IMG/VR virus record: IMGVR_UViG_3300032731_000385
Coordinates: 1 to 44,920 of that record
Length of the DNA: 44,920 bases
Direction: 5' to 3' (one strand)
Origin: a virus
Shown one piece after another: positions 1 to 44,920 of this stretch. The notes under the pieces were generated by a model that saw only the letters and a list, made by a program, of their open reading frames with translations, did no database searches and was not told the origin of the DNA. How positions within the stretch are numbered: the stretch's first letter is position 1; each line of letters starts with the position of its first letter. The position numbers were made by a program, and so were the translations under genes.

Positions 1-122
1 CCATAATTAATTTTTTTGTTATCTCTCCAAAGTAAATAACACCCATTCATATGATCAGCTATTTCCCAATGTTGATTATCAAACCAAATAATTTCGCCAA
101 TTCTATCCATTTTTAACTCCAT
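1..122 (-). CDS. 5' end of an unrecognised gene, cut by window edge
   Basis: Minus-strand reading frame open from an ATG at 122 to the window edge, about 40 codons, beginning MELKMDRIGEIIWFDNQHW. A Shine-Dalgarno AGGAG (plus positions 129-133) lies at good spacing, and a sigma70-like promoter faces it at 160-188, so it looks expressed. A second ATG at 110 has its own GGAG because of a 12-bp tandem duplication, so the true start could be either. No family recognised; the visible part is rich in Trp and acidic residues. Confidence 0.6.
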   Translation of the reverse strand, partial: MELKMDRIGEIIWFDNQHWEIADHMNGCYLLWRDNKKINY

Positions 123-132
123 TTTTAACTCC
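107..132. repeat. 12-bp tandem duplication of a ribosome-binding site and start codon
   Basis: The unit CCATTTTTAACT occurs twice back to back (107-118 and 119-130), followed by CC. On the minus strand this reads GGAGTTAAAAAT twice, so both the ribosome-binding site and the ATG of the leftward gene are duplicated in frame, adding the residues MELK. Similar short duplications occur at other gene starts in this window. Confidence 0.85.
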
Positions 133-159
133 TAATTTTCTCTCTTTTAATCACATACA

Positions 160-188
160 AATATACATGATACAGGAATTAAAGTCAA
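160..188 (-). promoter_or_regulatory. sigma70-like promoter for the leftward gene
   Basis: On the minus strand TTGACT (plus 183-188) and TATATT (plus 160-165) are separated by exactly 17 bases, about 40 bases upstream of the start at 122. This is a near-consensus host-type promoter. Confidence 0.65.
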
Positions 189-251
189 GTGTTTTTATAG
201 TTTTGGTTATATTTATATATGAATACGTTTGAACTAAAATGAAAGAAAATT

Positions 252-1721
252 ATGGGCCGACCTAAAGATAATACTAGATGGGAAACACGTATGTGTAAGA
301 TGTGCGGAATTCAGTTTGATGTTTATAAATTGTCATTAAAACTATATTGTTCTAAAAAATGTGCTAATTCTGATCCTGCGGTGAAACAAAAAATTGTAGC
401 GTCACAATTAAAGACATATCGTAAGAAATATGGAGTTGATCACCCCATGCAAACAGAAGCTACATTAAATAATTTTAAACAAAGCATGTATAAAAAATAT
501 GGAGTGGAACATGCGTTACAATCTGAAAAATTAATGAATAGACGAAAACAGACTACCATGGAACGATACGGCGCTGAAAATGTTTTTCAACTTTCAAAAT
601 TTCGTGATAAAGCAAGGCAAACTAAATTGAAAAAATATAATGATCCTATGTATCATAATATTGAGCGGTTACATGATAATACATATTTAAAATTTTTAGA
701 GTGGGAACACATTACACCACTTTTTACTAGAACTGAGTTTACGGGAGTTACTAAAGGTATTAGATATAAATTTAAATGTAATAAGTGTGAAAATATTTTA
801 ATAGCGGACGTTAATAATGGTTATATTCCATCATGTAGAAAATGTAATTGCAATACTACTGGAATTTCATATGCTGAACGGGAATTACTAGCGTATATAA
901 AATCGTTAATTTCTGATAAAATTATTGGAAATGATAGGCAGATTTTAAATGGTAAAGAATTGGATATTTTTATTCCAACTAAAAATCTTGCTATTGAATA
1001 TAATGGTAATTATTGGCACACTGAATTACATGGATGCTCGAAATATTATCATTTAAATAAAACAGAACAGTGTGCAGAACAATCTATTCAATTGATTCAT
1101 ATATTTGAACATGAGTGGGAAGAAAAAACTTCCGTTGTAAAATCTATTTTGAAAAATAAATTATGTAAGTCTAATAATAAAGTTTTTGCTCGGAAATGCA
1201 ATGTGCAAGAAATTTCAATTAAAGAAAAAACTCAATTTTTAAATGAAAATCATTTACAGGGTGCTGGTAGATCAAGTGTAAGAATCGGATTATATTATGA
1301 AAATCAATTGATCTCCGCCATGACTTTTGGAAAATGTAGATTTGATACACAATCTGAGTGGGAAATTATACGTTTTGCTACAAAAATTGATTATACTGTT
1401 ATTGGGGGTGCATCAAAATTATTTAAATATTTTGTTAAAACATATAATCCTAAATCAATTATTACATATGCGGATAAACGATTTGGCCGTGGATTAGTAT
1501 ATGAAAAAATTGGGTTTGAATTAGTAGATGAAACACCACCAAGTTATTTTTATGTTAACTTTTCAAAAAATATTTATAGTAGATTTCAATTTCAGAAACA
1601 TAAATTGCAAGATAAATTAGAAATATTTGATTCTAATTTAACAGAATGGGAAAATATGCAATTAAATGGTTACGATAAAATTTGGGATTGTGGTAATATG
1701 AAATATAAATTAGTATTCTAA
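252..1721 (+). CDS. homing endonuclease, zinc-finger and PD-(D/E)xK-like type
   Basis: Probable free-standing homing endonuclease that cuts phage DNA to spread its own gene. A Cys4 cluster (CKMC at 15-18, CSKKC at 33-37) is followed by three degenerate repeats around KYGVDHPMQ, KYGVEHALQ and RYGAENVFQ (residues 59-115), a second Cys cluster (CNKC 176-179, CRKCNC 195-200), and a nuclease core with ELDIFIPTKNLAIEYNG and YWHTE (about 236-257), typical of Vsr/EDxHD-like homing enzymes. The C-terminal 170 residues carry a conserved region containing YADKRFGRG. It interrupts the tail block just before gp19. The ATG lacks a strong ribosome-binding site; a TATATTTAT motif lies at 208-216. Confident of the nuclease class, less so of the fold. 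Confidence 0.8.
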   Translation: MGRPKDNTRWETRMCKMCGIQFDVYKLSLKLYCSKKCANSDPAVKQKIVASQLKTYRKKYGVDHPMQTEATLNNFKQSMYKKYGVEHALQSEKLMNRRKQTTMERYGAENVFQLSKFRDKARQTKLKKYNDPMYHNIERLHDNTYLKFLEWEHITPLFTRTEFTGVTKGIRYKFKCNKCENILIADVNNGYIPSCRKCNCNTTGISYAERELLAYIKSLISDKIIGNDRQILNGKELDIFIPTKNLAIEYNGNYWHTELHGCSKYYHLNKTEQCAEQSIQLIHIFEHEWEEKTSVVKSILKNKLCKSNNKVFARKCNVQEISIKEKTQFLNENHLQGAGRSSVRIGLYYENQLISAMTFGKCRFDTQSEWEIIRFATKIDYTVIGGASKLFKYFVKTYNPKSIITYADKRFGRGLVYEKIGFELVDETPPSYFYVNFSKNIYSRFQFQKHKLQDKLEIFDSNLTEWENMQLNGYDKIWDCGNMKYKLVF

Positions 1722-1829
1722 AACCTTCTAAAATCCTTCTAAGAAAAAGTTTTTCAAAATAATAGATTTTTTAAGTTTTTGATATTTATTACTGAAAGAA
1801 TTTATTTATAATTTTAATGGAGAACTTTA

Positions 1830-2321
1830 ATGGCACTAGATATTCTTGATCCACAAGAAATAATGTTTACATCCTTTGAACCCAAAGTTAAAAACCGATT
1901 TATTGTTTATGTAGATGGTCTTCCAGCATATGCTATTAAAACTGCGGCAAGACCATCAATTACATTTGAAGAAATTGTATTAGATCATATGAACGTAAAA
2001 CGGTATGTTAAAGGTAAAGGTGAATGGGAACCAATTGAATTAACATTATATGATCCAATTGCACCATCAGCTGCACAATCAGTAATGGAATGGGTACGTT
2101 TATCACATGAATCTGTAACCGGCCGGGATGGGTACTCAGATTTTTATAAGAAAGATATTACTATTAATGTCTTTGGTCCAGTTGGTGATAAAGTTGAAGA
2201 ATGGACGGGTAAAGGATGTTGGATTCAGTCAGCTAATTTTAATGATTTAGATTGGACTTCTAGTGATCCTACAGAGATTTCTTTAACTCTCCGTGCGGAT
2301 TATTGGGTGCTTCAATTTTGA
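1830..2321 (+). CDS. 19: tail tube protein, T4 gp19-like
   Basis: Subunit of the inner tail tube that polymerises on the baseplate and passes DNA into the host. At 163 aa it matches T4 gp19 in length. Features typical of the family are the N-terminal stretch FEPKVKNRFIVYVDGLPAY, the motif GEWEPIELTLYDPI in the middle, and a C-terminal beta-rich segment with LTLRADYWVLQF. A GGAGAA ribosome-binding site precedes the ATG. It opens the tail block and is followed by small genes, then the gp26-like and tape-measure genes. High confidence. Confidence 0.9.
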   Translation: MALDILDPQEIMFTSFEPKVKNRFIVYVDGLPAYAIKTAARPSITFEEIVLDHMNVKRYVKGKGEWEPIELTLYDPIAPSAAQSVMEWVRLSHESVTGRDGYSDFYKKDITINVFGPVGDKVEEWTGKGCWIQSANFNDLDWTSSDPTEISLTLRADYWVLQF

Positions 2322-2343
2322 TGTGTCTGTTATTATTGAACTT

Positions 2344-2455
2344 ATGATAAATTGTACATATTGTGATAGAAATTTTATAAATGTTAATGCAGTATCAGTT
2401 CATAGTCTTATGTAAGGATTGTCATAAAGAAGAACATCCAACATTAAATTTTTAA
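2344..2455 (+). pseudogene. small zinc-ribbon ORF broken by one base
   Basis: An ATG at 2344 opens MINCTYCDRNF... with a CxxC pair and stops at 2415. The next frame, entered near 2407, reads LCKDCHKEEHPTLNF and stops at 2455, giving the second Cys pair of a four-Cys zinc ribbon. A single-base indel around 2400-2410 would join them into one protein of about 36 residues. This is either a decayed gene or a sequence error. Confidence 0.45.
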
Positions 2456-2466
2456 GGAGTCGGTTA

Positions 2467-2802
2467 ATGAATAGAACAGAATTACGCAAGATGATTAAAG
2501 AGGAAATTCAAAAATTAACTGAAAATTATATTCAATCTACATTAGGTGTTCCTATTGCTAATGAATTACAAACAAAAGTCGGGAATAAATTTAAAATACT
2601 TGATAAATTTATAGAAAAGCAGGATGATTATATGGATGAACTTGACTATAAAGTATTTAAAACATGGGATATTGGCGCCGTTGATAATTTAGAGGATTTT
2701 GTGAAGTCTCAGCGAGAATTACTAAAAGTTGCCAGGAAATTAAAAGATCAGAAATTGATAAAAATTGTTTCGAGTATTAATAAAATAATTGGAGTTAAAT
2801 AA
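2467..2802 (+). CDS. small helical protein of unknown function
   Basis: 111 aa, charged and mostly helical, with a strong ribosome-binding site AAGGAG before the ATG. Its first 17 residues (MNRTELRKMIKEEIQKL) match the N-terminus encoded at 2978 (MKKSELRKMI.EEIQKL), although the remainders differ. This N-terminal module recurs in marine T4-like phage proteins. The stop overlaps the next gene as TAATG, so the two are probably translationally coupled. Function unknown; its position between gp19 and gp26-like genes suggests a virion or assembly role. Confidence 0.65.
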   Translation: MNRTELRKMIKEEIQKLTENYIQSTLGVPIANELQTKVGNKFKILDKFIEKQDDYMDELDYKVFKTWDIGAVDNLEDFVKSQRELLKVARKLKDQKLIKIVSSINKIIGVK

Positions 2803-2978
2803 TGGATTTCAAATCAAGAAAATTAATAGCAGTATCAGTATTATTCGTAACAGCAACCACATTCTTATACACAGGTACATTATCACCTGCAGATTGGGTG
2901 GAATTTAATAAATGGATTTTCGCAGCATATGTTACAGGTAATGTAGGTGAACATTATACTAAACGATTGGATAAATAA
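2802..2978 (+). CDS. 58-aa membrane protein, possibly holin-like
   Basis: Begins at an ATG overlapping the previous stop (TAATG) and itself ends in a TAATG overlap with the next ORF. The 58 residues begin with a basic stretch (FKSRK), then a hydrophobic segment from about residue 8 to 25 (IAVSVLFVTATTFLYTG), a Trp-rich polar part and a second weaker hydrophobic segment (KWIFAAYVTGN), ending basic. One or two membrane passes and small size would fit a holin or an inner-membrane tail-associated peptide, but no family is recognised. Confidence 0.6.
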   Translation: MDFKSRKLIAVSVLFVTATTFLYTGTLSPADWVEFNKWIFAAYVTGNVGEHYTKRLDK

Positions 2979-3249
2979 TGAAAAAATCTGAATTGCGGAA
3001 AATGATAGAGAAGAAATTCAAAAATTGAATGAGGGAAGGATTAAAGAAACTTTTATATTTAAAATTGGTGGTAAGAAAATTGAAGTGATAAATGCTGGTA
3101 CAAAAAAGTTTAAAAATATGAATGATCCTAAACAGGCTTTAAAAGATTTGAAAAGTATGATACAAGATGATTTACGTAAAGGTAAAGAAACGGGGTTTTA
3201 TCCTTATAATAATTTTGAATCGTCTATTAATTGGAAGCTAAAAAATTAA
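2978..3249 (+). pseudogene. small ORF broken by a one-base deletion near 3006
   Basis: The ATG at 2978 starts MKKSELRKMI, matching the start of the gene at 2467, then runs into a stop. Adding one base near 3006 restores EEIQKLNEGRIKETF and the open frame to 3249. Without this the only in-frame start is TTG at 3025, giving a 74-residue product with no ribosome-binding site. The downstream part (KIGGKKIEVINAGTKKF...) has normal coding character. Either a recently broken gene, a recoded one, or an assembly error. Confidence 0.5.
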
Positions 3250-3349
3250 AAATAAGTTATAGTGTATAAAGATATTTTAAGGCATGTTTGATAGTTACAC
3301 ACAAAACAAATAGTTATAAATTTCCAAATATAAAACAGGAGAAAATAAA

Positions 3350-4102
3350 ATGGCAGACGTAAAATTTCCGTCTGAAATAGTATCATTACCTAGCCAAGGT
3401 AAATATTATACAGAGGATAATCCATTAAAATCAGGTAAGATTGAAATTAAATATCCTACCGCCCAAGAGGAAGATATATTAACATCCCAAAATTTAATTA
3501 AGCGTGGAGTGGTTATTCCATACTTTCTTAAAGCGTTGTTTGTAGATTCTACAATTAATTTAGACACAATGCTTTTAGGTGATAAAAATGCATTAATGAT
3601 TGTAGCTAGAATTTTAGCATATGGCAACCAATATAACTATTCATATACATGTTCAGGATGTGGTGAAAAAAACGAAGAAATTGTAAATTTAAATGAATTT
3701 CCAGAAAAAGAATTTACATTTGTTGAGGTGTTTGAATTTAAACTCCCAGTATCTAACCGTGATATAACATTTAAATTGCTTACTCATGCAGATGAACGTG
3801 CAATAGAAACTGATGTTAAGGCTCTTAGAAAAGCATTAGGAGGATTAGTTGATCATGAGTTTACTACACGATTAAAATGCCTTATTGTTACGTTAGATGG
3901 CGAAACCGATCGCACAAAAATTAATAATTTTGTTGATAATGAATTTCTTTCTCAGGACTCTTTACAATTCCGTAATTATTTAGATACCGTGACACCTAAT
4001 GTTGAGATGGTAACAGAAGTTGAATGTAAATTGTGTGGTTATGAGGAGGAAATTACAGTGCCATTAACGGTACAGTTTTTTTGGCCTACCGCCAGAATCT
4101 AA
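3350..4102 (+). CDS. 26: T4 gp26-like baseplate hub / tail-assembly protein
   Basis: 250 aa with a good ribosome-binding site (CAGGAG). The N-terminus (FPSEIVSLPSQGKYY), the helical middle (GVVIPYFLKALF, LLGDKNALMIVARILAYG) and two CxxC pairs (CSGCG near 102; CKLCG near 226) are typical of the T4_baseplate family, to which gp26 belongs. It lies between the tail tube and tape-measure genes, the position held by tail assembly chaperones in many phages. It ends FFWPTARI just after a seven-T run (4076-4082), while the +1 frame stays open to 4292 without its own start; see the separate extension entry. Confidence 0.8.
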   Translation: MADVKFPSEIVSLPSQGKYYTEDNPLKSGKIEIKYPTAQEEDILTSQNLIKRGVVIPYFLKALFVDSTINLDTMLLGDKNALMIVARILAYGNQYNYSYTCSGCGEKNEEIVNLNEFPEKEFTFVEVFEFKLPVSNRDITFKLLTHADERAIETDVKALRKALGGLVDHEFTTRLKCLIVTLDGETDRTKINNFVDNEFLSQDSLQFRNYLDTVTPNVEMVTEVECKLCGYEEEITVPLTVQFFWPTARI

Positions 4103-4292
4103 ACCACAGATTCATACCGAAATATATCAATTAATTACTAAATCAAATGGTGGCTTCACTTTCAATGAAGCATATTCATTGCCAATATTTTTGCGTAGAT
4201 TTTATTTAACTAAAATCGCCGAAGAACAAAAACAACTTGACAAATTACACCAAGATATACAAAAAACTCCCCATTCCCGTCTAAAAACATAA
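4080..4292 (+). CDS. start-less +1-frame extension of the gp26-like gene
   Basis: In the +1 frame relative to the gp26-like gene, translation from 4083 gives 69 residues (GLPPESKPQIHTEIYQL... to PHSRLKT) ending at 4292. No ATG, GTG or TTG lies between the preceding in-frame stop (4065-4067) and the T-run; the only in-frame TTGs come about 100 bases later. A ribosome slipping +1 (or -2) on the TTT codons of the T7 run at 4076-4082 would make a 313-residue fusion. The encoded peptide is helical and charged, like the extension domain of G/GT-type tail chaperones. A sequencing or real indel (T7 instead of T6) is the alternative. Confidence 0.6.
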   Translation, partial: FGLPPESKPQIHTEIYQLITKSNGGFTFNEAYSLPIFLRRFYLTKIAEEQKQLDKLHQDIQKTPHSRLKT

Positions 4293-4336
4293 TCTTTTAA
4301 TATTTATTATTGAATCAATCTATTCAGGAGATATTA

Positions 4337-4558
4337 ATGAAATTACACGAATCATCAGTTTTGGATAAAATTTTATTGTTATTATTACGTGGCAATAAAA
4401 AAGCTATACAAAAGGTAGTTAGCCAAGACCCCGAACTACAAAAATCTGTTAGGGATTTAGAGCAGCAAATCCAACACCTTAAGAGTACTGGAGATAACAC
4501 AGTAAAACGAATCCAAAATAAATATAAAGGTACACCATACGAAAAATATTTTAAATAA
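4337..4558 (+). CDS. small protein of unknown function before the tape measure
   Basis: 73 aa from the ATG at 4337, which has a clear CAGGAG site; an upstream TTG at 4310 is less likely. The product starts with a hydrophobic Leu-rich stretch (LDKILLLLLRGN) followed by a charged, probably coiled-coil segment and ends GTPYEKYFK. It ends in a TAATG overlap with the tape-measure gene, suggesting coupled synthesis. Possibly a tail assembly factor; no family recognised. Confidence 0.7.
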   Translation: MKLHESSVLDKILLLLLRGNKKAIQKVVSQDPELQKSVRDLEQQIQHLKSTGDNTVKRIQNKYKGTPYEKYFK

Positions 4559-6480
4559 TGGCCGATCCTAAAATAACAGAGCTTAGAGAACAAACTCAAG
4601 CATTAAATGAAATTAAAAAAATACATGGCGAATTGTCCGATGCTCAATCGGATGAATTAGATTCCCTTCGAAAAAAATTAAAAGAACTTCGTTTACTCAC
4701 AAAGGCACAACAAAAACAAGCCGATATGGCGACACATTTAAAAAGTTTAGAATTTCAAATTAAAGATAATATTTTGGATCAAACTAAAGGCCGTGCTAAA
4801 TTAAAAGGAGTATTAAATCAGCAATTAGATATTGCTATTAATATTGCTAAAAATCAGCAAAAATTAGGGCAATCAATTTATAAGCAAATTGATTTTCAAT
4901 ATGCAATTAAAGATATAGAAACAAGTAGATTGGCAATTCAACAAAATTACTGGGGTGCAAATCAAGAATTAGGTCAAGAATTATTGAAAGATTTAGCTAT
5001 TACTGAAGAAAGATTGCAAGTTCAAAAATCAGCGGCCGCAGTACAAAATGTCGTTCATGATAAAACTGAAGAAATGAATGGCAAATTAGAAGAGGCTAAT
5101 CAAAAGTGGATAGATATTAAAGGTCAATTAATTGCTATTGTATCTAATCCTATGACTGCATTAAAAGTAGGTATATTAGCAGTGGTTGCTGGCATTGGAA
5201 AAGGGGTGATGAATTTAAAAGAATTCGCAGACGAAACGGGATTTTCATATGCACAGATGTCTAAAATAGGATTAGCAACAGCATTTGCTGGAGATGAGGC
5301 TAAAGCATTGTTAGATGAATTTGGTGGTATAAGTAATATTACAACAAAAACATTAATTGGTATGAAACTATTAAATTTACAATATGGAATAAGTGCTGAA
5401 GCTACTTCAAAAATGTTAGGGTTAATGGAAGGGATCAGTGGAGCTAATCGAGATACATTATTATCCCAAATTAAAGCTAATTCAGAATTAGCAAGAGCTG
5501 AAGGACTTTCTCCTGCGCAAGTGATGGAAGATGTAGCTAGTGATACGGAATTTTTTGCAAAATTTGCTAAAGATGGAGGTGATAATTTATTTAAAGCGGC
5601 AATTGAGGCACGTAAACTTGGGTTATCAATGGATGCAATATCATCTAGTGCAGAGAGTTTATTAGATTTTGAAAGTTCAATTGAAGCACAGATGGAAGCG
5701 TCAATATTATTAGGTAGACAACTTAATTTAGATACGGCTAGACGATTAGCGTTTAATGGTGATTTAGTTGGATTACAAAAAGAATTGGTAAATGTAGTAG
5801 GTACAGAAACCCAATTAAATGCCATGAATGTTATTCAACGTAAATCAATGGCAGATGCAATTGGTGTTAGCGTTGAACAGATGACTAAATTAGTACGTGA
5901 ACAGAATAAAGCTGGTAAATCTGCATCGTTTTTTGAGCACTCCTGGGTATTTATAAAAGAACATGCAATTAGTGTTGGTGCTATTATGGGTGGATTGTTA
6001 GGATTAGCAATTGCTTTTAAGGCAGTGCTGAGAGGAATTCTTAGCCCAGCCGCATCTGCTATTAGTGCATCAAAAGATTTAGCATTTTCTGCAGGAGCAA
6101 TAAGCGCAGGTGTAGCAGTAGGTGCAGGCGTAGGTGCATATGCAAAAGCTAAAATGGCAAATGATATTGCAATTCCGGCTGGAGGAACATCATCAATTAC
6201 AGGACCAGCTGGGACATTTACATTAAATCCAAATGATCAAGTTATTGCTGGGACTAATTTAGGAGGAGCATTTACATTAAATCCAAATGATCAAGTTATT
6301 GATGTACCGAATTCAGACCGTGCACAATCAATGGTTGATATGTCGGAAACAAATAATTTATTATCACGATTATTAGAATTTAATAAAGAAATGGTACAAA
6401 CAAATAAAAATTTATTAGAACAAAATAAACAATTAATGGGCGGATTAACCCGTAGCGTTAAAGGATTAGCAATTGACTAA
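4558..6480 (+). CDS. 29: tape measure / baseplate hub protein, gp29-like
   Basis: 640 aa, close to T4 gp29 (about 590 aa), which sets tail length and sits in the tube lumen. Residues 1-190 are charged and predicted to form coiled coil. A hydrophobic segment follows near 200-222 (VGILAVVAGIGKGVMNL), then a helical core with FADETGFSYAQMSKIG and SILLGRQLNLDTARRLAFNG, a second hydrophobic stretch near 472-492 (GAIMGGLLGLAIAFKAVL), and an Ala/Gly-rich segment. Such hydrophobic stretches are usual in tape measures. Near the C-terminus an 11-residue block (FTLNPNDQVI) is repeated with period 18 residues. Position after the chaperone-like gene supports the call. Confidence 0.75.
   Translation: MADPKITELREQTQALNEIKKIHGELSDAQSDELDSLRKKLKELRLLTKAQQKQADMATHLKSLEFQIKDNILDQTKGRAKLKGVLNQQLDIAINIAKNQQKLGQSIYKQIDFQYAIKDIETSRLAIQQNYWGANQELGQELLKDLAITEERLQVQKSAAAVQNVVHDKTEEMNGKLEEANQKWIDIKGQLIAIVSNPMTALKVGILAVVAGIGKGVMNLKEFADETGFSYAQMSKIGLATAFAGDEAKALLDEFGGISNITTKTLIGMKLLNLQYGISAEATSKMLGLMEGISGANRDTLLSQIKANSELARAEGLSPAQVMEDVASDTEFFAKFAKDGGDNLFKAAIEARKLGLSMDAISSSAESLLDFESSIEAQMEASILLGRQLNLDTARRLAFNGDLVGLQKELVNVVGTETQLNAMNVIQRKSMADAIGVSVEQMTKLVREQNKAGKSASFFEHSWVFIKEHAISVGAIMGGLLGLAIAFKAVLRGILSPAASAISASKDLAFSAGAISAGVAVGAGVGAYAKAKMANDIAIPAGGTSSITGPAGTFTLNPNDQVIAGTNLGGAFTLNPNDQVIDVPNSDRAQSMVDMSETNNLLSRLLEFNKEMVQTNKNLLEQNKQLMGGLTRSVKGLAID
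6215..6301. repeat. 33-bp perfect repeat, 54-bp period, in the tape measure gene
   Basis: The stretch starting CATTTACATTAAATCC occurs identically at 6215-6247 and 6269-6301. The 54-bp period keeps the frame (18 residues), duplicating the peptide FTLNPNDQVI. Perfect DNA identity suggests a recent in-frame duplication. Confidence 0.85.
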
Positions 6481-6492
6481 CGGAGAAATTTA

Positions 6493-8652
6493 ATGGCATT
6501 AGTAGATTTAATAACAGATTTGAGTAATTTTGTGTGGACACAATATGATACTGTTGGCACTGCAGTAAATAATATTCCAGATGTTTATGCTACTGGATTT
6601 ACGTTGAATATGCAACAAAGTCAATTTATAATAGATTCTATACCTGAAATTCAATTAGGTATTCCAGTTAGGCCACCTCAGGGCCCGGCAGTTACTATGA
6701 CTCCGGGAACATTAGATAAAGACGGATCTAATATTATTAAAATTTCTCCACGTAAATCCCAAGGATCCATTTTTGAATCGGAGCAAATATTACCACAATT
6801 TTCAACAGAACCTTTGGAGGATATAGATGTCACTAGTGAATATACCAAATTTCCCTATAGAAATAATTCGGGTTTTGGTTTTGATCAACCTTTTATCACT
6901 CGTGATATTGGTGATCATTGGGGTATTGACCCAGCGAAAAGTTTCAAAAAAAGTCCGCTCAGAAAATCATTTAATGTCTTAGATCAACTTGGTGGATTAT
7001 TTCTGGGTGAAAATCCATCAGTAATTGTAGGTAGAAGTGTAGCAGATTTAGGTAGGCTTGGTAAATTTATGATTACACCAATGGGTGCTAAATTTATTAC
7101 TAAACAAACATTTTTGCAAGCATTAAGTCCGTTTTCACATACTAAATTTTGGAATCCATTGTCAATAGGATCTGCTGTTGCTACAGTTCATGTTACTCGA
7201 CATTTAGATAATGAAGTTGCAGAAGCAATTGGTGAATTCATTGAAGTAAATGGCACAAAAATTTTAAATCAATCTAAATTATTATTGGATAATGCTGTAA
7301 CTGCTACAAAAACTGGATTAAGTAATATTGGAAACTCAATCGCAGATGCATTTACTAGATCGCCAGGTCCGCCAATTCCAGATAATGATACAGAAATGAT
7401 TTCAAATTCTTCTGCAGAATTAACATATGCGCCAGCATTAGAAAACGCAAATGAACAATTACCAAAAGCTGCACCTATTAATATAAAACCAGAACCAAAA
7501 ACTCCGGTAGGTAATTTATTAAATTCTGCGAAGACAAAAATGAAATCTGTCATTTCACCATCTATTAATTCAATATTACCAAAACGTAATACAGATAGTT
7601 TAACTGATAGAGTAGAAGAAATGGCATCTAAAGATAGTGATGCTAAAACAAGTAAATATTTTGCATTGGCATACGGTCATTTACAGGGTGAAAATGCATA
7701 TGGTGTTATAAATAGGACGCCAAATGAAATATATAATAAAACAAATGGTAGAGATGAAGAATTAATCGATGCTGCGCATGACACTCGATTGAACGAACGA
7801 AGACGATTTAAAAAATTAGGTGATGGTAATTGGGCACCGGGAGCAGCACGTGTTGCAGTTAGGCCGAAATTAGATTCCCTTGGTATAATAAAAAAACGTA
7901 ACATAGATGGTGGTTATATAACAGAAGGAGTAGATACTGTTAATATTCATCCATATGGGTCATCCGATAATAATGATGATCTTATTCCATTTAAATTTAA
8001 AGATATTGTTAATAATAAGTGGCTTATATTCAGAGCAACTCTTAGTGGTATTACAGATTCAATTACTCCAGAATGGTCACCGGAAAAATATATTGGTAGA
8101 CCAGATAAAGTGCACGTTTACCAGGGCGCTGACAGGGAAATTAGTTTTACATTTTCAATATATCCTAAAACTAAACAAGAACTTCCAATATTATGGGAAA
8201 AAATGAATTATTTAGTTGGATTGTGTTATCCATCTTGGGGTGATATTAAATCAAAAACTGGAGCTGATGAAAATAACAATCCTGTATTTAGTAAAACTGG
8301 TACTAGAATGATATCTCCGTTTATTGAACTCACTATAGGTAATTTATTTAAGAATACTCCAGGATATTTAAATAGTTTATCAATTACTGTGGAAGATAAT
8401 ACAACTTGGGAATTAGATGAAAATTTGCAATTGCCAAAATATTTAAATATTTCATGTGGATTTACATATATTGGAAAATACTTACCATCAACAATTGGTA
8501 AGCATTATGAACTAGAATGGCTTAAAGACAGCCTAGGAGATGGTACTGGAACGTATGCTAAAAATCCATTTACTGATACTTCACAAAAATCTCCATACCG
8601 AAGTACAAAAACAATAAATCTTTCAAAATTATTTGGTGAATTAAATGCCTAA
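6493..8652 (+). CDS. baseplate tail-tube cap, gp48/gp54-like C-terminal domain
   Basis: 719 aa, about twice T4 gp48 or gp54. The N-terminal 480 residues are low-similarity, with a Pro/Ser/Thr-rich middle. The last 220 residues carry a tube-like domain with FRATLSGITDSITPEWSPE, YIGRPDKVHVYQGADREISF and ELPILWEKMNYLVGLCYPSW, the pattern seen in gp48/gp54 baseplate tube-initiation proteins. Good ribosome-binding site (CGGAGA). It overlaps the LysM-like gene by 8 bases. It likely forms the ring on which the tail tube starts. Assignment between gp48 and gp54 is uncertain. Confidence 0.65.
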   Translation: MALVDLITDLSNFVWTQYDTVGTAVNNIPDVYATGFTLNMQQSQFIIDSIPEIQLGIPVRPPQGPAVTMTPGTLDKDGSNIIKISPRKSQGSIFESEQILPQFSTEPLEDIDVTSEYTKFPYRNNSGFGFDQPFITRDIGDHWGIDPAKSFKKSPLRKSFNVLDQLGGLFLGENPSVIVGRSVADLGRLGKFMITPMGAKFITKQTFLQALSPFSHTKFWNPLSIGSAVATVHVTRHLDNEVAEAIGEFIEVNGTKILNQSKLLLDNAVTATKTGLSNIGNSIADAFTRSPGPPIPDNDTEMISNSSAELTYAPALENANEQLPKAAPINIKPEPKTPVGNLLNSAKTKMKSVISPSINSILPKRNTDSLTDRVEEMASKDSDAKTSKYFALAYGHLQGENAYGVINRTPNEIYNKTNGRDEELIDAAHDTRLNERRRFKKLGDGNWAPGAARVAVRPKLDSLGIIKKRNIDGGYITEGVDTVNIHPYGSSDNNDDLIPFKFKDIVNNKWLIFRATLSGITDSITPEWSPEKYIGRPDKVHVYQGADREISFTFSIYPKTKQELPILWEKMNYLVGLCYPSWGDIKSKTGADENNNPVFSKTGTRMISPFIELTIGNLFKNTPGYLNSLSITVEDNTTWELDENLQLPKYLNISCGFTYIGKYLPSTIGKHYELEWLKDSLGDGTGTYAKNPFTDTSQKSPYRSTKTINLSKLFGELNA

Positions 8653-8950
8653 TAGATATGAATATACAAAAATACGAGCGAATACAACTGGCAACCGGGT
8701 CTATGCCCCTACACTTTATCCTAAAATTGAAATAGAAGATACTGATATTGTAATATTAACTAAAGACGGAGATAGACTAGATTTATTATCTTATAGATAT
8801 TATAAGGATGTATCGTTGTGGTGGATTATAGCAGTCGCCAATGGGATAAATAATGGAAAATTCGCAATAGAACCGGGCACAGAGCTTCGTATTCCTGTAG
8901 CTATTGAAAAGATTTTACAAGATTTAAAACGTATTAATGATGAATTTTAG
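8645..8950 (+). CDS. LysM-like baseplate wedge protein (gp53 / tail protein X type)
   Basis: 101 aa. After an N-terminal extension it shows the LysM-like fold pattern: a hydrophobic strand (DTDIVILTKDGDRLDLLSYR), then YYKDVSLWWIIAVANGI and a closing EPGTELRIPV. This is the layout of phage tail LysM proteins and of the LysM-like domain of T4 gp53, which joins wedges to the hub. T4 gp53 is longer (196 aa). Overlaps the preceding gene, so probably coupled. Confidence 0.65.
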   Translation: MPNRYEYTKIRANTTGNRVYAPTLYPKIEIEDTDIVILTKDGDRLDLLSYRYYKDVSLWWIIAVANGINNGKFAIEPGTELRIPVAIEKILQDLKRINDEF

Positions 8951-8952
8951 TT

Positions 8953-11385
8953 ATGATCATATTATCTCCTATACATAATCGCATACGTGCAGAATTACAT
9001 AAACGTGTGGCGTTACTTAGCCGTAAGACTGAAAACATTTCATCTATTGGACAGGTGTTAAATAAAGATGGCACTGGCGCTATTAAGCATCCACAAGCCG
9101 CATTTGTTAGGACTCCATGGTTGAAATTGTATTCACCCGTTGGTGTGGGATTAACTATGATAGGTATTGAATTAGAAGATGGTAAAGCACCGTTCGGATT
9201 TAAGAATATGTATCATCAACCTCAAAGTAATGATGAAGTTCCAGGTAATAATCCATATCGTCCGGTTCCAGGTTTAAAAGAAATAACGTGTGAATATGCA
9301 GGCGACACCAAAGCATTACGAAAAGCAACTATAACGTGGAATTGTTGGTCATATGCTGATATGGTAAGACTGCGGCCGTTTTTATTACAACATGGAAAAA
9401 ATGTGGTTATAGAATGGGGTTGGTCTACAGATGGTTCACTAACTACTGCATTACCATTTACAGATAAAGATATTCTAGAAGGTAAAGCATATTCAAGTAT
9501 TCAAGAAAAAATCTTCCAGAACAGAGGAAATTATGACGCCATGGCTGGAATTATTACAAATTATGACTGGAGCCTTAGAGATGATGGTGGATTGGATTGC
9601 ACTACAGAACTTACTGCAATGGGCGTAGATATTTTGGGGTCAGCTTTACGAACAAATGCTAATTCTGGTGTTCGTGGAGTATTAAAAAATAATGAAAAAA
9701 CTTTAGCACCATCGTTAACTTTATCAAAATTTATTGATCAGCTAGATGAACACTTGCGGGAAGATAGGGTTTCAGGCCCAGGCGTCTATCAAGAAAATAG
9801 TGGTTGGGGCCCATATATTTCTTGGGGGTGGATGGAAGATAATATTTTGAGTAAATTTATTTCTAAAGTTTCTAATAAAACATTTTCTAGAAAAGTATCT
9901 GATACTGATAAACCAGTTCTGCAACAAGGCCCTGGTTTTGGTAGTGAGCAATTTGGTTCAGAAGAAGGATCTACCCGGGAGCTTTTTATTCATACTGGAA
10001 TATTAACACAATTCAGAAGTGTTGAACAAACATTTGATGATTCAACCGGGAATTTTGTAGAACTTACTCCAGTTAGAATTTCAAACCATGAGCATTTATA
10101 TACTACAAATAAAGATGTATTTATTTTACCGGGACAATATCCAGCAAATGAAATTCACAAAAATGTAACAATTGTGAGTGAGCTAGATAGTTTTCCTGCA
10201 TTCAGAGATGAAACTGCGGGTAATGATATTACAGAACAGAAAGGTATTTTACGAAATATTTTATTGCATTGGTCGCTGATCAAGGAAGCGTTTGAAGAAG
10301 TAACTTCGGTTGAAGCTGGTATGGGTGTTATATTTTCTAAATTGACGGAAGAGGTAGGTAGTATTTGGGATTTTCAATTAGCAGCAGATGAAAATAATAC
10401 AGTCAGGGTTATTGATAATAACTGCGCATACAAACGGATCAGTGCTCTTCATGAATCTCCTAGTATTCTTACGGAGGATAAAGTAATTGGGGATTTGTTC
10501 ACGTTTTCGATTTGGTCACAAGATACAATTGTGAATGCGGCTAATATGACAGCAAAGCTCCCATCTTCAATGGCAGTTGCTGCTATGTATGGAACTAATA
10601 ATAAGAATGAAATTCCAATTCAGGGACCCGCTAAATTAGGAGCGATAATAGGTCAATTAGAAGAAACACATGATGATCCATCAGTTGAAACAATTAAATT
10701 TGGTTGGGAATATTCTAATTTTGGAAGTGTTGATCCATATAATGTAACAGAACCATTAACCGTCGATGGCGGTCCGATATTAAAAATTTATAATGATGAA
10801 ACAATTACTACATCTAAACAGGAACGGCACCAAACTATAGAAAATATTACAGAAATCCAACGTGAATTATTAGACCGAAGAGAAGATATCATAGTATTTA
10901 AACGTGCAGTTGAGAATACCGTCCCATATGTACCAACTTTTTTATATTATAATGATGGCAATATGCAACCTCAGTTTAAAGATATTATGATTTACTTACT
11001 TAGTGATGGTCCAGCGTCAGCAGTGATATATAATTCCGATCCTATAATTCCTATTGAATTAGAAATTACAGTTGATGGAATCGGTGGAATATTCCCCGGG
11101 AATGTATTTACAATAGATTATTTACCGCCAGAATATAAAAACCGTGTGGTATTTCAAGTTACTAAGGTTGGTCAAACCGTAAATGATTCCGGTTGGTCTA
11201 CTGTTATATCTGGTCAAATGAGATTGGATATTTCAGCAGAAAGCCAAGCAAAAATTATGGAAGATTTACATCAGCACCGCGGTGATCAATATAAACGATT
11301 GAAACAAGAAGAAAAAGATGAAGTATTGAAACGCCGAGGGTTCTGGGCAACTCTTAGGATCGCCGCTGGTTTGGGTGGAAGATAA
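8953..11385 (+). CDS. large baseplate hub candidate, gp27-like
   Basis: 810 aa, the largest gene here. The N-terminal half contains LKEITCEYAGDTKALRKATI, NCWSYADMVRLRPFLLQHGK and VVIEWGW, resembling the tube-like hub domains of gp27-type proteins in T4-like phages. The C-terminal half has beta-rich segments (PIELEITVDGIGGIFPGNVF) like a hub OB or spike-attachment region, ending in a charged helix. It starts with ATG at 8953 one base after the previous stop and abuts the next gene. Structural identity is inferred from context and pattern; T4 gp27 is much shorter (391 aa). Confidence 0.55.
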   Translation: MIILSPIHNRIRAELHKRVALLSRKTENISSIGQVLNKDGTGAIKHPQAAFVRTPWLKLYSPVGVGLTMIGIELEDGKAPFGFKNMYHQPQSNDEVPGNNPYRPVPGLKEITCEYAGDTKALRKATITWNCWSYADMVRLRPFLLQHGKNVVIEWGWSTDGSLTTALPFTDKDILEGKAYSSIQEKIFQNRGNYDAMAGIITNYDWSLRDDGGLDCTTELTAMGVDILGSALRTNANSGVRGVLKNNEKTLAPSLTLSKFIDQLDEHLREDRVSGPGVYQENSGWGPYISWGWMEDNILSKFISKVSNKTFSRKVSDTDKPVLQQGPGFGSEQFGSEEGSTRELFIHTGILTQFRSVEQTFDDSTGNFVELTPVRISNHEHLYTTNKDVFILPGQYPANEIHKNVTIVSELDSFPAFRDETAGNDITEQKGILRNILLHWSLIKEAFEEVTSVEAGMGVIFSKLTEEVGSIWDFQLAADENNTVRVIDNNCAYKRISALHESPSILTEDKVIGDLFTFSIWSQDTIVNAANMTAKLPSSMAVAAMYGTNNKNEIPIQGPAKLGAIIGQLEETHDDPSVETIKFGWEYSNFGSVDPYNVTEPLTVDGGPILKIYNDETITTSKQERHQTIENITEIQRELLDRREDIIVFKRAVENTVPYVPTFLYYNDGNMQPQFKDIMIYLLSDGPASAVIYNSDPIIPIELEITVDGIGGIFPGNVFTIDYLPPEYKNRVVFQVTKVGQTVNDSGWSTVISGQMRLDISAESQAKIMEDLHQHRGDQYKRLKQEEKDEVLKRRGFWATLRIAAGLGGR

Positions 11386-12003
11386 ATGGATATAAAACAA
11401 ATATTAAAAAATACTATTCGTATAGTACCAAATGTAGGAGTTACTGAAGATCATCAATTTTTTTATAATAGCACAAAAACTGCCGTAGATATAGGAGTGC
11501 CATATCATATTAGATATACAGTAGATTTAAAGGAATATTATTTAACTGGTGGAACTTACGATATTACATCTCAATTAATAGACCGTAAGAAGGGAGCTAC
11601 AATATTTGGGAGTTATTCAGTAGCTAAAAGGTTGCTTAATAAAACTGTTTTTTTGAAACCATATAAACCAAAGTTAAAAGATACTGATTATGAATTAGGT
11701 ACATTTGAACGCTATTTTGCTAGACAGGTTAATAATATATATGCACCAATATTTGAAATTAAAAAAATTAAATATAATGCAAAAACTCCATTTTATAAAA
11801 AATATAAAATTGAAACTTGGCGAATAATCGGTCCTCGAAGTGAAGTTATAAAAGATAATGTTGATTCAACTACGGCACTAAATAAATTTTTTGATAATGC
11901 TAATTTTTTAATTGATCCATTAGAATTTTGGAAGCCTACGTTATCAAATAAAGATATTACCTTACAGAAACTAAAAAGGCTCTGGCCTTTTTTTTGGAAC
12001 TGA
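11386..12003 (+). CDS. baseplate-linked protein of unknown function
   Basis: 205 aa, starting immediately after the preceding stop, last gene of the rightward tail block. Basic and rich in Lys, Tyr and Phe, with no Cys. No motif recognised. Linkage to the hub gene suggests a tail or baseplate part. The 3' end of the coding region contains the terminator hairpin, so its last codons (RLWPFFWN) are encoded by the hairpin arm and T run. Confidence 0.65.
   Translation: MDIKQILKNTIRIVPNVGVTEDHQFFYNSTKTAVDIGVPYHIRYTVDLKEYYLTGGTYDITSQLIDRKKGATIFGSYSVAKRLLNKTVFLKPYKPKLKDTDYELGTFERYFARQVNNIYAPIFEIKKIKYNAKTPFYKKYKIETWRIIGPRSEVIKDNVDSTTALNKFFDNANFLIDPLEFWKPTLSNKDITLQKLKRLWPFFWN
11973..11995. terminator. 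bidirectional rho-independent terminator between convergent genes
   Basis: AAAAAGGC (11973-11980), loop TCTG, then GCCTTTTT (11985-11992) and further T to 11995. The A tract on one side and T tract on the other make it work on both strands, ending the tail operon and the leftward DUF932 gene. It lies inside the final codons of the rightward gene. Confidence 0.8.
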
Positions 12004-12009
12004 GCTTAT

Positions 12010-13047
12010 TTAATTAACAATAGTCGGTGATGAAGTAGCGCGTGTTATTTGTGATGCCAGAGAAAATGCATCGTGTTTCAGCGCGGCCCATCCACCAAAC
12101 GTAGTAGATTCTACCCAATCTTTATAAGCTTTGCCATGATCGACATATTGAGTTACTGCATTGTAAGCATGCCATAATGTTTCACCTGTATTTCCCGGCC
12201 CACTAACAAAATTATCAATTAATGTATCGTAGACCGAAATCTGACGATCAGGACGTTTCCGACCAGTCGGAGTATAACTGACATTTCCACGGTTGGTTAA
12301 TTTCGGCATGAGTTCTTCAAAATAGTTCGTGGCAGTTTTCACATCCATTTCAATTTCATTCATTCGGTTATACACATCATATGCCTCATGAAATTGTCCA
12401 TCTGCGGCATTTAGAATATCAACAACCTTATCTAACCGTTCATTAACACCCATTGTATGTTTTAACTGCATCTGTCGCCCAGCGGCATTTAATGCCATTG
12501 TTAAAGTGTTGTTACACACTACGCGAACATCAGTCGGTAGTAAAATAACTGGCAGACTTCCATCGTGACTATTGAACAGCAATACATATCGTTGAATCAC
12601 ATCATTACCGACAAGAATACTATCCGGAGATTTTGCCATAACCCAAATACGTTTACCGTCACACACTGCACCTGCAGTTTCATAAGTGTATCCATGATCA
12701 AGCAATACCTTATCAAACGGTTTAAACGCATCAATATTCTGTACGATTTCATAACGATCTGAAATATTATCACCGAGGATAACAGGCATATTGTCGGAAT
12801 CTAATCTGTATGTTGAATATTTTCCAGTAGAAAAATAATCGTCGGACCCGTTTCCCATATTTATCATATTTGGTGCCTTCATTACTGGCCAATTTAAACC
12901 AGAATGAAATAGTGCTTCATCAGTTGTAGGTGGAAGATCAAGAACCGTTCCTAGTCTATGCCACGGAAGTTCTTTAACTGAAAACATTGCTTTCCCGTCC
13001 ATATCTTTAACTGAAAACGTTGCTTTCCCGTCCATAATAGCATCCAT
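12010..13047 (-). CDS. DUF932 phage/plasmid-like protein
   Basis: 345 aa on the minus strand, typical DUF932 architecture: PWHRLGTVL near residue 28, YEIVQN, RIWVMAKSP, VRVVCNNTLTMAL and a C-terminal helical part with WHAYNAVTQYVDH. These proteins are common in phages and plasmids; their biochemical role is not established. AAAGGAG precedes the ATG at 13047. An 11-residue in-frame duplication (MDGKATFSVKD / MDGKAMFSVKE) lies at the N-terminus. It has its own promoter and opposes the flanking genes. Confidence 0.85.
   Translation of the reverse strand: MDAIMDGKATFSVKDMDGKAMFSVKELPWHRLGTVLDLPPTTDEALFHSGLNWPVMKAPNMINMGNGSDDYFSTGKYSTYRLDSDNMPVILGDNISDRYEIVQNIDAFKPFDKVLLDHGYTYETAGAVCDGKRIWVMAKSPDSILVGNDVIQRYVLLFNSHDGSLPVILLPTDVRVVCNNTLTMALNAAGRQMQLKHTMGVNERLDKVVDILNAADGQFHEAYDVYNRMNEIEMDVKTATNYFEELMPKLTNRGNVSYTPTGRKRPDRQISVYDTLIDNFVSGPGNTGETLWHAYNAVTQYVDHGKAYKDWVESTTFGGWAALKHDAFSLASQITRATSSPTIVN
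12971..13036. repeat. 33-bp tandem duplication in the DUF932 N-terminus
   Basis: Two adjacent 33-bp copies, 12971-13003 and 13004-13036, differ at one base (AAAACA vs AAAACG). They add 11 residues in frame directly after the start, including an extra internal ATG. Confidence 0.9.
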
Positions 13048-13088
13048 ATTTAACTCCTTTGTTGTTTTGTTGTCTTGTTCACATAAAG

Positions 13089-13117
13089 AATTTACACAAT
13101 TATATGGTATATGTCAA
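13089..13117 (-). promoter_or_regulatory. sigma70-like promoter of the DUF932 gene
   Basis: On the minus strand TTGACA (plus 13112-13117), 17 bases, then TAAATT (plus 13089-13094), about 40 bases upstream of the start at 13047. The -35 box is perfect consensus. Confidence 0.7.
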
Positions 13118-13158
13118 TTATTTTTCTAATCTTTTTTTTAATTATTTTTCTAATCTTT
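13116..13158. repeat. 24-bp period AT-rich tandem repeat in the divergent intergenic region
   Basis: AATTATTTTTCTAATCTTT occurs at 13116 and again at 13140, with extra T between. It lies upstream of the minus-strand promoter's -35 box and before the rightward gene at 13213. It could be neutral or an UP-like element. Confidence 0.7.
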
Positions 13159-13171
13159 ATTTTAAATAAAT

Positions 13172-13201
13172 TTGATGTTTTGAAAAATTAGGTACTATAT
13201 A
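13172..13201 (+). promoter_or_regulatory. possible sigma70-like promoter, giving an almost leaderless mRNA
   Basis: TTGATG (13172-13177), 18 bases, TATATA (13196-13201). The next start codon is at 13213, so a transcript starting about 7 bases after the -10 box would have almost no leader, which fits the lack of a ribosome-binding site. Confidence 0.4.
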
Positions 13202-13212
13202 TTGTCAAACAG

Positions 13213-13476
13213 ATGAAATTTATAAAAGATAAATCTAAGATACCGAACGGTCCGTACTGTTATACACCAAAACGTTTTCCATGTAAAGAAAATAATTGGA
13301 TATATGAGATTGATATTTGCCCATATTGGAGTATTAATAAAACTAAACCTTCACAAAATAATGGATATTGCCAATATATGGAGGAGGGTGATTGGGAACA
13401 TGACGGCCTAGGATTATTGTGGGATCAATGTAAAGAATGTGATATAGATTGGGATGATGAATGGAAGGATGAATGA
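13213..13476 (+). CDS. Cys- and Trp-rich small protein, unknown function
   Basis: 87 aa. Cys residues fall in CPYW near 36, GYC near 53 and DQCKEC near 72-76, suggesting a metal-binding fold. The C-terminus is strongly acidic (DIDWDDEWKDE). No ribosome-binding site is visible, and a promoter -10 lies just upstream. The stop overlaps the next gene's ATG (GAATGA), so translation is probably coupled. Function unknown. Confidence 0.65.
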   Translation: MKFIKDKSKIPNGPYCYTPKRFPCKENNWIYEIDICPYWSINKTKPSQNNGYCQYMEEGDWEHDGLGLLWDQCKECDIDWDDEWKDE

Positions 13477-13748
13477 GTTTTAAAAAAGTATTACCTAATG
13501 AAAATTGTGATGTGGAAATTGAAGTTAAAAGATTACATTTACCATATATAATAAAATTCAATTGCCCAACGTGTAATCAAAACCTCACTGTTGATTTAGA
13601 CATGGATTATTTATCTTATCCAACCGTAGGAATACCAAATGTTACAGGTGCATACTGTGATACGTGCGATGAATATGTAGAAGTGGATATTAAATTAAAT
13701 CTTGACTTGGAAGTAGATTTAGAAACTGTGAGACTGGCAGAAGAATAG
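13473..13748 (+). CDS. zinc-ribbon protein, unknown function
   Basis: 91 aa with two Cys pairs, CPTC near residue 32 and CDTC near 63, spaced as in a zinc ribbon, followed by an acidic beta-rich tail (VDIKLNLDLEVDLE). It overlaps the preceding gene by four bases. Its function is unknown; it may bind nucleic acid or protein. Confidence 0.65.
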   Translation: MSFKKVLPNENCDVEIEVKRLHLPYIIKFNCPTCNQNLTVDLDMDYLSYPTVGIPNVTGAYCDTCDEYVEVDIKLNLDLEVDLETVRLAEE

Positions 13749-13750
13749 TA

Positions 13751-13779
13751 TTGACTTTATCAAAAGTTTTTTGTAAAAT
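13751..13779 (+). promoter_or_regulatory. sigma70-like promoter of the macro-domain gene
   Basis: TTGACT (13751-13756), 17 bases, TAAAAT (13774-13779). The box and spacer start (TTGACTTTATCAAAA) are identical to the promoter at 14294, suggesting a duplicated promoter cassette. Confidence 0.75.
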
Positions 13780-13806
13780 ACATGAAATTAATTGAAAGAT
13801 AAAATA

Positions 13807-14274
13807 ATGATAGAATACAGAATTGGTGATGTACTAGCGTCAGATATGGATGTGGTTATGCATGGTTGTAATTGTAAATTAACGATGGGTGCTGGAATAG
13901 CGAGGCAAATTAAAGAGCAATTTCCAAATGCCTATGATGCTGATATAAAAACTGAATCTGGCGATAGATCAAAATTGGGGCATTATACTATAGCAACACA
14001 AAATGGTAAAACGATTATTAATGGATATACCCAATTCAATCCTGGAAAAGATGTTGATTATCAAGCGATACGTAGTGTAATGAAACTAATTAAGAGTAAG
14101 TTAGGAATATCAGTTACTATTGGAATGCCAAGAATCGGCTGTGGAATTGCAGGTGGTGACTGGAATATTGTTGAAAAAATATTGGATGAAGTATTTGATG
14201 ATAGAACAGTTTATGTCTATGACTTTGGTACTCCAGACTGGGCATACGAAGAGGAAAAATGGGTAAAAGTGTAA
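13807..14274 (+). CDS. macro-domain protein (ADP-ribose binding/hydrolysing)
   Basis: 155 aa from the ATG at 13807; a TTG 15 bases upstream is less likely because the family starts at IEYRIGDVL. Motifs HGCNCKLTMGAGIA (residues 19-32) and IGMPRIGCGIAGGDW (104-118) are the ADP-ribose binding loops of macro domains of the Poa1p/ADP-ribose-1''-phosphatase type. Such proteins bind or remove ADP-ribose from proteins, nucleic acids or metabolites. In a phage this could reverse host ADP-ribosylation defences or recycle ADP-ribose; this is inference. Own promoter directly upstream. Confidence 0.85.
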   Translation: MIEYRIGDVLASDMDVVMHGCNCKLTMGAGIARQIKEQFPNAYDADIKTESGDRSKLGHYTIATQNGKTIINGYTQFNPGKDVDYQAIRSVMKLIKSKLGISVTIGMPRIGCGIAGGDWNIVEKILDEVFDDRTVYVYDFGTPDWAYEEEKWVKV

Positions 14275-14293
14275 ATTTGAGATAAAATAAGTA

Positions 14294-14322
14294 TTGACTT
14301 TATCAAAATTTAGTTGTAAATT
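14294..14322 (+). promoter_or_regulatory. sigma70-like promoter, near copy of the one at 13751
   Basis: TTGACT (14294-14299), 17 bases, TAAATT (14317-14322). It shares TTGACTTTATCAAAA and TTGTAAA with the promoter at 13751 in the same spacing. It drives the rightward cluster starting at 14361. Confidence 0.7.
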
Positions 14323-14332
14323 TAATATATAC

Positions 14333-14366
14333 ATAAGGATATAATGAGAATAAGGATATAATGAGA
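14333..14366 (+). repeat. 17-bp tandem duplication creating a 5-codon minicistron
   Basis: ATAAGGATATAATGAGA occurs twice back to back (14333-14349, 14350-14366), duplicating the AAGGA site and the start codon. The first ATG (14344) reads MRIRI then TAA, and that stop overlaps the real ATG at 14361 as TAATG. The leader peptide may couple or tune translation. Confidence 0.85.
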
Positions 14367-14765
14367 AAACGTAAGTTAGATTTAAGTGCGCCTTCGTATA
14401 AGGCTGTATATTGTGATTGTGGTAAATTAGTTGACAATGTTTCCATGGAAACGGTTCGTGTTACATGCATGCATTGTCTTCTCTCAAAAATTCCACGGCC
14501 AGTTATATCTCAACCGAAGGTTCATGTTTTAACAGGTAGGCCTCAAGGCTGGCATTTTATGAAAGTGTTTGTTGATAAAAATGGCAACGTATTTTATAGA
14601 GGAGTAGAACAGCCTAAATTAAAGGGCACTCTCCCGTCAACTAAAATTGACAAAACAAAGAAGAAAAAGAAACGCACTAAAGATGAAATATTATTGGCCC
14701 GACATAAGAAAAAACAAAAGGCATTAGGTAAAAAACCAATTGGTAGACCTAAGAAAACGAAATAA
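14361..14765 (+). CDS. small basic protein with zinc cluster and AT-hook-like tail
   Basis: 134 aa. Cys pairs CDC (19-21) and CMHC (36-39) suggest a metal site. The C-terminal 45 residues are a lysine-rich tail (KTKKKKKRTKDE) ending GKKPIGRPKKTK, an AT-hook-like GRP core that often binds the DNA minor groove. The tail suggests DNA or RNA binding. Start fixed by AAGGA at good spacing. It overlaps the next gene (TAATG). No family recognised. Confidence 0.7.
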   Translation: MRKRKLDLSAPSYKAVYCDCGKLVDNVSMETVRVTCMHCLLSKIPRPVISQPKVHVLTGRPQGWHFMKVFVDKNGNVFYRGVEQPKLKGTLPSTKIDKTKKKKKRTKDEILLARHKKKQKALGKKPIGRPKKTK

Positions 14766-15142
14766 TGGGTATAATAAAATTTTTTAGTTCGTGTAGGTGT
14801 AATTGTACATGTGGATCATGCAAACCTGCAGAGCCACCACGATTTAAAGCGAAGTTTAAAAAATTACCGAATCCTAACCCTGAAAATTTTAGAATTATAG
14901 ATGATTTTAGGATCGGTCAATTTACTATGTTAACTGTAGTTTATCCAGACTGTACTAATTTTGAAGGTATAAAAATTCTTATATTCAACAAGCCGATGCC
15001 GATCAGAGGAAGTATTAAATTTCTTGATCCTCATTTTTGTGAAAAACATATATCACCTATTGCTAGATTTGAGCCAACCGATGAAGGAAAATTATATGCG
15101 TATAAGTTTATGTGGCAGAACACGAATGAAAATGTACGTTAA
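14765..15142 (+). CDS. unknown protein with N-terminal Cys cluster
   Basis: 125 aa. The N-terminus has the compact cluster CRCNCTCGSC (residues 10-19), then PPRFKAKFKKLPNPNP and a beta-rich globular part. Start overlaps the previous stop (TAATG). The Cys cluster could bind zinc or iron. Function unknown; co-transcribed with the basic protein and the polymerase-like gene. Confidence 0.65.
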   Translation: MGIIKFFSSCRCNCTCGSCKPAEPPRFKAKFKKLPNPNPENFRIIDDFRIGQFTMLTVVYPDCTNFEGIKILIFNKPMPIRGSIKFLDPHFCEKHISPIARFEPTDEGKLYAYKFMWQNTNENVR

Positions 15143-15144
15143 TA

Positions 15145-16416
15145 ATGGTTATAGTAGAAACGATCAAACAATTTGAAGATTTTATAGAAAAATATAGACA
15201 GTCCGATTGTATTTTAGTTCCTATATTATCTGATAGGAAATCCCACCCAAAAATAAATAAGCTTTCTTTACTTTATATTCAATTAATTAACGGTGATGAA
15301 TATATTTTACCATTTAATCATATTGATGCTACATGTTTATCTTTGGATCTTTTATATGATTTAAATTTTGATAATAAAAAATTCACCTATAATAAAAAAT
15401 TATTAAACCATATAATCAAATTGAATAATGTAATTGATGTGAATTTATTATATTATATGAGCGAAAATGTTATAGCTGATATAGAAAGTACTACGTCAGC
15501 ACATACTTTTTTTGAAACTAAATTTTATATGTATCCTGATATCAATACTATTATTCCACTTATGAAACATGCTGAATATTGTAAAGCTATAGCAACTCAA
15601 ATTTGCATTCATATGAGTACTTATGATATAAACGATAAAGTATTTGAAATTTATAATAATGATATTATTAATTTATTAACTGCTATTGAATCTAATGGTT
15701 TAAAAACAAAGGATGGATATTTATATAGTGAATATAATATTTATACTTCTACCGGTCGACCATCAAATCGGTATGGCGGTATTAATTTCAGTGCATTGAA
15801 TAAAGATGATGGTACTCGAAAACAATTTATTAGTAGATTTAAACGCGGAAAATTGATAGAATTTGATTACGATTCATTTCACATTAGGTTAATAGCGGAT
15901 TTAGTAGGTTATTCATTTCCACCAGATTCCGTACACAAATATATGATGACCCAATATGGAATTAATAATTATGAAGAAAGTAAAACAAAATCATTTAGAT
16001 ATTTATATGGGGGTATACCAAAAGAGATAGCGGAACAAATTCCATATTTTAAATTGGTGAAAGATTATATTGATAAGTTGTATAATAGTTATAATTGTAT
16101 TGGTAAAATAAAAACTCCTATATATTCTAGAGTGTTTTATAAAAAAAATTTTAACAAAATGAATAGAAATAAATTAATGAATTATTTAATTCAAAATATG
16201 GAAACTGAATATAATATGAACATGCTGGCAAATATATTGCCTATGTTAGAACACATGCACAGTAAATTAATATTATATACATACGATAGCTTTTTATTTG
16301 ATTTACATCCAGCCGAACATGATTTAATATTAAAAATTAAACAGGTGTTGGAACATAAAAATATTCCGATTAAAATAAAGCTTGGAAATAATTATCATGA
16401 AATGAGTGATTTTTAA
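15145..16416 (+). CDS. compact family-A DNA-polymerase-like protein
   Basis: 423 aa. The pre-palm signature TSTGRPSNRYGGINFSALNK (201-220) matches the TGRLSS...NLQN region of Pol I. Motif A is FDYDSFHIRL with Asp241; motif B keeps K280-x3-F284-x3-Y288-G289 (KTKSFRYLYGG) but has Tyr where Pol I has Arg four residues before the Lys; motif C is YTYDSF with Asp381 in place of the usual HDE. Both catalytic Asp are therefore present. The N-terminal 160 residues may be a worn exonuclease domain; I see no intact DxE. It coexists with a family-B gp43 in the same genome. It could be a repair or specialised polymerase, or inactive. Confidence 0.75.
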   Translation: MVIVETIKQFEDFIEKYRQSDCILVPILSDRKSHPKINKLSLLYIQLINGDEYILPFNHIDATCLSLDLLYDLNFDNKKFTYNKKLLNHIIKLNNVIDVNLLYYMSENVIADIESTTSAHTFFETKFYMYPDINTIIPLMKHAEYCKAIATQICIHMSTYDINDKVFEIYNNDIINLLTAIESNGLKTKDGYLYSEYNIYTSTGRPSNRYGGINFSALNKDDGTRKQFISRFKRGKLIEFDYDSFHIRLIADLVGYSFPPDSVHKYMMTQYGINNYEESKTKSFRYLYGGIPKEIAEQIPYFKLVKDYIDKLYNSYNCIGKIKTPIYSRVFYKKNFNKMNRNKLMNYLIQNMETEYNMNMLANILPMLEHMHSKLILYTYDSFLFDLHPAEHDLILKIKQVLEHKNIPIKIKLGNNYHEMSDF

Positions 16417-16436
16417 AAAACTCTATATTTATTCAT

Positions 16437-17171
16437 ATGAAGATGATATATGAATGTCCTCGCTGTTATGAAACTGTTATTTATAAACAATTCGCAGCGT
16501 ATAACAAGGCACTTTCAAATAAAGTGTTATGTAGAAAATGTAAACAACGTCAATGGCCAAAACCAGTACGCGTTTCTAATTTTGAAAATTGGAAACTCAA
16601 ATATGGCGAAGCATATGCTATTAAAAAATATAAAGCAATGTGTGATAAAATGTCGGTTAATCACCCAGATGTTTCTGGTAAAAATAATCCAATATATGGA
16701 ACAACACGGATATTTACAGATATATGGCGCCGACGATTGGGGAAAGCTAGTAAACGAGTGATTAGAACCCGTGAGTGGTGCACTAAAATTTCTGAAAGTT
16801 TAAAAGGACATTCAGTTTCAGCTGAAGTTCGTTACAAATTAAGGTTATCTCGATTAGCTAGAATACAAACTTCTGGTTGGGTAGTTAATTATAATAAAAC
16901 GGCATGTAAATATTTTGATTGGTTAAATATGTATATGGGCTGGAATGGCCAGCACGCATTAAATGGCGGAGAAAAAATAATTCGCGGTTATTGGTTGGAT
17001 TATTATGAACCAAATTTAAATCTTGTAATTGAATGGGATGAAAAGAGTCATTATAAAAATGGAAATTTATTAGAAAAGGATATAAAACGTCAAACTGAAA
17101 TAATACAAACTATTGGATGTGATTTTTATAGAATACGTCAAGCAACTATGCAAGTTATGGAGGTAAATTAA
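16437..17171 (+). CDS. homing endonuclease with NUMOD3 and EDxHD/PD-(D/E)xK-like nuclease
   Basis: 244 aa. N-terminal zinc finger (CPRC at 8-11, CRKC at 32-35), a NUMOD3-like DNA-binding motif (GKNNPIYG near 81 and WCTKISESLKGHS near 115), then a C-terminal nuclease core with GYWLDYYEPNLNLVIEWDEK (about 195-214) followed by the conserved QTIGCDFYRIR strand. The Asp and the E-x-D-E-K pattern fit the EDxHD/Vsr-like fold used by homing enzymes. No ribosome-binding site; TATATTTAT ends five bases before the ATG. The next gene overlaps its stop (TAATG). Confidence 0.8.
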   Translation: MKMIYECPRCYETVIYKQFAAYNKALSNKVLCRKCKQRQWPKPVRVSNFENWKLKYGEAYAIKKYKAMCDKMSVNHPDVSGKNNPIYGTTRIFTDIWRRRLGKASKRVIRTREWCTKISESLKGHSVSAEVRYKLRLSRLARIQTSGWVVNYNKTACKYFDWLNMYMGWNGQHALNGGEKIIRGYWLDYYEPNLNLVIEWDEKSHYKNGNLLEKDIKRQTEIIQTIGCDFYRIRQATMQVMEVN

Positions 17172-17587
17172 TGAGATTAAATACACAGCTCCTCTGCACG
17201 TTTACTCGCCGGGACCGGTTACATAAAACAATTAATGCCATTATAACAAGTTATGAAATAGTATTTAACAAAATTTATGTTTTACAAAATGAACAAGATT
17301 TCCATCAATTATTGTGTACATATAATATAGAAGAAAATAGAGAAAATTATGTTATAGACGTAGACACGATTTCTTTACATAGGAAAAAGCAAACAAATAC
17401 GTTATATACCATTAACAGTTTAAATGAGATCATACGAAAAGAAAATAACGGGAAACTTGATAAATCATTTCCTATTGAGTGGGAAAATTATAGGAATTGT
17501 ATGTTGTTAACAAACAATGATGGATTTTCAAGAGTACCTACGAGAATTTATATGATTATTGATACAACTACTTGGGGCAAAAATTAA
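17171..17587 (+). CDS. unknown protein, 138 aa
   Basis: Starts at an ATG overlapping the previous stop, with a GGAGG site. Begins MRLNTQLLCTFTRRDRLHKT, then KIYVLQNEQDFHQLLCTYNI. The pattern of a start strand followed by a basic helix vaguely recalls nucleotide-sugar enzymes, but no diagnostic motif is present. It converges on the minus-strand gene whose stop is at 17588, with no spacer or terminator between them. Confidence 0.6.
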   Translation: MRLNTQLLCTFTRRDRLHKTINAIITSYEIVFNKIYVLQNEQDFHQLLCTYNIEENRENYVIDVDTISLHRKKQTNTLYTINSLNEIIRKENNGKLDKSFPIEWENYRNCMLLTNNDGFSRVPTRIYMIIDTTTWGKN

Positions 17588-18034
17588 TTATTTGGAGTTT
17601 ATTGGTTTGAATGAATTACATTTAGTTTCTGGATACCCTGATCCTATTCCGCAATTTCTCCAAGCAACCGTTATAGCTTCACCGGATTTGAGAGACGCAC
17701 AATCACCACATATGCTATGGGCCCAATCCCTTAATGATTGCAGATGTCTCTTTGCATATTCTTTTTTTGTTACTGCTGCCCATTTTTTTGAGAATCCATA
17801 ATATGTTTCAATGGGAATTTCTTGGTGAAGCCAGCTACATTCAAAGCATTTGGGGCATTCTGTAATGGTGACAATACTGCCATGTTTGCCTTGAACTTCA
17901 TCCAACACAAGAATATGCGCTTGCTCATTCCATTTCATAGGTTTTTGTGTAAATCCACAGAACGGGCAGATATCAATCATTTTACGATGATTATAAATTG
18001 TACAATCCCAATTGGATCTGATTTCTTTTTTCAT
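17588..18034 (-). CDS. multi-Cys zinc-binding protein, unknown function
   Basis: 148 aa on the minus strand. CPFC (residues 23-26) and CPKC (60-63) form one probable zinc ribbon; CGDC near 109 and further Cys near 128 and 138 may form a second. Trp-rich. Overlaps the ligase-like gene (ATGA), so cotranslated with it. Possibly a nucleic-acid binding partner, but no family recognised. Confidence 0.65.
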   Translation of the reverse strand: MKKEIRSNWDCTIYNHRKMIDICPFCGFTQKPMKWNEQAHILVLDEVQGKHGSIVTITECPKCFECSWLHQEIPIETYYGFSKKWAAVTKKEYAKRHLQSLRDWAHSICGDCASLKSGEAITVAWRNCGIGSGYPETKCNSFKPINSK

Positions 18035-18633
18035 TAAAATTTATGCCTACCAGTTTTTTTACGAACTTTAAGCATCCAAGTTGATGTACGATTGGATGTA
18101 CGACTGATATCTAAGTTACCTTTTAAATTTTTCATTACTAACCCTTCTAGTTCATCATTTAACACGGCTAATTTGTACGTAGCGTCGAAGTCAGTATTAA
18201 ACTGTTGTGTAATGCTTAAAGGTTTAGTGCCTATTGATAACACAGATTCCAGCAGGGCTCTACGATATTCGAATGATTTATTAATTAATACTTCACCATT
18301 CCAAATATGAACATCATATAAAACTAACATATTGCGAACACCAATAACTTTATTATGTCGCAGTTCACCATCAAATAGATTATAACCCGATGGAAATTTA
18401 GTTGAATTCAGAGCAGTTAACATGTTTTCGTCTGGTGAAAATACTAGCTTTTTTCCATGTCTATCCCAAAATTCGAATTTACCATTGATGTTGTGTAATT
18501 CACACCTACTGCCATTATATTTAAATTCAGCGACCCAATTTGGATCATCACTGACGGTTTGAAATAATGGTTGATCAAGTGTGATCAGTGTTGGTTTTTC
18601 TGGATAAAAATATGTGAGTTTATTTAAGTTCAA
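18034..18633 (-). CDS. ligase-type nucleotidyltransferase core (DNA/RNA ligase-like)
   Basis: 199 aa. The adenylation-domain motifs occur in order: motif I EFKYNGSR with nucleophile Lys38, motif III LFDGEL (87-91), IIIa LVLYDVHIW, motif IV EGLVMK (163-168), motif V WMLKVRKK (186-193). Motif I has Asn for the usual Asp of KxDG. The protein stops after motif V and lacks the OB-fold domain of classical DNA ligases, so it is a minimal enzyme or needs a partner. It probably seals nicks in DNA or RNA. Overlaps both neighbours by 1-4 bases. Confidence 0.75.
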   Translation of the reverse strand: MNLNKLTYFYPEKPTLITLDQPLFQTVSDDPNWVAEFKYNGSRCELHNINGKFEFWDRHGKKLVFSPDENMLTALNSTKFPSGYNLFDGELRHNKVIGVRNMLVLYDVHIWNGEVLINKSFEYRRALLESVLSIGTKPLSITQQFNTDFDATYKLAVLNDELEGLVMKNLKGNLDISRTSNRTSTWMLKVRKKTGRHKF

Positions 18634-18869
18634 ACCTTCGCCTGATTGGATATTATTCTGAAATCTTCACCTATTTCTAGCATTCTAAATTGTGCATAAA
18701 TAATTTTTACTTTTTTTAATAATGGTATAGGTTCTAATATAATACCTCGGTATTTCATATGTTCTAACATTTGAGCTTTTGTATATCGAGTAGCACATTT
18801 AATATAATCTTCAGATACAGTAGGAATTTCATCTGAATATTTGTATGTTTTATTATGAAATTTTATCAT
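18630..18869 (-). CDS. unknown small protein, 79 aa
   Basis: Starts MIKFHNKTYKYSDEIPTVSED. Mixed alpha/beta, basic, without recognisable motif. Overlaps the ligase-like gene by four bases, so it may be a partner in the same operon. A strong hairpin precedes it. Confidence 0.6.
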   Translation of the reverse strand: MIKFHNKTYKYSDEIPTVSEDYIKCATRYTKAQMLEHMKYRGIILEPIPLLKKVKIIYAQFRMLEIGEDFRIISNQAKV

Positions 18870-18870
18870 G

Positions 18871-18912
18871 AGAGAGAAAGGGAAGGGAAATTAATCCCTT
18901 CCCCGAGAGAGA
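18871..18912 (-). terminator. strong hairpin between leftward genes
   Basis: GGGAAGGGA (18880-18888), six-base loop, TCCCTTCCC (18895-18903). GAGAGAGAAA-type direct repeats flank it. On the minus strand the stem is followed by TTTCTCTCTC, a weak U-rich tail, so it may attenuate, stabilise or partially terminate the transcript between 18920 and 18869. Confidence 0.6.
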
Positions 18913-18919
18913 AAATTAT

Positions 18920-19510
18920 TTACCTGATACTCGGTTTGTTCTGTTTCACAAGCATCCGAACTTCAGAAAGTTTACTAGCAGACTTAACTACCCGATAGAT
19001 ATTTTCATCAAAATTCTTTTTCGTTACTAACTTTGATGATACAAATAAGAATCGGTCGAAGTTATCACCCATTAGTGCCATTAGTTCGTTTTGTAATGCT
19101 TCATCTTCAAAAACTTCATCGTGTAACGTTACGGTGAATTTTTCTTCAAAAAGATTATCATATTCTTTTTTACCGACAATCTTTTTAAGATTAGTCGCAT
19201 CATCCGGATTAACTGAAAATTTATCGGTAGCAACAAATTTTACTGATTCATCATCATTGCCAATAAGTTCAAACGATTTTCGAAAATTACCAGTAAACGC
19301 TGTTTTGTCTTGATGTTCCCGACCGAATTCAATAATTGCGGCGCCAGCAACTTCCTTAGCGGCTTTTGCGGCTGATTCATTTTTCTTTTCAGTGTTAAAT
19401 GTACTGATTGCTTCACCGACATTTGTCTTCACGGTGGGCATTGAAGATTTTGATTTTGCCGGTGATTTTGATGTTGCACTTTTTGCTAATTTATCTTTAA
19501 ATCCTGACAT
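18920..19510 (-). CDS. unknown protein with disordered N-terminus
   Basis: 196 aa. Residues 1-45 are Ser/Lys/Ala-rich and likely disordered, the remainder is a charged helical domain (KKEYDNLFEEKFTVTLHDEV; DNFDRFLFVSSKL). GGAG precedes the ATG and a 17-spaced promoter lies upstream. It is divergent from gp32. No family recognised; its own promoter and position suggest abundant early expression. Confidence 0.65.
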   Translation of the reverse strand: MSGFKDKLAKSATSKSPAKSKSSMPTVKTNVGEAISTFNTEKKNESAAKAAKEVAGAAIIEFGREHQDKTAFTGNFRKSFELIGNDDESVKFVATDKFSVNPDDATNLKKIVGKKEYDNLFEEKFTVTLHDEVFEDEALQNELMALMGDNFDRFLFVSSKLVTKKNFDENIYRVVKSASKLSEVRMLVKQNKPSIR

Positions 19511-19586
19511 TTTTCTCTCCTTAACTTTTTTGTTATCTTAATCACATAAAGAAGTTAACTCATATAAGTTTAAGGTACAAGGATTA

Positions 19587-19615
19587 TTTATAATACTTAA
19601 CTAAAGTAAAGACAA
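19587..19615 (-). promoter_or_regulatory. sigma70-like promoter for the leftward gene at 19510
   Basis: On the minus strand TTGTCT (plus 19610-19615), 17 bases, TATAAA (plus 19587-19592), about 75 bases upstream of the start. Confidence 0.6.
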
Positions 19616-19727
19616 ACACATGTTTATAAATGTATATTTATATATACTTTACAAAGAAAAATATTTTGTAAAAATGCAAAAAAAATGTGATGTTTCTTAG
19701 AGGTAGGACATATATATTATTGAGTCA

Positions 19728-19790
19728 AGTTTTAACAAAAGTTTAAAACTAAAAAATGACAATTATAAAATAATAAATAGGAGAATACTA
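19728..19790 (+). promoter_or_regulatory. candidate gp32 translational operator
   Basis: AGTTTTAA (19728-19735) pairs with TTAAAACT (19743-19750) across a 7-base loop. An A/U-rich tract without structure follows to the AGGAGA site and the gp32 ATG. In T4 a 5' fold plus an A/U-rich unstructured leader lets gp32 bind its own mRNA and shut off translation; this leader has the same arrangement. A promoter-like TTGAGT overlaps at 19720. Confidence 0.5.
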
Positions 19791-20564
19791 ATGTCTATAG
19801 ATGCAATCAAGAAAAAGTTAGCAGAGTTACAATCATCCAATACTAGAACAAATAGTCTTTGGAAACCATCACCAGGAGATTCAACCGTACGTATTTTACC
19901 GTATAAATACGATTCCGATTTACCATTTGTTGAATTATATTTTCATTATGATATTAATGGAAAAACATATCTTTCACCAATATCCTTTGGTCGTCCAGAT
20001 CCAATCGAGGAATTCGCTCAGAAATTAAAAACTGCCGGCGGAAGTAAAGAAGATTGGCAATTAGGAAAAAAGATTGAGGCAAAAATGAGAACATTTGCTC
20101 CAATTATCGTTCGGTCTGAAGAAAATGAAGGTGTTAAATTTTGGGGATTTGGTAAACTTGTATACCAAGAATTGCTACAAACAATGGCCGATCCTGATTA
20201 TAGAGGATTAACTGATCCAGTTGATGGTCGTGATATTAAGGTTACGTTTCAAACTGCTGAAGAATTAGGCGCAAACTTTCCAAAAACTACGGTTCGTGCA
20301 CGTCCAGTTATTACTCCATTAACGGATAATAAAGTGTTAGCTCAAAAATTACTTAAGGAACAAAAAGATATTAAGGAAGTATATCAAGAATTATCATATG
20401 AAGACCTTGAAGGTGTACTGGATAAATATCTTAGTGGCGATGAAGGAGTAACTGATGAGCCAGAAACGGTGATTTCTGCAACCGAAATTGATTCTGAAAT
20501 TAATTCTGTTGGAGATGCAACACAGGCTTTTGAAGAATTATTCGATGACAGCGACGACGAGTAA
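19791..20564 (+). CDS. 32: single-stranded DNA-binding protein gp32
   Basis: 257 aa. N-terminus with KKKLAELQSS, the cooperative-binding (LAST-like) region; core with NSLWKPSPGDSTVRILPYKY, FVELYFHYDI and FWGFGKLVYQELL typical of gp32; and a very acidic C-terminal tail ending FEELFDDSDDE that contacts replication partners. The Cys residues that bind zinc in T4 gp32 are absent, as in some marine T4-like relatives. It coats ssDNA for replication and recombination and is followed by a terminator, then uvsX. Confidence 0.92.
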   Translation: MSIDAIKKKLAELQSSNTRTNSLWKPSPGDSTVRILPYKYDSDLPFVELYFHYDINGKTYLSPISFGRPDPIEEFAQKLKTAGGSKEDWQLGKKIEAKMRTFAPIIVRSEENEGVKFWGFGKLVYQELLQTMADPDYRGLTDPVDGRDIKVTFQTAEELGANFPKTTVRARPVITPLTDNKVLAQKLLKEQKDIKEVYQELSYEDLEGVLDKYLSGDEGVTDEPETVISATEIDSEINSVGDATQAFEELFDDSDDE

Positions 20565-20578
20565 TATTTGATTAATTG

Positions 20579-20604
20579 GGGGGAGATTTTTCTCCCCCGT
20601 TTTT
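20579..20604 (+). terminator. rho-independent terminator after gp32
   Basis: GGGGGAGA (20579-20586), loop TTTT, TCTCCCCC (20591-20598), then GTTTTT. Strong G/C stem in an AT-rich genome, and it lies directly between gp32 and uvsX. It would make gp32 a separately regulated unit or give partial read-through. Confidence 0.9.
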
Positions 20605-20616
20605 AGGAGAATTTAT

Positions 20617-21714
20617 ATGAAAAATACTCGTGATGAATTAGCGGACGTACTTGCTACGTCGATCAATAAACAGTTTAAAAATATGAAAGCTGTGTATTTT
20701 TTAGGTGGTAAAGATAAAACCCCGACTGATATTACTGATTTTATTTCTACCGGATCATCATTATTAGATTTAGCAATTTCAAATAAGGAACGTGGTGGAG
20801 CGCCAGTAGGTAGAATAGTTGAATTGCAAGGTATGGAATCCAGTGGAAAAAGTTTAATTGGTGCTCATATACTTGCGGAAACTCAAAAACGTGATGGTAT
20901 TGGTGTCTATATAGATACTGAAACGGCAGTTAGTACGGAATTTTTAAAAGCTATTGGTGTTGATATTGATTCAATGTTATATGCACATTTAGAAACTGCA
21001 GAAGAAATTTTTGAGACTATAGAAAGTATAATAGTTAAAGTTCGGGAAGCTGATAAAAATAGATTAGTTACAATTTTAGTTGATAGTTTATCTGGTGCAT
21101 CTACCAAAATTGAAATGGAATCTGATTATGATAAAGATGGGTGGGCAACCGCTAAAGCAATTATAATTTCAAAGGCATTACGTAAAATTACTCAGATGAT
21201 AGGTAAACAAAGAATTTTATTGGTGTTTACAAATCAATTACGGCAAAAATTAGGAGTAATGTTTGGTGATCCATGGACAACAAGTGGAGGTAAAGCTCTA
21301 GGTTTTCATTCTTCGGTCCGCGTTAGATTAAGTTCAATTAAAAAGATTATTGATAAAGATAAAAATGTAATAGGCATCCGGACTAAAGCGATTATTACTA
21401 AAAATCGAGTAGGCCCACCATTTAGACAGGCTGAATTTAATATTTATTTTGATAGTGGCATTCGTGATAGAGATAGTTGGCTAGATTTTTTAAAGCAGCA
21501 CAAATTAATTTCAGCGGCAGGTGCTTGGTATACGATTAATTATAAAAATAAAGATTTGAAATTTTTATCCAAAGATTTCGAAAAATTGCTAGATCAAACA
21601 GACGGTTTAGCAGATCATTTATATAGTGAAATATGTAAATATGCTATTTTAAAATACAAAACTGAGGATTTAGGAATTGATGACATTTTTGTAGATGATG
21701 AAATAATAGAATAG
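20617..21714 (+). CDS. uvsX: UvsX, RecA-like recombinase
   Basis: 365 aa, similar to T4 UvsX (391). Walker A GMESSGKS (72-79), Walker B-like LVTILVDSLSG, and the ssDNA-loop region with TTSGGKALGFHSSVRVRL. It forms filaments on ssDNA and drives strand exchange and recombination-dependent replication with gp32 and gp41. TTAGGAGAA gives a good ribosome-binding site. Next gene starts one base after its stop. Confidence 0.92.
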   Translation: MKNTRDELADVLATSINKQFKNMKAVYFLGGKDKTPTDITDFISTGSSLLDLAISNKERGGAPVGRIVELQGMESSGKSLIGAHILAETQKRDGIGVYIDTETAVSTEFLKAIGVDIDSMLYAHLETAEEIFETIESIIVKVREADKNRLVTILVDSLSGASTKIEMESDYDKDGWATAKAIIISKALRKITQMIGKQRILLVFTNQLRQKLGVMFGDPWTTSGGKALGFHSSVRVRLSSIKKIIDKDKNVIGIRTKAIITKNRVGPPFRQAEFNIYFDSGIRDRDSWLDFLKQHKLISAAGAWYTINYKNKDLKFLSKDFEKLLDQTDGLADHLYSEICKYAILKYKTEDLGIDDIFVDDEIIE

Positions 21715-21715
21715 T

Positions 21716-22762
21716 ATGGATTATTTTTCTATTTTAGAACAAATCAAAAAAGAACATAAGGAAGCCCCTGAATTAACGGCTAATTCTCGTACATTAATTG
21801 TTGATGGATTAAATCTATTTCTTAGGGTGTTTTCGGCCGTACCAAGTATTAATGAGGACGGAATTCATGTTGGTGGTGTATCTGGGTTTTTACGTTCATT
21901 AGCTTATTCAATTAAGCAATTAGCACCAACTCGTTGTATAATAGTATTCGATGGAAGAGGTGGCTCTAAAAGGCGAAGAAAACTTTATCCTGAATATAAA
22001 AATAATCGTAAATCAACACAACGATTTAATAGGTATAATGAATACTCAACAGTTGAAGATGAGCGGCAATCTAGAATGGTTCAATTAGCCAGGTGTATTG
22101 AATATCTAGATATGCTACCAGTATCAATTTTGATAGTTGATAATGTTGAAGCGGATGATGTAATCGCATATTTAGCCACTGATGTTTTAAAAGATGAAGT
22201 AATTATAATGTCAACAGATCAGGATTTTTTACAATTAATTAATGATAAGGTTTCGGTCTGGTCTCCCATAAGAAAAAGGTTATATACTCCAGAAAAGGTT
22301 AAAGAAGATTATGAAATCCCAGTTAGTAATTTTCTAATGTATAAGATATTAATGGGAGACCAATCCGACAACATTCCAGGAATCCCAGGAATGGGGCAAA
22401 AAACATTAATTAAACGTTTTCCAGAAATATTATCTGAAAATGTTACTATTAAGCAATTATTTGACACAGCTGAAAAACATACCGATTTAAAAGTTTGTCA
22501 AGCACTATTAGAAAGTAAATCACAATTAAAACTTAATTATGTATTAATGAGATTGGATGAAACATTACTTAATAGTAACGCCAAATTAAAAATATTAAAT
22601 GTTGTTAATGATTGTATACCTATATTAGATAAACCAAAATTTCAACTTTTATTTATGCGAGATAAACTATGGTCTGCCATTCCAAATTTAGATGGGTTTC
22701 TATCACAAAATTTTTATCGCATGAATAAATTTGCGAAATTATATAATGAAAGGAATAAATAG
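21716..22762 (+). CDS. 5'-3' exonuclease / RNase H, FEN-1 family
   Basis: 348 aa. Acidic residues in LIVDGLNLFLRVF (about 27-39), IVFDGRGGSKRRRKLYPEYK, NVEADDVIAYLA and IMSTDQDFLQLI bind the two metals; MGDQSDNIPGIPGMGQKT is the H3TH DNA-binding motif. T4 RNase H (305 aa) has the same layout and removes RNA primers and flaps on lagging strands. It lies between uvsX and gp41, and its stop overlaps a small GTG-started gene (TAGTG). Confidence 0.88.
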   Translation: MDYFSILEQIKKEHKEAPELTANSRTLIVDGLNLFLRVFSAVPSINEDGIHVGGVSGFLRSLAYSIKQLAPTRCIIVFDGRGGSKRRRKLYPEYKNNRKSTQRFNRYNEYSTVEDERQSRMVQLARCIEYLDMLPVSILIVDNVEADDVIAYLATDVLKDEVIIMSTDQDFLQLINDKVSVWSPIRKRLYTPEKVKEDYEIPVSNFLMYKILMGDQSDNIPGIPGMGQKTLIKRFPEILSENVTIKQLFDTAEKHTDLKVCQALLESKSQLKLNYVLMRLDETLLNSNAKLKILNVVNDCIPILDKPKFQLLFMRDKLWSAIPNLDGFLSQNFYRMNKFAKLYNERNK

Positions 22763-22941
22763 TGGGTAGGAAATTAAAATATACGACCAAGAAGGAACAA
22801 CATGAAGCCCAACTTCGTTGGCAACGTGAACATTATAATCGTAATAAAATTAGAATATTAAAGACGGCAAAAGAACGTTATTACAGAAAAAAGGTAAATC
22901 AAATAAAATTAGAACGGGGCAGGAAATTATACGATGAGTAA
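22762..22941 (+). CDS. tiny basic GRK-family protein
   Basis: 59 aa from a GTG that overlaps the exonuclease stop (TAGTG). It reads (M)GRKLKYTTKKEQHEAQLRW then EHYNRNKIRI and ERYYRKK. Same plan as the small proteins at 39288 and 43565: GRKxxYxTxxE, W/YY, NK, KYY/RYY. Very basic and helical, so likely nucleic-acid binding. The other two copies sit directly against homing endonucleases; this copy has none beside it and may be an orphan. Confidence 0.6.
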   Translation: MGRKLKYTTKKEQHEAQLRWQREHYNRNKIRILKTAKERYYRKKVNQIKLERGRKLYDE

Positions 22942-22949
22942 TGTAATAA

Positions 22950-24332
22950 ATGGATAATTTTACATCATATGGGCCAACTTTTCAAATTAAAGTTATATCG
23001 GCATTATTAAGCGATCGTCGATTTTTTCAAACTATTGCTGATATTTTACAGCCGGACATGTTTGATAGTCAATCAAATATATTTTTAGTTCAGACCATAC
23101 GTACATATTTTTATGAATATAAAGCTTTGCCTACGTTAGAAGTTCTTAAAATTAAAATTAATGAATTGGATAATGAAATTTTAAAAATTTCAGTTATAGA
23201 AAATCTTAAAACTGCGTGGAAAAATATTAACGCAGAAGATTTACAGTTTATTAAAGACGAAGCACTTAAATTTTGTAAAAATCAAAAAATGAAAGCAGCA
23301 ATAATTCAATCGGTTGATCTATTGGAATTAAAAAATTATGATCAAATTAAACATATTATTGATGATGCTATGAGAGCAGGAGAAGCTCGAGATTTAGGAC
23401 ATGATTATATTCCTGGATTAGAAGAGCGATTATTAGAAAGTAGTCGTGCTACTATTGCAACTCCATGGGATCCTATAAATGAAATTTTAGATGGAGGTTT
23501 AGGGGCTGGAGATGAAGGAATTATCGTCGCCCCAGCCGGAATTGGAAAATCATGGATGTTACAAGCAATTGGTGCATGGGCAGTTAAATTAGGAAAAACT
23601 GTTATTCATTATACTCTTGAATTAAAACAAAATTATGTTGGATTACGATACGATACTATTTTTAGTAAAATAACCACTGCTAATATAAAATATTATCAAG
23701 ACGAGGTTGATAAAATTATCAAGCAATTGTCAGGTCAGCTACGTATTAAATATTATCCAACAAAATCTGCATCCGTACAAACATTATTTTCTCATTTAAA
23801 ACAATTAGAATTACAAGAAATTGTCCCTGATATGATTATAGTTGATTATGCTGATTTATTACAATATTCGGAACTTAATGCAAAAGATTTACGCACAGAT
23901 GAAATATTAGGGCAGATATATACGGGATTACGAGGAATGGCTGGAGAATTTGATGTACCATTATGGACAGCAAGCCAGGCAAATAGGTCTTCGTTAGAAG
24001 ATGATATTATTCAAGCCGGAAAAATCGCCGCATCATATGAAAAATTAATGGTAGCAGATTTTGTTATGAGTATTCAGCGACGGGTTGCTGATAAAATTGC
24101 AAACACCGCTAGATGTCATGTTATAAAAAATCGTTATGGTAGGGATGGCATTACATTTCCAATGAAAATGGACACTAATACAGGAACCATGGAAATTTAT
24201 AATGAAACTTCACTTGATGGGAAGGCCCAACAGGGAAAAATGAATAATAGTGAAGAATATTTACGAAAACAATTATCTAGTAGATATCAGGCTATGAAAC
24301 AAGATGAAAAAACCGTAGAAGGGTTTGAATAA
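22950..24332 (+). CDS. 41: replicative DNA helicase gp41 (DnaB type)
   Basis: 460 aa, like T4 gp41 (475). N-terminal helical domain to about 145, then RecA-type motor with Walker A APAGIGKS (194-201), Walker B PDMIIVDYADLL, a TASQANRSS switch and the Arg-finger region KNRYGRDGITFPM. The hexamer unwinds DNA at the fork. The gene is intact, without the split intein found in some related phage helicases. There is only a weak ribosome-binding site. Confidence 0.92.
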   Translation: MDNFTSYGPTFQIKVISALLSDRRFFQTIADILQPDMFDSQSNIFLVQTIRTYFYEYKALPTLEVLKIKINELDNEILKISVIENLKTAWKNINAEDLQFIKDEALKFCKNQKMKAAIIQSVDLLELKNYDQIKHIIDDAMRAGEARDLGHDYIPGLEERLLESSRATIATPWDPINEILDGGLGAGDEGIIVAPAGIGKSWMLQAIGAWAVKLGKTVIHYTLELKQNYVGLRYDTIFSKITTANIKYYQDEVDKIIKQLSGQLRIKYYPTKSASVQTLFSHLKQLELQEIVPDMIIVDYADLLQYSELNAKDLRTDEILGQIYTGLRGMAGEFDVPLWTASQANRSSLEDDIIQAGKIAASYEKLMVADFVMSIQRRVADKIANTARCHVIKNRYGRDGITFPMKMDTNTGTMEIYNETSLDGKAQQGKMNNSEEYLRKQLSSRYQAMKQDEKTVEGFE

Positions 24333-24347
24333 TTTAGGAGAATTAAT

Positions 24348-26096
24348 ATGGAGCTTACAACACATCAATATAATATATTTAAATCAAGATATGCATTACC
24401 ATATGAAGAAACGTGGGAAGAATGTATTGAGAGGGTTGCGAATCATGTAGTTAAAGCTGAAGAACATAGTAAAGTTGTTGAAATTAGAACTAACTTTTAT
24501 AATATTATGAAAGATATGAAATTCATCCCGGGTGGTAGAATTTTACATGGATCAGGCCGAAAGAGCGGTGCGATGTTAAATTGTTTTGTATTGGATATGG
24601 AAGATAATAGATATTCAATTGCTAAAGCTATGGCAGATATGTATTTAATTTCCACCAGTGGTGGTGGAGTAGGTATGAATTATTCTAAAATTAGGCCGAA
24701 GGGAGCCCCAATTCAAGGGGCGGAGAACATGGCTCCTGGTGTTGTAAGTGAGATTAGAAAAATTGATGCTATTGGAGAACAAGTAAAATGTGGTGGAGAA
24801 AGACGAGTTGCTTTACTTGCGTGTTTATCAGTAGAACACCCAGATATCATGGATTTTCTTCATGTAAAATTAGATGAAAATGAATTAAATAATCATAATA
24901 TTTCGGTGTTAGTTACAAACGAATTTTTAAAGGCTGTACGTTTGGATAAAATGTGGGAATTTGAATTTGGCGGATTAAAATATGGTAGTCCTATTAAAGC
25001 ACGTGATATATGGAATTTAATAATTGAAAATAGTATTAAACGTGGTGAGCCAGGGATATTGTTTGAGGATAATATTAAAGACAATTTTGCGACAAAATAT
25101 TTTGAAAAATTTGTATCAACAAATCCATGTGGTGAAATTTGTGCACCTAATTATGGGGCATGTTGCTTAGGAAGTATTAATTTATCAAATTTTTATGATG
25201 AAGCAAACAATGATGTTAATTGGTCAGAGCTAGCTAAAACAATTAAAGTTGCAATTCGGTTTCTAGATAATGTAATTTCAATAAATAATTATCCAATTGT
25301 GGAATGTAAAACTACCGCTGAAGAAAGCAGACGAATTGGGTTAGGTGTAATGGGACTTCATTATTTACTTATCAAATTAGGAATGAAGTATGGAAAGAAA
25401 AAATCATTAGAATTTATTGAACGATTATTTACAACTATTAGAAATGAAGCTTTTGAAGCATCAATTGAATTAGCACAGGAAAAGGGTGCATTTCCGATGT
25501 TTGATTATGATAAATATGTAGACAATGTATATATTCAACAATTGCCACCTCGTTTGTTGCGTAAAATGAAATTGTATGGTATTCGTAATGGAGTATTGTT
25601 AACTGTACCACCAACTGGAACTACTGCACAATTAGCAAATGTATCTAGTGGAATAGAACCAATTTTTGCACCAGTTCATGTTCGTAAATATCGTAATACT
25701 GATGGTAGTGTACAAACTGAAATTATAGTAGATTATTTATTGTCCGAACATTATAAACATAATAAATCTTTAGCATTTTTTGTGAGTGCATATGATGTTA
25801 GTCCAGAAGAACATATTGCAGTACAAGCGGCAGTTCAACAATATGTGGATGGATCAATTTCTAAAACGATTAATTTACCCGAAAAATATACAGATACAAA
25901 TGAAGTATCAGATACTATTTTTGATTATTCTAAATACTTAAAAGGAATGACGATGTATAGACAAAATTCACGAGGACAAGAACCATTAGTTTCTATTAAA
26001 TTCAATGGCAGAAAAGAACTTGGAGAATATATAGAAAAGGCCGCGAACATTAAGGCGTCTGAAACTGATTGTGCCACCGGCAAGTGTGATATTTAA
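24348..26096 (+). CDS. nrdJ: class II (cobalamin-dependent) ribonucleotide reductase
   Basis: 582 aa. Makes deoxyribonucleotides with an adenosylcobalamin radical. NPCGE (259-263) holds the radical-relay Asn, Cys and Glu; Cys79 (MLNCFV) is one partner of the redox pair; PPTGTTAQLANVSSGIEP is the substrate loop; the C-terminal pair Cys575/Cys580 (CATGKC) recycles the active site, perhaps through the thioredoxin encoded at 36861. STSGGGVGMNYSKIRPKGA is typical of NrdJ. No NrdB or NrdF small subunit occurs in the window. The host must supply or import B12. AGGAG precedes the ATG. Confidence 0.88.
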   Translation: MELTTHQYNIFKSRYALPYEETWEECIERVANHVVKAEEHSKVVEIRTNFYNIMKDMKFIPGGRILHGSGRKSGAMLNCFVLDMEDNRYSIAKAMADMYLISTSGGGVGMNYSKIRPKGAPIQGAENMAPGVVSEIRKIDAIGEQVKCGGERRVALLACLSVEHPDIMDFLHVKLDENELNNHNISVLVTNEFLKAVRLDKMWEFEFGGLKYGSPIKARDIWNLIIENSIKRGEPGILFEDNIKDNFATKYFEKFVSTNPCGEICAPNYGACCLGSINLSNFYDEANNDVNWSELAKTIKVAIRFLDNVISINNYPIVECKTTAEESRRIGLGVMGLHYLLIKLGMKYGKKKSLEFIERLFTTIRNEAFEASIELAQEKGAFPMFDYDKYVDNVYIQQLPPRLLRKMKLYGIRNGVLLTVPPTGTTAQLANVSSGIEPIFAPVHVRKYRNTDGSVQTEIIVDYLLSEHYKHNKSLAFFVSAYDVSPEEHIAVQAAVQQYVDGSISKTINLPEKYTDTNEVSDTIFDYSKYLKGMTMYRQNSRGQEPLVSIKFNGRKELGEYIEKAANIKASETDCATGKCDI

Positions 26097-26179
26097 TTAA
26101 TTTATTTATGACGTTTTGATTACCGTGGTACTATTTACATAAAAGAAAAAATGTTGAATTTACATATAAAGGAGTTATA

Positions 26180-26644
26180 ATGCAAACTATTTCTAAAACA
26201 TTTACATTTGATTACGCACACCGCCTTAAAGGTGCGGATGGAAATTTTTATAATAAAGAAAAATGTGGTTCACTGCATGGACACACTGGTAAGGTAATAA
26301 TTACAGTAGCCAGAAAAAATTTTACGGGCCGTCGTAGTAATCTAGAGATGGAACAAGACAATTTTGGATTTGTAATGGATTATGGATTATTGTCTCACAT
26401 TAAAAATTGGATAGATGATAATTGGGATCACGCAACGTTAGTTGAAAACCACGATACTGAATTATTAAATTTTTTAGAAACGTCTGGAGATAGGCATTAT
26501 GTAATGACAGACAGAGCAAATTCAGAAGCGATGGTGGAAGTGATGTTAACCCAATGTACTCAATTATTACCAGATTTTGTGAAAGTAGTAAAATTAGAAC
26601 TTTGGGAAACTCCTAAATCGTTTTGTACTTGGGAGGATAAATGA
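26180..26644 (+). CDS. queD: QueD, 6-carboxy-tetrahydropterin synthase
   Basis: 154 aa. Second step to 7-deazaguanine: converts dihydroneopterin triphosphate to carboxytetrahydropterin. Zinc ligands His14 (DYAH), His33 and His35 (SLHGH) and catalytic Cys29 (KCGSLHGH) are present; WDHATL and LELWETP complete the active site. AAGGAG site. First gene of the deazaguanine operon that runs to DpdA. Confidence 0.88.
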   Translation: MQTISKTFTFDYAHRLKGADGNFYNKEKCGSLHGHTGKVIITVARKNFTGRRSNLEMEQDNFGFVMDYGLLSHIKNWIDDNWDHATLVENHDTELLNFLETSGDRHYVMTDRANSEAMVEVMLTQCTQLLPDFVKVVKLELWETPKSFCTWEDK

Positions 26645-26647
26645 AAA

Positions 26648-26776
26648 ATGATTAGGAAAATAAATTTATATAAACAAGGAAATTTAAAATTAATTGCATT
26701 AACTGCAAAATCTTTTGTAAATAAAAAATATAAAAATCAAATTATAAATCAATTAAAATTGTGGGGAATGTGGTGA
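26648..26776 (+). CDS. possible 42-aa basic peptide
   Basis: ATG at 26648 reads MIRKINLYKQGNLKLIALTA and ends at 26776, overlapping the start of queE. Basic, with no motif. It fills the queD-queE gap, but lacks a clear ribosome-binding site, so it may not be a real gene. Confidence 0.3.
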   Translation: MIRKINLYKQGNLKLIALTAKSFVNKKYKNQIINQLKLWGMW

Positions 26777-27510
26777 AAGTAATAGAAACATTTGTAAGCA
26801 TTCAAGGTGAAGGTAAATATCTCGGTGCGCCATCATTATTTATTCGTACAACGGGATGTAATTTAAGATGCGCATGGAAAAATCCTGATGGGAGTATAAC
26901 AAAATGTGATACACCATATAGTTCGTGGGAACCTGAAAATGGAACGATATTTGATCCAATGAGTGCTGATGAGATTGATGCGTGGGTATACCACGCTGTG
27001 ATTACAGGCGGTGAACCAATGATACAAAAAGATATTGTTGAAATAACTAACCAGTTAGTTGATGATGGATTTACCGTAACAATTGAAACGAATGGAACAA
27101 TCTATAATCCAGGATTTAATCCAACCGATGAAGTATTTTATTCATTTTCACCAAAACTTAGTAATAGTAATGCGTTGAATAGTTCTATGCATATGAAAAA
27201 TAATCATTCTGTCAGTGAAAATATCTTAAAATATTGGAATGATATTAAAACAGCGAATAAATATACTAATTGGAATGCATGGAAACATCATATGCAATTA
27301 AAATTTGTAGTGAATTCTGTAGATGATTTTATGGAAATTGAAAGTAATTATGGTCAATTTAGAACAATAATTTATATCATGCCACAAGGTATAACCACTC
27401 AACAATTTGAAGATAAACAGAATTGGATAGTTGATAAATGTATTGAGTATGGATATAATTATACGCCACGATTACATATTGATTTGTTTGGTAATAAAAG
27501 AGGAATATAA
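26773..27510 (+). CDS. queE: QueE, 7-carboxy-7-deazaguanine synthase
   Basis: Radical-SAM enzyme of about 245 aa that rearranges carboxytetrahydropterin to 7-carboxy-7-deazaguanine. GTG at 26773 gives VKVIETFVSIQGEGKYLG, the usual QueE N-terminus, with GGGG upstream; a GTG at 26761 would add four residues. The 4Fe-4S Cys are C29 and C33 (CNLRC) and C45 (KCDTPYSSW), with an 11-residue insertion before the third Cys; this spacing is seen in some QueE. AVITGGEPMIQ is the SAM-binding motif. Confidence 0.87.
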   Translation: MKVIETFVSIQGEGKYLGAPSLFIRTTGCNLRCAWKNPDGSITKCDTPYSSWEPENGTIFDPMSADEIDAWVYHAVITGGEPMIQKDIVEITNQLVDDGFTVTIETNGTIYNPGFNPTDEVFYSFSPKLSNSNALNSSMHMKNNHSVSENILKYWNDIKTANKYTNWNAWKHHMQLKFVVNSVDDFMEIESNYGQFRTIIYIMPQGITTQQFEDKQNWIVDKCIEYGYNYTPRLHIDLFGNKRGI

Positions 27511-27513
27511 AGA

Positions 27514-28623
27514 ATGAAAAAAATACGTGTCGCAATTGCAGGTGTCGGTAATTGTGCATCATCATTAGTGCAGGGTGTTGAATACTATAAACAACAAAAC
27601 CAGCAAGATGGTGTAATGATGCCACTTATAGGAAAGTATAAACCGACGGATATAGAATTTGTAGTTGCATTTGATATTGATCAACGAAAAGTTAATATGT
27701 CATTATCAGAAGCGATATATGCCAAACCAAATTGTGCTATGAAATTTGTGGATTCAGTTAATACTAGTGCGCATGTGTATATGGGGCACCAATTAGATGG
27801 AGTAGCAGATCATATGAAAGAATATGATGAATCACAGGCGTTTCGTGTAGCTAGTGAAGAAGCTCCGGTAGATGTTGTTGAAATATTAAATCAAAATAAT
27901 GTAGACGTATTGATTTCGTATATGCCAGTTGGAAGTGAGATTGCAGCTAAATTTTATGCAGAATGTGCTATTAAAGCTAAAGTTGGATTTGTAAATAATA
28001 TGCCAGTATTTATAGCATCCGATCCTGAATGGGCTAGAAAATTTGAAGATGCTAAAATTCCGATAATTGGTGATGATATTAAATCACAAGTTGGTGCTAC
28101 CATAGTTCATCGGGTATTGACCCGATTGTTTGGAGACCGCGGATATAATTTAGATAGAACATATCAATTAAATACTGGTGGTAATACTGACTTTTTAAAT
28201 ATGTTAGAACGAACTCGTTTAAAATCTAAAAAGAAATCAAAAACGCAATCTGTAAAGAGTCAACTAGATATTGATATTTCACCAGATGATATTCATATAG
28301 GCCCAAGTGATTATGTTCCATGGCAAAAAGATAATAAAGTATGTTTTATAAGAATGGAAGGCCGTGGATTTGCTGGTGCACCAATTGAATTAGAATTACG
28401 GTTGAGTGTTCAAGATTCTCCTAATTCAGCGGGCGTTGTTATAGATGCTATTAGATATGTTAAATTAGCAATGGATAATGCAATATACGGTAATTTGGAA
28501 GCACCATCAGCATACTTAATGAAATCACCAGCAATTCAAATTCGTGACAGTGAAGCATTTGAATTATGTCAGAAATTTGCTAAAACTGGTACTTTAAGAG
28601 ATTCACAAATACCAAGGTGGTAG
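27514..28623 (+). CDS. ino1: myo-inositol-1-phosphate synthase
   Basis: 369 aa, of the short bacterial/archaeal type. It converts glucose-6-phosphate to inositol-3-phosphate using bound NAD. The Rossmann motif VAIAGVGNCASSLVQG (6-21) and the signature NNMPVFIASDPEWARKF ... DDIKSQVGATIVHRVLTRL (about 164-206) are hallmark, as is YQLNTGGNTDFLNM. It is unusual in a phage and sits inside the deazaguanine operon, between QueE and a methyltransferase, with no gap. Role unknown: it may feed inositol into DNA or glycan modification, or redirect host metabolism. Confidence 0.85.
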   Translation: MKKIRVAIAGVGNCASSLVQGVEYYKQQNQQDGVMMPLIGKYKPTDIEFVVAFDIDQRKVNMSLSEAIYAKPNCAMKFVDSVNTSAHVYMGHQLDGVADHMKEYDESQAFRVASEEAPVDVVEILNQNNVDVLISYMPVGSEIAAKFYAECAIKAKVGFVNNMPVFIASDPEWARKFEDAKIPIIGDDIKSQVGATIVHRVLTRLFGDRGYNLDRTYQLNTGGNTDFLNMLERTRLKSKKKSKTQSVKSQLDIDISPDDIHIGPSDYVPWQKDNKVCFIRMEGRGFAGAPIELELRLSVQDSPNSAGVVIDAIRYVKLAMDNAIYGNLEAPSAYLMKSPAIQIRDSEAFELCQKFAKTGTLRDSQIPRW

Positions 28624-29220
28624 ATGCATAAACGAATAGATAATGGTACACCACAAATAATAATAGATTTATTTCAATTTCCATATTTTCAATTTGGAAA
28701 TCAATATGGTGCAAATAATCTAATACTTTTAGATATTGCGTGTGGTAATGGACTTCAAACACCATTTTTAAAATCTAAATTTAAACATGTTATTTCTATG
28801 GATATTGATCCTCAAAACGTTGATGTTATACAAGCTTCAATCACTGATATTCCACTAGAAAATAAAATGGTTGATGTATCATTTTCATTTGAAACTATAG
28901 AACATATAAACCAGGATCACCAGCACAAAGCTATACAGGAACTTATTAGAGTGACTAAGGATATAATAATTATAGGAAGTGTAAATGAAACTGGTGTAGA
29001 TTTTATTGATGGGCATGAAATTTATAAAGCAATAAATGATAAAAATTCATACCATATATGTGAATTGAATCACGATACATTTCCAAGCTTAGTAAATAAT
29101 TATAAGGATCGGCTTGATATATCATATTATCAAACAGTTTATGAAGATAAATTAATGATACACCCCGGACTTCAATCTCACGCATATGTAAATTATGCGG
29201 TATGTAAATTAAAGGTATAA
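28624..29220 (+). CDS. SAM-dependent methyltransferase
   Basis: 198 aa, class I fold. LLDIACGNGLQT (about 35-46) is motif I; VISMDIDPQNV carries the acidic SAM-ribose residue; FSFETIEHINQ is motif IV/V of the Methyltransf_11 type. Substrate not predictable from sequence. It starts directly after the inositol synthase and ends directly before QueC, so it probably acts in the same modification pathway, possibly on the modified base or on inositol phosphate. Confidence 0.75.
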   Translation: MHKRIDNGTPQIIIDLFQFPYFQFGNQYGANNLILLDIACGNGLQTPFLKSKFKHVISMDIDPQNVDVIQASITDIPLENKMVDVSFSFETIEHINQDHQHKAIQELIRVTKDIIIIGSVNETGVDFIDGHEIYKAINDKNSYHICELNHDTFPSLVNNYKDRLDISYYQTVYEDKLMIHPGLQSHAYVNYAVCKLKV

Positions 29221-30024
29221 ATGAAAATTGTTATTTTATATAGTGGTGGATTAGATAGTTTTTTAATGTATAAATGGGCAAATGTTTATTATCCTGATGC
29301 AGATATTAAATGTATATTTTATACGCACGGTCATGATTCAGAGCAATCAGAACTTAAATCACTTCCCAATTTTGTTGAGGTTCGTAATATAGACTGGTTA
29401 GATGCATCACATCAACCAGTATCAAAAAAAAGCGATCCATTTGCAGGTAATATTTATATTCCCGGAAGAAATTTAATATTTGGTGCATTAGCAGCTTGTC
29501 AGGAATTAGCGGATGAAATATGGATGGGAACTGTTGTAGATGAAGATAATCCTCAAGCTACCGATAAAAATGAAAAATTTAGACATGATACAAGTGAATT
29601 ATTAAGTTATGTATTAAGTCCATTTATTGATGATGTAAAAATTAAATTTCCATTCGTGGATGCAAGCATGACAAAATTAGATTGCGTACTCTGGGCCTTA
29701 AAACATAATGTTACAAAGGAAGAATTAATACATACCACAAGTTGTTGGCATAATATTAATGGCACTCCATGTGGTGAATGCAAACAATGTTTAAAACGGA
29801 TGCTTGTATTTGGAATAACTGATATTACAGAATCCTATATTGTACACCCTTTAAATTCTAGTATTCAACGAAAATTAATATGTGATTATATAACGGCATA
29901 TTTAACTAATCCTGATGTAAATGTAGATGAATTAAATATGGTAAACATGATATCACAGTATTTTAACCAACCACTATCTGATATACAATTACAAATGAGG
30001 AAACTAAATGAAACCAACGATTAA
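29221..30024 (+). CDS. queC: QueC, 7-cyano-7-deazaguanine (preQ0) synthase
   Basis: 267 aa. ATP-dependent conversion of carboxydeazaguanine to preQ0. PP-loop SGGLDS (8-13) and the zinc site SCWHNINGTPCGECKQC near the C-terminus, with its four Cys, are diagnostic. PGRNLIFGALAA is also typical. It overlaps folE by 17 bases. Confidence 0.9.
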   Translation: MKIVILYSGGLDSFLMYKWANVYYPDADIKCIFYTHGHDSEQSELKSLPNFVEVRNIDWLDASHQPVSKKSDPFAGNIYIPGRNLIFGALAACQELADEIWMGTVVDEDNPQATDKNEKFRHDTSELLSYVLSPFIDDVKIKFPFVDASMTKLDCVLWALKHNVTKEELIHTTSCWHNINGTPCGECKQCLKRMLVFGITDITESYIVHPLNSSIQRKLICDYITAYLTNPDVNVDELNMVNMISQYFNQPLSDIQLQMRKLNETND

Positions 30025-30592
30025 CCTTGCCGCTGAAAAATATGGTGAGTTTTTAACACTTTTAGGATTTGATTGGGAATCGGATCCAAATATGAAAGAT
30101 ACTCCTAAACGGGTCGCTAAAATGTATATTAATGAATTGTATAGAGGATGTTATGATGATTCACCAAAAATTACTGCATTTGATAATACAGAAAATTATA
30201 CTGGAATAGTGTTTGAAGGAAATATTACAGTACAATCGGTATGTAGCCATCATATTATTCCATTTATTGGTAATGCTCACGTAGCATATATTCCAACTAA
30301 AAAAATTATCGGCCTAAGTAAATTAAATCGTATAGTTGAATATTATTGCCGACGCCCACAAGTTCAAGAAAATTTAACACAGCAAATTCATAATCATATA
30401 AGTGAAATATGTGAAGGCAATGGTGGTGTAGCAGTAATGATTGAAGCTAAACATTTGTGTGTATCTATGCGAGGAGTATCACATTCAGATGGTATTATGA
30501 AAACTGCTAAATTAAGCGGTGCATTTCTAAAACAGAATGAACTCGCTCGTACGGAATTTTATAATTTTATCGCGGGGTTAAAAAATGGATAA
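30008..30592 (+). CDS. folE: FolE, GTP cyclohydrolase I
   Basis: 194 aa. First step of the pathway: opens GTP to dihydroneopterin triphosphate for QueD. Zinc ligands Cys79 and His82 in SVCSHHIIPF, Cys151 in KHLCVSMRGV, and GLSKLNRIVEYYCRRPQ are diagnostic. ATGAGGAAACTAAATG gives a good ribosome-binding site inside queC, and its end overlaps dpdA by eight bases. Confidence 0.92.
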   Translation: MKPTINLAAEKYGEFLTLLGFDWESDPNMKDTPKRVAKMYINELYRGCYDDSPKITAFDNTENYTGIVFEGNITVQSVCSHHIIPFIGNAHVAYIPTKKIIGLSKLNRIVEYYCRRPQVQENLTQQIHNHISEICEGNGGVAVMIEAKHLCVSMRGVSHSDGIMKTAKLSGAFLKQNELARTEFYNFIAGLKNG

Positions 30593-31778
30593 ACATAGAT
30601 TTAAATATATACCATCATTTTTTTCCGGCGAATATGGCTCTAATATGAGAAAGCATTTTAGGTTTACTAAAACTAATTTATCCTGCAGATATTACGCAGA
30701 TGAATTTCCGGAAAAATACCGGTATAAATATGCATTAATTAGTGCAGGTGCAAACCCACCAATGAATTATAGAACAGAATTAGATTTAGATACTTCATTT
30801 GTATTTGGAGATTCGGGTGGATATCAAATAGCATCTGGTGCATTAAAATGGAATCCAAAGTATGTGCCTATATTTTTTGAATGGCTAGAAAATAATTCTG
30901 ATGTCGCTATGAATTTGGATATTCCACCTAGAATGAAATATGCTGGAAAATATAAGGAATGCTTAGAGATTAGTAGACAGAATTTTAAATATTTTGCAGA
31001 TCATCAAACTGGTAAAACTCAATTTTTAAATATTCTTCAGGGTGTGGATGAATTAACATTTAATAATTGGTATAATGGAGTTAAAGAGTTTCCATTTTCT
31101 GGTTGGTCTATTGGAGGAACTGGTGGCCAATTGTTTAGATTCTTTGCTAGTATGTCATTATTATTAAAAAATAAAGAGCATTTGAAACCGAGAAATAAAT
31201 ATTTTCATATTTTAGGAACTTCACGAATTCGTGATTTTTTGATGTTATTGCAATTACAAAAATCATTGGAGGAAGTAGGTAGTGATGTAATAATAACCAC
31301 AGATAGTTCATCGCCAGATAGAGCTGTTGTATTTGGACATTATTATTTAGGTTATCATATTAAACGTGGATCATTTGAAATGATAAATTTACCAAACCCA
31401 GCTACTAAGCCAGATACTATACATGAATATAAAGGTTACGGAAGTTTACCTGCTATTACAGCATTTGATGATATTTTAAAAGAAAATTTTGATTGGGATG
31501 ATGTTGTAGAATGGAATAGAGACTGTAAAATGGGAATGCGGTTACATAATTTTTACGTATTTAAACAAGTGATCGGCGTATTAACCGATTTGGTATATGG
31601 TCATGATGAGATATTACAAGAAGCATTATCAGCCGACACGTATAAATTATTAACTCTAATAGATACTATGGTGAAAAAAGATCCAATAGCAGTTTTTAAA
31701 ACTAATGAACCATTTTTCACTAAATTGAATAAGCAGGATCAAAAATTAGAATCTAAAACATTTAAAAAGTTTCAATAA
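30585..31778 (+). CDS. dpdA: DpdA-like DNA guanine transglycosylase
   Basis: 397 aa, tRNA-guanine-transglycosylase superfamily. It likely swaps guanine in phage DNA for a 7-deazaguanine base. FVFGDSGGYQIASG carries the catalytic Asp76; AMNLDIPPR has Asp112; FLNILQGV and GWSIGGTGGQ line the base pocket. The Cys zinc site of tRNA-acting TGTs is not visible, as in phage DpdA. It ends the FolE-QueD-QueE-QueC set, so a preQ0-type base is the expected substrate. DNA rather than tRNA is inferred from this context. Confidence 0.82.
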   Translation: MDKHRFKYIPSFFSGEYGSNMRKHFRFTKTNLSCRYYADEFPEKYRYKYALISAGANPPMNYRTELDLDTSFVFGDSGGYQIASGALKWNPKYVPIFFEWLENNSDVAMNLDIPPRMKYAGKYKECLEISRQNFKYFADHQTGKTQFLNILQGVDELTFNNWYNGVKEFPFSGWSIGGTGGQLFRFFASMSLLLKNKEHLKPRNKYFHILGTSRIRDFLMLLQLQKSLEEVGSDVIITTDSSSPDRAVVFGHYYLGYHIKRGSFEMINLPNPATKPDTIHEYKGYGSLPAITAFDDILKENFDWDDVVEWNRDCKMGMRLHNFYVFKQVIGVLTDLVYGHDEILQEALSADTYKLLTLIDTMVKKDPIAVFKTNEPFFTKLNKQDQKLESKTFKKFQ

Positions 31779-31813
31779 GGCGTAATAGAAATTTTATTTC
31801 GTAATATTTAAGA

Positions 31814-31914
31814 ATGGGAAAAAATTAGAAACTGTACAATGTAAATGTGGTAGGAATATTTCTACTAATAATATAGCCGCACATTTACGCGCTAAAAAAT
31901 GTAAGGAATTATAA
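31814..31914 (+). pseudogene. zinc-finger ORF broken in an A6 run
   Basis: ATG at 31814 reads MGKN then stops. With one extra A in the run 31819-31824 it continues KKLETVQCKCGRNISTNN... to AKKCKEL, stopping at 31914, a 33-residue CxC...H...C zinc finger. It fills the gap between dpdA and the polymerase. Either decayed or a homopolymer error. Confidence 0.4.
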
Positions 31915-31917
31915 AAA

Positions 31918-33690
31918 ATGTACATGAATATCCATTACGATTATCAATCTAAACAAATTCATATATGGGATGATGAACATGGATATGCTATGTTTCCATT
32001 TAAAAAATATGGATATATAAAAGATCCGAATGGTAGATATAGTTCATTATATGGTGATAGATTGAGAAAAGCATATAGTTGGGATTATAATTTACAAGCA
32101 GATGATCTTTTTGAAAGTGATATCCATCCTGATGTTCGTTATTTAATTGATACGTATTTGTTATCAGACGAACCATCCACTGGTCATATCGTATTACCAA
32201 TTGACATTGAAGTTGAAGTAACCGATGGATTTCCACATGCGCATATTGCGGCTAATAAAATTACTTCTATAGCATTATATGATTCTGCACACGATTTATA
32301 TTACGCATTGGTATTAAATGAGGATAAAGATGTAGATGATTACACCGATGGTAATCAAATTGTGGAATTATTTGGTTCAGAGGCAGAATTATTAAACCGA
32401 TTTTATGCTAAATATTTAGAAATCCGGCCAACTATTATCACCGGCTGGAATAGTAATAATTTTGATATTCCATACCTGTTCAATAGAGCATGTAAAATTT
32501 TAGGTGAAACCATAGCAAAATGTTTATCTCCAATTGGTATAGTTTATAAAGATAAATTTAAAGGTGATATTGTTATAGCTGGAGTATCTTGTTTGGATTA
32601 TTATTTATTATATAAAAACTTTACGTACAATGAATTAGATTCATATAAATTAGATTCTGTTGCCGTGTATGAAAAATTGGGACAGCAAAAAATTAAATAC
32701 TCTGGTACACTTGATGACTTGCGTGTAAATGATTTACGGCAGTTTATTAAATATAATATTCAAGATGTTAGATTAATTAATCTTTTGGATATTAAATTAA
32801 ATCTAATAGAAATTGCTATAGGTATTTGTCATATCGGGCACGTTCCGTATGAAAGTATTTATATGCCAAGTAGATATTTAGATGGTGCTTTATTAGTATA
32901 TCTTAAAAAATTAGGCATAGTAGCTCCAAATAAAAATCCTGAAGGTAGAAATCAAATGACAAATGAGGGTCAATATGAGGGAGCTCATGTACAAAAACCG
33001 CAAGCCGGACGATACGATTGGGTGTATGATTTAGATATTACATCAATGTATCCATCTATTATTATGTCTCTTAATATTTCACCAGAAACTAAAACTGGTA
33101 AAGTTATAGGTTGGAAACCAAATGATTTAGTGAGTTCCTCGGTTAAAACCTATACAATAATTTTAAATGACCGTGAACAGGGCACGTTTACTAAAACTGA
33201 ACTGTCTGAGTTTTTACGGGATAATAATTTATCCATTTCTGCAAATGGTATTTTATATAATACTGAAAAAATGGGATTGATGTCATCTATATTAGTGAAA
33301 TGGTTTGATGACCGGGTAGATTTTAGGAATTTAGCAAAGAAATTTGCGGATGAAAATGATGATGTTAAATATCAGTATTTTAATAAACGCCAACATATTC
33401 AAAAGATTTTGTTAAATAGTTTATATGGTGTATTGGCATTACCAGTGTTTAGATTTTATGATTTGGATAATGCCCTGGCTGTAACCAGCACGGGGCAAAG
33501 TTTAATTGGATTCACTAAAAAGATTGCTAATCATTTTTATAACATGGAGCTGGGATCAAAAATAGAATTAGACTTAGAAGATGGCACAACAAAATCCATA
33601 TATGAAAATCAGTCCGTAACTGTTATACGGAGCGGAAAACAAATAAATATTTTAGGAAATAATATAAAAAATACCGATCAAATTTTATAA
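31918..33690 (+). CDS. 43A: gp43 DNA polymerase, large N-terminal fragment
   Basis: 590 aa of a family-B polymerase. Exo I PIDIEV (D96, E98), Exo II NSNNFDIPY (to D183), Exo III YNIQDVRLI (D283); polymerase motif A DLDITSMYPSII (371-382) and motif B KILLNSLYGVLALP (496-509). It ends before motif C. The last 45 residues (SKIELDLEDGTTKSI... KNTDQIL) resemble the beta-rich end of a Hint/intein N-half, but lack the TxxH block. With the pieces at 33813 and 33881 it should rebuild gp43, which replicates the genome and proofreads. Confidence 0.88.
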   Translation: MYMNIHYDYQSKQIHIWDDEHGYAMFPFKKYGYIKDPNGRYSSLYGDRLRKAYSWDYNLQADDLFESDIHPDVRYLIDTYLLSDEPSTGHIVLPIDIEVEVTDGFPHAHIAANKITSIALYDSAHDLYYALVLNEDKDVDDYTDGNQIVELFGSEAELLNRFYAKYLEIRPTIITGWNSNNFDIPYLFNRACKILGETIAKCLSPIGIVYKDKFKGDIVIAGVSCLDYYLLYKNFTYNELDSYKLDSVAVYEKLGQQKIKYSGTLDDLRVNDLRQFIKYNIQDVRLINLLDIKLNLIEIAIGICHIGHVPYESIYMPSRYLDGALLVYLKKLGIVAPNKNPEGRNQMTNEGQYEGAHVQKPQAGRYDWVYDLDITSMYPSIIMSLNISPETKTGKVIGWKPNDLVSSSVKTYTIILNDREQGTFTKTELSEFLRDNNLSISANGILYNTEKMGLMSSILVKWFDDRVDFRNLAKKFADENDDVKYQYFNKRQHIQKILLNSLYGVLALPVFRFYDLDNALAVTSTGQSLIGFTKKIANHFYNMELGSKIELDLEDGTTKSIYENQSVTVIRSGKQINILGNNIKNTDQIL

Positions 33691-33715
33691 AATATATTTA
33701 TTAGTAAGATATAAA

Positions 33716-33823
33716 ATGGGTAAGCAATTTCGTATGGTAAACGTTGGTAAAAATGGTAATCCGATGACGTGGTATAAGTTTAAAAAATTATTAAATGAAG
33801 GATGTATTGTGTATGAAAATTAA
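33716..33823 (+). CDS. 35-aa basic ORF inside the gp43 break
   Basis: ATG at 33716, product MGKQFRMVNVGKNGNPMTWY plus 15 residues, ending at 33823. It lies in the 187-base gap between the polymerase pieces, 15 bases after a TATATTTAT motif. Its MGK start and basic character recall the small GRK proteins near homing endonucleases, but it is not clearly the same family. It may be a remnant of the element that split gp43. Confidence 0.4.
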   Translation: MGKQFRMVNVGKNGNPMTWYKFKKLLNEGCIVYEN

Positions 33824-33881
33824 AAATATAAGGAAATCTAATGTCAGTGTAGATGATTATTGTCTCTACATTGACACGTGA
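33813..33881 (+). CDS. gp43 micro-fragment ending inside motif C
   Basis: ATG at 33813 reads MKIKNIRKSNVSVDDYCLYIDT and stops with TGA at 33879-33881. DDYCLYIDT is the first half of family-B motif C (Y-x-DTDS). The TGA overlaps the ATG of the next fragment (TGATG). Removing the five bases GTGAT at 33878-33882 would restore DYCLYIDTDSIFF in one frame. Confidence 0.5.
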   Translation: MKIKNIRKSNVSVDDYCLYIDT

Positions 33882-34762
33882 TGGATTCAATTTTTTTTAG
33901 CGCAGGACCGATAATTCAAAAGCGATTCCCAAATCATACATTTTCTGATATAGTATTATCAAAGCATATTTTAGATATTACATCAGAGGTACAGTTATAT
34001 TTAAATAATTCATATGATTATTTTGCACAAAAGTTTTGCAATCTAGATAAACATAGGTTTGAAATTAAACAGGAGGTTATAGCTAAATCCGCGTTATTTA
34101 TTACAAAAAAACGATATGCTATGCGAATAATTAATGATAATGGAGTACGTGTAAATAAATTATTGATAAAAGGAATGGATATTGTTAGGAGTAATTTTGC
34201 TACTGGATTTAGAACTGTATTACAAGCAGTTGTTGAAGATGTTTTAGCTAAGGTACCGAAAGAAAAAATTGATACACGAATTTTAGAGTTTAGAAAAAAT
34301 ATGGCATTAATGGATATCCGAGAACTTGCTACTCCGACGGGGGTTAATGGAATAAAAAAATATACTAAATCTAGGATTTCAAAATCATTAAGTAAATTTA
34401 CATCTAGTTCCGGAAAATCTGTCATGAGTCAATTTGTTAAAGGTGCACCGGCACATGTTAAAGCGGCAATTGCATATAATGATTTATTACGGGATATGAA
34501 ATTGAATAATAAATATTCATATATTCGGAGTGGTGATAAAATCAGACACGTTTATTTAAAATCAATTAATCCATATAAAATAGATTCATTAGCGTTCCGG
34601 GGAGATGAAGACCCCGAGGAAATTATGTCTTTTATTAAAGAATATATTGATATTGATAAAACATATGATCGTCAATTAAAGAAAAAATTTAGTTCGGTAT
34701 ATACCGTTTTACATTGGAGTACGCCAGTAAATAAAAAATTTACGTTAGAACGATTTTTTTAG
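33881..34762 (+). CDS. 43B: gp43 DNA polymerase, C-terminal fragment
   Basis: About 293 aa from ATG 33881 (GTG at 33878 possible). It starts MDSIFFSAGP, the second half of the catalytic DTDS motif, so the essential motif-C Asp is residue 2. ITKKRYAMRII is the conserved KKRY DNA-binding motif; the rest is the thumb. It ends KKFTLERFF, like the clamp-binding peptide at the end of T4 gp43. It must assemble with 43A. Start overlaps the micro-fragment stop. Confidence 0.85.
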   Translation: MDSIFFSAGPIIQKRFPNHTFSDIVLSKHILDITSEVQLYLNNSYDYFAQKFCNLDKHRFEIKQEVIAKSALFITKKRYAMRIINDNGVRVNKLLIKGMDIVRSNFATGFRTVLQAVVEDVLAKVPKEKIDTRILEFRKNMALMDIRELATPTGVNGIKKYTKSRISKSLSKFTSSSGKSVMSQFVKGAPAHVKAAIAYNDLLRDMKLNNKYSYIRSGDKIRHVYLKSINPYKIDSLAFRGDEDPEEIMSFIKEYIDIDKTYDRQLKKKFSSVYTVLHWSTPVNKKFTLERFF

Positions 34763-34767
34763 AACGT

Positions 34768-34795
34768 TTGCAATATTCGCTGATATATATATACA
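34768..34795 (+). promoter_or_regulatory. possible promoter upstream of gp45
   Basis: TTGCAA (34768-34773), 16 bases, TATACA (34790-34795), 61 bases before the gp45 start. Moderately good sigma70-like match in an AT-rich gap. Confidence 0.35.
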
Positions 34796-34855
34796 TATGG
34801 AAAAAAATATACAATTTACAAATAAAAAATATAAGAACAAAGGAAAAATAATAAA

Positions 34856-35581
34856 ATGATGAATAAAAATACTTTAGTCAGATTTATTTCTAAATACCAT
34901 TTAGGAGGTAATGTGAATTCTGTTGCGTTTGCGAGTTCAGGAGAAAAACTTGGGACGAGATTTCAAACTGAAGATGAAACGGTTATTGGTGAAGTTGTTT
35001 TAAATAGCTGGAAATATACTACTTTAAATTTTGGTATCTATGATACAGAGCAGCTATTAAAGATAGTTGGAATATTAGATAACGATATTAATATTAATTT
35101 AAAAATGGCAGGTGATAAACCAGTATCACTTGAATTATCTGATGGATTCATTAAGGCTAACTGTTTACTATCTGATTTATCAATCATTCCAAAAGTTAGA
35201 GCATTAAAAAAATTACCGGAATTTGAATTAGAATTAGAACTAGATAAAAAATTTATTGATGCATTTATCGCAGGAAAACAAGCGTTGGCAGATGAACCAT
35301 CATTTACCATTGTTGCAAAAGAAGATGGGATTCAATTTGTAATTGGATATTCCTCTTTAAATACTAATAGAATTACTTTACCAGTAAAATCTATGAATGA
35401 TAATAAGATTGATAATGTTTCATTTAATGCAAGGATATTTAGAGAAATATTAATTGCGAATAAAGAATGTGAAGTTGCTACAATGAAAGTTAGTAGCGCA
35501 GGATTAGCGAAGCTTGAATTTATAGTGGATGATTTTGTTTGCGTCTATTATGCGGTACCGCTTGAGGATTTTGAAGATTAA
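34856..35581 (+). CDS. 45: sliding clamp gp45
   Basis: 241 aa (T4 gp45: 228). It has the clamp pattern: LNFGIYDTEQLLKIVGIL, SLELSDGFIKANCLLSDL, then FELELELDKKFIDAFI opening the second domain and CVYYAVPLEDFED at the end. The trimeric ring tethers gp43 to DNA and, in T4, also activates late transcription. AAAGGA site upstream; ATG at 34856 or 34859. Follows the polymerase pieces. Confidence 0.85.
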   Translation: MMNKNTLVRFISKYHLGGNVNSVAFASSGEKLGTRFQTEDETVIGEVVLNSWKYTTLNFGIYDTEQLLKIVGILDNDININLKMAGDKPVSLELSDGFIKANCLLSDLSIIPKVRALKKLPEFELELELDKKFIDAFIAGKQALADEPSFTIVAKEDGIQFVIGYSSLNTNRITLPVKSMNDNKIDNVSFNARIFREILIANKECEVATMKVSSAGLAKLEFIVDDFVCVYYAVPLEDFED

Positions 35582-35609
35582 AAAATAAAAAATAAAATAT
35601 GGAGTAATT

Positions 35610-36791
35610 ATGAAAATAAGATATGCAAGTATGCCAGATACGTTAAAAGATAGCACATCACTATGCCAGCCTGGTGTTGTACCTGAACACTTGGGAACTA
35701 TTGCAAAATATAATGTGATATATAAAAAAGACCCGGGAAAATTTTTACAAATTAATTGGGGTAAATATTATGACAAAAAATTAGATAAAACTGTAGACGC
35801 CCCGATATGTCAGGTACCAGATTGTTATAACGTTGCTCAAAATTGCGGCCGTGATACTAATGGTGAAGCTAAATTTCGTTATACCCAACAAATTATTTCT
35901 GGTGTTTCTATTAGTTTATGTAGTCCTTGTCAACGAAAGTTCTATCAATTAGATAGAAAGGCTCTTGATACACGATATATGAAATTGTATAATAAATCTT
36001 ATACAGAAGTTTGGGAATCTCGACTTTATCGGGATTATAAAGTAATATCCAAAGATTGGTGGGATGAACATAAATTTGAAGATGAATATAAAGATGCTGA
36101 TACACAACTTGGGTATGCCCGATTAGCATATAGAGAATTAGAATCTTTAGACCGATATGGTGTTAGCACTGTCAAGCTTGATTCTGATATGCTTTTACCT
36201 AAATATAGTGGAATGTCACTTATTAAATATCGTGATGTTCGGCATATTGAAAAATGGGGATTTAAACTTAGTAAACGTAACCGATATGAAAATATCATGG
36301 ATCTCCGTTTGATATTTATGGGCAACAGGGATATTCCTATAACATCCTGCTGGAATGGTCAAGAATTGGAAAATCTGACGATTACAAATTATTTAACAGG
36401 TGAATTTGTTCCGGTCCGAGATTGTATTCAGCTTCATCATTTTGCAGTACAAAATGCCCAGAGCATTTATAAATGGACTGAAATTGTAAATGGTGAATTA
36501 AAGACGATACAGCCGTCCTGTCTTTTAGACAGGGCTTGGGATTATGATGATCCACAAACAAAAGAATATATAAAAGAAATGCTTAAATGTGGTGCAGTTG
36601 ATAGAACTGGGCATAACGATGGGATTCATAGAATTTCAACGCGCCTTGGTATTGAACATTTTGACACCGATCGCTGGCCATGGGCACTTCGTTCAGAAGA
36701 AAATTTTAGCGTGATAAATGCAGAATTTGGTTTGGATATGACATATGAAGATGCAATGTCCAAAGTACGTTGTCCAAAAGAAAATAATTAA
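35610..36791 (+). CDS. unknown protein with N-terminal Cys clusters
   Basis: 393 aa. Cys residues in CQVPDC (67-72), an isolated Cys near 79 and CSPC (104-107) suggest a zinc-binding module; the rest is rich in Trp, Tyr, Asp and Arg. A short QLHHF near 275 is not enough to call an HNH site. Good ribosome-binding site (TGGAG). It lies between clamp and thioredoxin genes; a link to replication is only positional. A hairpin CCTGTCTTTTAGACAGG occurs in the coding sequence near 36519. Confidence 0.65.
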   Translation: MKIRYASMPDTLKDSTSLCQPGVVPEHLGTIAKYNVIYKKDPGKFLQINWGKYYDKKLDKTVDAPICQVPDCYNVAQNCGRDTNGEAKFRYTQQIISGVSISLCSPCQRKFYQLDRKALDTRYMKLYNKSYTEVWESRLYRDYKVISKDWWDEHKFEDEYKDADTQLGYARLAYRELESLDRYGVSTVKLDSDMLLPKYSGMSLIKYRDVRHIEKWGFKLSKRNRYENIMDLRLIFMGNRDIPITSCWNGQELENLTITNYLTGEFVPVRDCIQLHHFAVQNAQSIYKWTEIVNGELKTIQPSCLLDRAWDYDDPQTKEYIKEMLKCGAVDRTGHNDGIHRISTRLGIEHFDTDRWPWALRSEENFSVINAEFGLDMTYEDAMSKVRCPKENN

Positions 36792-36860
36792 AAAATAATT
36801 AACGTTTTATCAAGATGGCGTATATTTATATATATAAACTTCTTGGGAAAGGAAATCGTT

Positions 36861-37103
36861 ATGATAACAGCAAAATATTTCACAGCAACTTGGTGTGGAC
36901 CTTGTAAGGCTTTTAAGCCAATTATGCAAGAATTACAATCTGAAGGTTATAATATTCAATTTGTTGATGTTGATCAAGATTCACAATTAGCGGAACAATA
37001 TGGTGTTCGTTCAGTGCCTACCGTAATTGTAGAATCAAATGGCCAAGTATTAACTAGAGTGCTTGGAATACAAACAAAAGAATATATGAAAAATATATTA
37101 TAA
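36861..37103 (+). CDS. thioredoxin
   Basis: 80 aa, short thioredoxin/glutaredoxin-like. TATWCGPCKAF holds the redox pair; QFVDVDQDSQLAEQYGVRSV and the cis-Pro motif SVPTVIV follow. ATG at 36861 with AAAGGAA is preferred over a TTG at 36843. It may reduce the C-terminal Cys pair of the phage class II RNR; T7 uses thioredoxin differently, as a polymerase factor. Confidence 0.88.
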   Translation: MITAKYFTATWCGPCKAFKPIMQELQSEGYNIQFVDVDQDSQLAEQYGVRSVPTVIVESNGQVLTRVLGIQTKEYMKNIL

Positions 37104-37113
37104 AGGAAAAGTT

Positions 37114-37572
37114 ATGAATAAAGAATATGAAACTAATACAGAGCTACGTAATTTAGCTAAAAAAATTATAGAAGAAAAAAATCCTAATGGATTAAAAGAA
37201 TCACCAGCAGAATTTGAATTTCTTTTGGTATATCCTCAAATTAGTAAAACTACAGTTGGAAAATGTATTAAGTTAAGAGATGAAATGCAATTTATCACTG
37301 GATTACATTATATAATTGAAATGTCGGGTGAGTTATGGGACAATTTATCCGATAAAGTTAAGGAATTGGTTATGGAACATGAATTATTACATGCCATGCC
37401 AGTCTATAATGAAAAGAAGGGTGATTGGGCATTTAAAATCAAAAATCATAATGTGCGAGATTTTTATCAATTGTTATCAGAACACGGATTAGATTGGTTT
37501 ACTGAATTAAAAACAATGGCAAGCTCAGTGTATGATTTGAAACCAGAAGACGAAGATAAAATTTCATTATAA
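37114..37572 (+). CDS. putative phage metallopeptidase (HExxH)
   Basis: 152 aa. MEHELLHAM contains the zinc motif H89-E90-L-L-H93. The surrounding pattern (TVGKCIKLRDEMQFITGLHY; ELWDNLSDKVKELV) matches small phage zinc-peptidase-like proteins. Substrate unknown. AAGGAAAAG site, very similar to the leader of the next gene and of the gene at 44890. Confidence 0.7.
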   Translation: MNKEYETNTELRNLAKKIIEEKNPNGLKESPAEFEFLLVYPQISKTTVGKCIKLRDEMQFITGLHYIIEMSGELWDNLSDKVKELVMEHELLHAMPVYNEKKGDWAFKIKNHNVRDFYQLLSEHGLDWFTELKTMASSVYDLKPEDEDKISL

Positions 37573-37583
37573 GGAGAAAAGTT

Positions 37584-37790
37584 ATGAGAAAAGAATATAA
37601 AGACACAGTTAATTTATTACTTAACCATATTAACGCTGAGTTGGTCAGTACAGTTAATGATGATAAAATAGGCGTACTTAATTTATCTATGGCGTTAAAT
37701 ATACTTAATTTATCTATGGCGTTAAATAATGTATTACAAGCAGCAGATTATGAAGTTGCAATAGACTCTGAAAATACTTTAAATATTTAA
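37584..37790 (+). CDS. small unknown protein with duplicated 9-residue block
   Basis: 68 aa, AAGGAG site. Start MRKEYKDTVNLLLNH resembles that of the preceding gene. The block LNLSMALNI/LNLSMALNN is an in-frame duplication from a 27-bp tandem repeat. Helical; function unknown. Confidence 0.6.
   Translation: MRKEYKDTVNLLLNHINAELVSTVNDDKIGVLNLSMALNILNLSMALNNVLQAADYEVAIDSENTLNI
37675..37728. repeat. 27-bp perfect tandem duplication
   Basis: Two identical adjacent 27-bp units beginning TACTTAATTTATCTATGG (37675-37701 and 37702-37728), in frame, adding nine residues to the small protein. Confidence 0.9.
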
Positions 37791-37813
37791 AAACAAACTA
37801 AGGCTACAAAATA

Positions 37814-38737
37814 GTGAATAAATCTGAACATACAATTTGGTGTGAAAAATATCGTCCAACTGAGTTAGAATCATATATAGGAAATGATCATTTAAAAGAA
37901 AAAGTTAAAATTTATCTTGAAAGTGGTGATGTTCCACACCTGTTATTATTTGGTCCAGCGGGTACAGGCAAAACTACTCTTGCTAGAATTTTAAAAAACA
38001 CCATTGATTGTGATGGTATGTATGTTAATGCGAGTGATAAAGGTGGAGTTGACTTTATTCGTACTGAAATCATACCATTTGCTAGCTCACAAGGATTTGC
38101 CGATTTAAAATTGGTTATTCTTGATGAAGCAGATTTTTTGACACCACAAAGTCAAGCTGCGCTAAGAAATGCTATGGAAACATTTAGTAGAACTACTCGA
38201 TTTATTTTAACATGTAATTATGTTGAACGTATAATTGATCCTATTCAATCTAGATGTCAAACATTTCAAGTGATTCCACCATCTCGCAAAGAGGTAGCTT
38301 TACATGTCAAACATATTCTTGATGTTGAAAATATTACATATAATTTAGAAGATGTTGCACTTAACATTAATAGTGGATATCCGGATATTAGGCGAGTAAT
38401 TAATTCTTTACAGCGTCAAACTATTAATGGAAATCTTGTGGTTGATAAACAATCAGTTGTTGAGAATGATTATAAATTAAAATTATTAGATATATTAAAA
38501 ACGCAGGATAAGAAAACTGCATTTAAAAATATTAGACAGTTATTGGCTAATGCAAAAATGCAAGATTATACTGAAGTATATAGGTTATTATTTGACATGG
38601 TTAATGATTGGGGTAAAGGTCATATCGCCGAATGTATCTTAGAATTGGCTGATGGTCAATATAAAGAATCACAGGTTATAGATCACGAAATTAATTTCAT
38701 GGCTTGCATGATAAAAATTCTTAATGCTATTAAATAA
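37814..38737 (+). CDS. 44: clamp loader large subunit gp44
   Basis: 307 aa AAA+ ATPase. WCEKYRPTELESYIG at the start, Walker A GPAGTGKT (47-54), Walker B LVILDEADFL, sensor TRFILTCNY and the SRC arginine-finger motif (IQSRCQ). Loads gp45 onto primer ends with gp62. GTG start at 37814. In T4 gp62 is adjacent; here it is about 2 kb downstream, after endonuclease and other genes. Confidence 0.92.
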   Translation: MNKSEHTIWCEKYRPTELESYIGNDHLKEKVKIYLESGDVPHLLLFGPAGTGKTTLARILKNTIDCDGMYVNASDKGGVDFIRTEIIPFASSQGFADLKLVILDEADFLTPQSQAALRNAMETFSRTTRFILTCNYVERIIDPIQSRCQTFQVIPPSRKEVALHVKHILDVENITYNLEDVALNINSGYPDIRRVINSLQRQTINGNLVVDKQSVVENDYKLKLLDILKTQDKKTAFKNIRQLLANAKMQDYTEVYRLLFDMVNDWGKGHIAECILELADGQYKESQVIDHEINFMACMIKILNAIK

Positions 38738-38793
38738 TTTTGTTACTTTTTTGACCATCATGCGAATTAAAAATTAAATTAGTGGAACAAAAT

Positions 38794-39000
38794 ATGGACA
38801 TACAAAAAATTAGAAAAAATTTAGCAATCAACTCATTATCACCGGCATTAGAAGATATTGAATATCCAATTAAATTTACAGATTTAGCAGACGATATTCA
38901 ACGTGAAATAATTGAATTGACTGGAATAAATGATTGGGCAGATTGGGATAATGATATACCATTTGCAATTGCAAAAATATTTAAAGTAAAGGAAGATTAA
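38794..39000 (+). CDS. small unknown acidic protein
   Basis: 68 aa from ATG 38794 (72 from a GTG at 38782). Begins MDIQKIRKNLAINSLSPALE, with an acidic Trp-containing C-terminus (INDWADWDNDIPFAIAK). Sits between gp44 and a zinc-ribbon gene with a one-base gap. Not gp62. Function unknown. Confidence 0.55.
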   Translation: MDIQKIRKNLAINSLSPALEDIEYPIKFTDLADDIQREIIELTGINDWADWDNDIPFAIAKIFKVKED

Positions 39001-39001
39001 A

Positions 39002-39250
39002 ATGAATATGAAAGCACAACAACCACTACCAAACGCACAGGTAAAAATAGATTTATCAAAGGCAGATACTATTAAATGCGATGCGTGTGGAAATATATTA
39101 TTCATTCAAGCATATGCGATGAAACGGATTTCAGCAATTATTAGTCCAACTGGTAAAGAAGAATTGATTACAGTTCCATTATTTAGTTGTGGAAATTGTG
39201 GTGAGTTGGCACCAGGAATGTCTGGAATGATAAATAATAAAGAAGAATAA
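39002..39250 (+). CDS. zinc-ribbon protein, unknown function
   Basis: 82 aa. CDACG (26-30) and CGNCG (63-67) form a zinc ribbon around ILFIQAYAMKRISA. The spacing recalls small zinc-ribbon proteins common in marine T4-like phages. May contact transcription or replication proteins. Confidence 0.65.
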   Translation: MNMKAQQPLPNAQVKIDLSKADTIKCDACGNILFIQAYAMKRISAIISPTGKEELITVPLFSCGNCGELAPGMSGMINNKEE

Positions 39251-39287
39251 TCATAACTTTTTTATCATAACTTTATATTTATATACG

Positions 39288-39434
39288 ATGGGAAGAAAAA
39301 AAATATATCAAACTGTTGCGGAATTAAAAGACGCCCGCAAGCGTTGGTATAAAAAATATTATGAGGCGAATAAAATTGAAATAAATCACCGTCGTATGAA
39401 GAAATATTATGAGAAAAAAGAAACGACAACTTAA
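39288..39434 (+). CDS. tiny basic GRK-family protein before a homing endonuclease
   Basis: 48 aa, MGRKKIYQTVAELKDARKRW then YKKYYEANKIEI and MKKYYEKKE. Related in plan to those at 22762 and 43565. No ribosome-binding site; TATATTTAT (39274-39282) ends five bases before the ATG. Its last 26 bases overlap the start of the homing endonuclease in another frame. Probably DNA- or RNA-binding; may belong to the mobile unit. Confidence 0.65.
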   Translation: MGRKKIYQTVAELKDARKRWYKKYYEANKIEINHRRMKKYYEKKETTT

Positions 39435-40284
39435 ATGTAAACAGTGTAATATGATAATGCAAGTTGCTAATTGGGATATAAATAGAAAATATTGTTCAAA
39501 GGTTTGCACAAATTTGAGTCAAATGGTAGATCAGATTGATAAATTATGTGAGTGGTGTGGCAAATTATATCAAATTAGAAAAACAGAAATAGATAAACGA
39601 AAATATTGTAGTAAAAATTGTGTGAATCAAAGTAAACGTGGAATCACCACTTGGAATGCTGGATTAACGTATGATAAAATGTACGGTGACCGTAAAGAAG
39701 AAATATTACAAAAATTTAGAAATTCTATGTGTGGCCAACGCCGAACTGCTCATACAAAAAAATTACAATCACTTGCGGCAATCCGAGCATATAAAAATGG
39801 AAAAGTTCGGTTAATCGGAGATGCTAATCCAGCTAAACGTTTAGATGTACGTAAAAAAATTAGTATTGGCTTACATAAAGCAATACGAGAAGGCCGATAT
39901 CCTATAAAATACGGGGATGATAACCCGGCACGTAGACCGGAAGTGAGGCTGAAACATAGATTGCGTAGACTAAAAGAAATTAGTGAATCAACGTTTTACG
40001 GATATCAAGTAATACCATCATATAATAAACGTTCAATATCAATTTTAGAATCAAAAGCAACAGAACTTGAAATTACCGATTTACAACACGCTGAAAACAG
40101 CGGCGAATACCATATTAAAGAACTTGGATATTTTGTAGATGGATATAGTAAAGAAAAAAATATAGTCATTGAATATTATGAAAATGCTCACAAAAATAAA
40201 ATTGAACGAGATGCGCGGAGAAAACAAGAAATAGTAGATTTTCTTGGTTGTGAATTTATAGAACTTAAGGAATGGATAAATTGA
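39409..40284 (+). CDS. homing endonuclease, zinc-finger/NUMOD3 and PD-(D/E)xK-like
   Basis: 291 aa. Two Cys4 fingers (CKQC at 10-13, CSKVC at 29-33; CEWC near 47, CSKNC near 67), NUMOD3-type motifs (ANPAKRLDVRKKIS and DNPARRPEVRLKHR), and a C-terminal nuclease core with GYFVDGYSKEKNIVIEYYE (about 236-254), then DARRKQEIVDFLGCEFIEL. Same class as the gene at 16437. ATG overlaps the tiny GRK gene. Sits among clamp loader genes, separating gp44 from gp62. Confidence 0.8.
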   Translation: MRKKKRQLKCKQCNMIMQVANWDINRKYCSKVCTNLSQMVDQIDKLCEWCGKLYQIRKTEIDKRKYCSKNCVNQSKRGITTWNAGLTYDKMYGDRKEEILQKFRNSMCGQRRTAHTKKLQSLAAIRAYKNGKVRLIGDANPAKRLDVRKKISIGLHKAIREGRYPIKYGDDNPARRPEVRLKHRLRRLKEISESTFYGYQVIPSYNKRSISILESKATELEITDLQHAENSGEYHIKELGYFVDGYSKEKNIVIEYYENAHKNKIERDARRKQEIVDFLGCEFIELKEWIN

Positions 40285-40285
40285 C

Positions 40286-40468
40286 ATGCCGTTTTATGAT
40301 TTTGTGTGTCCACGATGTGAAAATGAAATAGAACTTCGTATGAAAATGGGTGGTCAAGCGTGGTGTCCACGTTGTAAAACTAAAATGAATAAAAAATTTG
40401 GAGCACCTATATTTAATTTAAAGGGTTCGGGATTTTATAAAAATGATTATAATAAAAAGGATAAATAA
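40286..40468 (+). CDS. FmdB-type zinc-ribbon protein
   Basis: 60 aa. MPFYDFVCPRCENEIEL with CPRC (8-11) and CPRC (27-30) matches the FmdB regulatory zinc-ribbon family. Role unknown; thought to be nucleic-acid related. It overlaps the MazG-like gene closely (TAATAATG). Confidence 0.75.
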   Translation: MPFYDFVCPRCENEIELRMKMGGQAWCPRCKTKMNKKFGAPIFNLKGSGFYKNDYNKKDK

Positions 40469-40469
40469 T

Positions 40470-40733
40470 ATGGATTATTTAGCTAAAATACTTGATGAAT
40501 TAGACCGTGCACGAACGAAATTTCCTTTGTGGCCAGTTGATGTTATTCATGCGTCGGGAATATTAAACGAAGAAGCAGGAGAAGTAATGAAAGCCGCATT
40601 ACAATGGACATATGAAGAAGGCAGTAAGGAACGTGTTGAAGAAGAATTAATTCAAACTGGGGCGATGGTTTGCCGGATGTTATTTAATCTAGATAATGCT
40701 GAACCATTACCATCTATACAACACGAAGATTAA
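40470..40733 (+). CDS. MazG-like nucleotide pyrophosphohydrolase
   Basis: 87 aa from ATG 40470. The metal-binding pattern GILNEEAGEVMKAALQWTY (about 30-48) followed by ERVEEELIQTGAMVCRML gives the E-x2-E...E-x2-E/D signature of all-alpha NTP pyrophosphatases. It could clean unusual NTPs/dNTPs or lower alarmones. The start at 40443 would overlap the previous gene and is less likely. Confidence 0.72.
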   Translation: MDYLAKILDELDRARTKFPLWPVDVIHASGILNEEAGEVMKAALQWTYEEGSKERVEEELIQTGAMVCRMLFNLDNAEPLPSIQHED

Positions 40734-41174
40734 ATGGCTACTAAAACATTATTTGATCATATCAAAGCCATTACAGAATTTCCAAATATAAATTATTGGT
40801 CTACCGTATCACCCACCGATAAAAAAACTTGGTCAAATTATATGGTCCACCGGTTCCTTTCGATGAATTCTGATTGGTGTGAAATAGTTAATGAAGTCCA
40901 GCAATATGAACTTAAACCAAAAGATTTATATTTATTATATATTAATGTTTTTCCTAAAGGTAAACGATGGTTAAAATATATAAAAAAGCAACAATCAATT
41001 AAATTTGAATCGTGGATTATTGAGTTGATATCTATTTATTATAGTATAGGATTATCTGAAGCTGCAGAATATGTAGAAATATATTATACCACTGAAGAAG
41101 GTAAAATGGAACTTAAACGAATTATACAATTATATGGAAAAGAAGAAAAACTCATTAAAAGGGCGAAATTATGA
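40734..41174 (+). CDS. 62: clamp loader small subunit gp62-like
   Basis: 146 aa. TLFDHIKAITEFP, WSNYMVHRFLSMNSDWCEIV and YINVFPKGKRWLKYIK match the pattern of gp62 in T4-like phages of aquatic bacteria (T4 gp62 is 187 aa). It completes the gp44/gp62 clamp loader. The C-terminal YYTTEEGKMELKRIIQ resembles a segment of the next small protein. Overlaps that gene (ATGA). Confidence 0.75.
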   Translation: MATKTLFDHIKAITEFPNINYWSTVSPTDKKTWSNYMVHRFLSMNSDWCEIVNEVQQYELKPKDLYLLYINVFPKGKRWLKYIKKQQSIKFESWIIELISIYYSIGLSEAAEYVEIYYTTEEGKMELKRIIQLYGKEEKLIKRAKL

Positions 41175-41347
41175 TATATCCAGAGTGGACTATAGAAATA
41201 GTTGAAAAAAGATTTACACTAAATCGGAAAGATGCTTTAATAGCATTAGATAGGTATTTTTTAACGGAGCAAGGTAAAACTGAATTAAAAGCGCTGTTAT
41301 TAAATGCCAGAATATCATTACAATTAATACGAAGTATAAGAATATAA
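41171..41347 (+). CDS. 58-aa protein resembling the gp62 C-terminus
   Basis: Begins at an ATG overlapping the gp62-like stop. MIYPEWTIEIVEKRFTL, then ALDRYFLTEQGKTELKALLL, which aligns with EIYYTTEEGKMELKRIIQ in the preceding protein. It may be a duplicated C-terminal segment. Basic and helical. Confidence 0.6.
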   Translation: MIYPEWTIEIVEKRFTLNRKDALIALDRYFLTEQGKTELKALLLNARISLQLIRSIRI

Positions 41348-41349
41348 AT

Positions 41350-41946
41350 ATGATCAAAATTAATATGCAAAAGAAAATTAAAACTATTACCAGCCTTAAA
41401 AAAGATGATACATTATTTTTTAAGCAAATTGAATGGGGCATGGGGTTAGAAAATAATACTTTATATCTATCATGGGATTTAGATTTAGATGATCTTCAAA
41501 CATTTATTGTTAAGGTTGAATGTTTGCTAGAACGTAATGGGAAAAATAAGGATATTAATTTAGTTATTATGTCAAATGGTGGCGATGCATATGCTATGTT
41601 AGGTATGATTGATTATTTTAAAGCATTGCCAATTAATGTTAATACCCATTGTGTGGGAATGGCGATGTCAGCAGCGGCCGTTATACTAGCATGTGGTACA
41701 GGTAAACGAACAATTACTAAATATTCAACCGTTATGTTACACGAAGGATCAAGTTTTGGGATGGGTAAAAGATCCGATGTTATTACTGGAGCAGAACACT
41801 TAAAAAAATTAGGTGATAATGTAAATGAAATTCTTGGATCAGTTACAAAAAAAGATAAAAAATATTGGGAGAAAACACTGAAAACCGATACATATTTAAC
41901 TGCTGATGACGCCCTGAAACTCGGCCTGGTAGATGAGGTAGTTTAA
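41350..41946 (+). CDS. ClpP-like serine protease
   Basis: 198 aa, ClpP/crotonase fold. NLVIMSNGGDAYAMLGMID, VGMAMSAAAVIL with catalytic Ser107, VMLHEGSSFG with catalytic His131, and TDTYLTADDALKLGLVD with the Asp. Could process capsid or host proteins, or work with the host ClpX/A. Found in some aquatic T4-like phages. ATG 41350 or 41365. Confidence 0.85.
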   Translation: MIKINMQKKIKTITSLKKDDTLFFKQIEWGMGLENNTLYLSWDLDLDDLQTFIVKVECLLERNGKNKDINLVIMSNGGDAYAMLGMIDYFKALPINVNTHCVGMAMSAAAVILACGTGKRTITKYSTVMLHEGSSFGMGKRSDVITGAEHLKKLGDNVNEILGSVTKKDKKYWEKTLKTDTYLTADDALKLGLVDEVV

Positions 41947-42055
41947 TAAGTATCATATCTTACAGTGAAATCGCACGATGGTGGCTTATTCGTACAATAA
42001 TTAACGGAAAGTCAAAACGAATATAAAAAATTATGAATAAACAATCGGAGGTATT

Positions 42056-42922
42056 ATGGCTTATGTGTCATGGAGTCAATTAAAAATGTATTTAGAATGT
42101 CCAAAGCATTGGAAACTCGCTTACATTGATAAAATAAAAGATTTTGAACCATCAGTCGTGTTGGTTTTTGGTACAGCAATTCATGAAGTAATTCAAGAAT
42201 ATTTAGTTACATTTTATAATCAAACTTCAGCAAAGGCCGATGCATTAGATTTAAATGAAATGCTTCAAGATGCTATGTCTAAGGAGTATCTTAAATCTAA
42301 AAAAAGTTTTGGTAAAGATTTTGCAACGCAGGGTGATATGGTTGAGTTTTATAATGATGGTCTTCGAATAATAGATTATTTTAAAAAACATCGTAATGCG
42401 TATTTTCCTAAAAAGGATCATAAATTATTAGGAGTAGAATTTAGACTACAGGAACATGTTAAAGGAAAACTCCATTTTATTGGTTATATAGATGTAATTA
42501 TTCAAAATATTAAAGAAAATACACTTAAAATTATTGATTTAAAATCATCCATTAGGTCTTGGTCCGAAGTTATGAAAAAGGATAAATTGAGAACAGATCA
42601 GCTCCTATTATATAAAAAATTCTATTCTCGTCAATTTAATATTCCAGAAAATAAAATTGAAGTTGAATTTTTAATTTTAAAACGGAAACTATATGAAAAT
42701 TGTGATTACCCACAGAAGCGACTGCAAGTTATAGCTCCATCACAAGGAAATATTTCAGTAAATAAAGTTATGCGTAAATTTGATGATTTTGTTGAAACAT
42801 GTTTTACTGAAGATGGATCATACAATATTATTCGTGAATATAAAGCGACTCCAAGTAAAAAAACTTGCACTTGGTGCCCATTTAAAACTAATAAAGAATT
42901 ATGTGAGGTAGGAAAAAAATGA
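42056..42922 (+). CDS. RecB/Cas4-like PD-(D/E)xK nuclease with Fe-S cluster
   Basis: 288 aa. VSWSQLKMYLECPKHW at the start, GTAIHEV, FIGYIDVI and LKIIDLKSS hold the His, Asp and D-x-K active-site residues. Cys15 with Cys271, Cys274 and Cys283 fits the 4Fe-4S cluster of Cas4/AddB-type exonucleases. It likely degrades or trims DNA ends in recombination. TCGGAGG gives a strong ribosome-binding site. No CRISPR array is present. Confidence 0.85.
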   Translation: MAYVSWSQLKMYLECPKHWKLAYIDKIKDFEPSVVLVFGTAIHEVIQEYLVTFYNQTSAKADALDLNEMLQDAMSKEYLKSKKSFGKDFATQGDMVEFYNDGLRIIDYFKKHRNAYFPKKDHKLLGVEFRLQEHVKGKLHFIGYIDVIIQNIKENTLKIIDLKSSIRSWSEVMKKDKLRTDQLLLYKKFYSRQFNIPENKIEVEFLILKRKLYENCDYPQKRLQVIAPSQGNISVNKVMRKFDDFVETCFTEDGSYNIIREYKATPSKKTCTWCPFKTNKELCEVGKK

Positions 42923-43338
42923 ACACGCTGAAATTAAGTCTACGAATGAAATTATCTGATTTTATTGACACGGAATACGAATCACAAATCGAAACTAAAT
43001 TGCAATACATTTCTGAAAATGTACAACCGATTTTATTATATCTATGGTATGATCCAGAAGAACATGACATAACATCTAAAATGAAATCTTTTACAAAACG
43101 TTGGACTGGAAATGCTTCATATAAAACTGTCATACGGCCGACAGTCATACATTCAATGCGTGAATTTATTTGGTTTGATATTGTTGATATAATACATCAA
43201 CATAGTTGTGGAAATTATAGATTTCAATATATTTACAATAATATTTCAGAAATAATGACTGGGATCAAAGATTTTTCTGACGCTGCTAAATTTTGTTTAT
43301 CGCCAAAACCAACAAAAAAACAAAAAAGGAATGATTAA
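42919..43338 (+). CDS. unknown protein, 139 aa
   Basis: Overlaps the nuclease stop (ATGA). N-terminus LKLSLRMKLSDFIDTEYESQ, aromatic helical middle (REFIWFDIVDIIHQHSCGNY), Lys-rich end (PKPTKKQKRND). No motif recognised. Coupling suggests a nuclease partner. Confidence 0.6.
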   Translation: MNTLKLSLRMKLSDFIDTEYESQIETKLQYISENVQPILLYLWYDPEEHDITSKMKSFTKRWTGNASYKTVIRPTVIHSMREFIWFDIVDIIHQHSCGNYRFQYIYNNISEIMTGIKDFSDAAKFCLSPKPTKKQKRND

Positions 43339-43339
43339 A

Positions 43340-43510
43340 ATGAATATTTATATGTTGAATTATTTAGAAAAGTTATTTGTGTGCGGCAAGTGCTCGGAAG
43401 AGTTAGTACAATGGAGCATAGATAAAGAGCATGGTAATGTAATGATAGGTGAATGCAATCAATGTGAAACTAAATGGAAATTTGTTGTTAATGCCAGAGA
43501 AACTACTTAA
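43340..43510 (+). CDS. small zinc-ribbon protein
   Basis: 56 aa, MNIYMLNYLEKLFVCGKC with CGKC (15-18) and CNQC (39-42), a four-Cys ribbon. Starts one base after the previous stop codon. Function unknown. Confidence 0.6.
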   Translation: MNIYMLNYLEKLFVCGKCSEELVQWSIDKEHGNVMIGECNQCETKWKFVVNARETT

Positions 43511-43564
43511 ATTATGATTGTTATTTTTATTGTCATTTTTTAAAAATATAACTATTTATATATG

Positions 43565-43729
43565 ATGGGAAGAAAACGAAAATATCATACAAAAGAAGAA
43601 CAACGCGAGGCAAATAAAATTGCATCGAAAAAATATTATTGGTCCCATAAAGAGGAATGTGATAAGAAACAATGGGAGCGAAATCGTGCAAGAAAAAAAT
43701 CTTTGGAAACGGAAATGTCCGAGTTGTAA
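43565..43729 (+). CDS. tiny basic GRK-family protein before an HNH endonuclease
   Basis: 54 aa from ATG 43565 (or 43562): MGRKRKYHTKEEQREANKIA, then SKKYYWSHKEE and KKQWERNRARKK. Related to those at 22762 and 39288. ACTATTTAT (43551-43559) lies 5 bases before the ATG and there is no ribosome-binding site. It overlaps the HNH gene by 44 bases in another frame. Confidence 0.65.
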   Translation: MGRKRKYHTKEEQREANKIASKKYYWSHKEECDKKQWERNRARKKSLETEMSEL

Positions 43730-44438
43730 AATAGAATTATTATATTGTAATAAATATACATTAGCTAAAGCGAATAATAAACAATCTAAATGTTTGAGCT
43801 GTGCATTAACGAAAGAAAAAAAAGAATATAAAATTAAATGTAAATATTGTGGAATTATAATGCAATTATTTTTAACCGAAACAACCTATAAAAATAAGCT
43901 TAGGCATTCTAATGGGTATAAAGAATATTGTTCTTTTTCGTGCTCAAGTAAATCTCATATACGAACTAAGGAATGGAATAAAAAAATTAGTGAATCAAAT
44001 ACTGGTAAATCCTTTTCGGAAGAACATCGAAGAAAAATTGGTATTGCTGGTATAGGCAGAATTCCGTGGAATAAAGGATTATCTAAATATACAGACGATA
44101 GATTAATGATAATTAGTAAACAAAATTCTGAATCCACACGACTTCAATTAATGCAACGGTATGGTTATATATCATATGAAGATTATTTACAAAAACTGCC
44201 GACACGTTATAGATATTACACATTAGTTAGAACTATATCAGAAAAACAACCATTACATTTACTTGAAAATTTTGATAAACCGAGAGGCCGGGCCGGAAAG
44301 TCTGGCATGTATCATTTAGATCATATGATCTCTATTAATTATGGATTTAAAAATAATATTGATCCAAAAATAATAGGACATATTTCTAATTTACAATTTA
44401 TCACATGGCAAGAAAATTTACAAAAAGGAGTTTCATGA
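43686..44438 (+). CDS. HNH homing endonuclease with NUMOD3
   Basis: About 250 aa from GTG 43686, with GGGAG upstream; a TTG at 43620 would add 22 residues lacking conservation cues. Cys pairs CPSC, CLSC, CKYC and CSFSC form zinc fingers; TKEWNKKISESNTGKSFSEE is NUMOD3. The C-terminal YHLDHMISI ... GHISNLQFITWQENLQKG has the His, Asp-His, Asn and closing helix of HNH nucleases. It differs in nuclease type from the other three homing enzymes here. Confidence 0.82.
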   Translation: MQEKNLWKRKCPSCKIELLYCNKYTLAKANNKQSKCLSCALTKEKKEYKIKCKYCGIIMQLFLTETTYKNKLRHSNGYKEYCSFSCSSKSHIRTKEWNKKISESNTGKSFSEEHRRKIGIAGIGRIPWNKGLSKYTDDRLMIISKQNSESTRLQLMQRYGYISYEDYLQKLPTRYRYYTLVRTISEKQPLHLLENFDKPRGRAGKSGMYHLDHMISINYGFKNNIDPKIIGHISNLQFITWQENLQKGVS

Positions 44439-44836
44439 AAATTGGTTTGATTGGCAGTAGAAGATATACAAATTCAAGACGTATTAAAGAATTCATTTAT
44501 AAATTGAAAGAAAAATTTGGTGAAGATATTACAATAGTTAGTGGTGGTCAGCAGTATGGGGCAGATGGATATGCTAAGAAATTTGCGTTAGAATTTGATA
44601 TGAAATACGTTGAATTTCCTCCACGACATTATGCATATAATCAACATTGTATTTGTGAAGCAACCGAGTATAATCGAGCATATCGCATATGGAATTATAA
44701 TGATCGTAATAAACAGATAGCAGAATATTCAGATAAAATAGTTGCATTTATTCCAAATGGAATTGAATCTAAAGGTACTATGAATACAATCGGCCATGCA
44801 AAAAAATTAGAGAAAAAAACGATTATTATTAATTAA
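44435..44836 (+). CDS. SLOG-domain (DprA/YspA-like) protein
   Basis: 133 aa from ATG 44435 with AAGGAG. MKIGLIGSRRYTN and IVSGGQQYGADGYAKKFA are the two glycine-rich strands of the SLOG/DUF2493 fold that binds nucleotides or nucleotide-derived signals; VEFPPRHYAYNQH and IVAFIPNGIESKGTMNTIGH complete it. In phages such proteins have been proposed to sense or degrade host signals; that is inference. It overlaps the HNH gene (ATGA). Confidence 0.72.
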   Translation: MKIGLIGSRRYTNSRRIKEFIYKLKEKFGEDITIVSGGQQYGADGYAKKFALEFDMKYVEFPPRHYAYNQHCICEATEYNRAYRIWNYNDRNKQIAEYSDKIVAFIPNGIESKGTMNTIGHAKKLEKKTIIIN

Positions 44837-44889
44837 GCGTATATTTATTTATATACAGATTTATTTATTTATAAAGGTAAGGAAAAGTT

Positions 44890-44920
44890 ATGAAGCATTT
44901 AGTTATAGAACCCAGAGCTA
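44890..44920 (+). CDS. 5' end of a further gene, cut by window edge
   Basis: ATG at 44890 with AAGGAAAAG at good spacing reads MKHLVIEPRA and runs off the window. A TATATTTAT motif at 44840-44848 precedes it. Too short to identify. Confidence 0.5.
   Translation, partial: MKHLVIEPRA

Follow-up and report, generated by a model that had tools for sequence, protein, structure and literature searches.

A probable +1 ribosomal frameshift in the gp26-like, putative tail assembly chaperone gene of a lineage of T4-related phages

The gp26-like gene and its surroundings

The stretch of DNA analysed here (the window) is an IMG/VR virus record of 44,920 bases, whose features around the gp26-like gene are collected in Table 1. 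The 0-frame product of this gene belongs to the Pfam family of T4 gp26 and gp51, PF12322 (T4_baseplate), which it matches near full length with 37 bits against a curated cut-off of 24.5 (residues 26-245 on positions 9-219 of a profile of 219); it also matches phrog_150 (1.8e-12). Like genes of the G/GT type, and as the preliminary description had it, the gene lies between tail tube and tape measure. The first of these neighbors is recognized as gp19 by Pfam and PHROGs; the second, a 640-aa gene for which a search of the same collections returned no significant family match, is assigned from its position and from the annotation of relatives, its equivalent being called tail tape measure in Immutovirus and HTVC008M. 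Small ORFs are also present between the gp19-like and the gp26-like genes of the window.

Table 1. Tail-module features of the window around the proposed slip site.
Feature	Position	Strand	Remarks
Tail tube protein (gp19), context	1830..2321	+	PF06841 6.2e-7; phrog_4542 1e-30
gp26-like gene; 0-frame product, putative tail assembly chaperone short form (TAC-N, gpG-like)	3350..4102	+	250 aa, ends FFWPTARI; PF12322, phrog_150
Proposed slip site TTT TTT TGG (UUU_U)	4076..4084	+	161 loci; invariant context in relatives TTT[T/C]TTTGGCCT
+1-frame extension (C-terminal, gpT-like/gp51-like domain)	4083..4292	+	69 aa; FF-GLPPESK...RLKT in the fusion only; frame, conservation, hhalign chain
72-aa helical ORF in the chaperone/tape measure interval, outside the shift	4340..4558	+	comparable ORFs in L082, L083
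Probable tape measure protein, context	4558..6480	+	640 aa; position; annotation in relatives

The 3' end of the gp26-like gene reads ...CAG TTT TTT TGG CCT ACC GCC AGA ATC TAA, with the T7 run at 4076-4082 and the 0-frame stop codon TAA at 4100-4102. From G4083 onward the +1 frame is open for 69 sense codons, up to a TAA at 4290-4292, and a fused 0/+1 reading gives a product of 313 aa. Upstream of the slip site the +1 frame of the window is open for 5 codons only, and from the stop that closes it there to the twelfth codon after the slip it contains no ATG, GTG or TTG. The same holds more widely: 35 of 57 non-redundant relatives have no start codon for the extension at all, and among the others there is no start position that most of them have in common. 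The coordinates of the T run, the 69-codon opening and the lack of a usable start codon near the junction were therefore all given correctly in the preliminary description, which had also placed the end of the gene right after the T run; the stop is real, but lies six codons farther on. The locus combines a slippery site near the 3' end with a conserved out-of-frame extension that has no start of its own, as is characteristic of the G/GT type.

Some further observations concern the same region. Small ORFs resembling that at 4340-4558 occupy the corresponding position in LR756508 (L083) and in Mel-JY01 (L082). The gp26-like protein contains two CxxC pairs (CSGCGEK and CKLCGYE), zinc-ribbon-like in appearance, which some relatives, for example those of the Immutovirus type, have lost. 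Near the tail genes, at 252-1721, there is an inserted 489-aa protein with DUF7487 and a weak C-terminal match of the Mom type (DNA modification; PF25680, E 1.3e-4, below cut-off). A second small ORF at 2979-3249 begins with MKKSELRKMI, as does the gene at 2467-2802 (MNRTELRKMIKEEIQKL), and continues as REEIQKLNEGRIKETF... in the -1 frame only; the apparent one-base break near 3005-3010 may be an error, decay or another shift.

Conservation of the proposed slip site and of the extension

We have studied 161 complete sites, consisting of the window, 158 IMG/VR relatives and two isolate phages (Immutovirus and Mel-JY01), all of which retain both the slip site and a homologous extension. The site occurs as T7GG (TTTTTTTGG) in 120 of these loci, as TTTCTTTGG in 36, as TTTCTATGG in 4 and as TTTCTTTAC in 1. 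The arrangement is the same in the 80 closest IMG/VR relatives, with the exception of one that ends before the site, and UUU_Y sites are found in about 30 further loci besides the 161. Among the 57 non-redundant sequences all bases of the context given in Table 1 except the fourth are invariant. The first Phe codon is TTT in every one of them, while 21% of the other Phe codons of these genes are TTC (nominal p = 1.5e-6, with relatedness ignored).

Selection on the extension was assessed in the region past the 0-frame stop, where the +1 frame is the sole possible coding frame. Substitutions in this region fall at positions 1, 2 and 3 of the +1-frame codons in proportions of 27, 14 and 58%, and pN is lower than pS in 99% of the pairs. 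By these measures the extension evolves as a protein in the +1 frame, and on comparative grounds the conservation of slip site and extension is far beyond chance. A comparison of homologues for a conserved T run and extension, as proposed in the preliminary description, shows the extension in all 161 loci and the T7 run in most of them; T7 is not essential, as its variants retain the +1 frame. The relatives mostly show neither a plain fused gene nor a separately started one, the separately started cases being L294 and L299.

Relatives with a proposed backward shift or split genes, and the link to T4

A different arrangement is seen in cyanophages. In P-SSM2 and 80 IMG/VR cyanophage relatives (81 of 81), T_TTT_TTC closes the gp26 gene and is separated from the stop by a single codon, even though the preceding codon is variable (AGT, AAT, TCT, GCT); the gene called gp51 is in the -1 frame, open back through the heptamer. 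T_TTT_TTN with a -1 extension is also present in HTVC008M, S-CRM01, pf16, AS-zj, Cronobacter S13, RHph_Y68, Atu_ph04, OLIVR5, K575, a KVP40-type phage, S-CAM8 and S-B68, such that the related gp51 domain lies in -1 behind U_UUU_UUN in cyanophages, HTVC008M, KVP40-type, Aeromonas, Cronobacter and rhizobial phages. There is no start codon right at the junction in AS-zj, S13, OLIVR5, S-CAM8, HTVC008M and pf16; of these, AS-zj, S13 and S-CAM8 have no annotation for the extension. A clade of huge phages (LR756511, L279-L281, L313) likewise has T_TTT_TTC and its extension in -1; D503 and VP-1 have TAATG overlaps instead of the heptamer.

In a tree of 42 gp26 domains, a fully supported branch unites the +1 genes, the LR756511 clade (-1) and two separately started members. 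The exact place of the LR756511 clade is weakly supported (84/56), while L294 and L299 are nested in the +1 clade of the Immutovirus type (100/99). These two serve as a natural control: they have lost UUU_Y and carry the same C-terminal domain in another frame behind an ATG of their own. Thus, the slip codon has been retained by those genes that need it and given up by those that do not. The gp26-gp51 genes of cyanophages, Pelagiphage and KVP40-type phages resemble that of the window in having the slip at the conserved FF that ends the gp26 domain, followed by a homologous extension; they differ in the heptamer of the classical type X_XXY_YYZ at which they shift by -1, while the window gene has no such heptamer and would shift +1 at UUU_Y.

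T4 has two PF12322 genes, the short 26 and the long 51 (8.8e-64 and 3.9e-52, respectively), and gp51 runs about 48 residues past the end of gp26. With hhalign, the profile of the +1 extensions matches that of the -1 extensions of cyanophages and relatives (E 1e-6), and the latter match residues 200-247 of T4-type gp51 (E 1.7e-7); reversed controls of both comparisons were empty. When the +1 extension was compared directly with T4 gp51, no significant match resulted (E 0.23), and these two are thus connected by way of the -1 extensions as a bridge. By this chain of profile comparisons, the C-terminus of T4 gp51 is homologous to the -1 and +1 extensions. The T4-like gp26/gp51 pair and the window gene share the family (PF12322/phrog_150), the C-terminal domain (via cyanophage gp51) and the existence of a short and a long form, which T4 obtains from two genes and the window would obtain from one by a +1 shift. 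A review of T4 (PMC3004832) lists both proteins as hub assembly chaperones and describes gp51 as an essential protein that is missing from the particle and whose function is unknown.

Because the gp51 C-terminus is homologous to the extensions, the gp26-like gene is most likely the tail assembly chaperone gene of this lineage, with a short and a long form in the style of G/GT. Gene position, the two-form architecture and T4 genetics all point, by analogy, to a tape measure chaperone like that of lambda. Lambda gpG/gpGT resembles the window gene in its architecture, in its position before the tape measure and in the frameshift near the 3' end that adds a short C-terminal domain; the lambda shift is -1, and no sequence relation between the two was found. 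Structures were modelled for the 0-frame core and for T4-type gp51. The AF2 model of the core (pLDDT 89) matches gp26-type proteins in BFVD, and its best two PDB matches, over residues 1-94, are 3KLU (YqbN, which we take to be a relative of tail assembly chaperones; Z 5.7) and 2OB9 (the HK97 chaperone; Z 5.1), the next row being at 4.0; as unrelated matches occur in the same Z range, these fold matches are suggestive of a chaperone fold, not proof of one. For the gp51 model, the PDB yielded no match to a chaperone, and a sequence search of the PDB found nothing. The preliminary description had proposed that the gp26/gp51 position can encode a G/GT-style pair: the analogy holds comparatively, but the idea is not new, as gp26 and gp51 had already been identified as chaperones (Vladimirov, Gautam & Davidson 2022, Virology 566:9-15, as cited in PMC10885494 and PMC12846349).

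Direction, mechanism and meaning of the proposed shift

These results can be interpreted in terms of a forward slip of the ribosome. Most ribosomes would produce the short form of 250 aa. In a fraction of them the tRNAPhe in the P site, whose anticodon is GAA, would move by +1 at the UUU codons that lie just ahead of the 3' end, from UUU onto the UUU that overlaps it (UUC in relatives); translation would then enter the 69-aa C-terminal domain and yield the 313-aa long form. Some ribosomes at the run of U's would in this way very probably move one base forward, and one message would give two tail-building helper proteins. By analogy with lambda gpG/gpGT, the short form would coat the tape measure protein, and a few long forms would in addition touch the tail tube subunit or another tail part and in this way start assembly of the tube. 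Overall, we regard it as highly likely that this gene encodes the tail assembly chaperone of a contractile-tailed, T4-related phage, and that a +1 slip produces its two forms. The sequence, its conservation, the reading frame, the lack of a start codon near the junction and the homology of the extension are shown directly; that ribosomes do shift here, with what efficiency, and by +1 rather than -2 in this genome, as well as the role in assembly, we infer.

The preliminary description had left the direction of the shift as +1 or, alternatively, -2, and it is the sites without T7 (TTTC..., TTCTTTTGG) that bear on this question. The extension stays in the +1 frame at TTT CTT and TTT CTA sites (the latter also in LR756508), and the same is true of the homologous extensions behind TTT CGT in Streptococcus phage GXN1, TTT CAC in Bacillus phage SP-15 and TTC TTT TGG in L284-L298. 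Every variant offers UUU followed by U or C, so that a P-site tRNAPhe is able to step +1 onto UUU or UUC. The alternative that the +1 frame is reached by a -2 slip of the ribosome on T7, with one extra Phe in the product (FFF-GLPP), has in its favor that on UUU UUU U a P-site tRNAPhe moved back by two bases still pairs with UUU, and that a -2 shift is known in phage Mu (review, PMC5009743). At TTT CTT TGG, TTT CTA TGG, TTC TTT TGG and TTT CGT, however, the frame is the same, yet re-pairing after a -2 slip would be mismatched, while a +1 slip from UUU to UUY accounts for all of these homologous sites. Since sites without T7 hold the extension in the same +1 frame, +1 is favored over -2, and the frameshift reading is supported comparatively; -2 is disfavored also in genomes with T7 such as that of the window, and we consider it improbable.

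The same variants weigh on slippage of the RNA polymerase at T7, by which a share of the mRNAs would be one U short and the fusion would be read in the ordinary way. Runs of seven T's are able to slip, and the genome is A+T rich; nevertheless, 41 of the 161 loci have no T run longer than 3 (TTTCTTT, TTTCTA) and the L284-L298 group has four T's only, and in all of them the extension is still in the same frame. We consider this explanation a little less probable than the previous one. Less probable again is that the extension is a small gene (gp51), separately initiated or translationally coupled, with no fusion. Some relatives do have an independent start, as in the TAATG overlaps of D503 and VP-1 and the ATG of L294 and L299, and an ATG lies near the junction in many cyanophages; against this, neither the window nor 35 of the 57 relatives have an ATG, GTG or TTG close to the junction, and an out-of-frame extension goes with slip codons that are conserved in every base, an extension with its own start with their loss. 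That a single long gene was split by an extra T, from sequencing error (which homopolymer runs attract) or recent mutation, as the preliminary description had cautioned, is ruled out for the family, since 160 further loci, which come from a wide range of samples and from isolate phages and include non-homopolymer sites, are interrupted in the same way at the identical position; it has next to no likelihood for the window.

The +1 slip that we favor does not conform to the established signals. The -1 heptamer X_XXY_YYZ is absent, as G (of CAG) precedes TTT TTT and the extension is in +1. The A-site codon is TGG or CTT and not a stop, as it would be in a site of the RF2 type, and a Shine-Dalgarno-like motif, considered as a stimulator, is absent from 53 of the 57 non-redundant sequences, with none conserved; downstream RNA structure is weak in the same set (mean z about -1). 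In RF2 (CUU UGA), Listeria phage PSA, the predicted case of HSTV-2 and forward-shifted genes of SEA-PHAGES (PMC5009743, PMC10885494), one P-site tRNA slips forward, as proposed here; the window site differs in having UUU as the slip codon and neither an A-site stop nor an upstream Shine-Dalgarno-like element. A slip at UUU_Y fits a published remark, quoted in PMC10885494, which counts UUU with the codons that slip most readily at a site of the RF2 type. An RF2-like slip of CUU_U at TTT CTT TGG was also considered, and is unneeded because UUU_C covers all variants including TTT CTA.

According to a review of 2016 (PMC5009743), G-T frameshifting is widespread among long-tailed phages 'except T4'. 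That gp26 and gp51 are chaperones, and that T4 has the gene in duplicate, is known already, and papers citing Vladimirov et al. mention short and long chaperone genes in some T4-like phages (PMC10885494) and poly-T -1 signals in such genes (PMC12846349), so that the -1 shift in some T4-like phages is probably known as well. As far as the accessible literature shows, T4-type phages have so far been reported with a backward slip or duplicated genes only; the +1 case of this lineage, the change of direction at a single homologous site and the natural losses to split genes are in no accessible text (Vladimirov et al. 2022 being represented by the papers that cite it), and all three appear to be new. 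With somewhat more confidence than doubt, we propose that a distinct +1 signal, UUU_Y, with no A-site stop or Shine-Dalgarno stimulator, drives chaperone expression in a large lineage of aquatic and Bacteroidetes phages, and that, in the evolution of T4-type phages, a single homologous site, with which the gp26 domain ends, has changed among -1, +1, split genes and gene duplication. The arrangement of T4 would fit into this picture, with apparently the same two products obtained at the same protein position by +1, by -1, by a separate start or by duplicated genes. The sites would also be ready reporters for a +1 shift that needs neither a stop codon nor a Shine-Dalgarno-like element.

The reading would correct many phage records that lack the extension, give it in truncated form or list it as a separate gp51. 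In Microcystis phage Mel-JY01 (L082) the depositors list at 4776-5012 a separate 79-aa 'hypothetical protein' overlapping the gp26 gene, which is essentially the +1 extension. The same slip sites are carried by phage-like contigs of the lineage (L304-L313) that have been binned with MAGs of bacteria and archaea, Woesearchaeota and WOR-3 among them.

Follow-up and report, generated by a model that had tools for sequence, protein, structure and literature searches.

The window, i.e., the whole analysed stretch of 44,920 nucleotides (IMG/VR virus record IMGVR_UViG_3300032731_000385), carries at positions 15145..16416 on the plus strand a compact family-A DNA polymerase gene, assigned to divPolA1 by homology, fold and alignment with Pol I. 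Its ORF encodes 423 aa without internal stops, and there is no long ORF opposite it on the other strand. Downstream on the same strand lie the genes for a 138-aa orphan protein with the motif HRKKxTNTLYTIN (17171..17587), conserved downstream of divPolA1 and hereafter called the companion, a gp32-like single-strand DNA-binding protein (SSB; 19791..20564), a UvsX/RecA-like recombinase (20617..21714), a FEN-type 5'-3' exonuclease (21716..22762; phrog_107) and a DnaB/gp41-like replicative helicase (22950..24332). Further along the plus strand follow a family-B polymerase gp43, encoded as an N-terminal (31918..33690) and a C-terminal part (33878..34762), a gp45-like sliding clamp (34856..35581) and a gp44-like clamp loader (37814..38737). 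The gp43 gene is interrupted near motif C, with extra sequence between its two ORFs (33600-33890). Four related records (L095-L098) gave near full-length gp43 matches, and gp43 is also in pieces in record LR756508; the interruption may be a natural split, an inserted element or an assembly error.

The conserved part of this neighbourhood is the downstream operon of companion, SSB, UvsX, FEN and DnaB. The four replication genes lie downstream of the polymerase in the window and in loci L002, L003 and L004, and among the 43 of 80 IMG/VR loci with at least 6 kb of downstream sequence the companion was found in 43, SSB and UvsX in 41 each, FEN in 40 and DnaB in 35, with the order companion-SSB-UvsX-FEN in 40. 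When the 33 loci with at least 8 kb downstream are considered, L006 lacked all four replication genes, L009 lacked FEN and DnaB, and L027 and L036 had no DnaB within the available stretch. Apart from the companion, none of the window's neighbouring genes at 12-19 kb (macro, ligase-like, DUF932 and others) was found in any of 83 related loci. Conservation beside the macro-domain cluster, which the initial annotation had put forward for checking, therefore did not hold (macro gene in 0/83).

The remaining genes of the window are described here for completeness. The 244-aa ORF between polymerase and companion (16437..17171, plus strand) is not conserved in related loci, and its nuclease-like product weakly matches a methyl-directed restriction enzyme model (E 9.6e-8). 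In most IMG/VR loci (68), a variable protein of 322-825 aa (e.g., L017:3460-5520) is encoded between polymerase and companion; it is not present in the window, which has the nuclease-like ORF there, nor in phages immuto and Mel-JY01, and a Pfam search with three of its members gave no match. Upstream of the polymerase, a macro-domain protein (13792-14274) matches the DarG antitoxin model (E 2.5e-17) and phrog_335, which makes counter-defence against DNA ADP-ribosylation by DarT a possible function. A 199-aa ORF on the opposite strand within the replication region (18034-18633) matches the ATP-dependent DNA ligase domain (PF01068) only in part and recurs in 0/83 related loci. The 26180-31778 region encodes QueD, QueE-like, QueC and FolE proteins and a weakly TGT/DpdA-like protein, a set probably responsible for 7-deazaguanine DNA modification, and also includes a myo-inositol-1-phosphate synthase-like phage protein (27514-28623; PF01658, phrog_33138). 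HNH/homing-endonuclease-like ORFs are located at 252-1721 and 39409-40284 (PHROG matches) and at 43620-44438 (recognised by eye only).

Profile searches with the single window polymerase gave little: its match to Pfam DNA_pol_A (PF00476; E 4.8e-5, 22.9 bits) is below the curated cut-off of 34.3 bits, PHROG and NCBIfam searches returned no match (the phrog_47 primase included), and phmmer against PDB sequences found matches at chance level only. With its relatives the signal was clearer. A 72-row set was assembled from the window, 70 of 80 IMG/VR loci and one (L087) of three loci from metagenome-assembled genomes (MAGs), leaving out duplicate, partial or short loci; 41 of the 72, window included, match PF00476 at E<=0.01 (best 3.6e-13), one relative matches phrog_17 'DNA polymerase' (2e-10), and the 72-relative profile searched against PDB sequences retrieved Pol I structures, namely Taq (5o7t, E 4e-4), Bst and Klenow. 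By these comparisons the window polymerase is homologous to family A, though divergent. In tblastn, 18 of 50,697 phage records matched it, six over at least 80% of its length: Mel-JY01, LR756508 (484 kb) and four immuto records, one of them a RefSeq copy. For the other 12 the match spanned 41-63%, mostly in genes annotated as ordinary DNA polymerases. Since the product of immuto gene 1 is homologous over the full length (E 9e-40, 98% covered), the window gene is almost certainly a further member of the known divPolA1 family.

According to the accessible part of its description, divPolA1 was defined in 2024 in 14 phages, with immuto and the phages MW353175-7 listed among them, by an inactivated exonuclease, a truncated thumb and retained palm residues, by its occurrence as a second polymerase in addition to a regular one of family A, B or C, and by conserved replication genes downstream (Virol J 2024;21:200, PMC11348598). 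The coexistence of two polymerase families in one genome, regarded as unusual in the initial annotation, is real as far as the presence of family-B gp43 is concerned, but the combination had already been published as divPolA1. PolB is present in 6/8 divPolA1 records, and immuto has a full-size PolA of 777 aa alongside divPolA1. Going by titles and abstract openings, no functional study of the family was found in the literature.

The family is common in IMG/VR. Scanning with the single window protein recovered no relatives there; they were obtained with a four-sequence alignment as the query, and the pattern scan yielded at least 552 relatives among the 600 matching stretches listed. Of 142 pattern stretches in genomes of bacteria and archaea, three encode relatives, all on MAG contigs which are probably phage. 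All 80 of the best IMG/VR loci have frames ending in a stop with none inside. Together with the window and three phage records they form the 84-sequence set used below, which includes near-duplicates and four short members (L033, L077, L079, L080) and has a median pairwise identity of 39%.

Residue correspondence between the window polymerase and E. coli Pol I was read from an alignment (MAFFT) bridged by 84 relatives. Kept are D705 (D241), D882 (D381), R668 (R205), H734 (H264), K758 (K280), F762 (F284), Y766 (Y288), N845 (N346) and Q849 (Q350); altered are R754 (Y276), the steric gate E710 (H246), S707 (D243) and H881-D-E883 (Y380-D-S382). On the plus strand, the alignments place TGRPSN with R205 (residues 203-208) at 15751..15768, motif A, DYDSFHIR, with the metal Asp D241, D243 and the steric-gate H246 (241-248) at 15865..15888, motif B with Y276 in place of R754 (276-289) at 15970..16011, and motif C, YDS, with the second metal Asp D381 (380-382) at 16282..16290. 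Identical in 84/84 sequences are T203, R205, D241, D243, H246, K280, F284, Y288, G289, Q350, E353, T354, Y380, D381 and D386; H264 and R248 are conserved in 83 and Y276 in 81, and position 382, the third residue of motif C, is Ser in 70 and Ala in 14. The dN/dS of the polymerase ranged from 0.06 to 0.30 (median 0.16, 115 pairs). With 84 homologues keeping the same residues at such a median dN/dS, the polymerase signatures are not due to chance. The loss of the motif-B Arg and the replacement of HDE by YDS, both noticed in the initial annotation, were borne out, as was a family-A polymerase with both metal Asp residues, for which Pol I alignment, fold and homologues agree; the changes at E710 and S707 were absent from it.

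Because the catalytic residues are invariant, the frames intact and dN/dS low, it is very probable that the gene is kept for catalysis, with an altered nucleotide pocket, and the window polymerase is very likely a competent nucleotidyltransferase. Judged from the alignment, the steric-gate His in place of Glu is the most unusual feature of the family, breaking a highly conserved family-A rule; together with R754 to Tyr it could mean lowered or altered activity. That the protein might serve the replisome only as a structural subunit without catalysis, as loss of the R754 and E883 equivalents might suggest, is highly improbable given that both metal Asps and the equivalents of K758, F762, Y766, R668 and Q849 are kept in 84/84.

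An AlphaFold2 model built from the 72-row alignment (pLDDT 94.6, pTM 0.91) contains palm and fingers. Foldseek matched it to Klenow (1kfd, E 1.8e-17, TMq 0.77) among 275 PDB matches at E<=0.001, and VIA superimposed model residues 1-420 on Bst 301-875 (4f3o; Z 29.4, rmsd 3.4, 390 residues aligned). With the palm predicted and the catalytic Asp residues kept in 84/84 homologues, neither of the findings that the initial annotation had named as contrary to a polymerase was obtained. Because the model matches the Klenow and Bst folds, the protein is best described, on the predicted structure, as a shrunken Klenow-type enzyme with exonuclease-like N-terminal domain, palm and fingers. The compactness noted earlier is real, and most of the shortening falls on the exonuclease/thumb part, since 205 residues precede R205 in the window against 345 in Klenow (start 324 to R668), while 218 against 260 follow it. 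Residues 1-110 (15145..15474, plus strand; the limit is approximate) probably form a vestigial 3'-5' exonuclease-like domain, in which the motif I acids D355/E357 are replaced by P26/L28; for motifs II and III the MAFFT alignment with Pol I is unreliable, as in the whole N-terminal half. The G185-R205 spacing is 19-37 residues in the 84 sequences against 123 for G544-R668 in Pol I, with the anchor chosen by eye. The segment lengths, along with the accessible part of the published divPolA1 description, indicate that the thumb is truncated.

The companion seems to be an obligate partner of the polymerase. It is present in 8/8 divPolA1-carrying records, and the phage records that contain it are exactly the six with full-length divPolA1, which really represent three lineages. 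The pattern HRKK..N..Y..N..N is invariant over 60 companion sequences (60 of the 68 found). In the reverse direction, divPolA1 was found at 28/28 companion loci when at least 4.5 kb of upstream sequence was present, at 11/25 with 1.5-4.5 kb and at 0/27 with less; judging from contig names, 16 of the 28 are on contigs already in the first set, so only 12 count as new evidence. Neither the 122 polymerase ORFs nor the 149 companion ORFs included a fusion of the two proteins. Pfam, PHROG and NCBIfam contained no family of note for the companion, and its profile matched PDB sequences only at E>=0.12. Its model (pLDDT 92.0) gave nothing in Foldseek at E<=0.001 and a best VIA Z of 6.1 over 71 residues of an N-terminal ferredoxin/ACT-like half; as modelled, the companion has no clear structural relative.

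Co-divergence of the polymerase with operon genes was analysed by partial Mantel tests on protein distances. With 45 loci and five genes, r was 0.55 for polymerase-FEN, 0.31 for polymerase-companion, 0.07 for polymerase-SSB, 0.02 for polymerase-UvsX and 0.60 for SSB-UvsX. A second analysis included DnaB and left out duplicates (26 loci, six genes; p, Kimura, tree and rank distances, respectively). Here r was 0.51, 0.45, 0.49 and 0.32 for polymerase-FEN, 0.36, 0.37, 0.47 and 0.33 for polymerase-DnaB (about equal to FEN in the tree and rank measures), 0.25, 0.21, 0.05 and 0.14 for polymerase-companion, -0.02, 0.03, -0.13 and 0.01 for polymerase-SSB and -0.13, -0.11, -0.03 and -0.03 for polymerase-UvsX. 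SSB and UvsX, which are partners in T4, correlated with each other at 0.31-0.60 over both analyses. These correlations, from a small sample of few related genomes, suggest that the polymerase co-diverges with FEN and the helicase and not with the SSB-UvsX pair. Their p values are permutation-based and uncorrected for multiple testing. FEN does not adjoin the polymerase, so plain linkage would predict otherwise.

In Pol I a single chain carries both a polymerase and a FEN-type nuclease, and here the FEN and the Klenow-like remnant are encoded separately within one operon. We propose that the two would make up a bipartite, or split, Pol I. The FEN would remove lagging-strand RNA primers and flaps, divPolA1 would fill the short gap as a low-processivity second polymerase acting behind the fork, and a ligase would seal it; bulk synthesis would be left to gp43, or to the 777-aa PolA in immuto. 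The companion would aid primer-template or replisome binding in place of the missing thumb. This whole explanation, companion included, is the best available one and comes close to, but short of, an even call, and the FEN-coupled gap-filling role is put forward tentatively, with the chances leaning somewhat against it. FEN is far more widespread than divPolA1 (relatives in 1,514/50,697 phage records; for SSB, 10 records), which speaks against gap filling, and T4 fills its lagging-strand gaps with gp43, so there is no strict need for another enzyme. What is at stake is a widespread polymerase family that has become a fixed part of the replication operon in many large environmental phages which already own a full replicase, and polymerase, companion and FEN together raise the question of whether Pol I was reinvented piecemeal in phages.

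A repair or bypass role, as raised in the initial annotation, may still apply. In its explicit form, an enzyme with an open pocket, deficient in exonuclease and truncated in the thumb, would bypass damaged or modified template bases, e.g., 7-deazaguanine. The loss of exonuclease motif I, the status as an additional polymerase beside an exonuclease-bearing gp43, and the queC/D/E, folE and DpdA-like genes of the window, with dpdA also in immuto, are consistent with it. But the gene sits in the core replication operon and not among repair genes, and it is FEN and helicase, not UvsX, that track the polymerase. The window DpdA-like query matches 2/8 records, window included; this single hit among the seven others does not favour handling of modified DNA, as weak evidence, because the query missed immuto's own annotated DpdA. 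We regard translesion synthesis as unlikely. Less likely again is extension of 3' ends in UvsX-made D-loops, by which the enzyme would initiate recombination-dependent replication and then hand over to gp43: sharing an operon with SSB and UvsX (41/43 loci) fits such a role, and the near-zero partial correlation with both in every measure does not.

The steric-gate His and YDS/YDA motif might also permit the use of rNTPs, so that the enzyme would make or extend short primers of RNA or mixed composition and the companion would serve as a substitute thumb. The His replaces E710 in 84/84 sequences, the thumb is not of normal size, and a helicase is encoded in the same operon. The equivalent residue of Bst Pol I, E658, keeps ribose out, and its change to Ala (E658A) reduces discrimination against rNTPs, going by the accessible part of that study (PMC7200780). 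On the other side, the closest folds and profiles are DNA polymerases, the F762 position is F284, not Tyr, and a separate gp61-like primase (phrog_47) is encoded in 5/8 divPolA1 records, including immuto, Mel-JY01 and LR756508, the three records lacking it being virus contigs of unrated completeness. An rNTP-using polymerase is accordingly a doubtful candidate. The presence of this primase likewise weakens the idea that the protein is itself the primase, for which the steric-gate His, YDS and the helicase in the operon had spoken. Just as doubtful is the notion that divPolA1 pairs with the companion as a two-subunit polymerase, the companion taking the place of the thumb and the His relaxing or altering sugar selection; if true, the phage would own a polymerase dedicated to primer ends that contain ribonucleotides, unlike every known family-A enzyme.

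Among known systems, T7-type single-subunit RNA polymerases resemble the window polymerase in the third residue of motif C (HDS in T7 RNA polymerase), but their N-terminal part is much larger and they were absent among the PDB sequence matches listed. The Pol I Klenow and Bst large fragments share its overall fold and motifs A, B and C; the window polymerase is about 180 residues shorter, has lost the exonuclease motif I acids and has His, Asp and Tyr for E710, S707 and R754 and YDS for HDE, so it departs from a canonical Pol I. The divPolA2 of barbaviruses, as far as its accessible description goes, is likewise a divergent second PolA without a normal thumb in a PolB phage, but is set apart by its own N-terminal domain and variable neighbourhood. 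Agreement is closest with the divPolA1 of immuto and its relatives, in size, full-length homology, palm residues, loss of exonuclease motif I, short thumb, status as a second polymerase and replication genes downstream, as given in the accessible part of the publication. Nothing categorical separates them: the window's regular polymerase is of family B in two ORFs, and macro, ligase-like and nuclease-like genes are extras around its divPolA1. The main text of that publication makes no mention of a steric-gate histidine, and its Fig. 4b may show the companion (Virol J 2024;21:200). Added here to the published account of the family are its spread in IMG/VR, the invariant pocket set, the orphan companion and the co-divergence with FEN and helicase.
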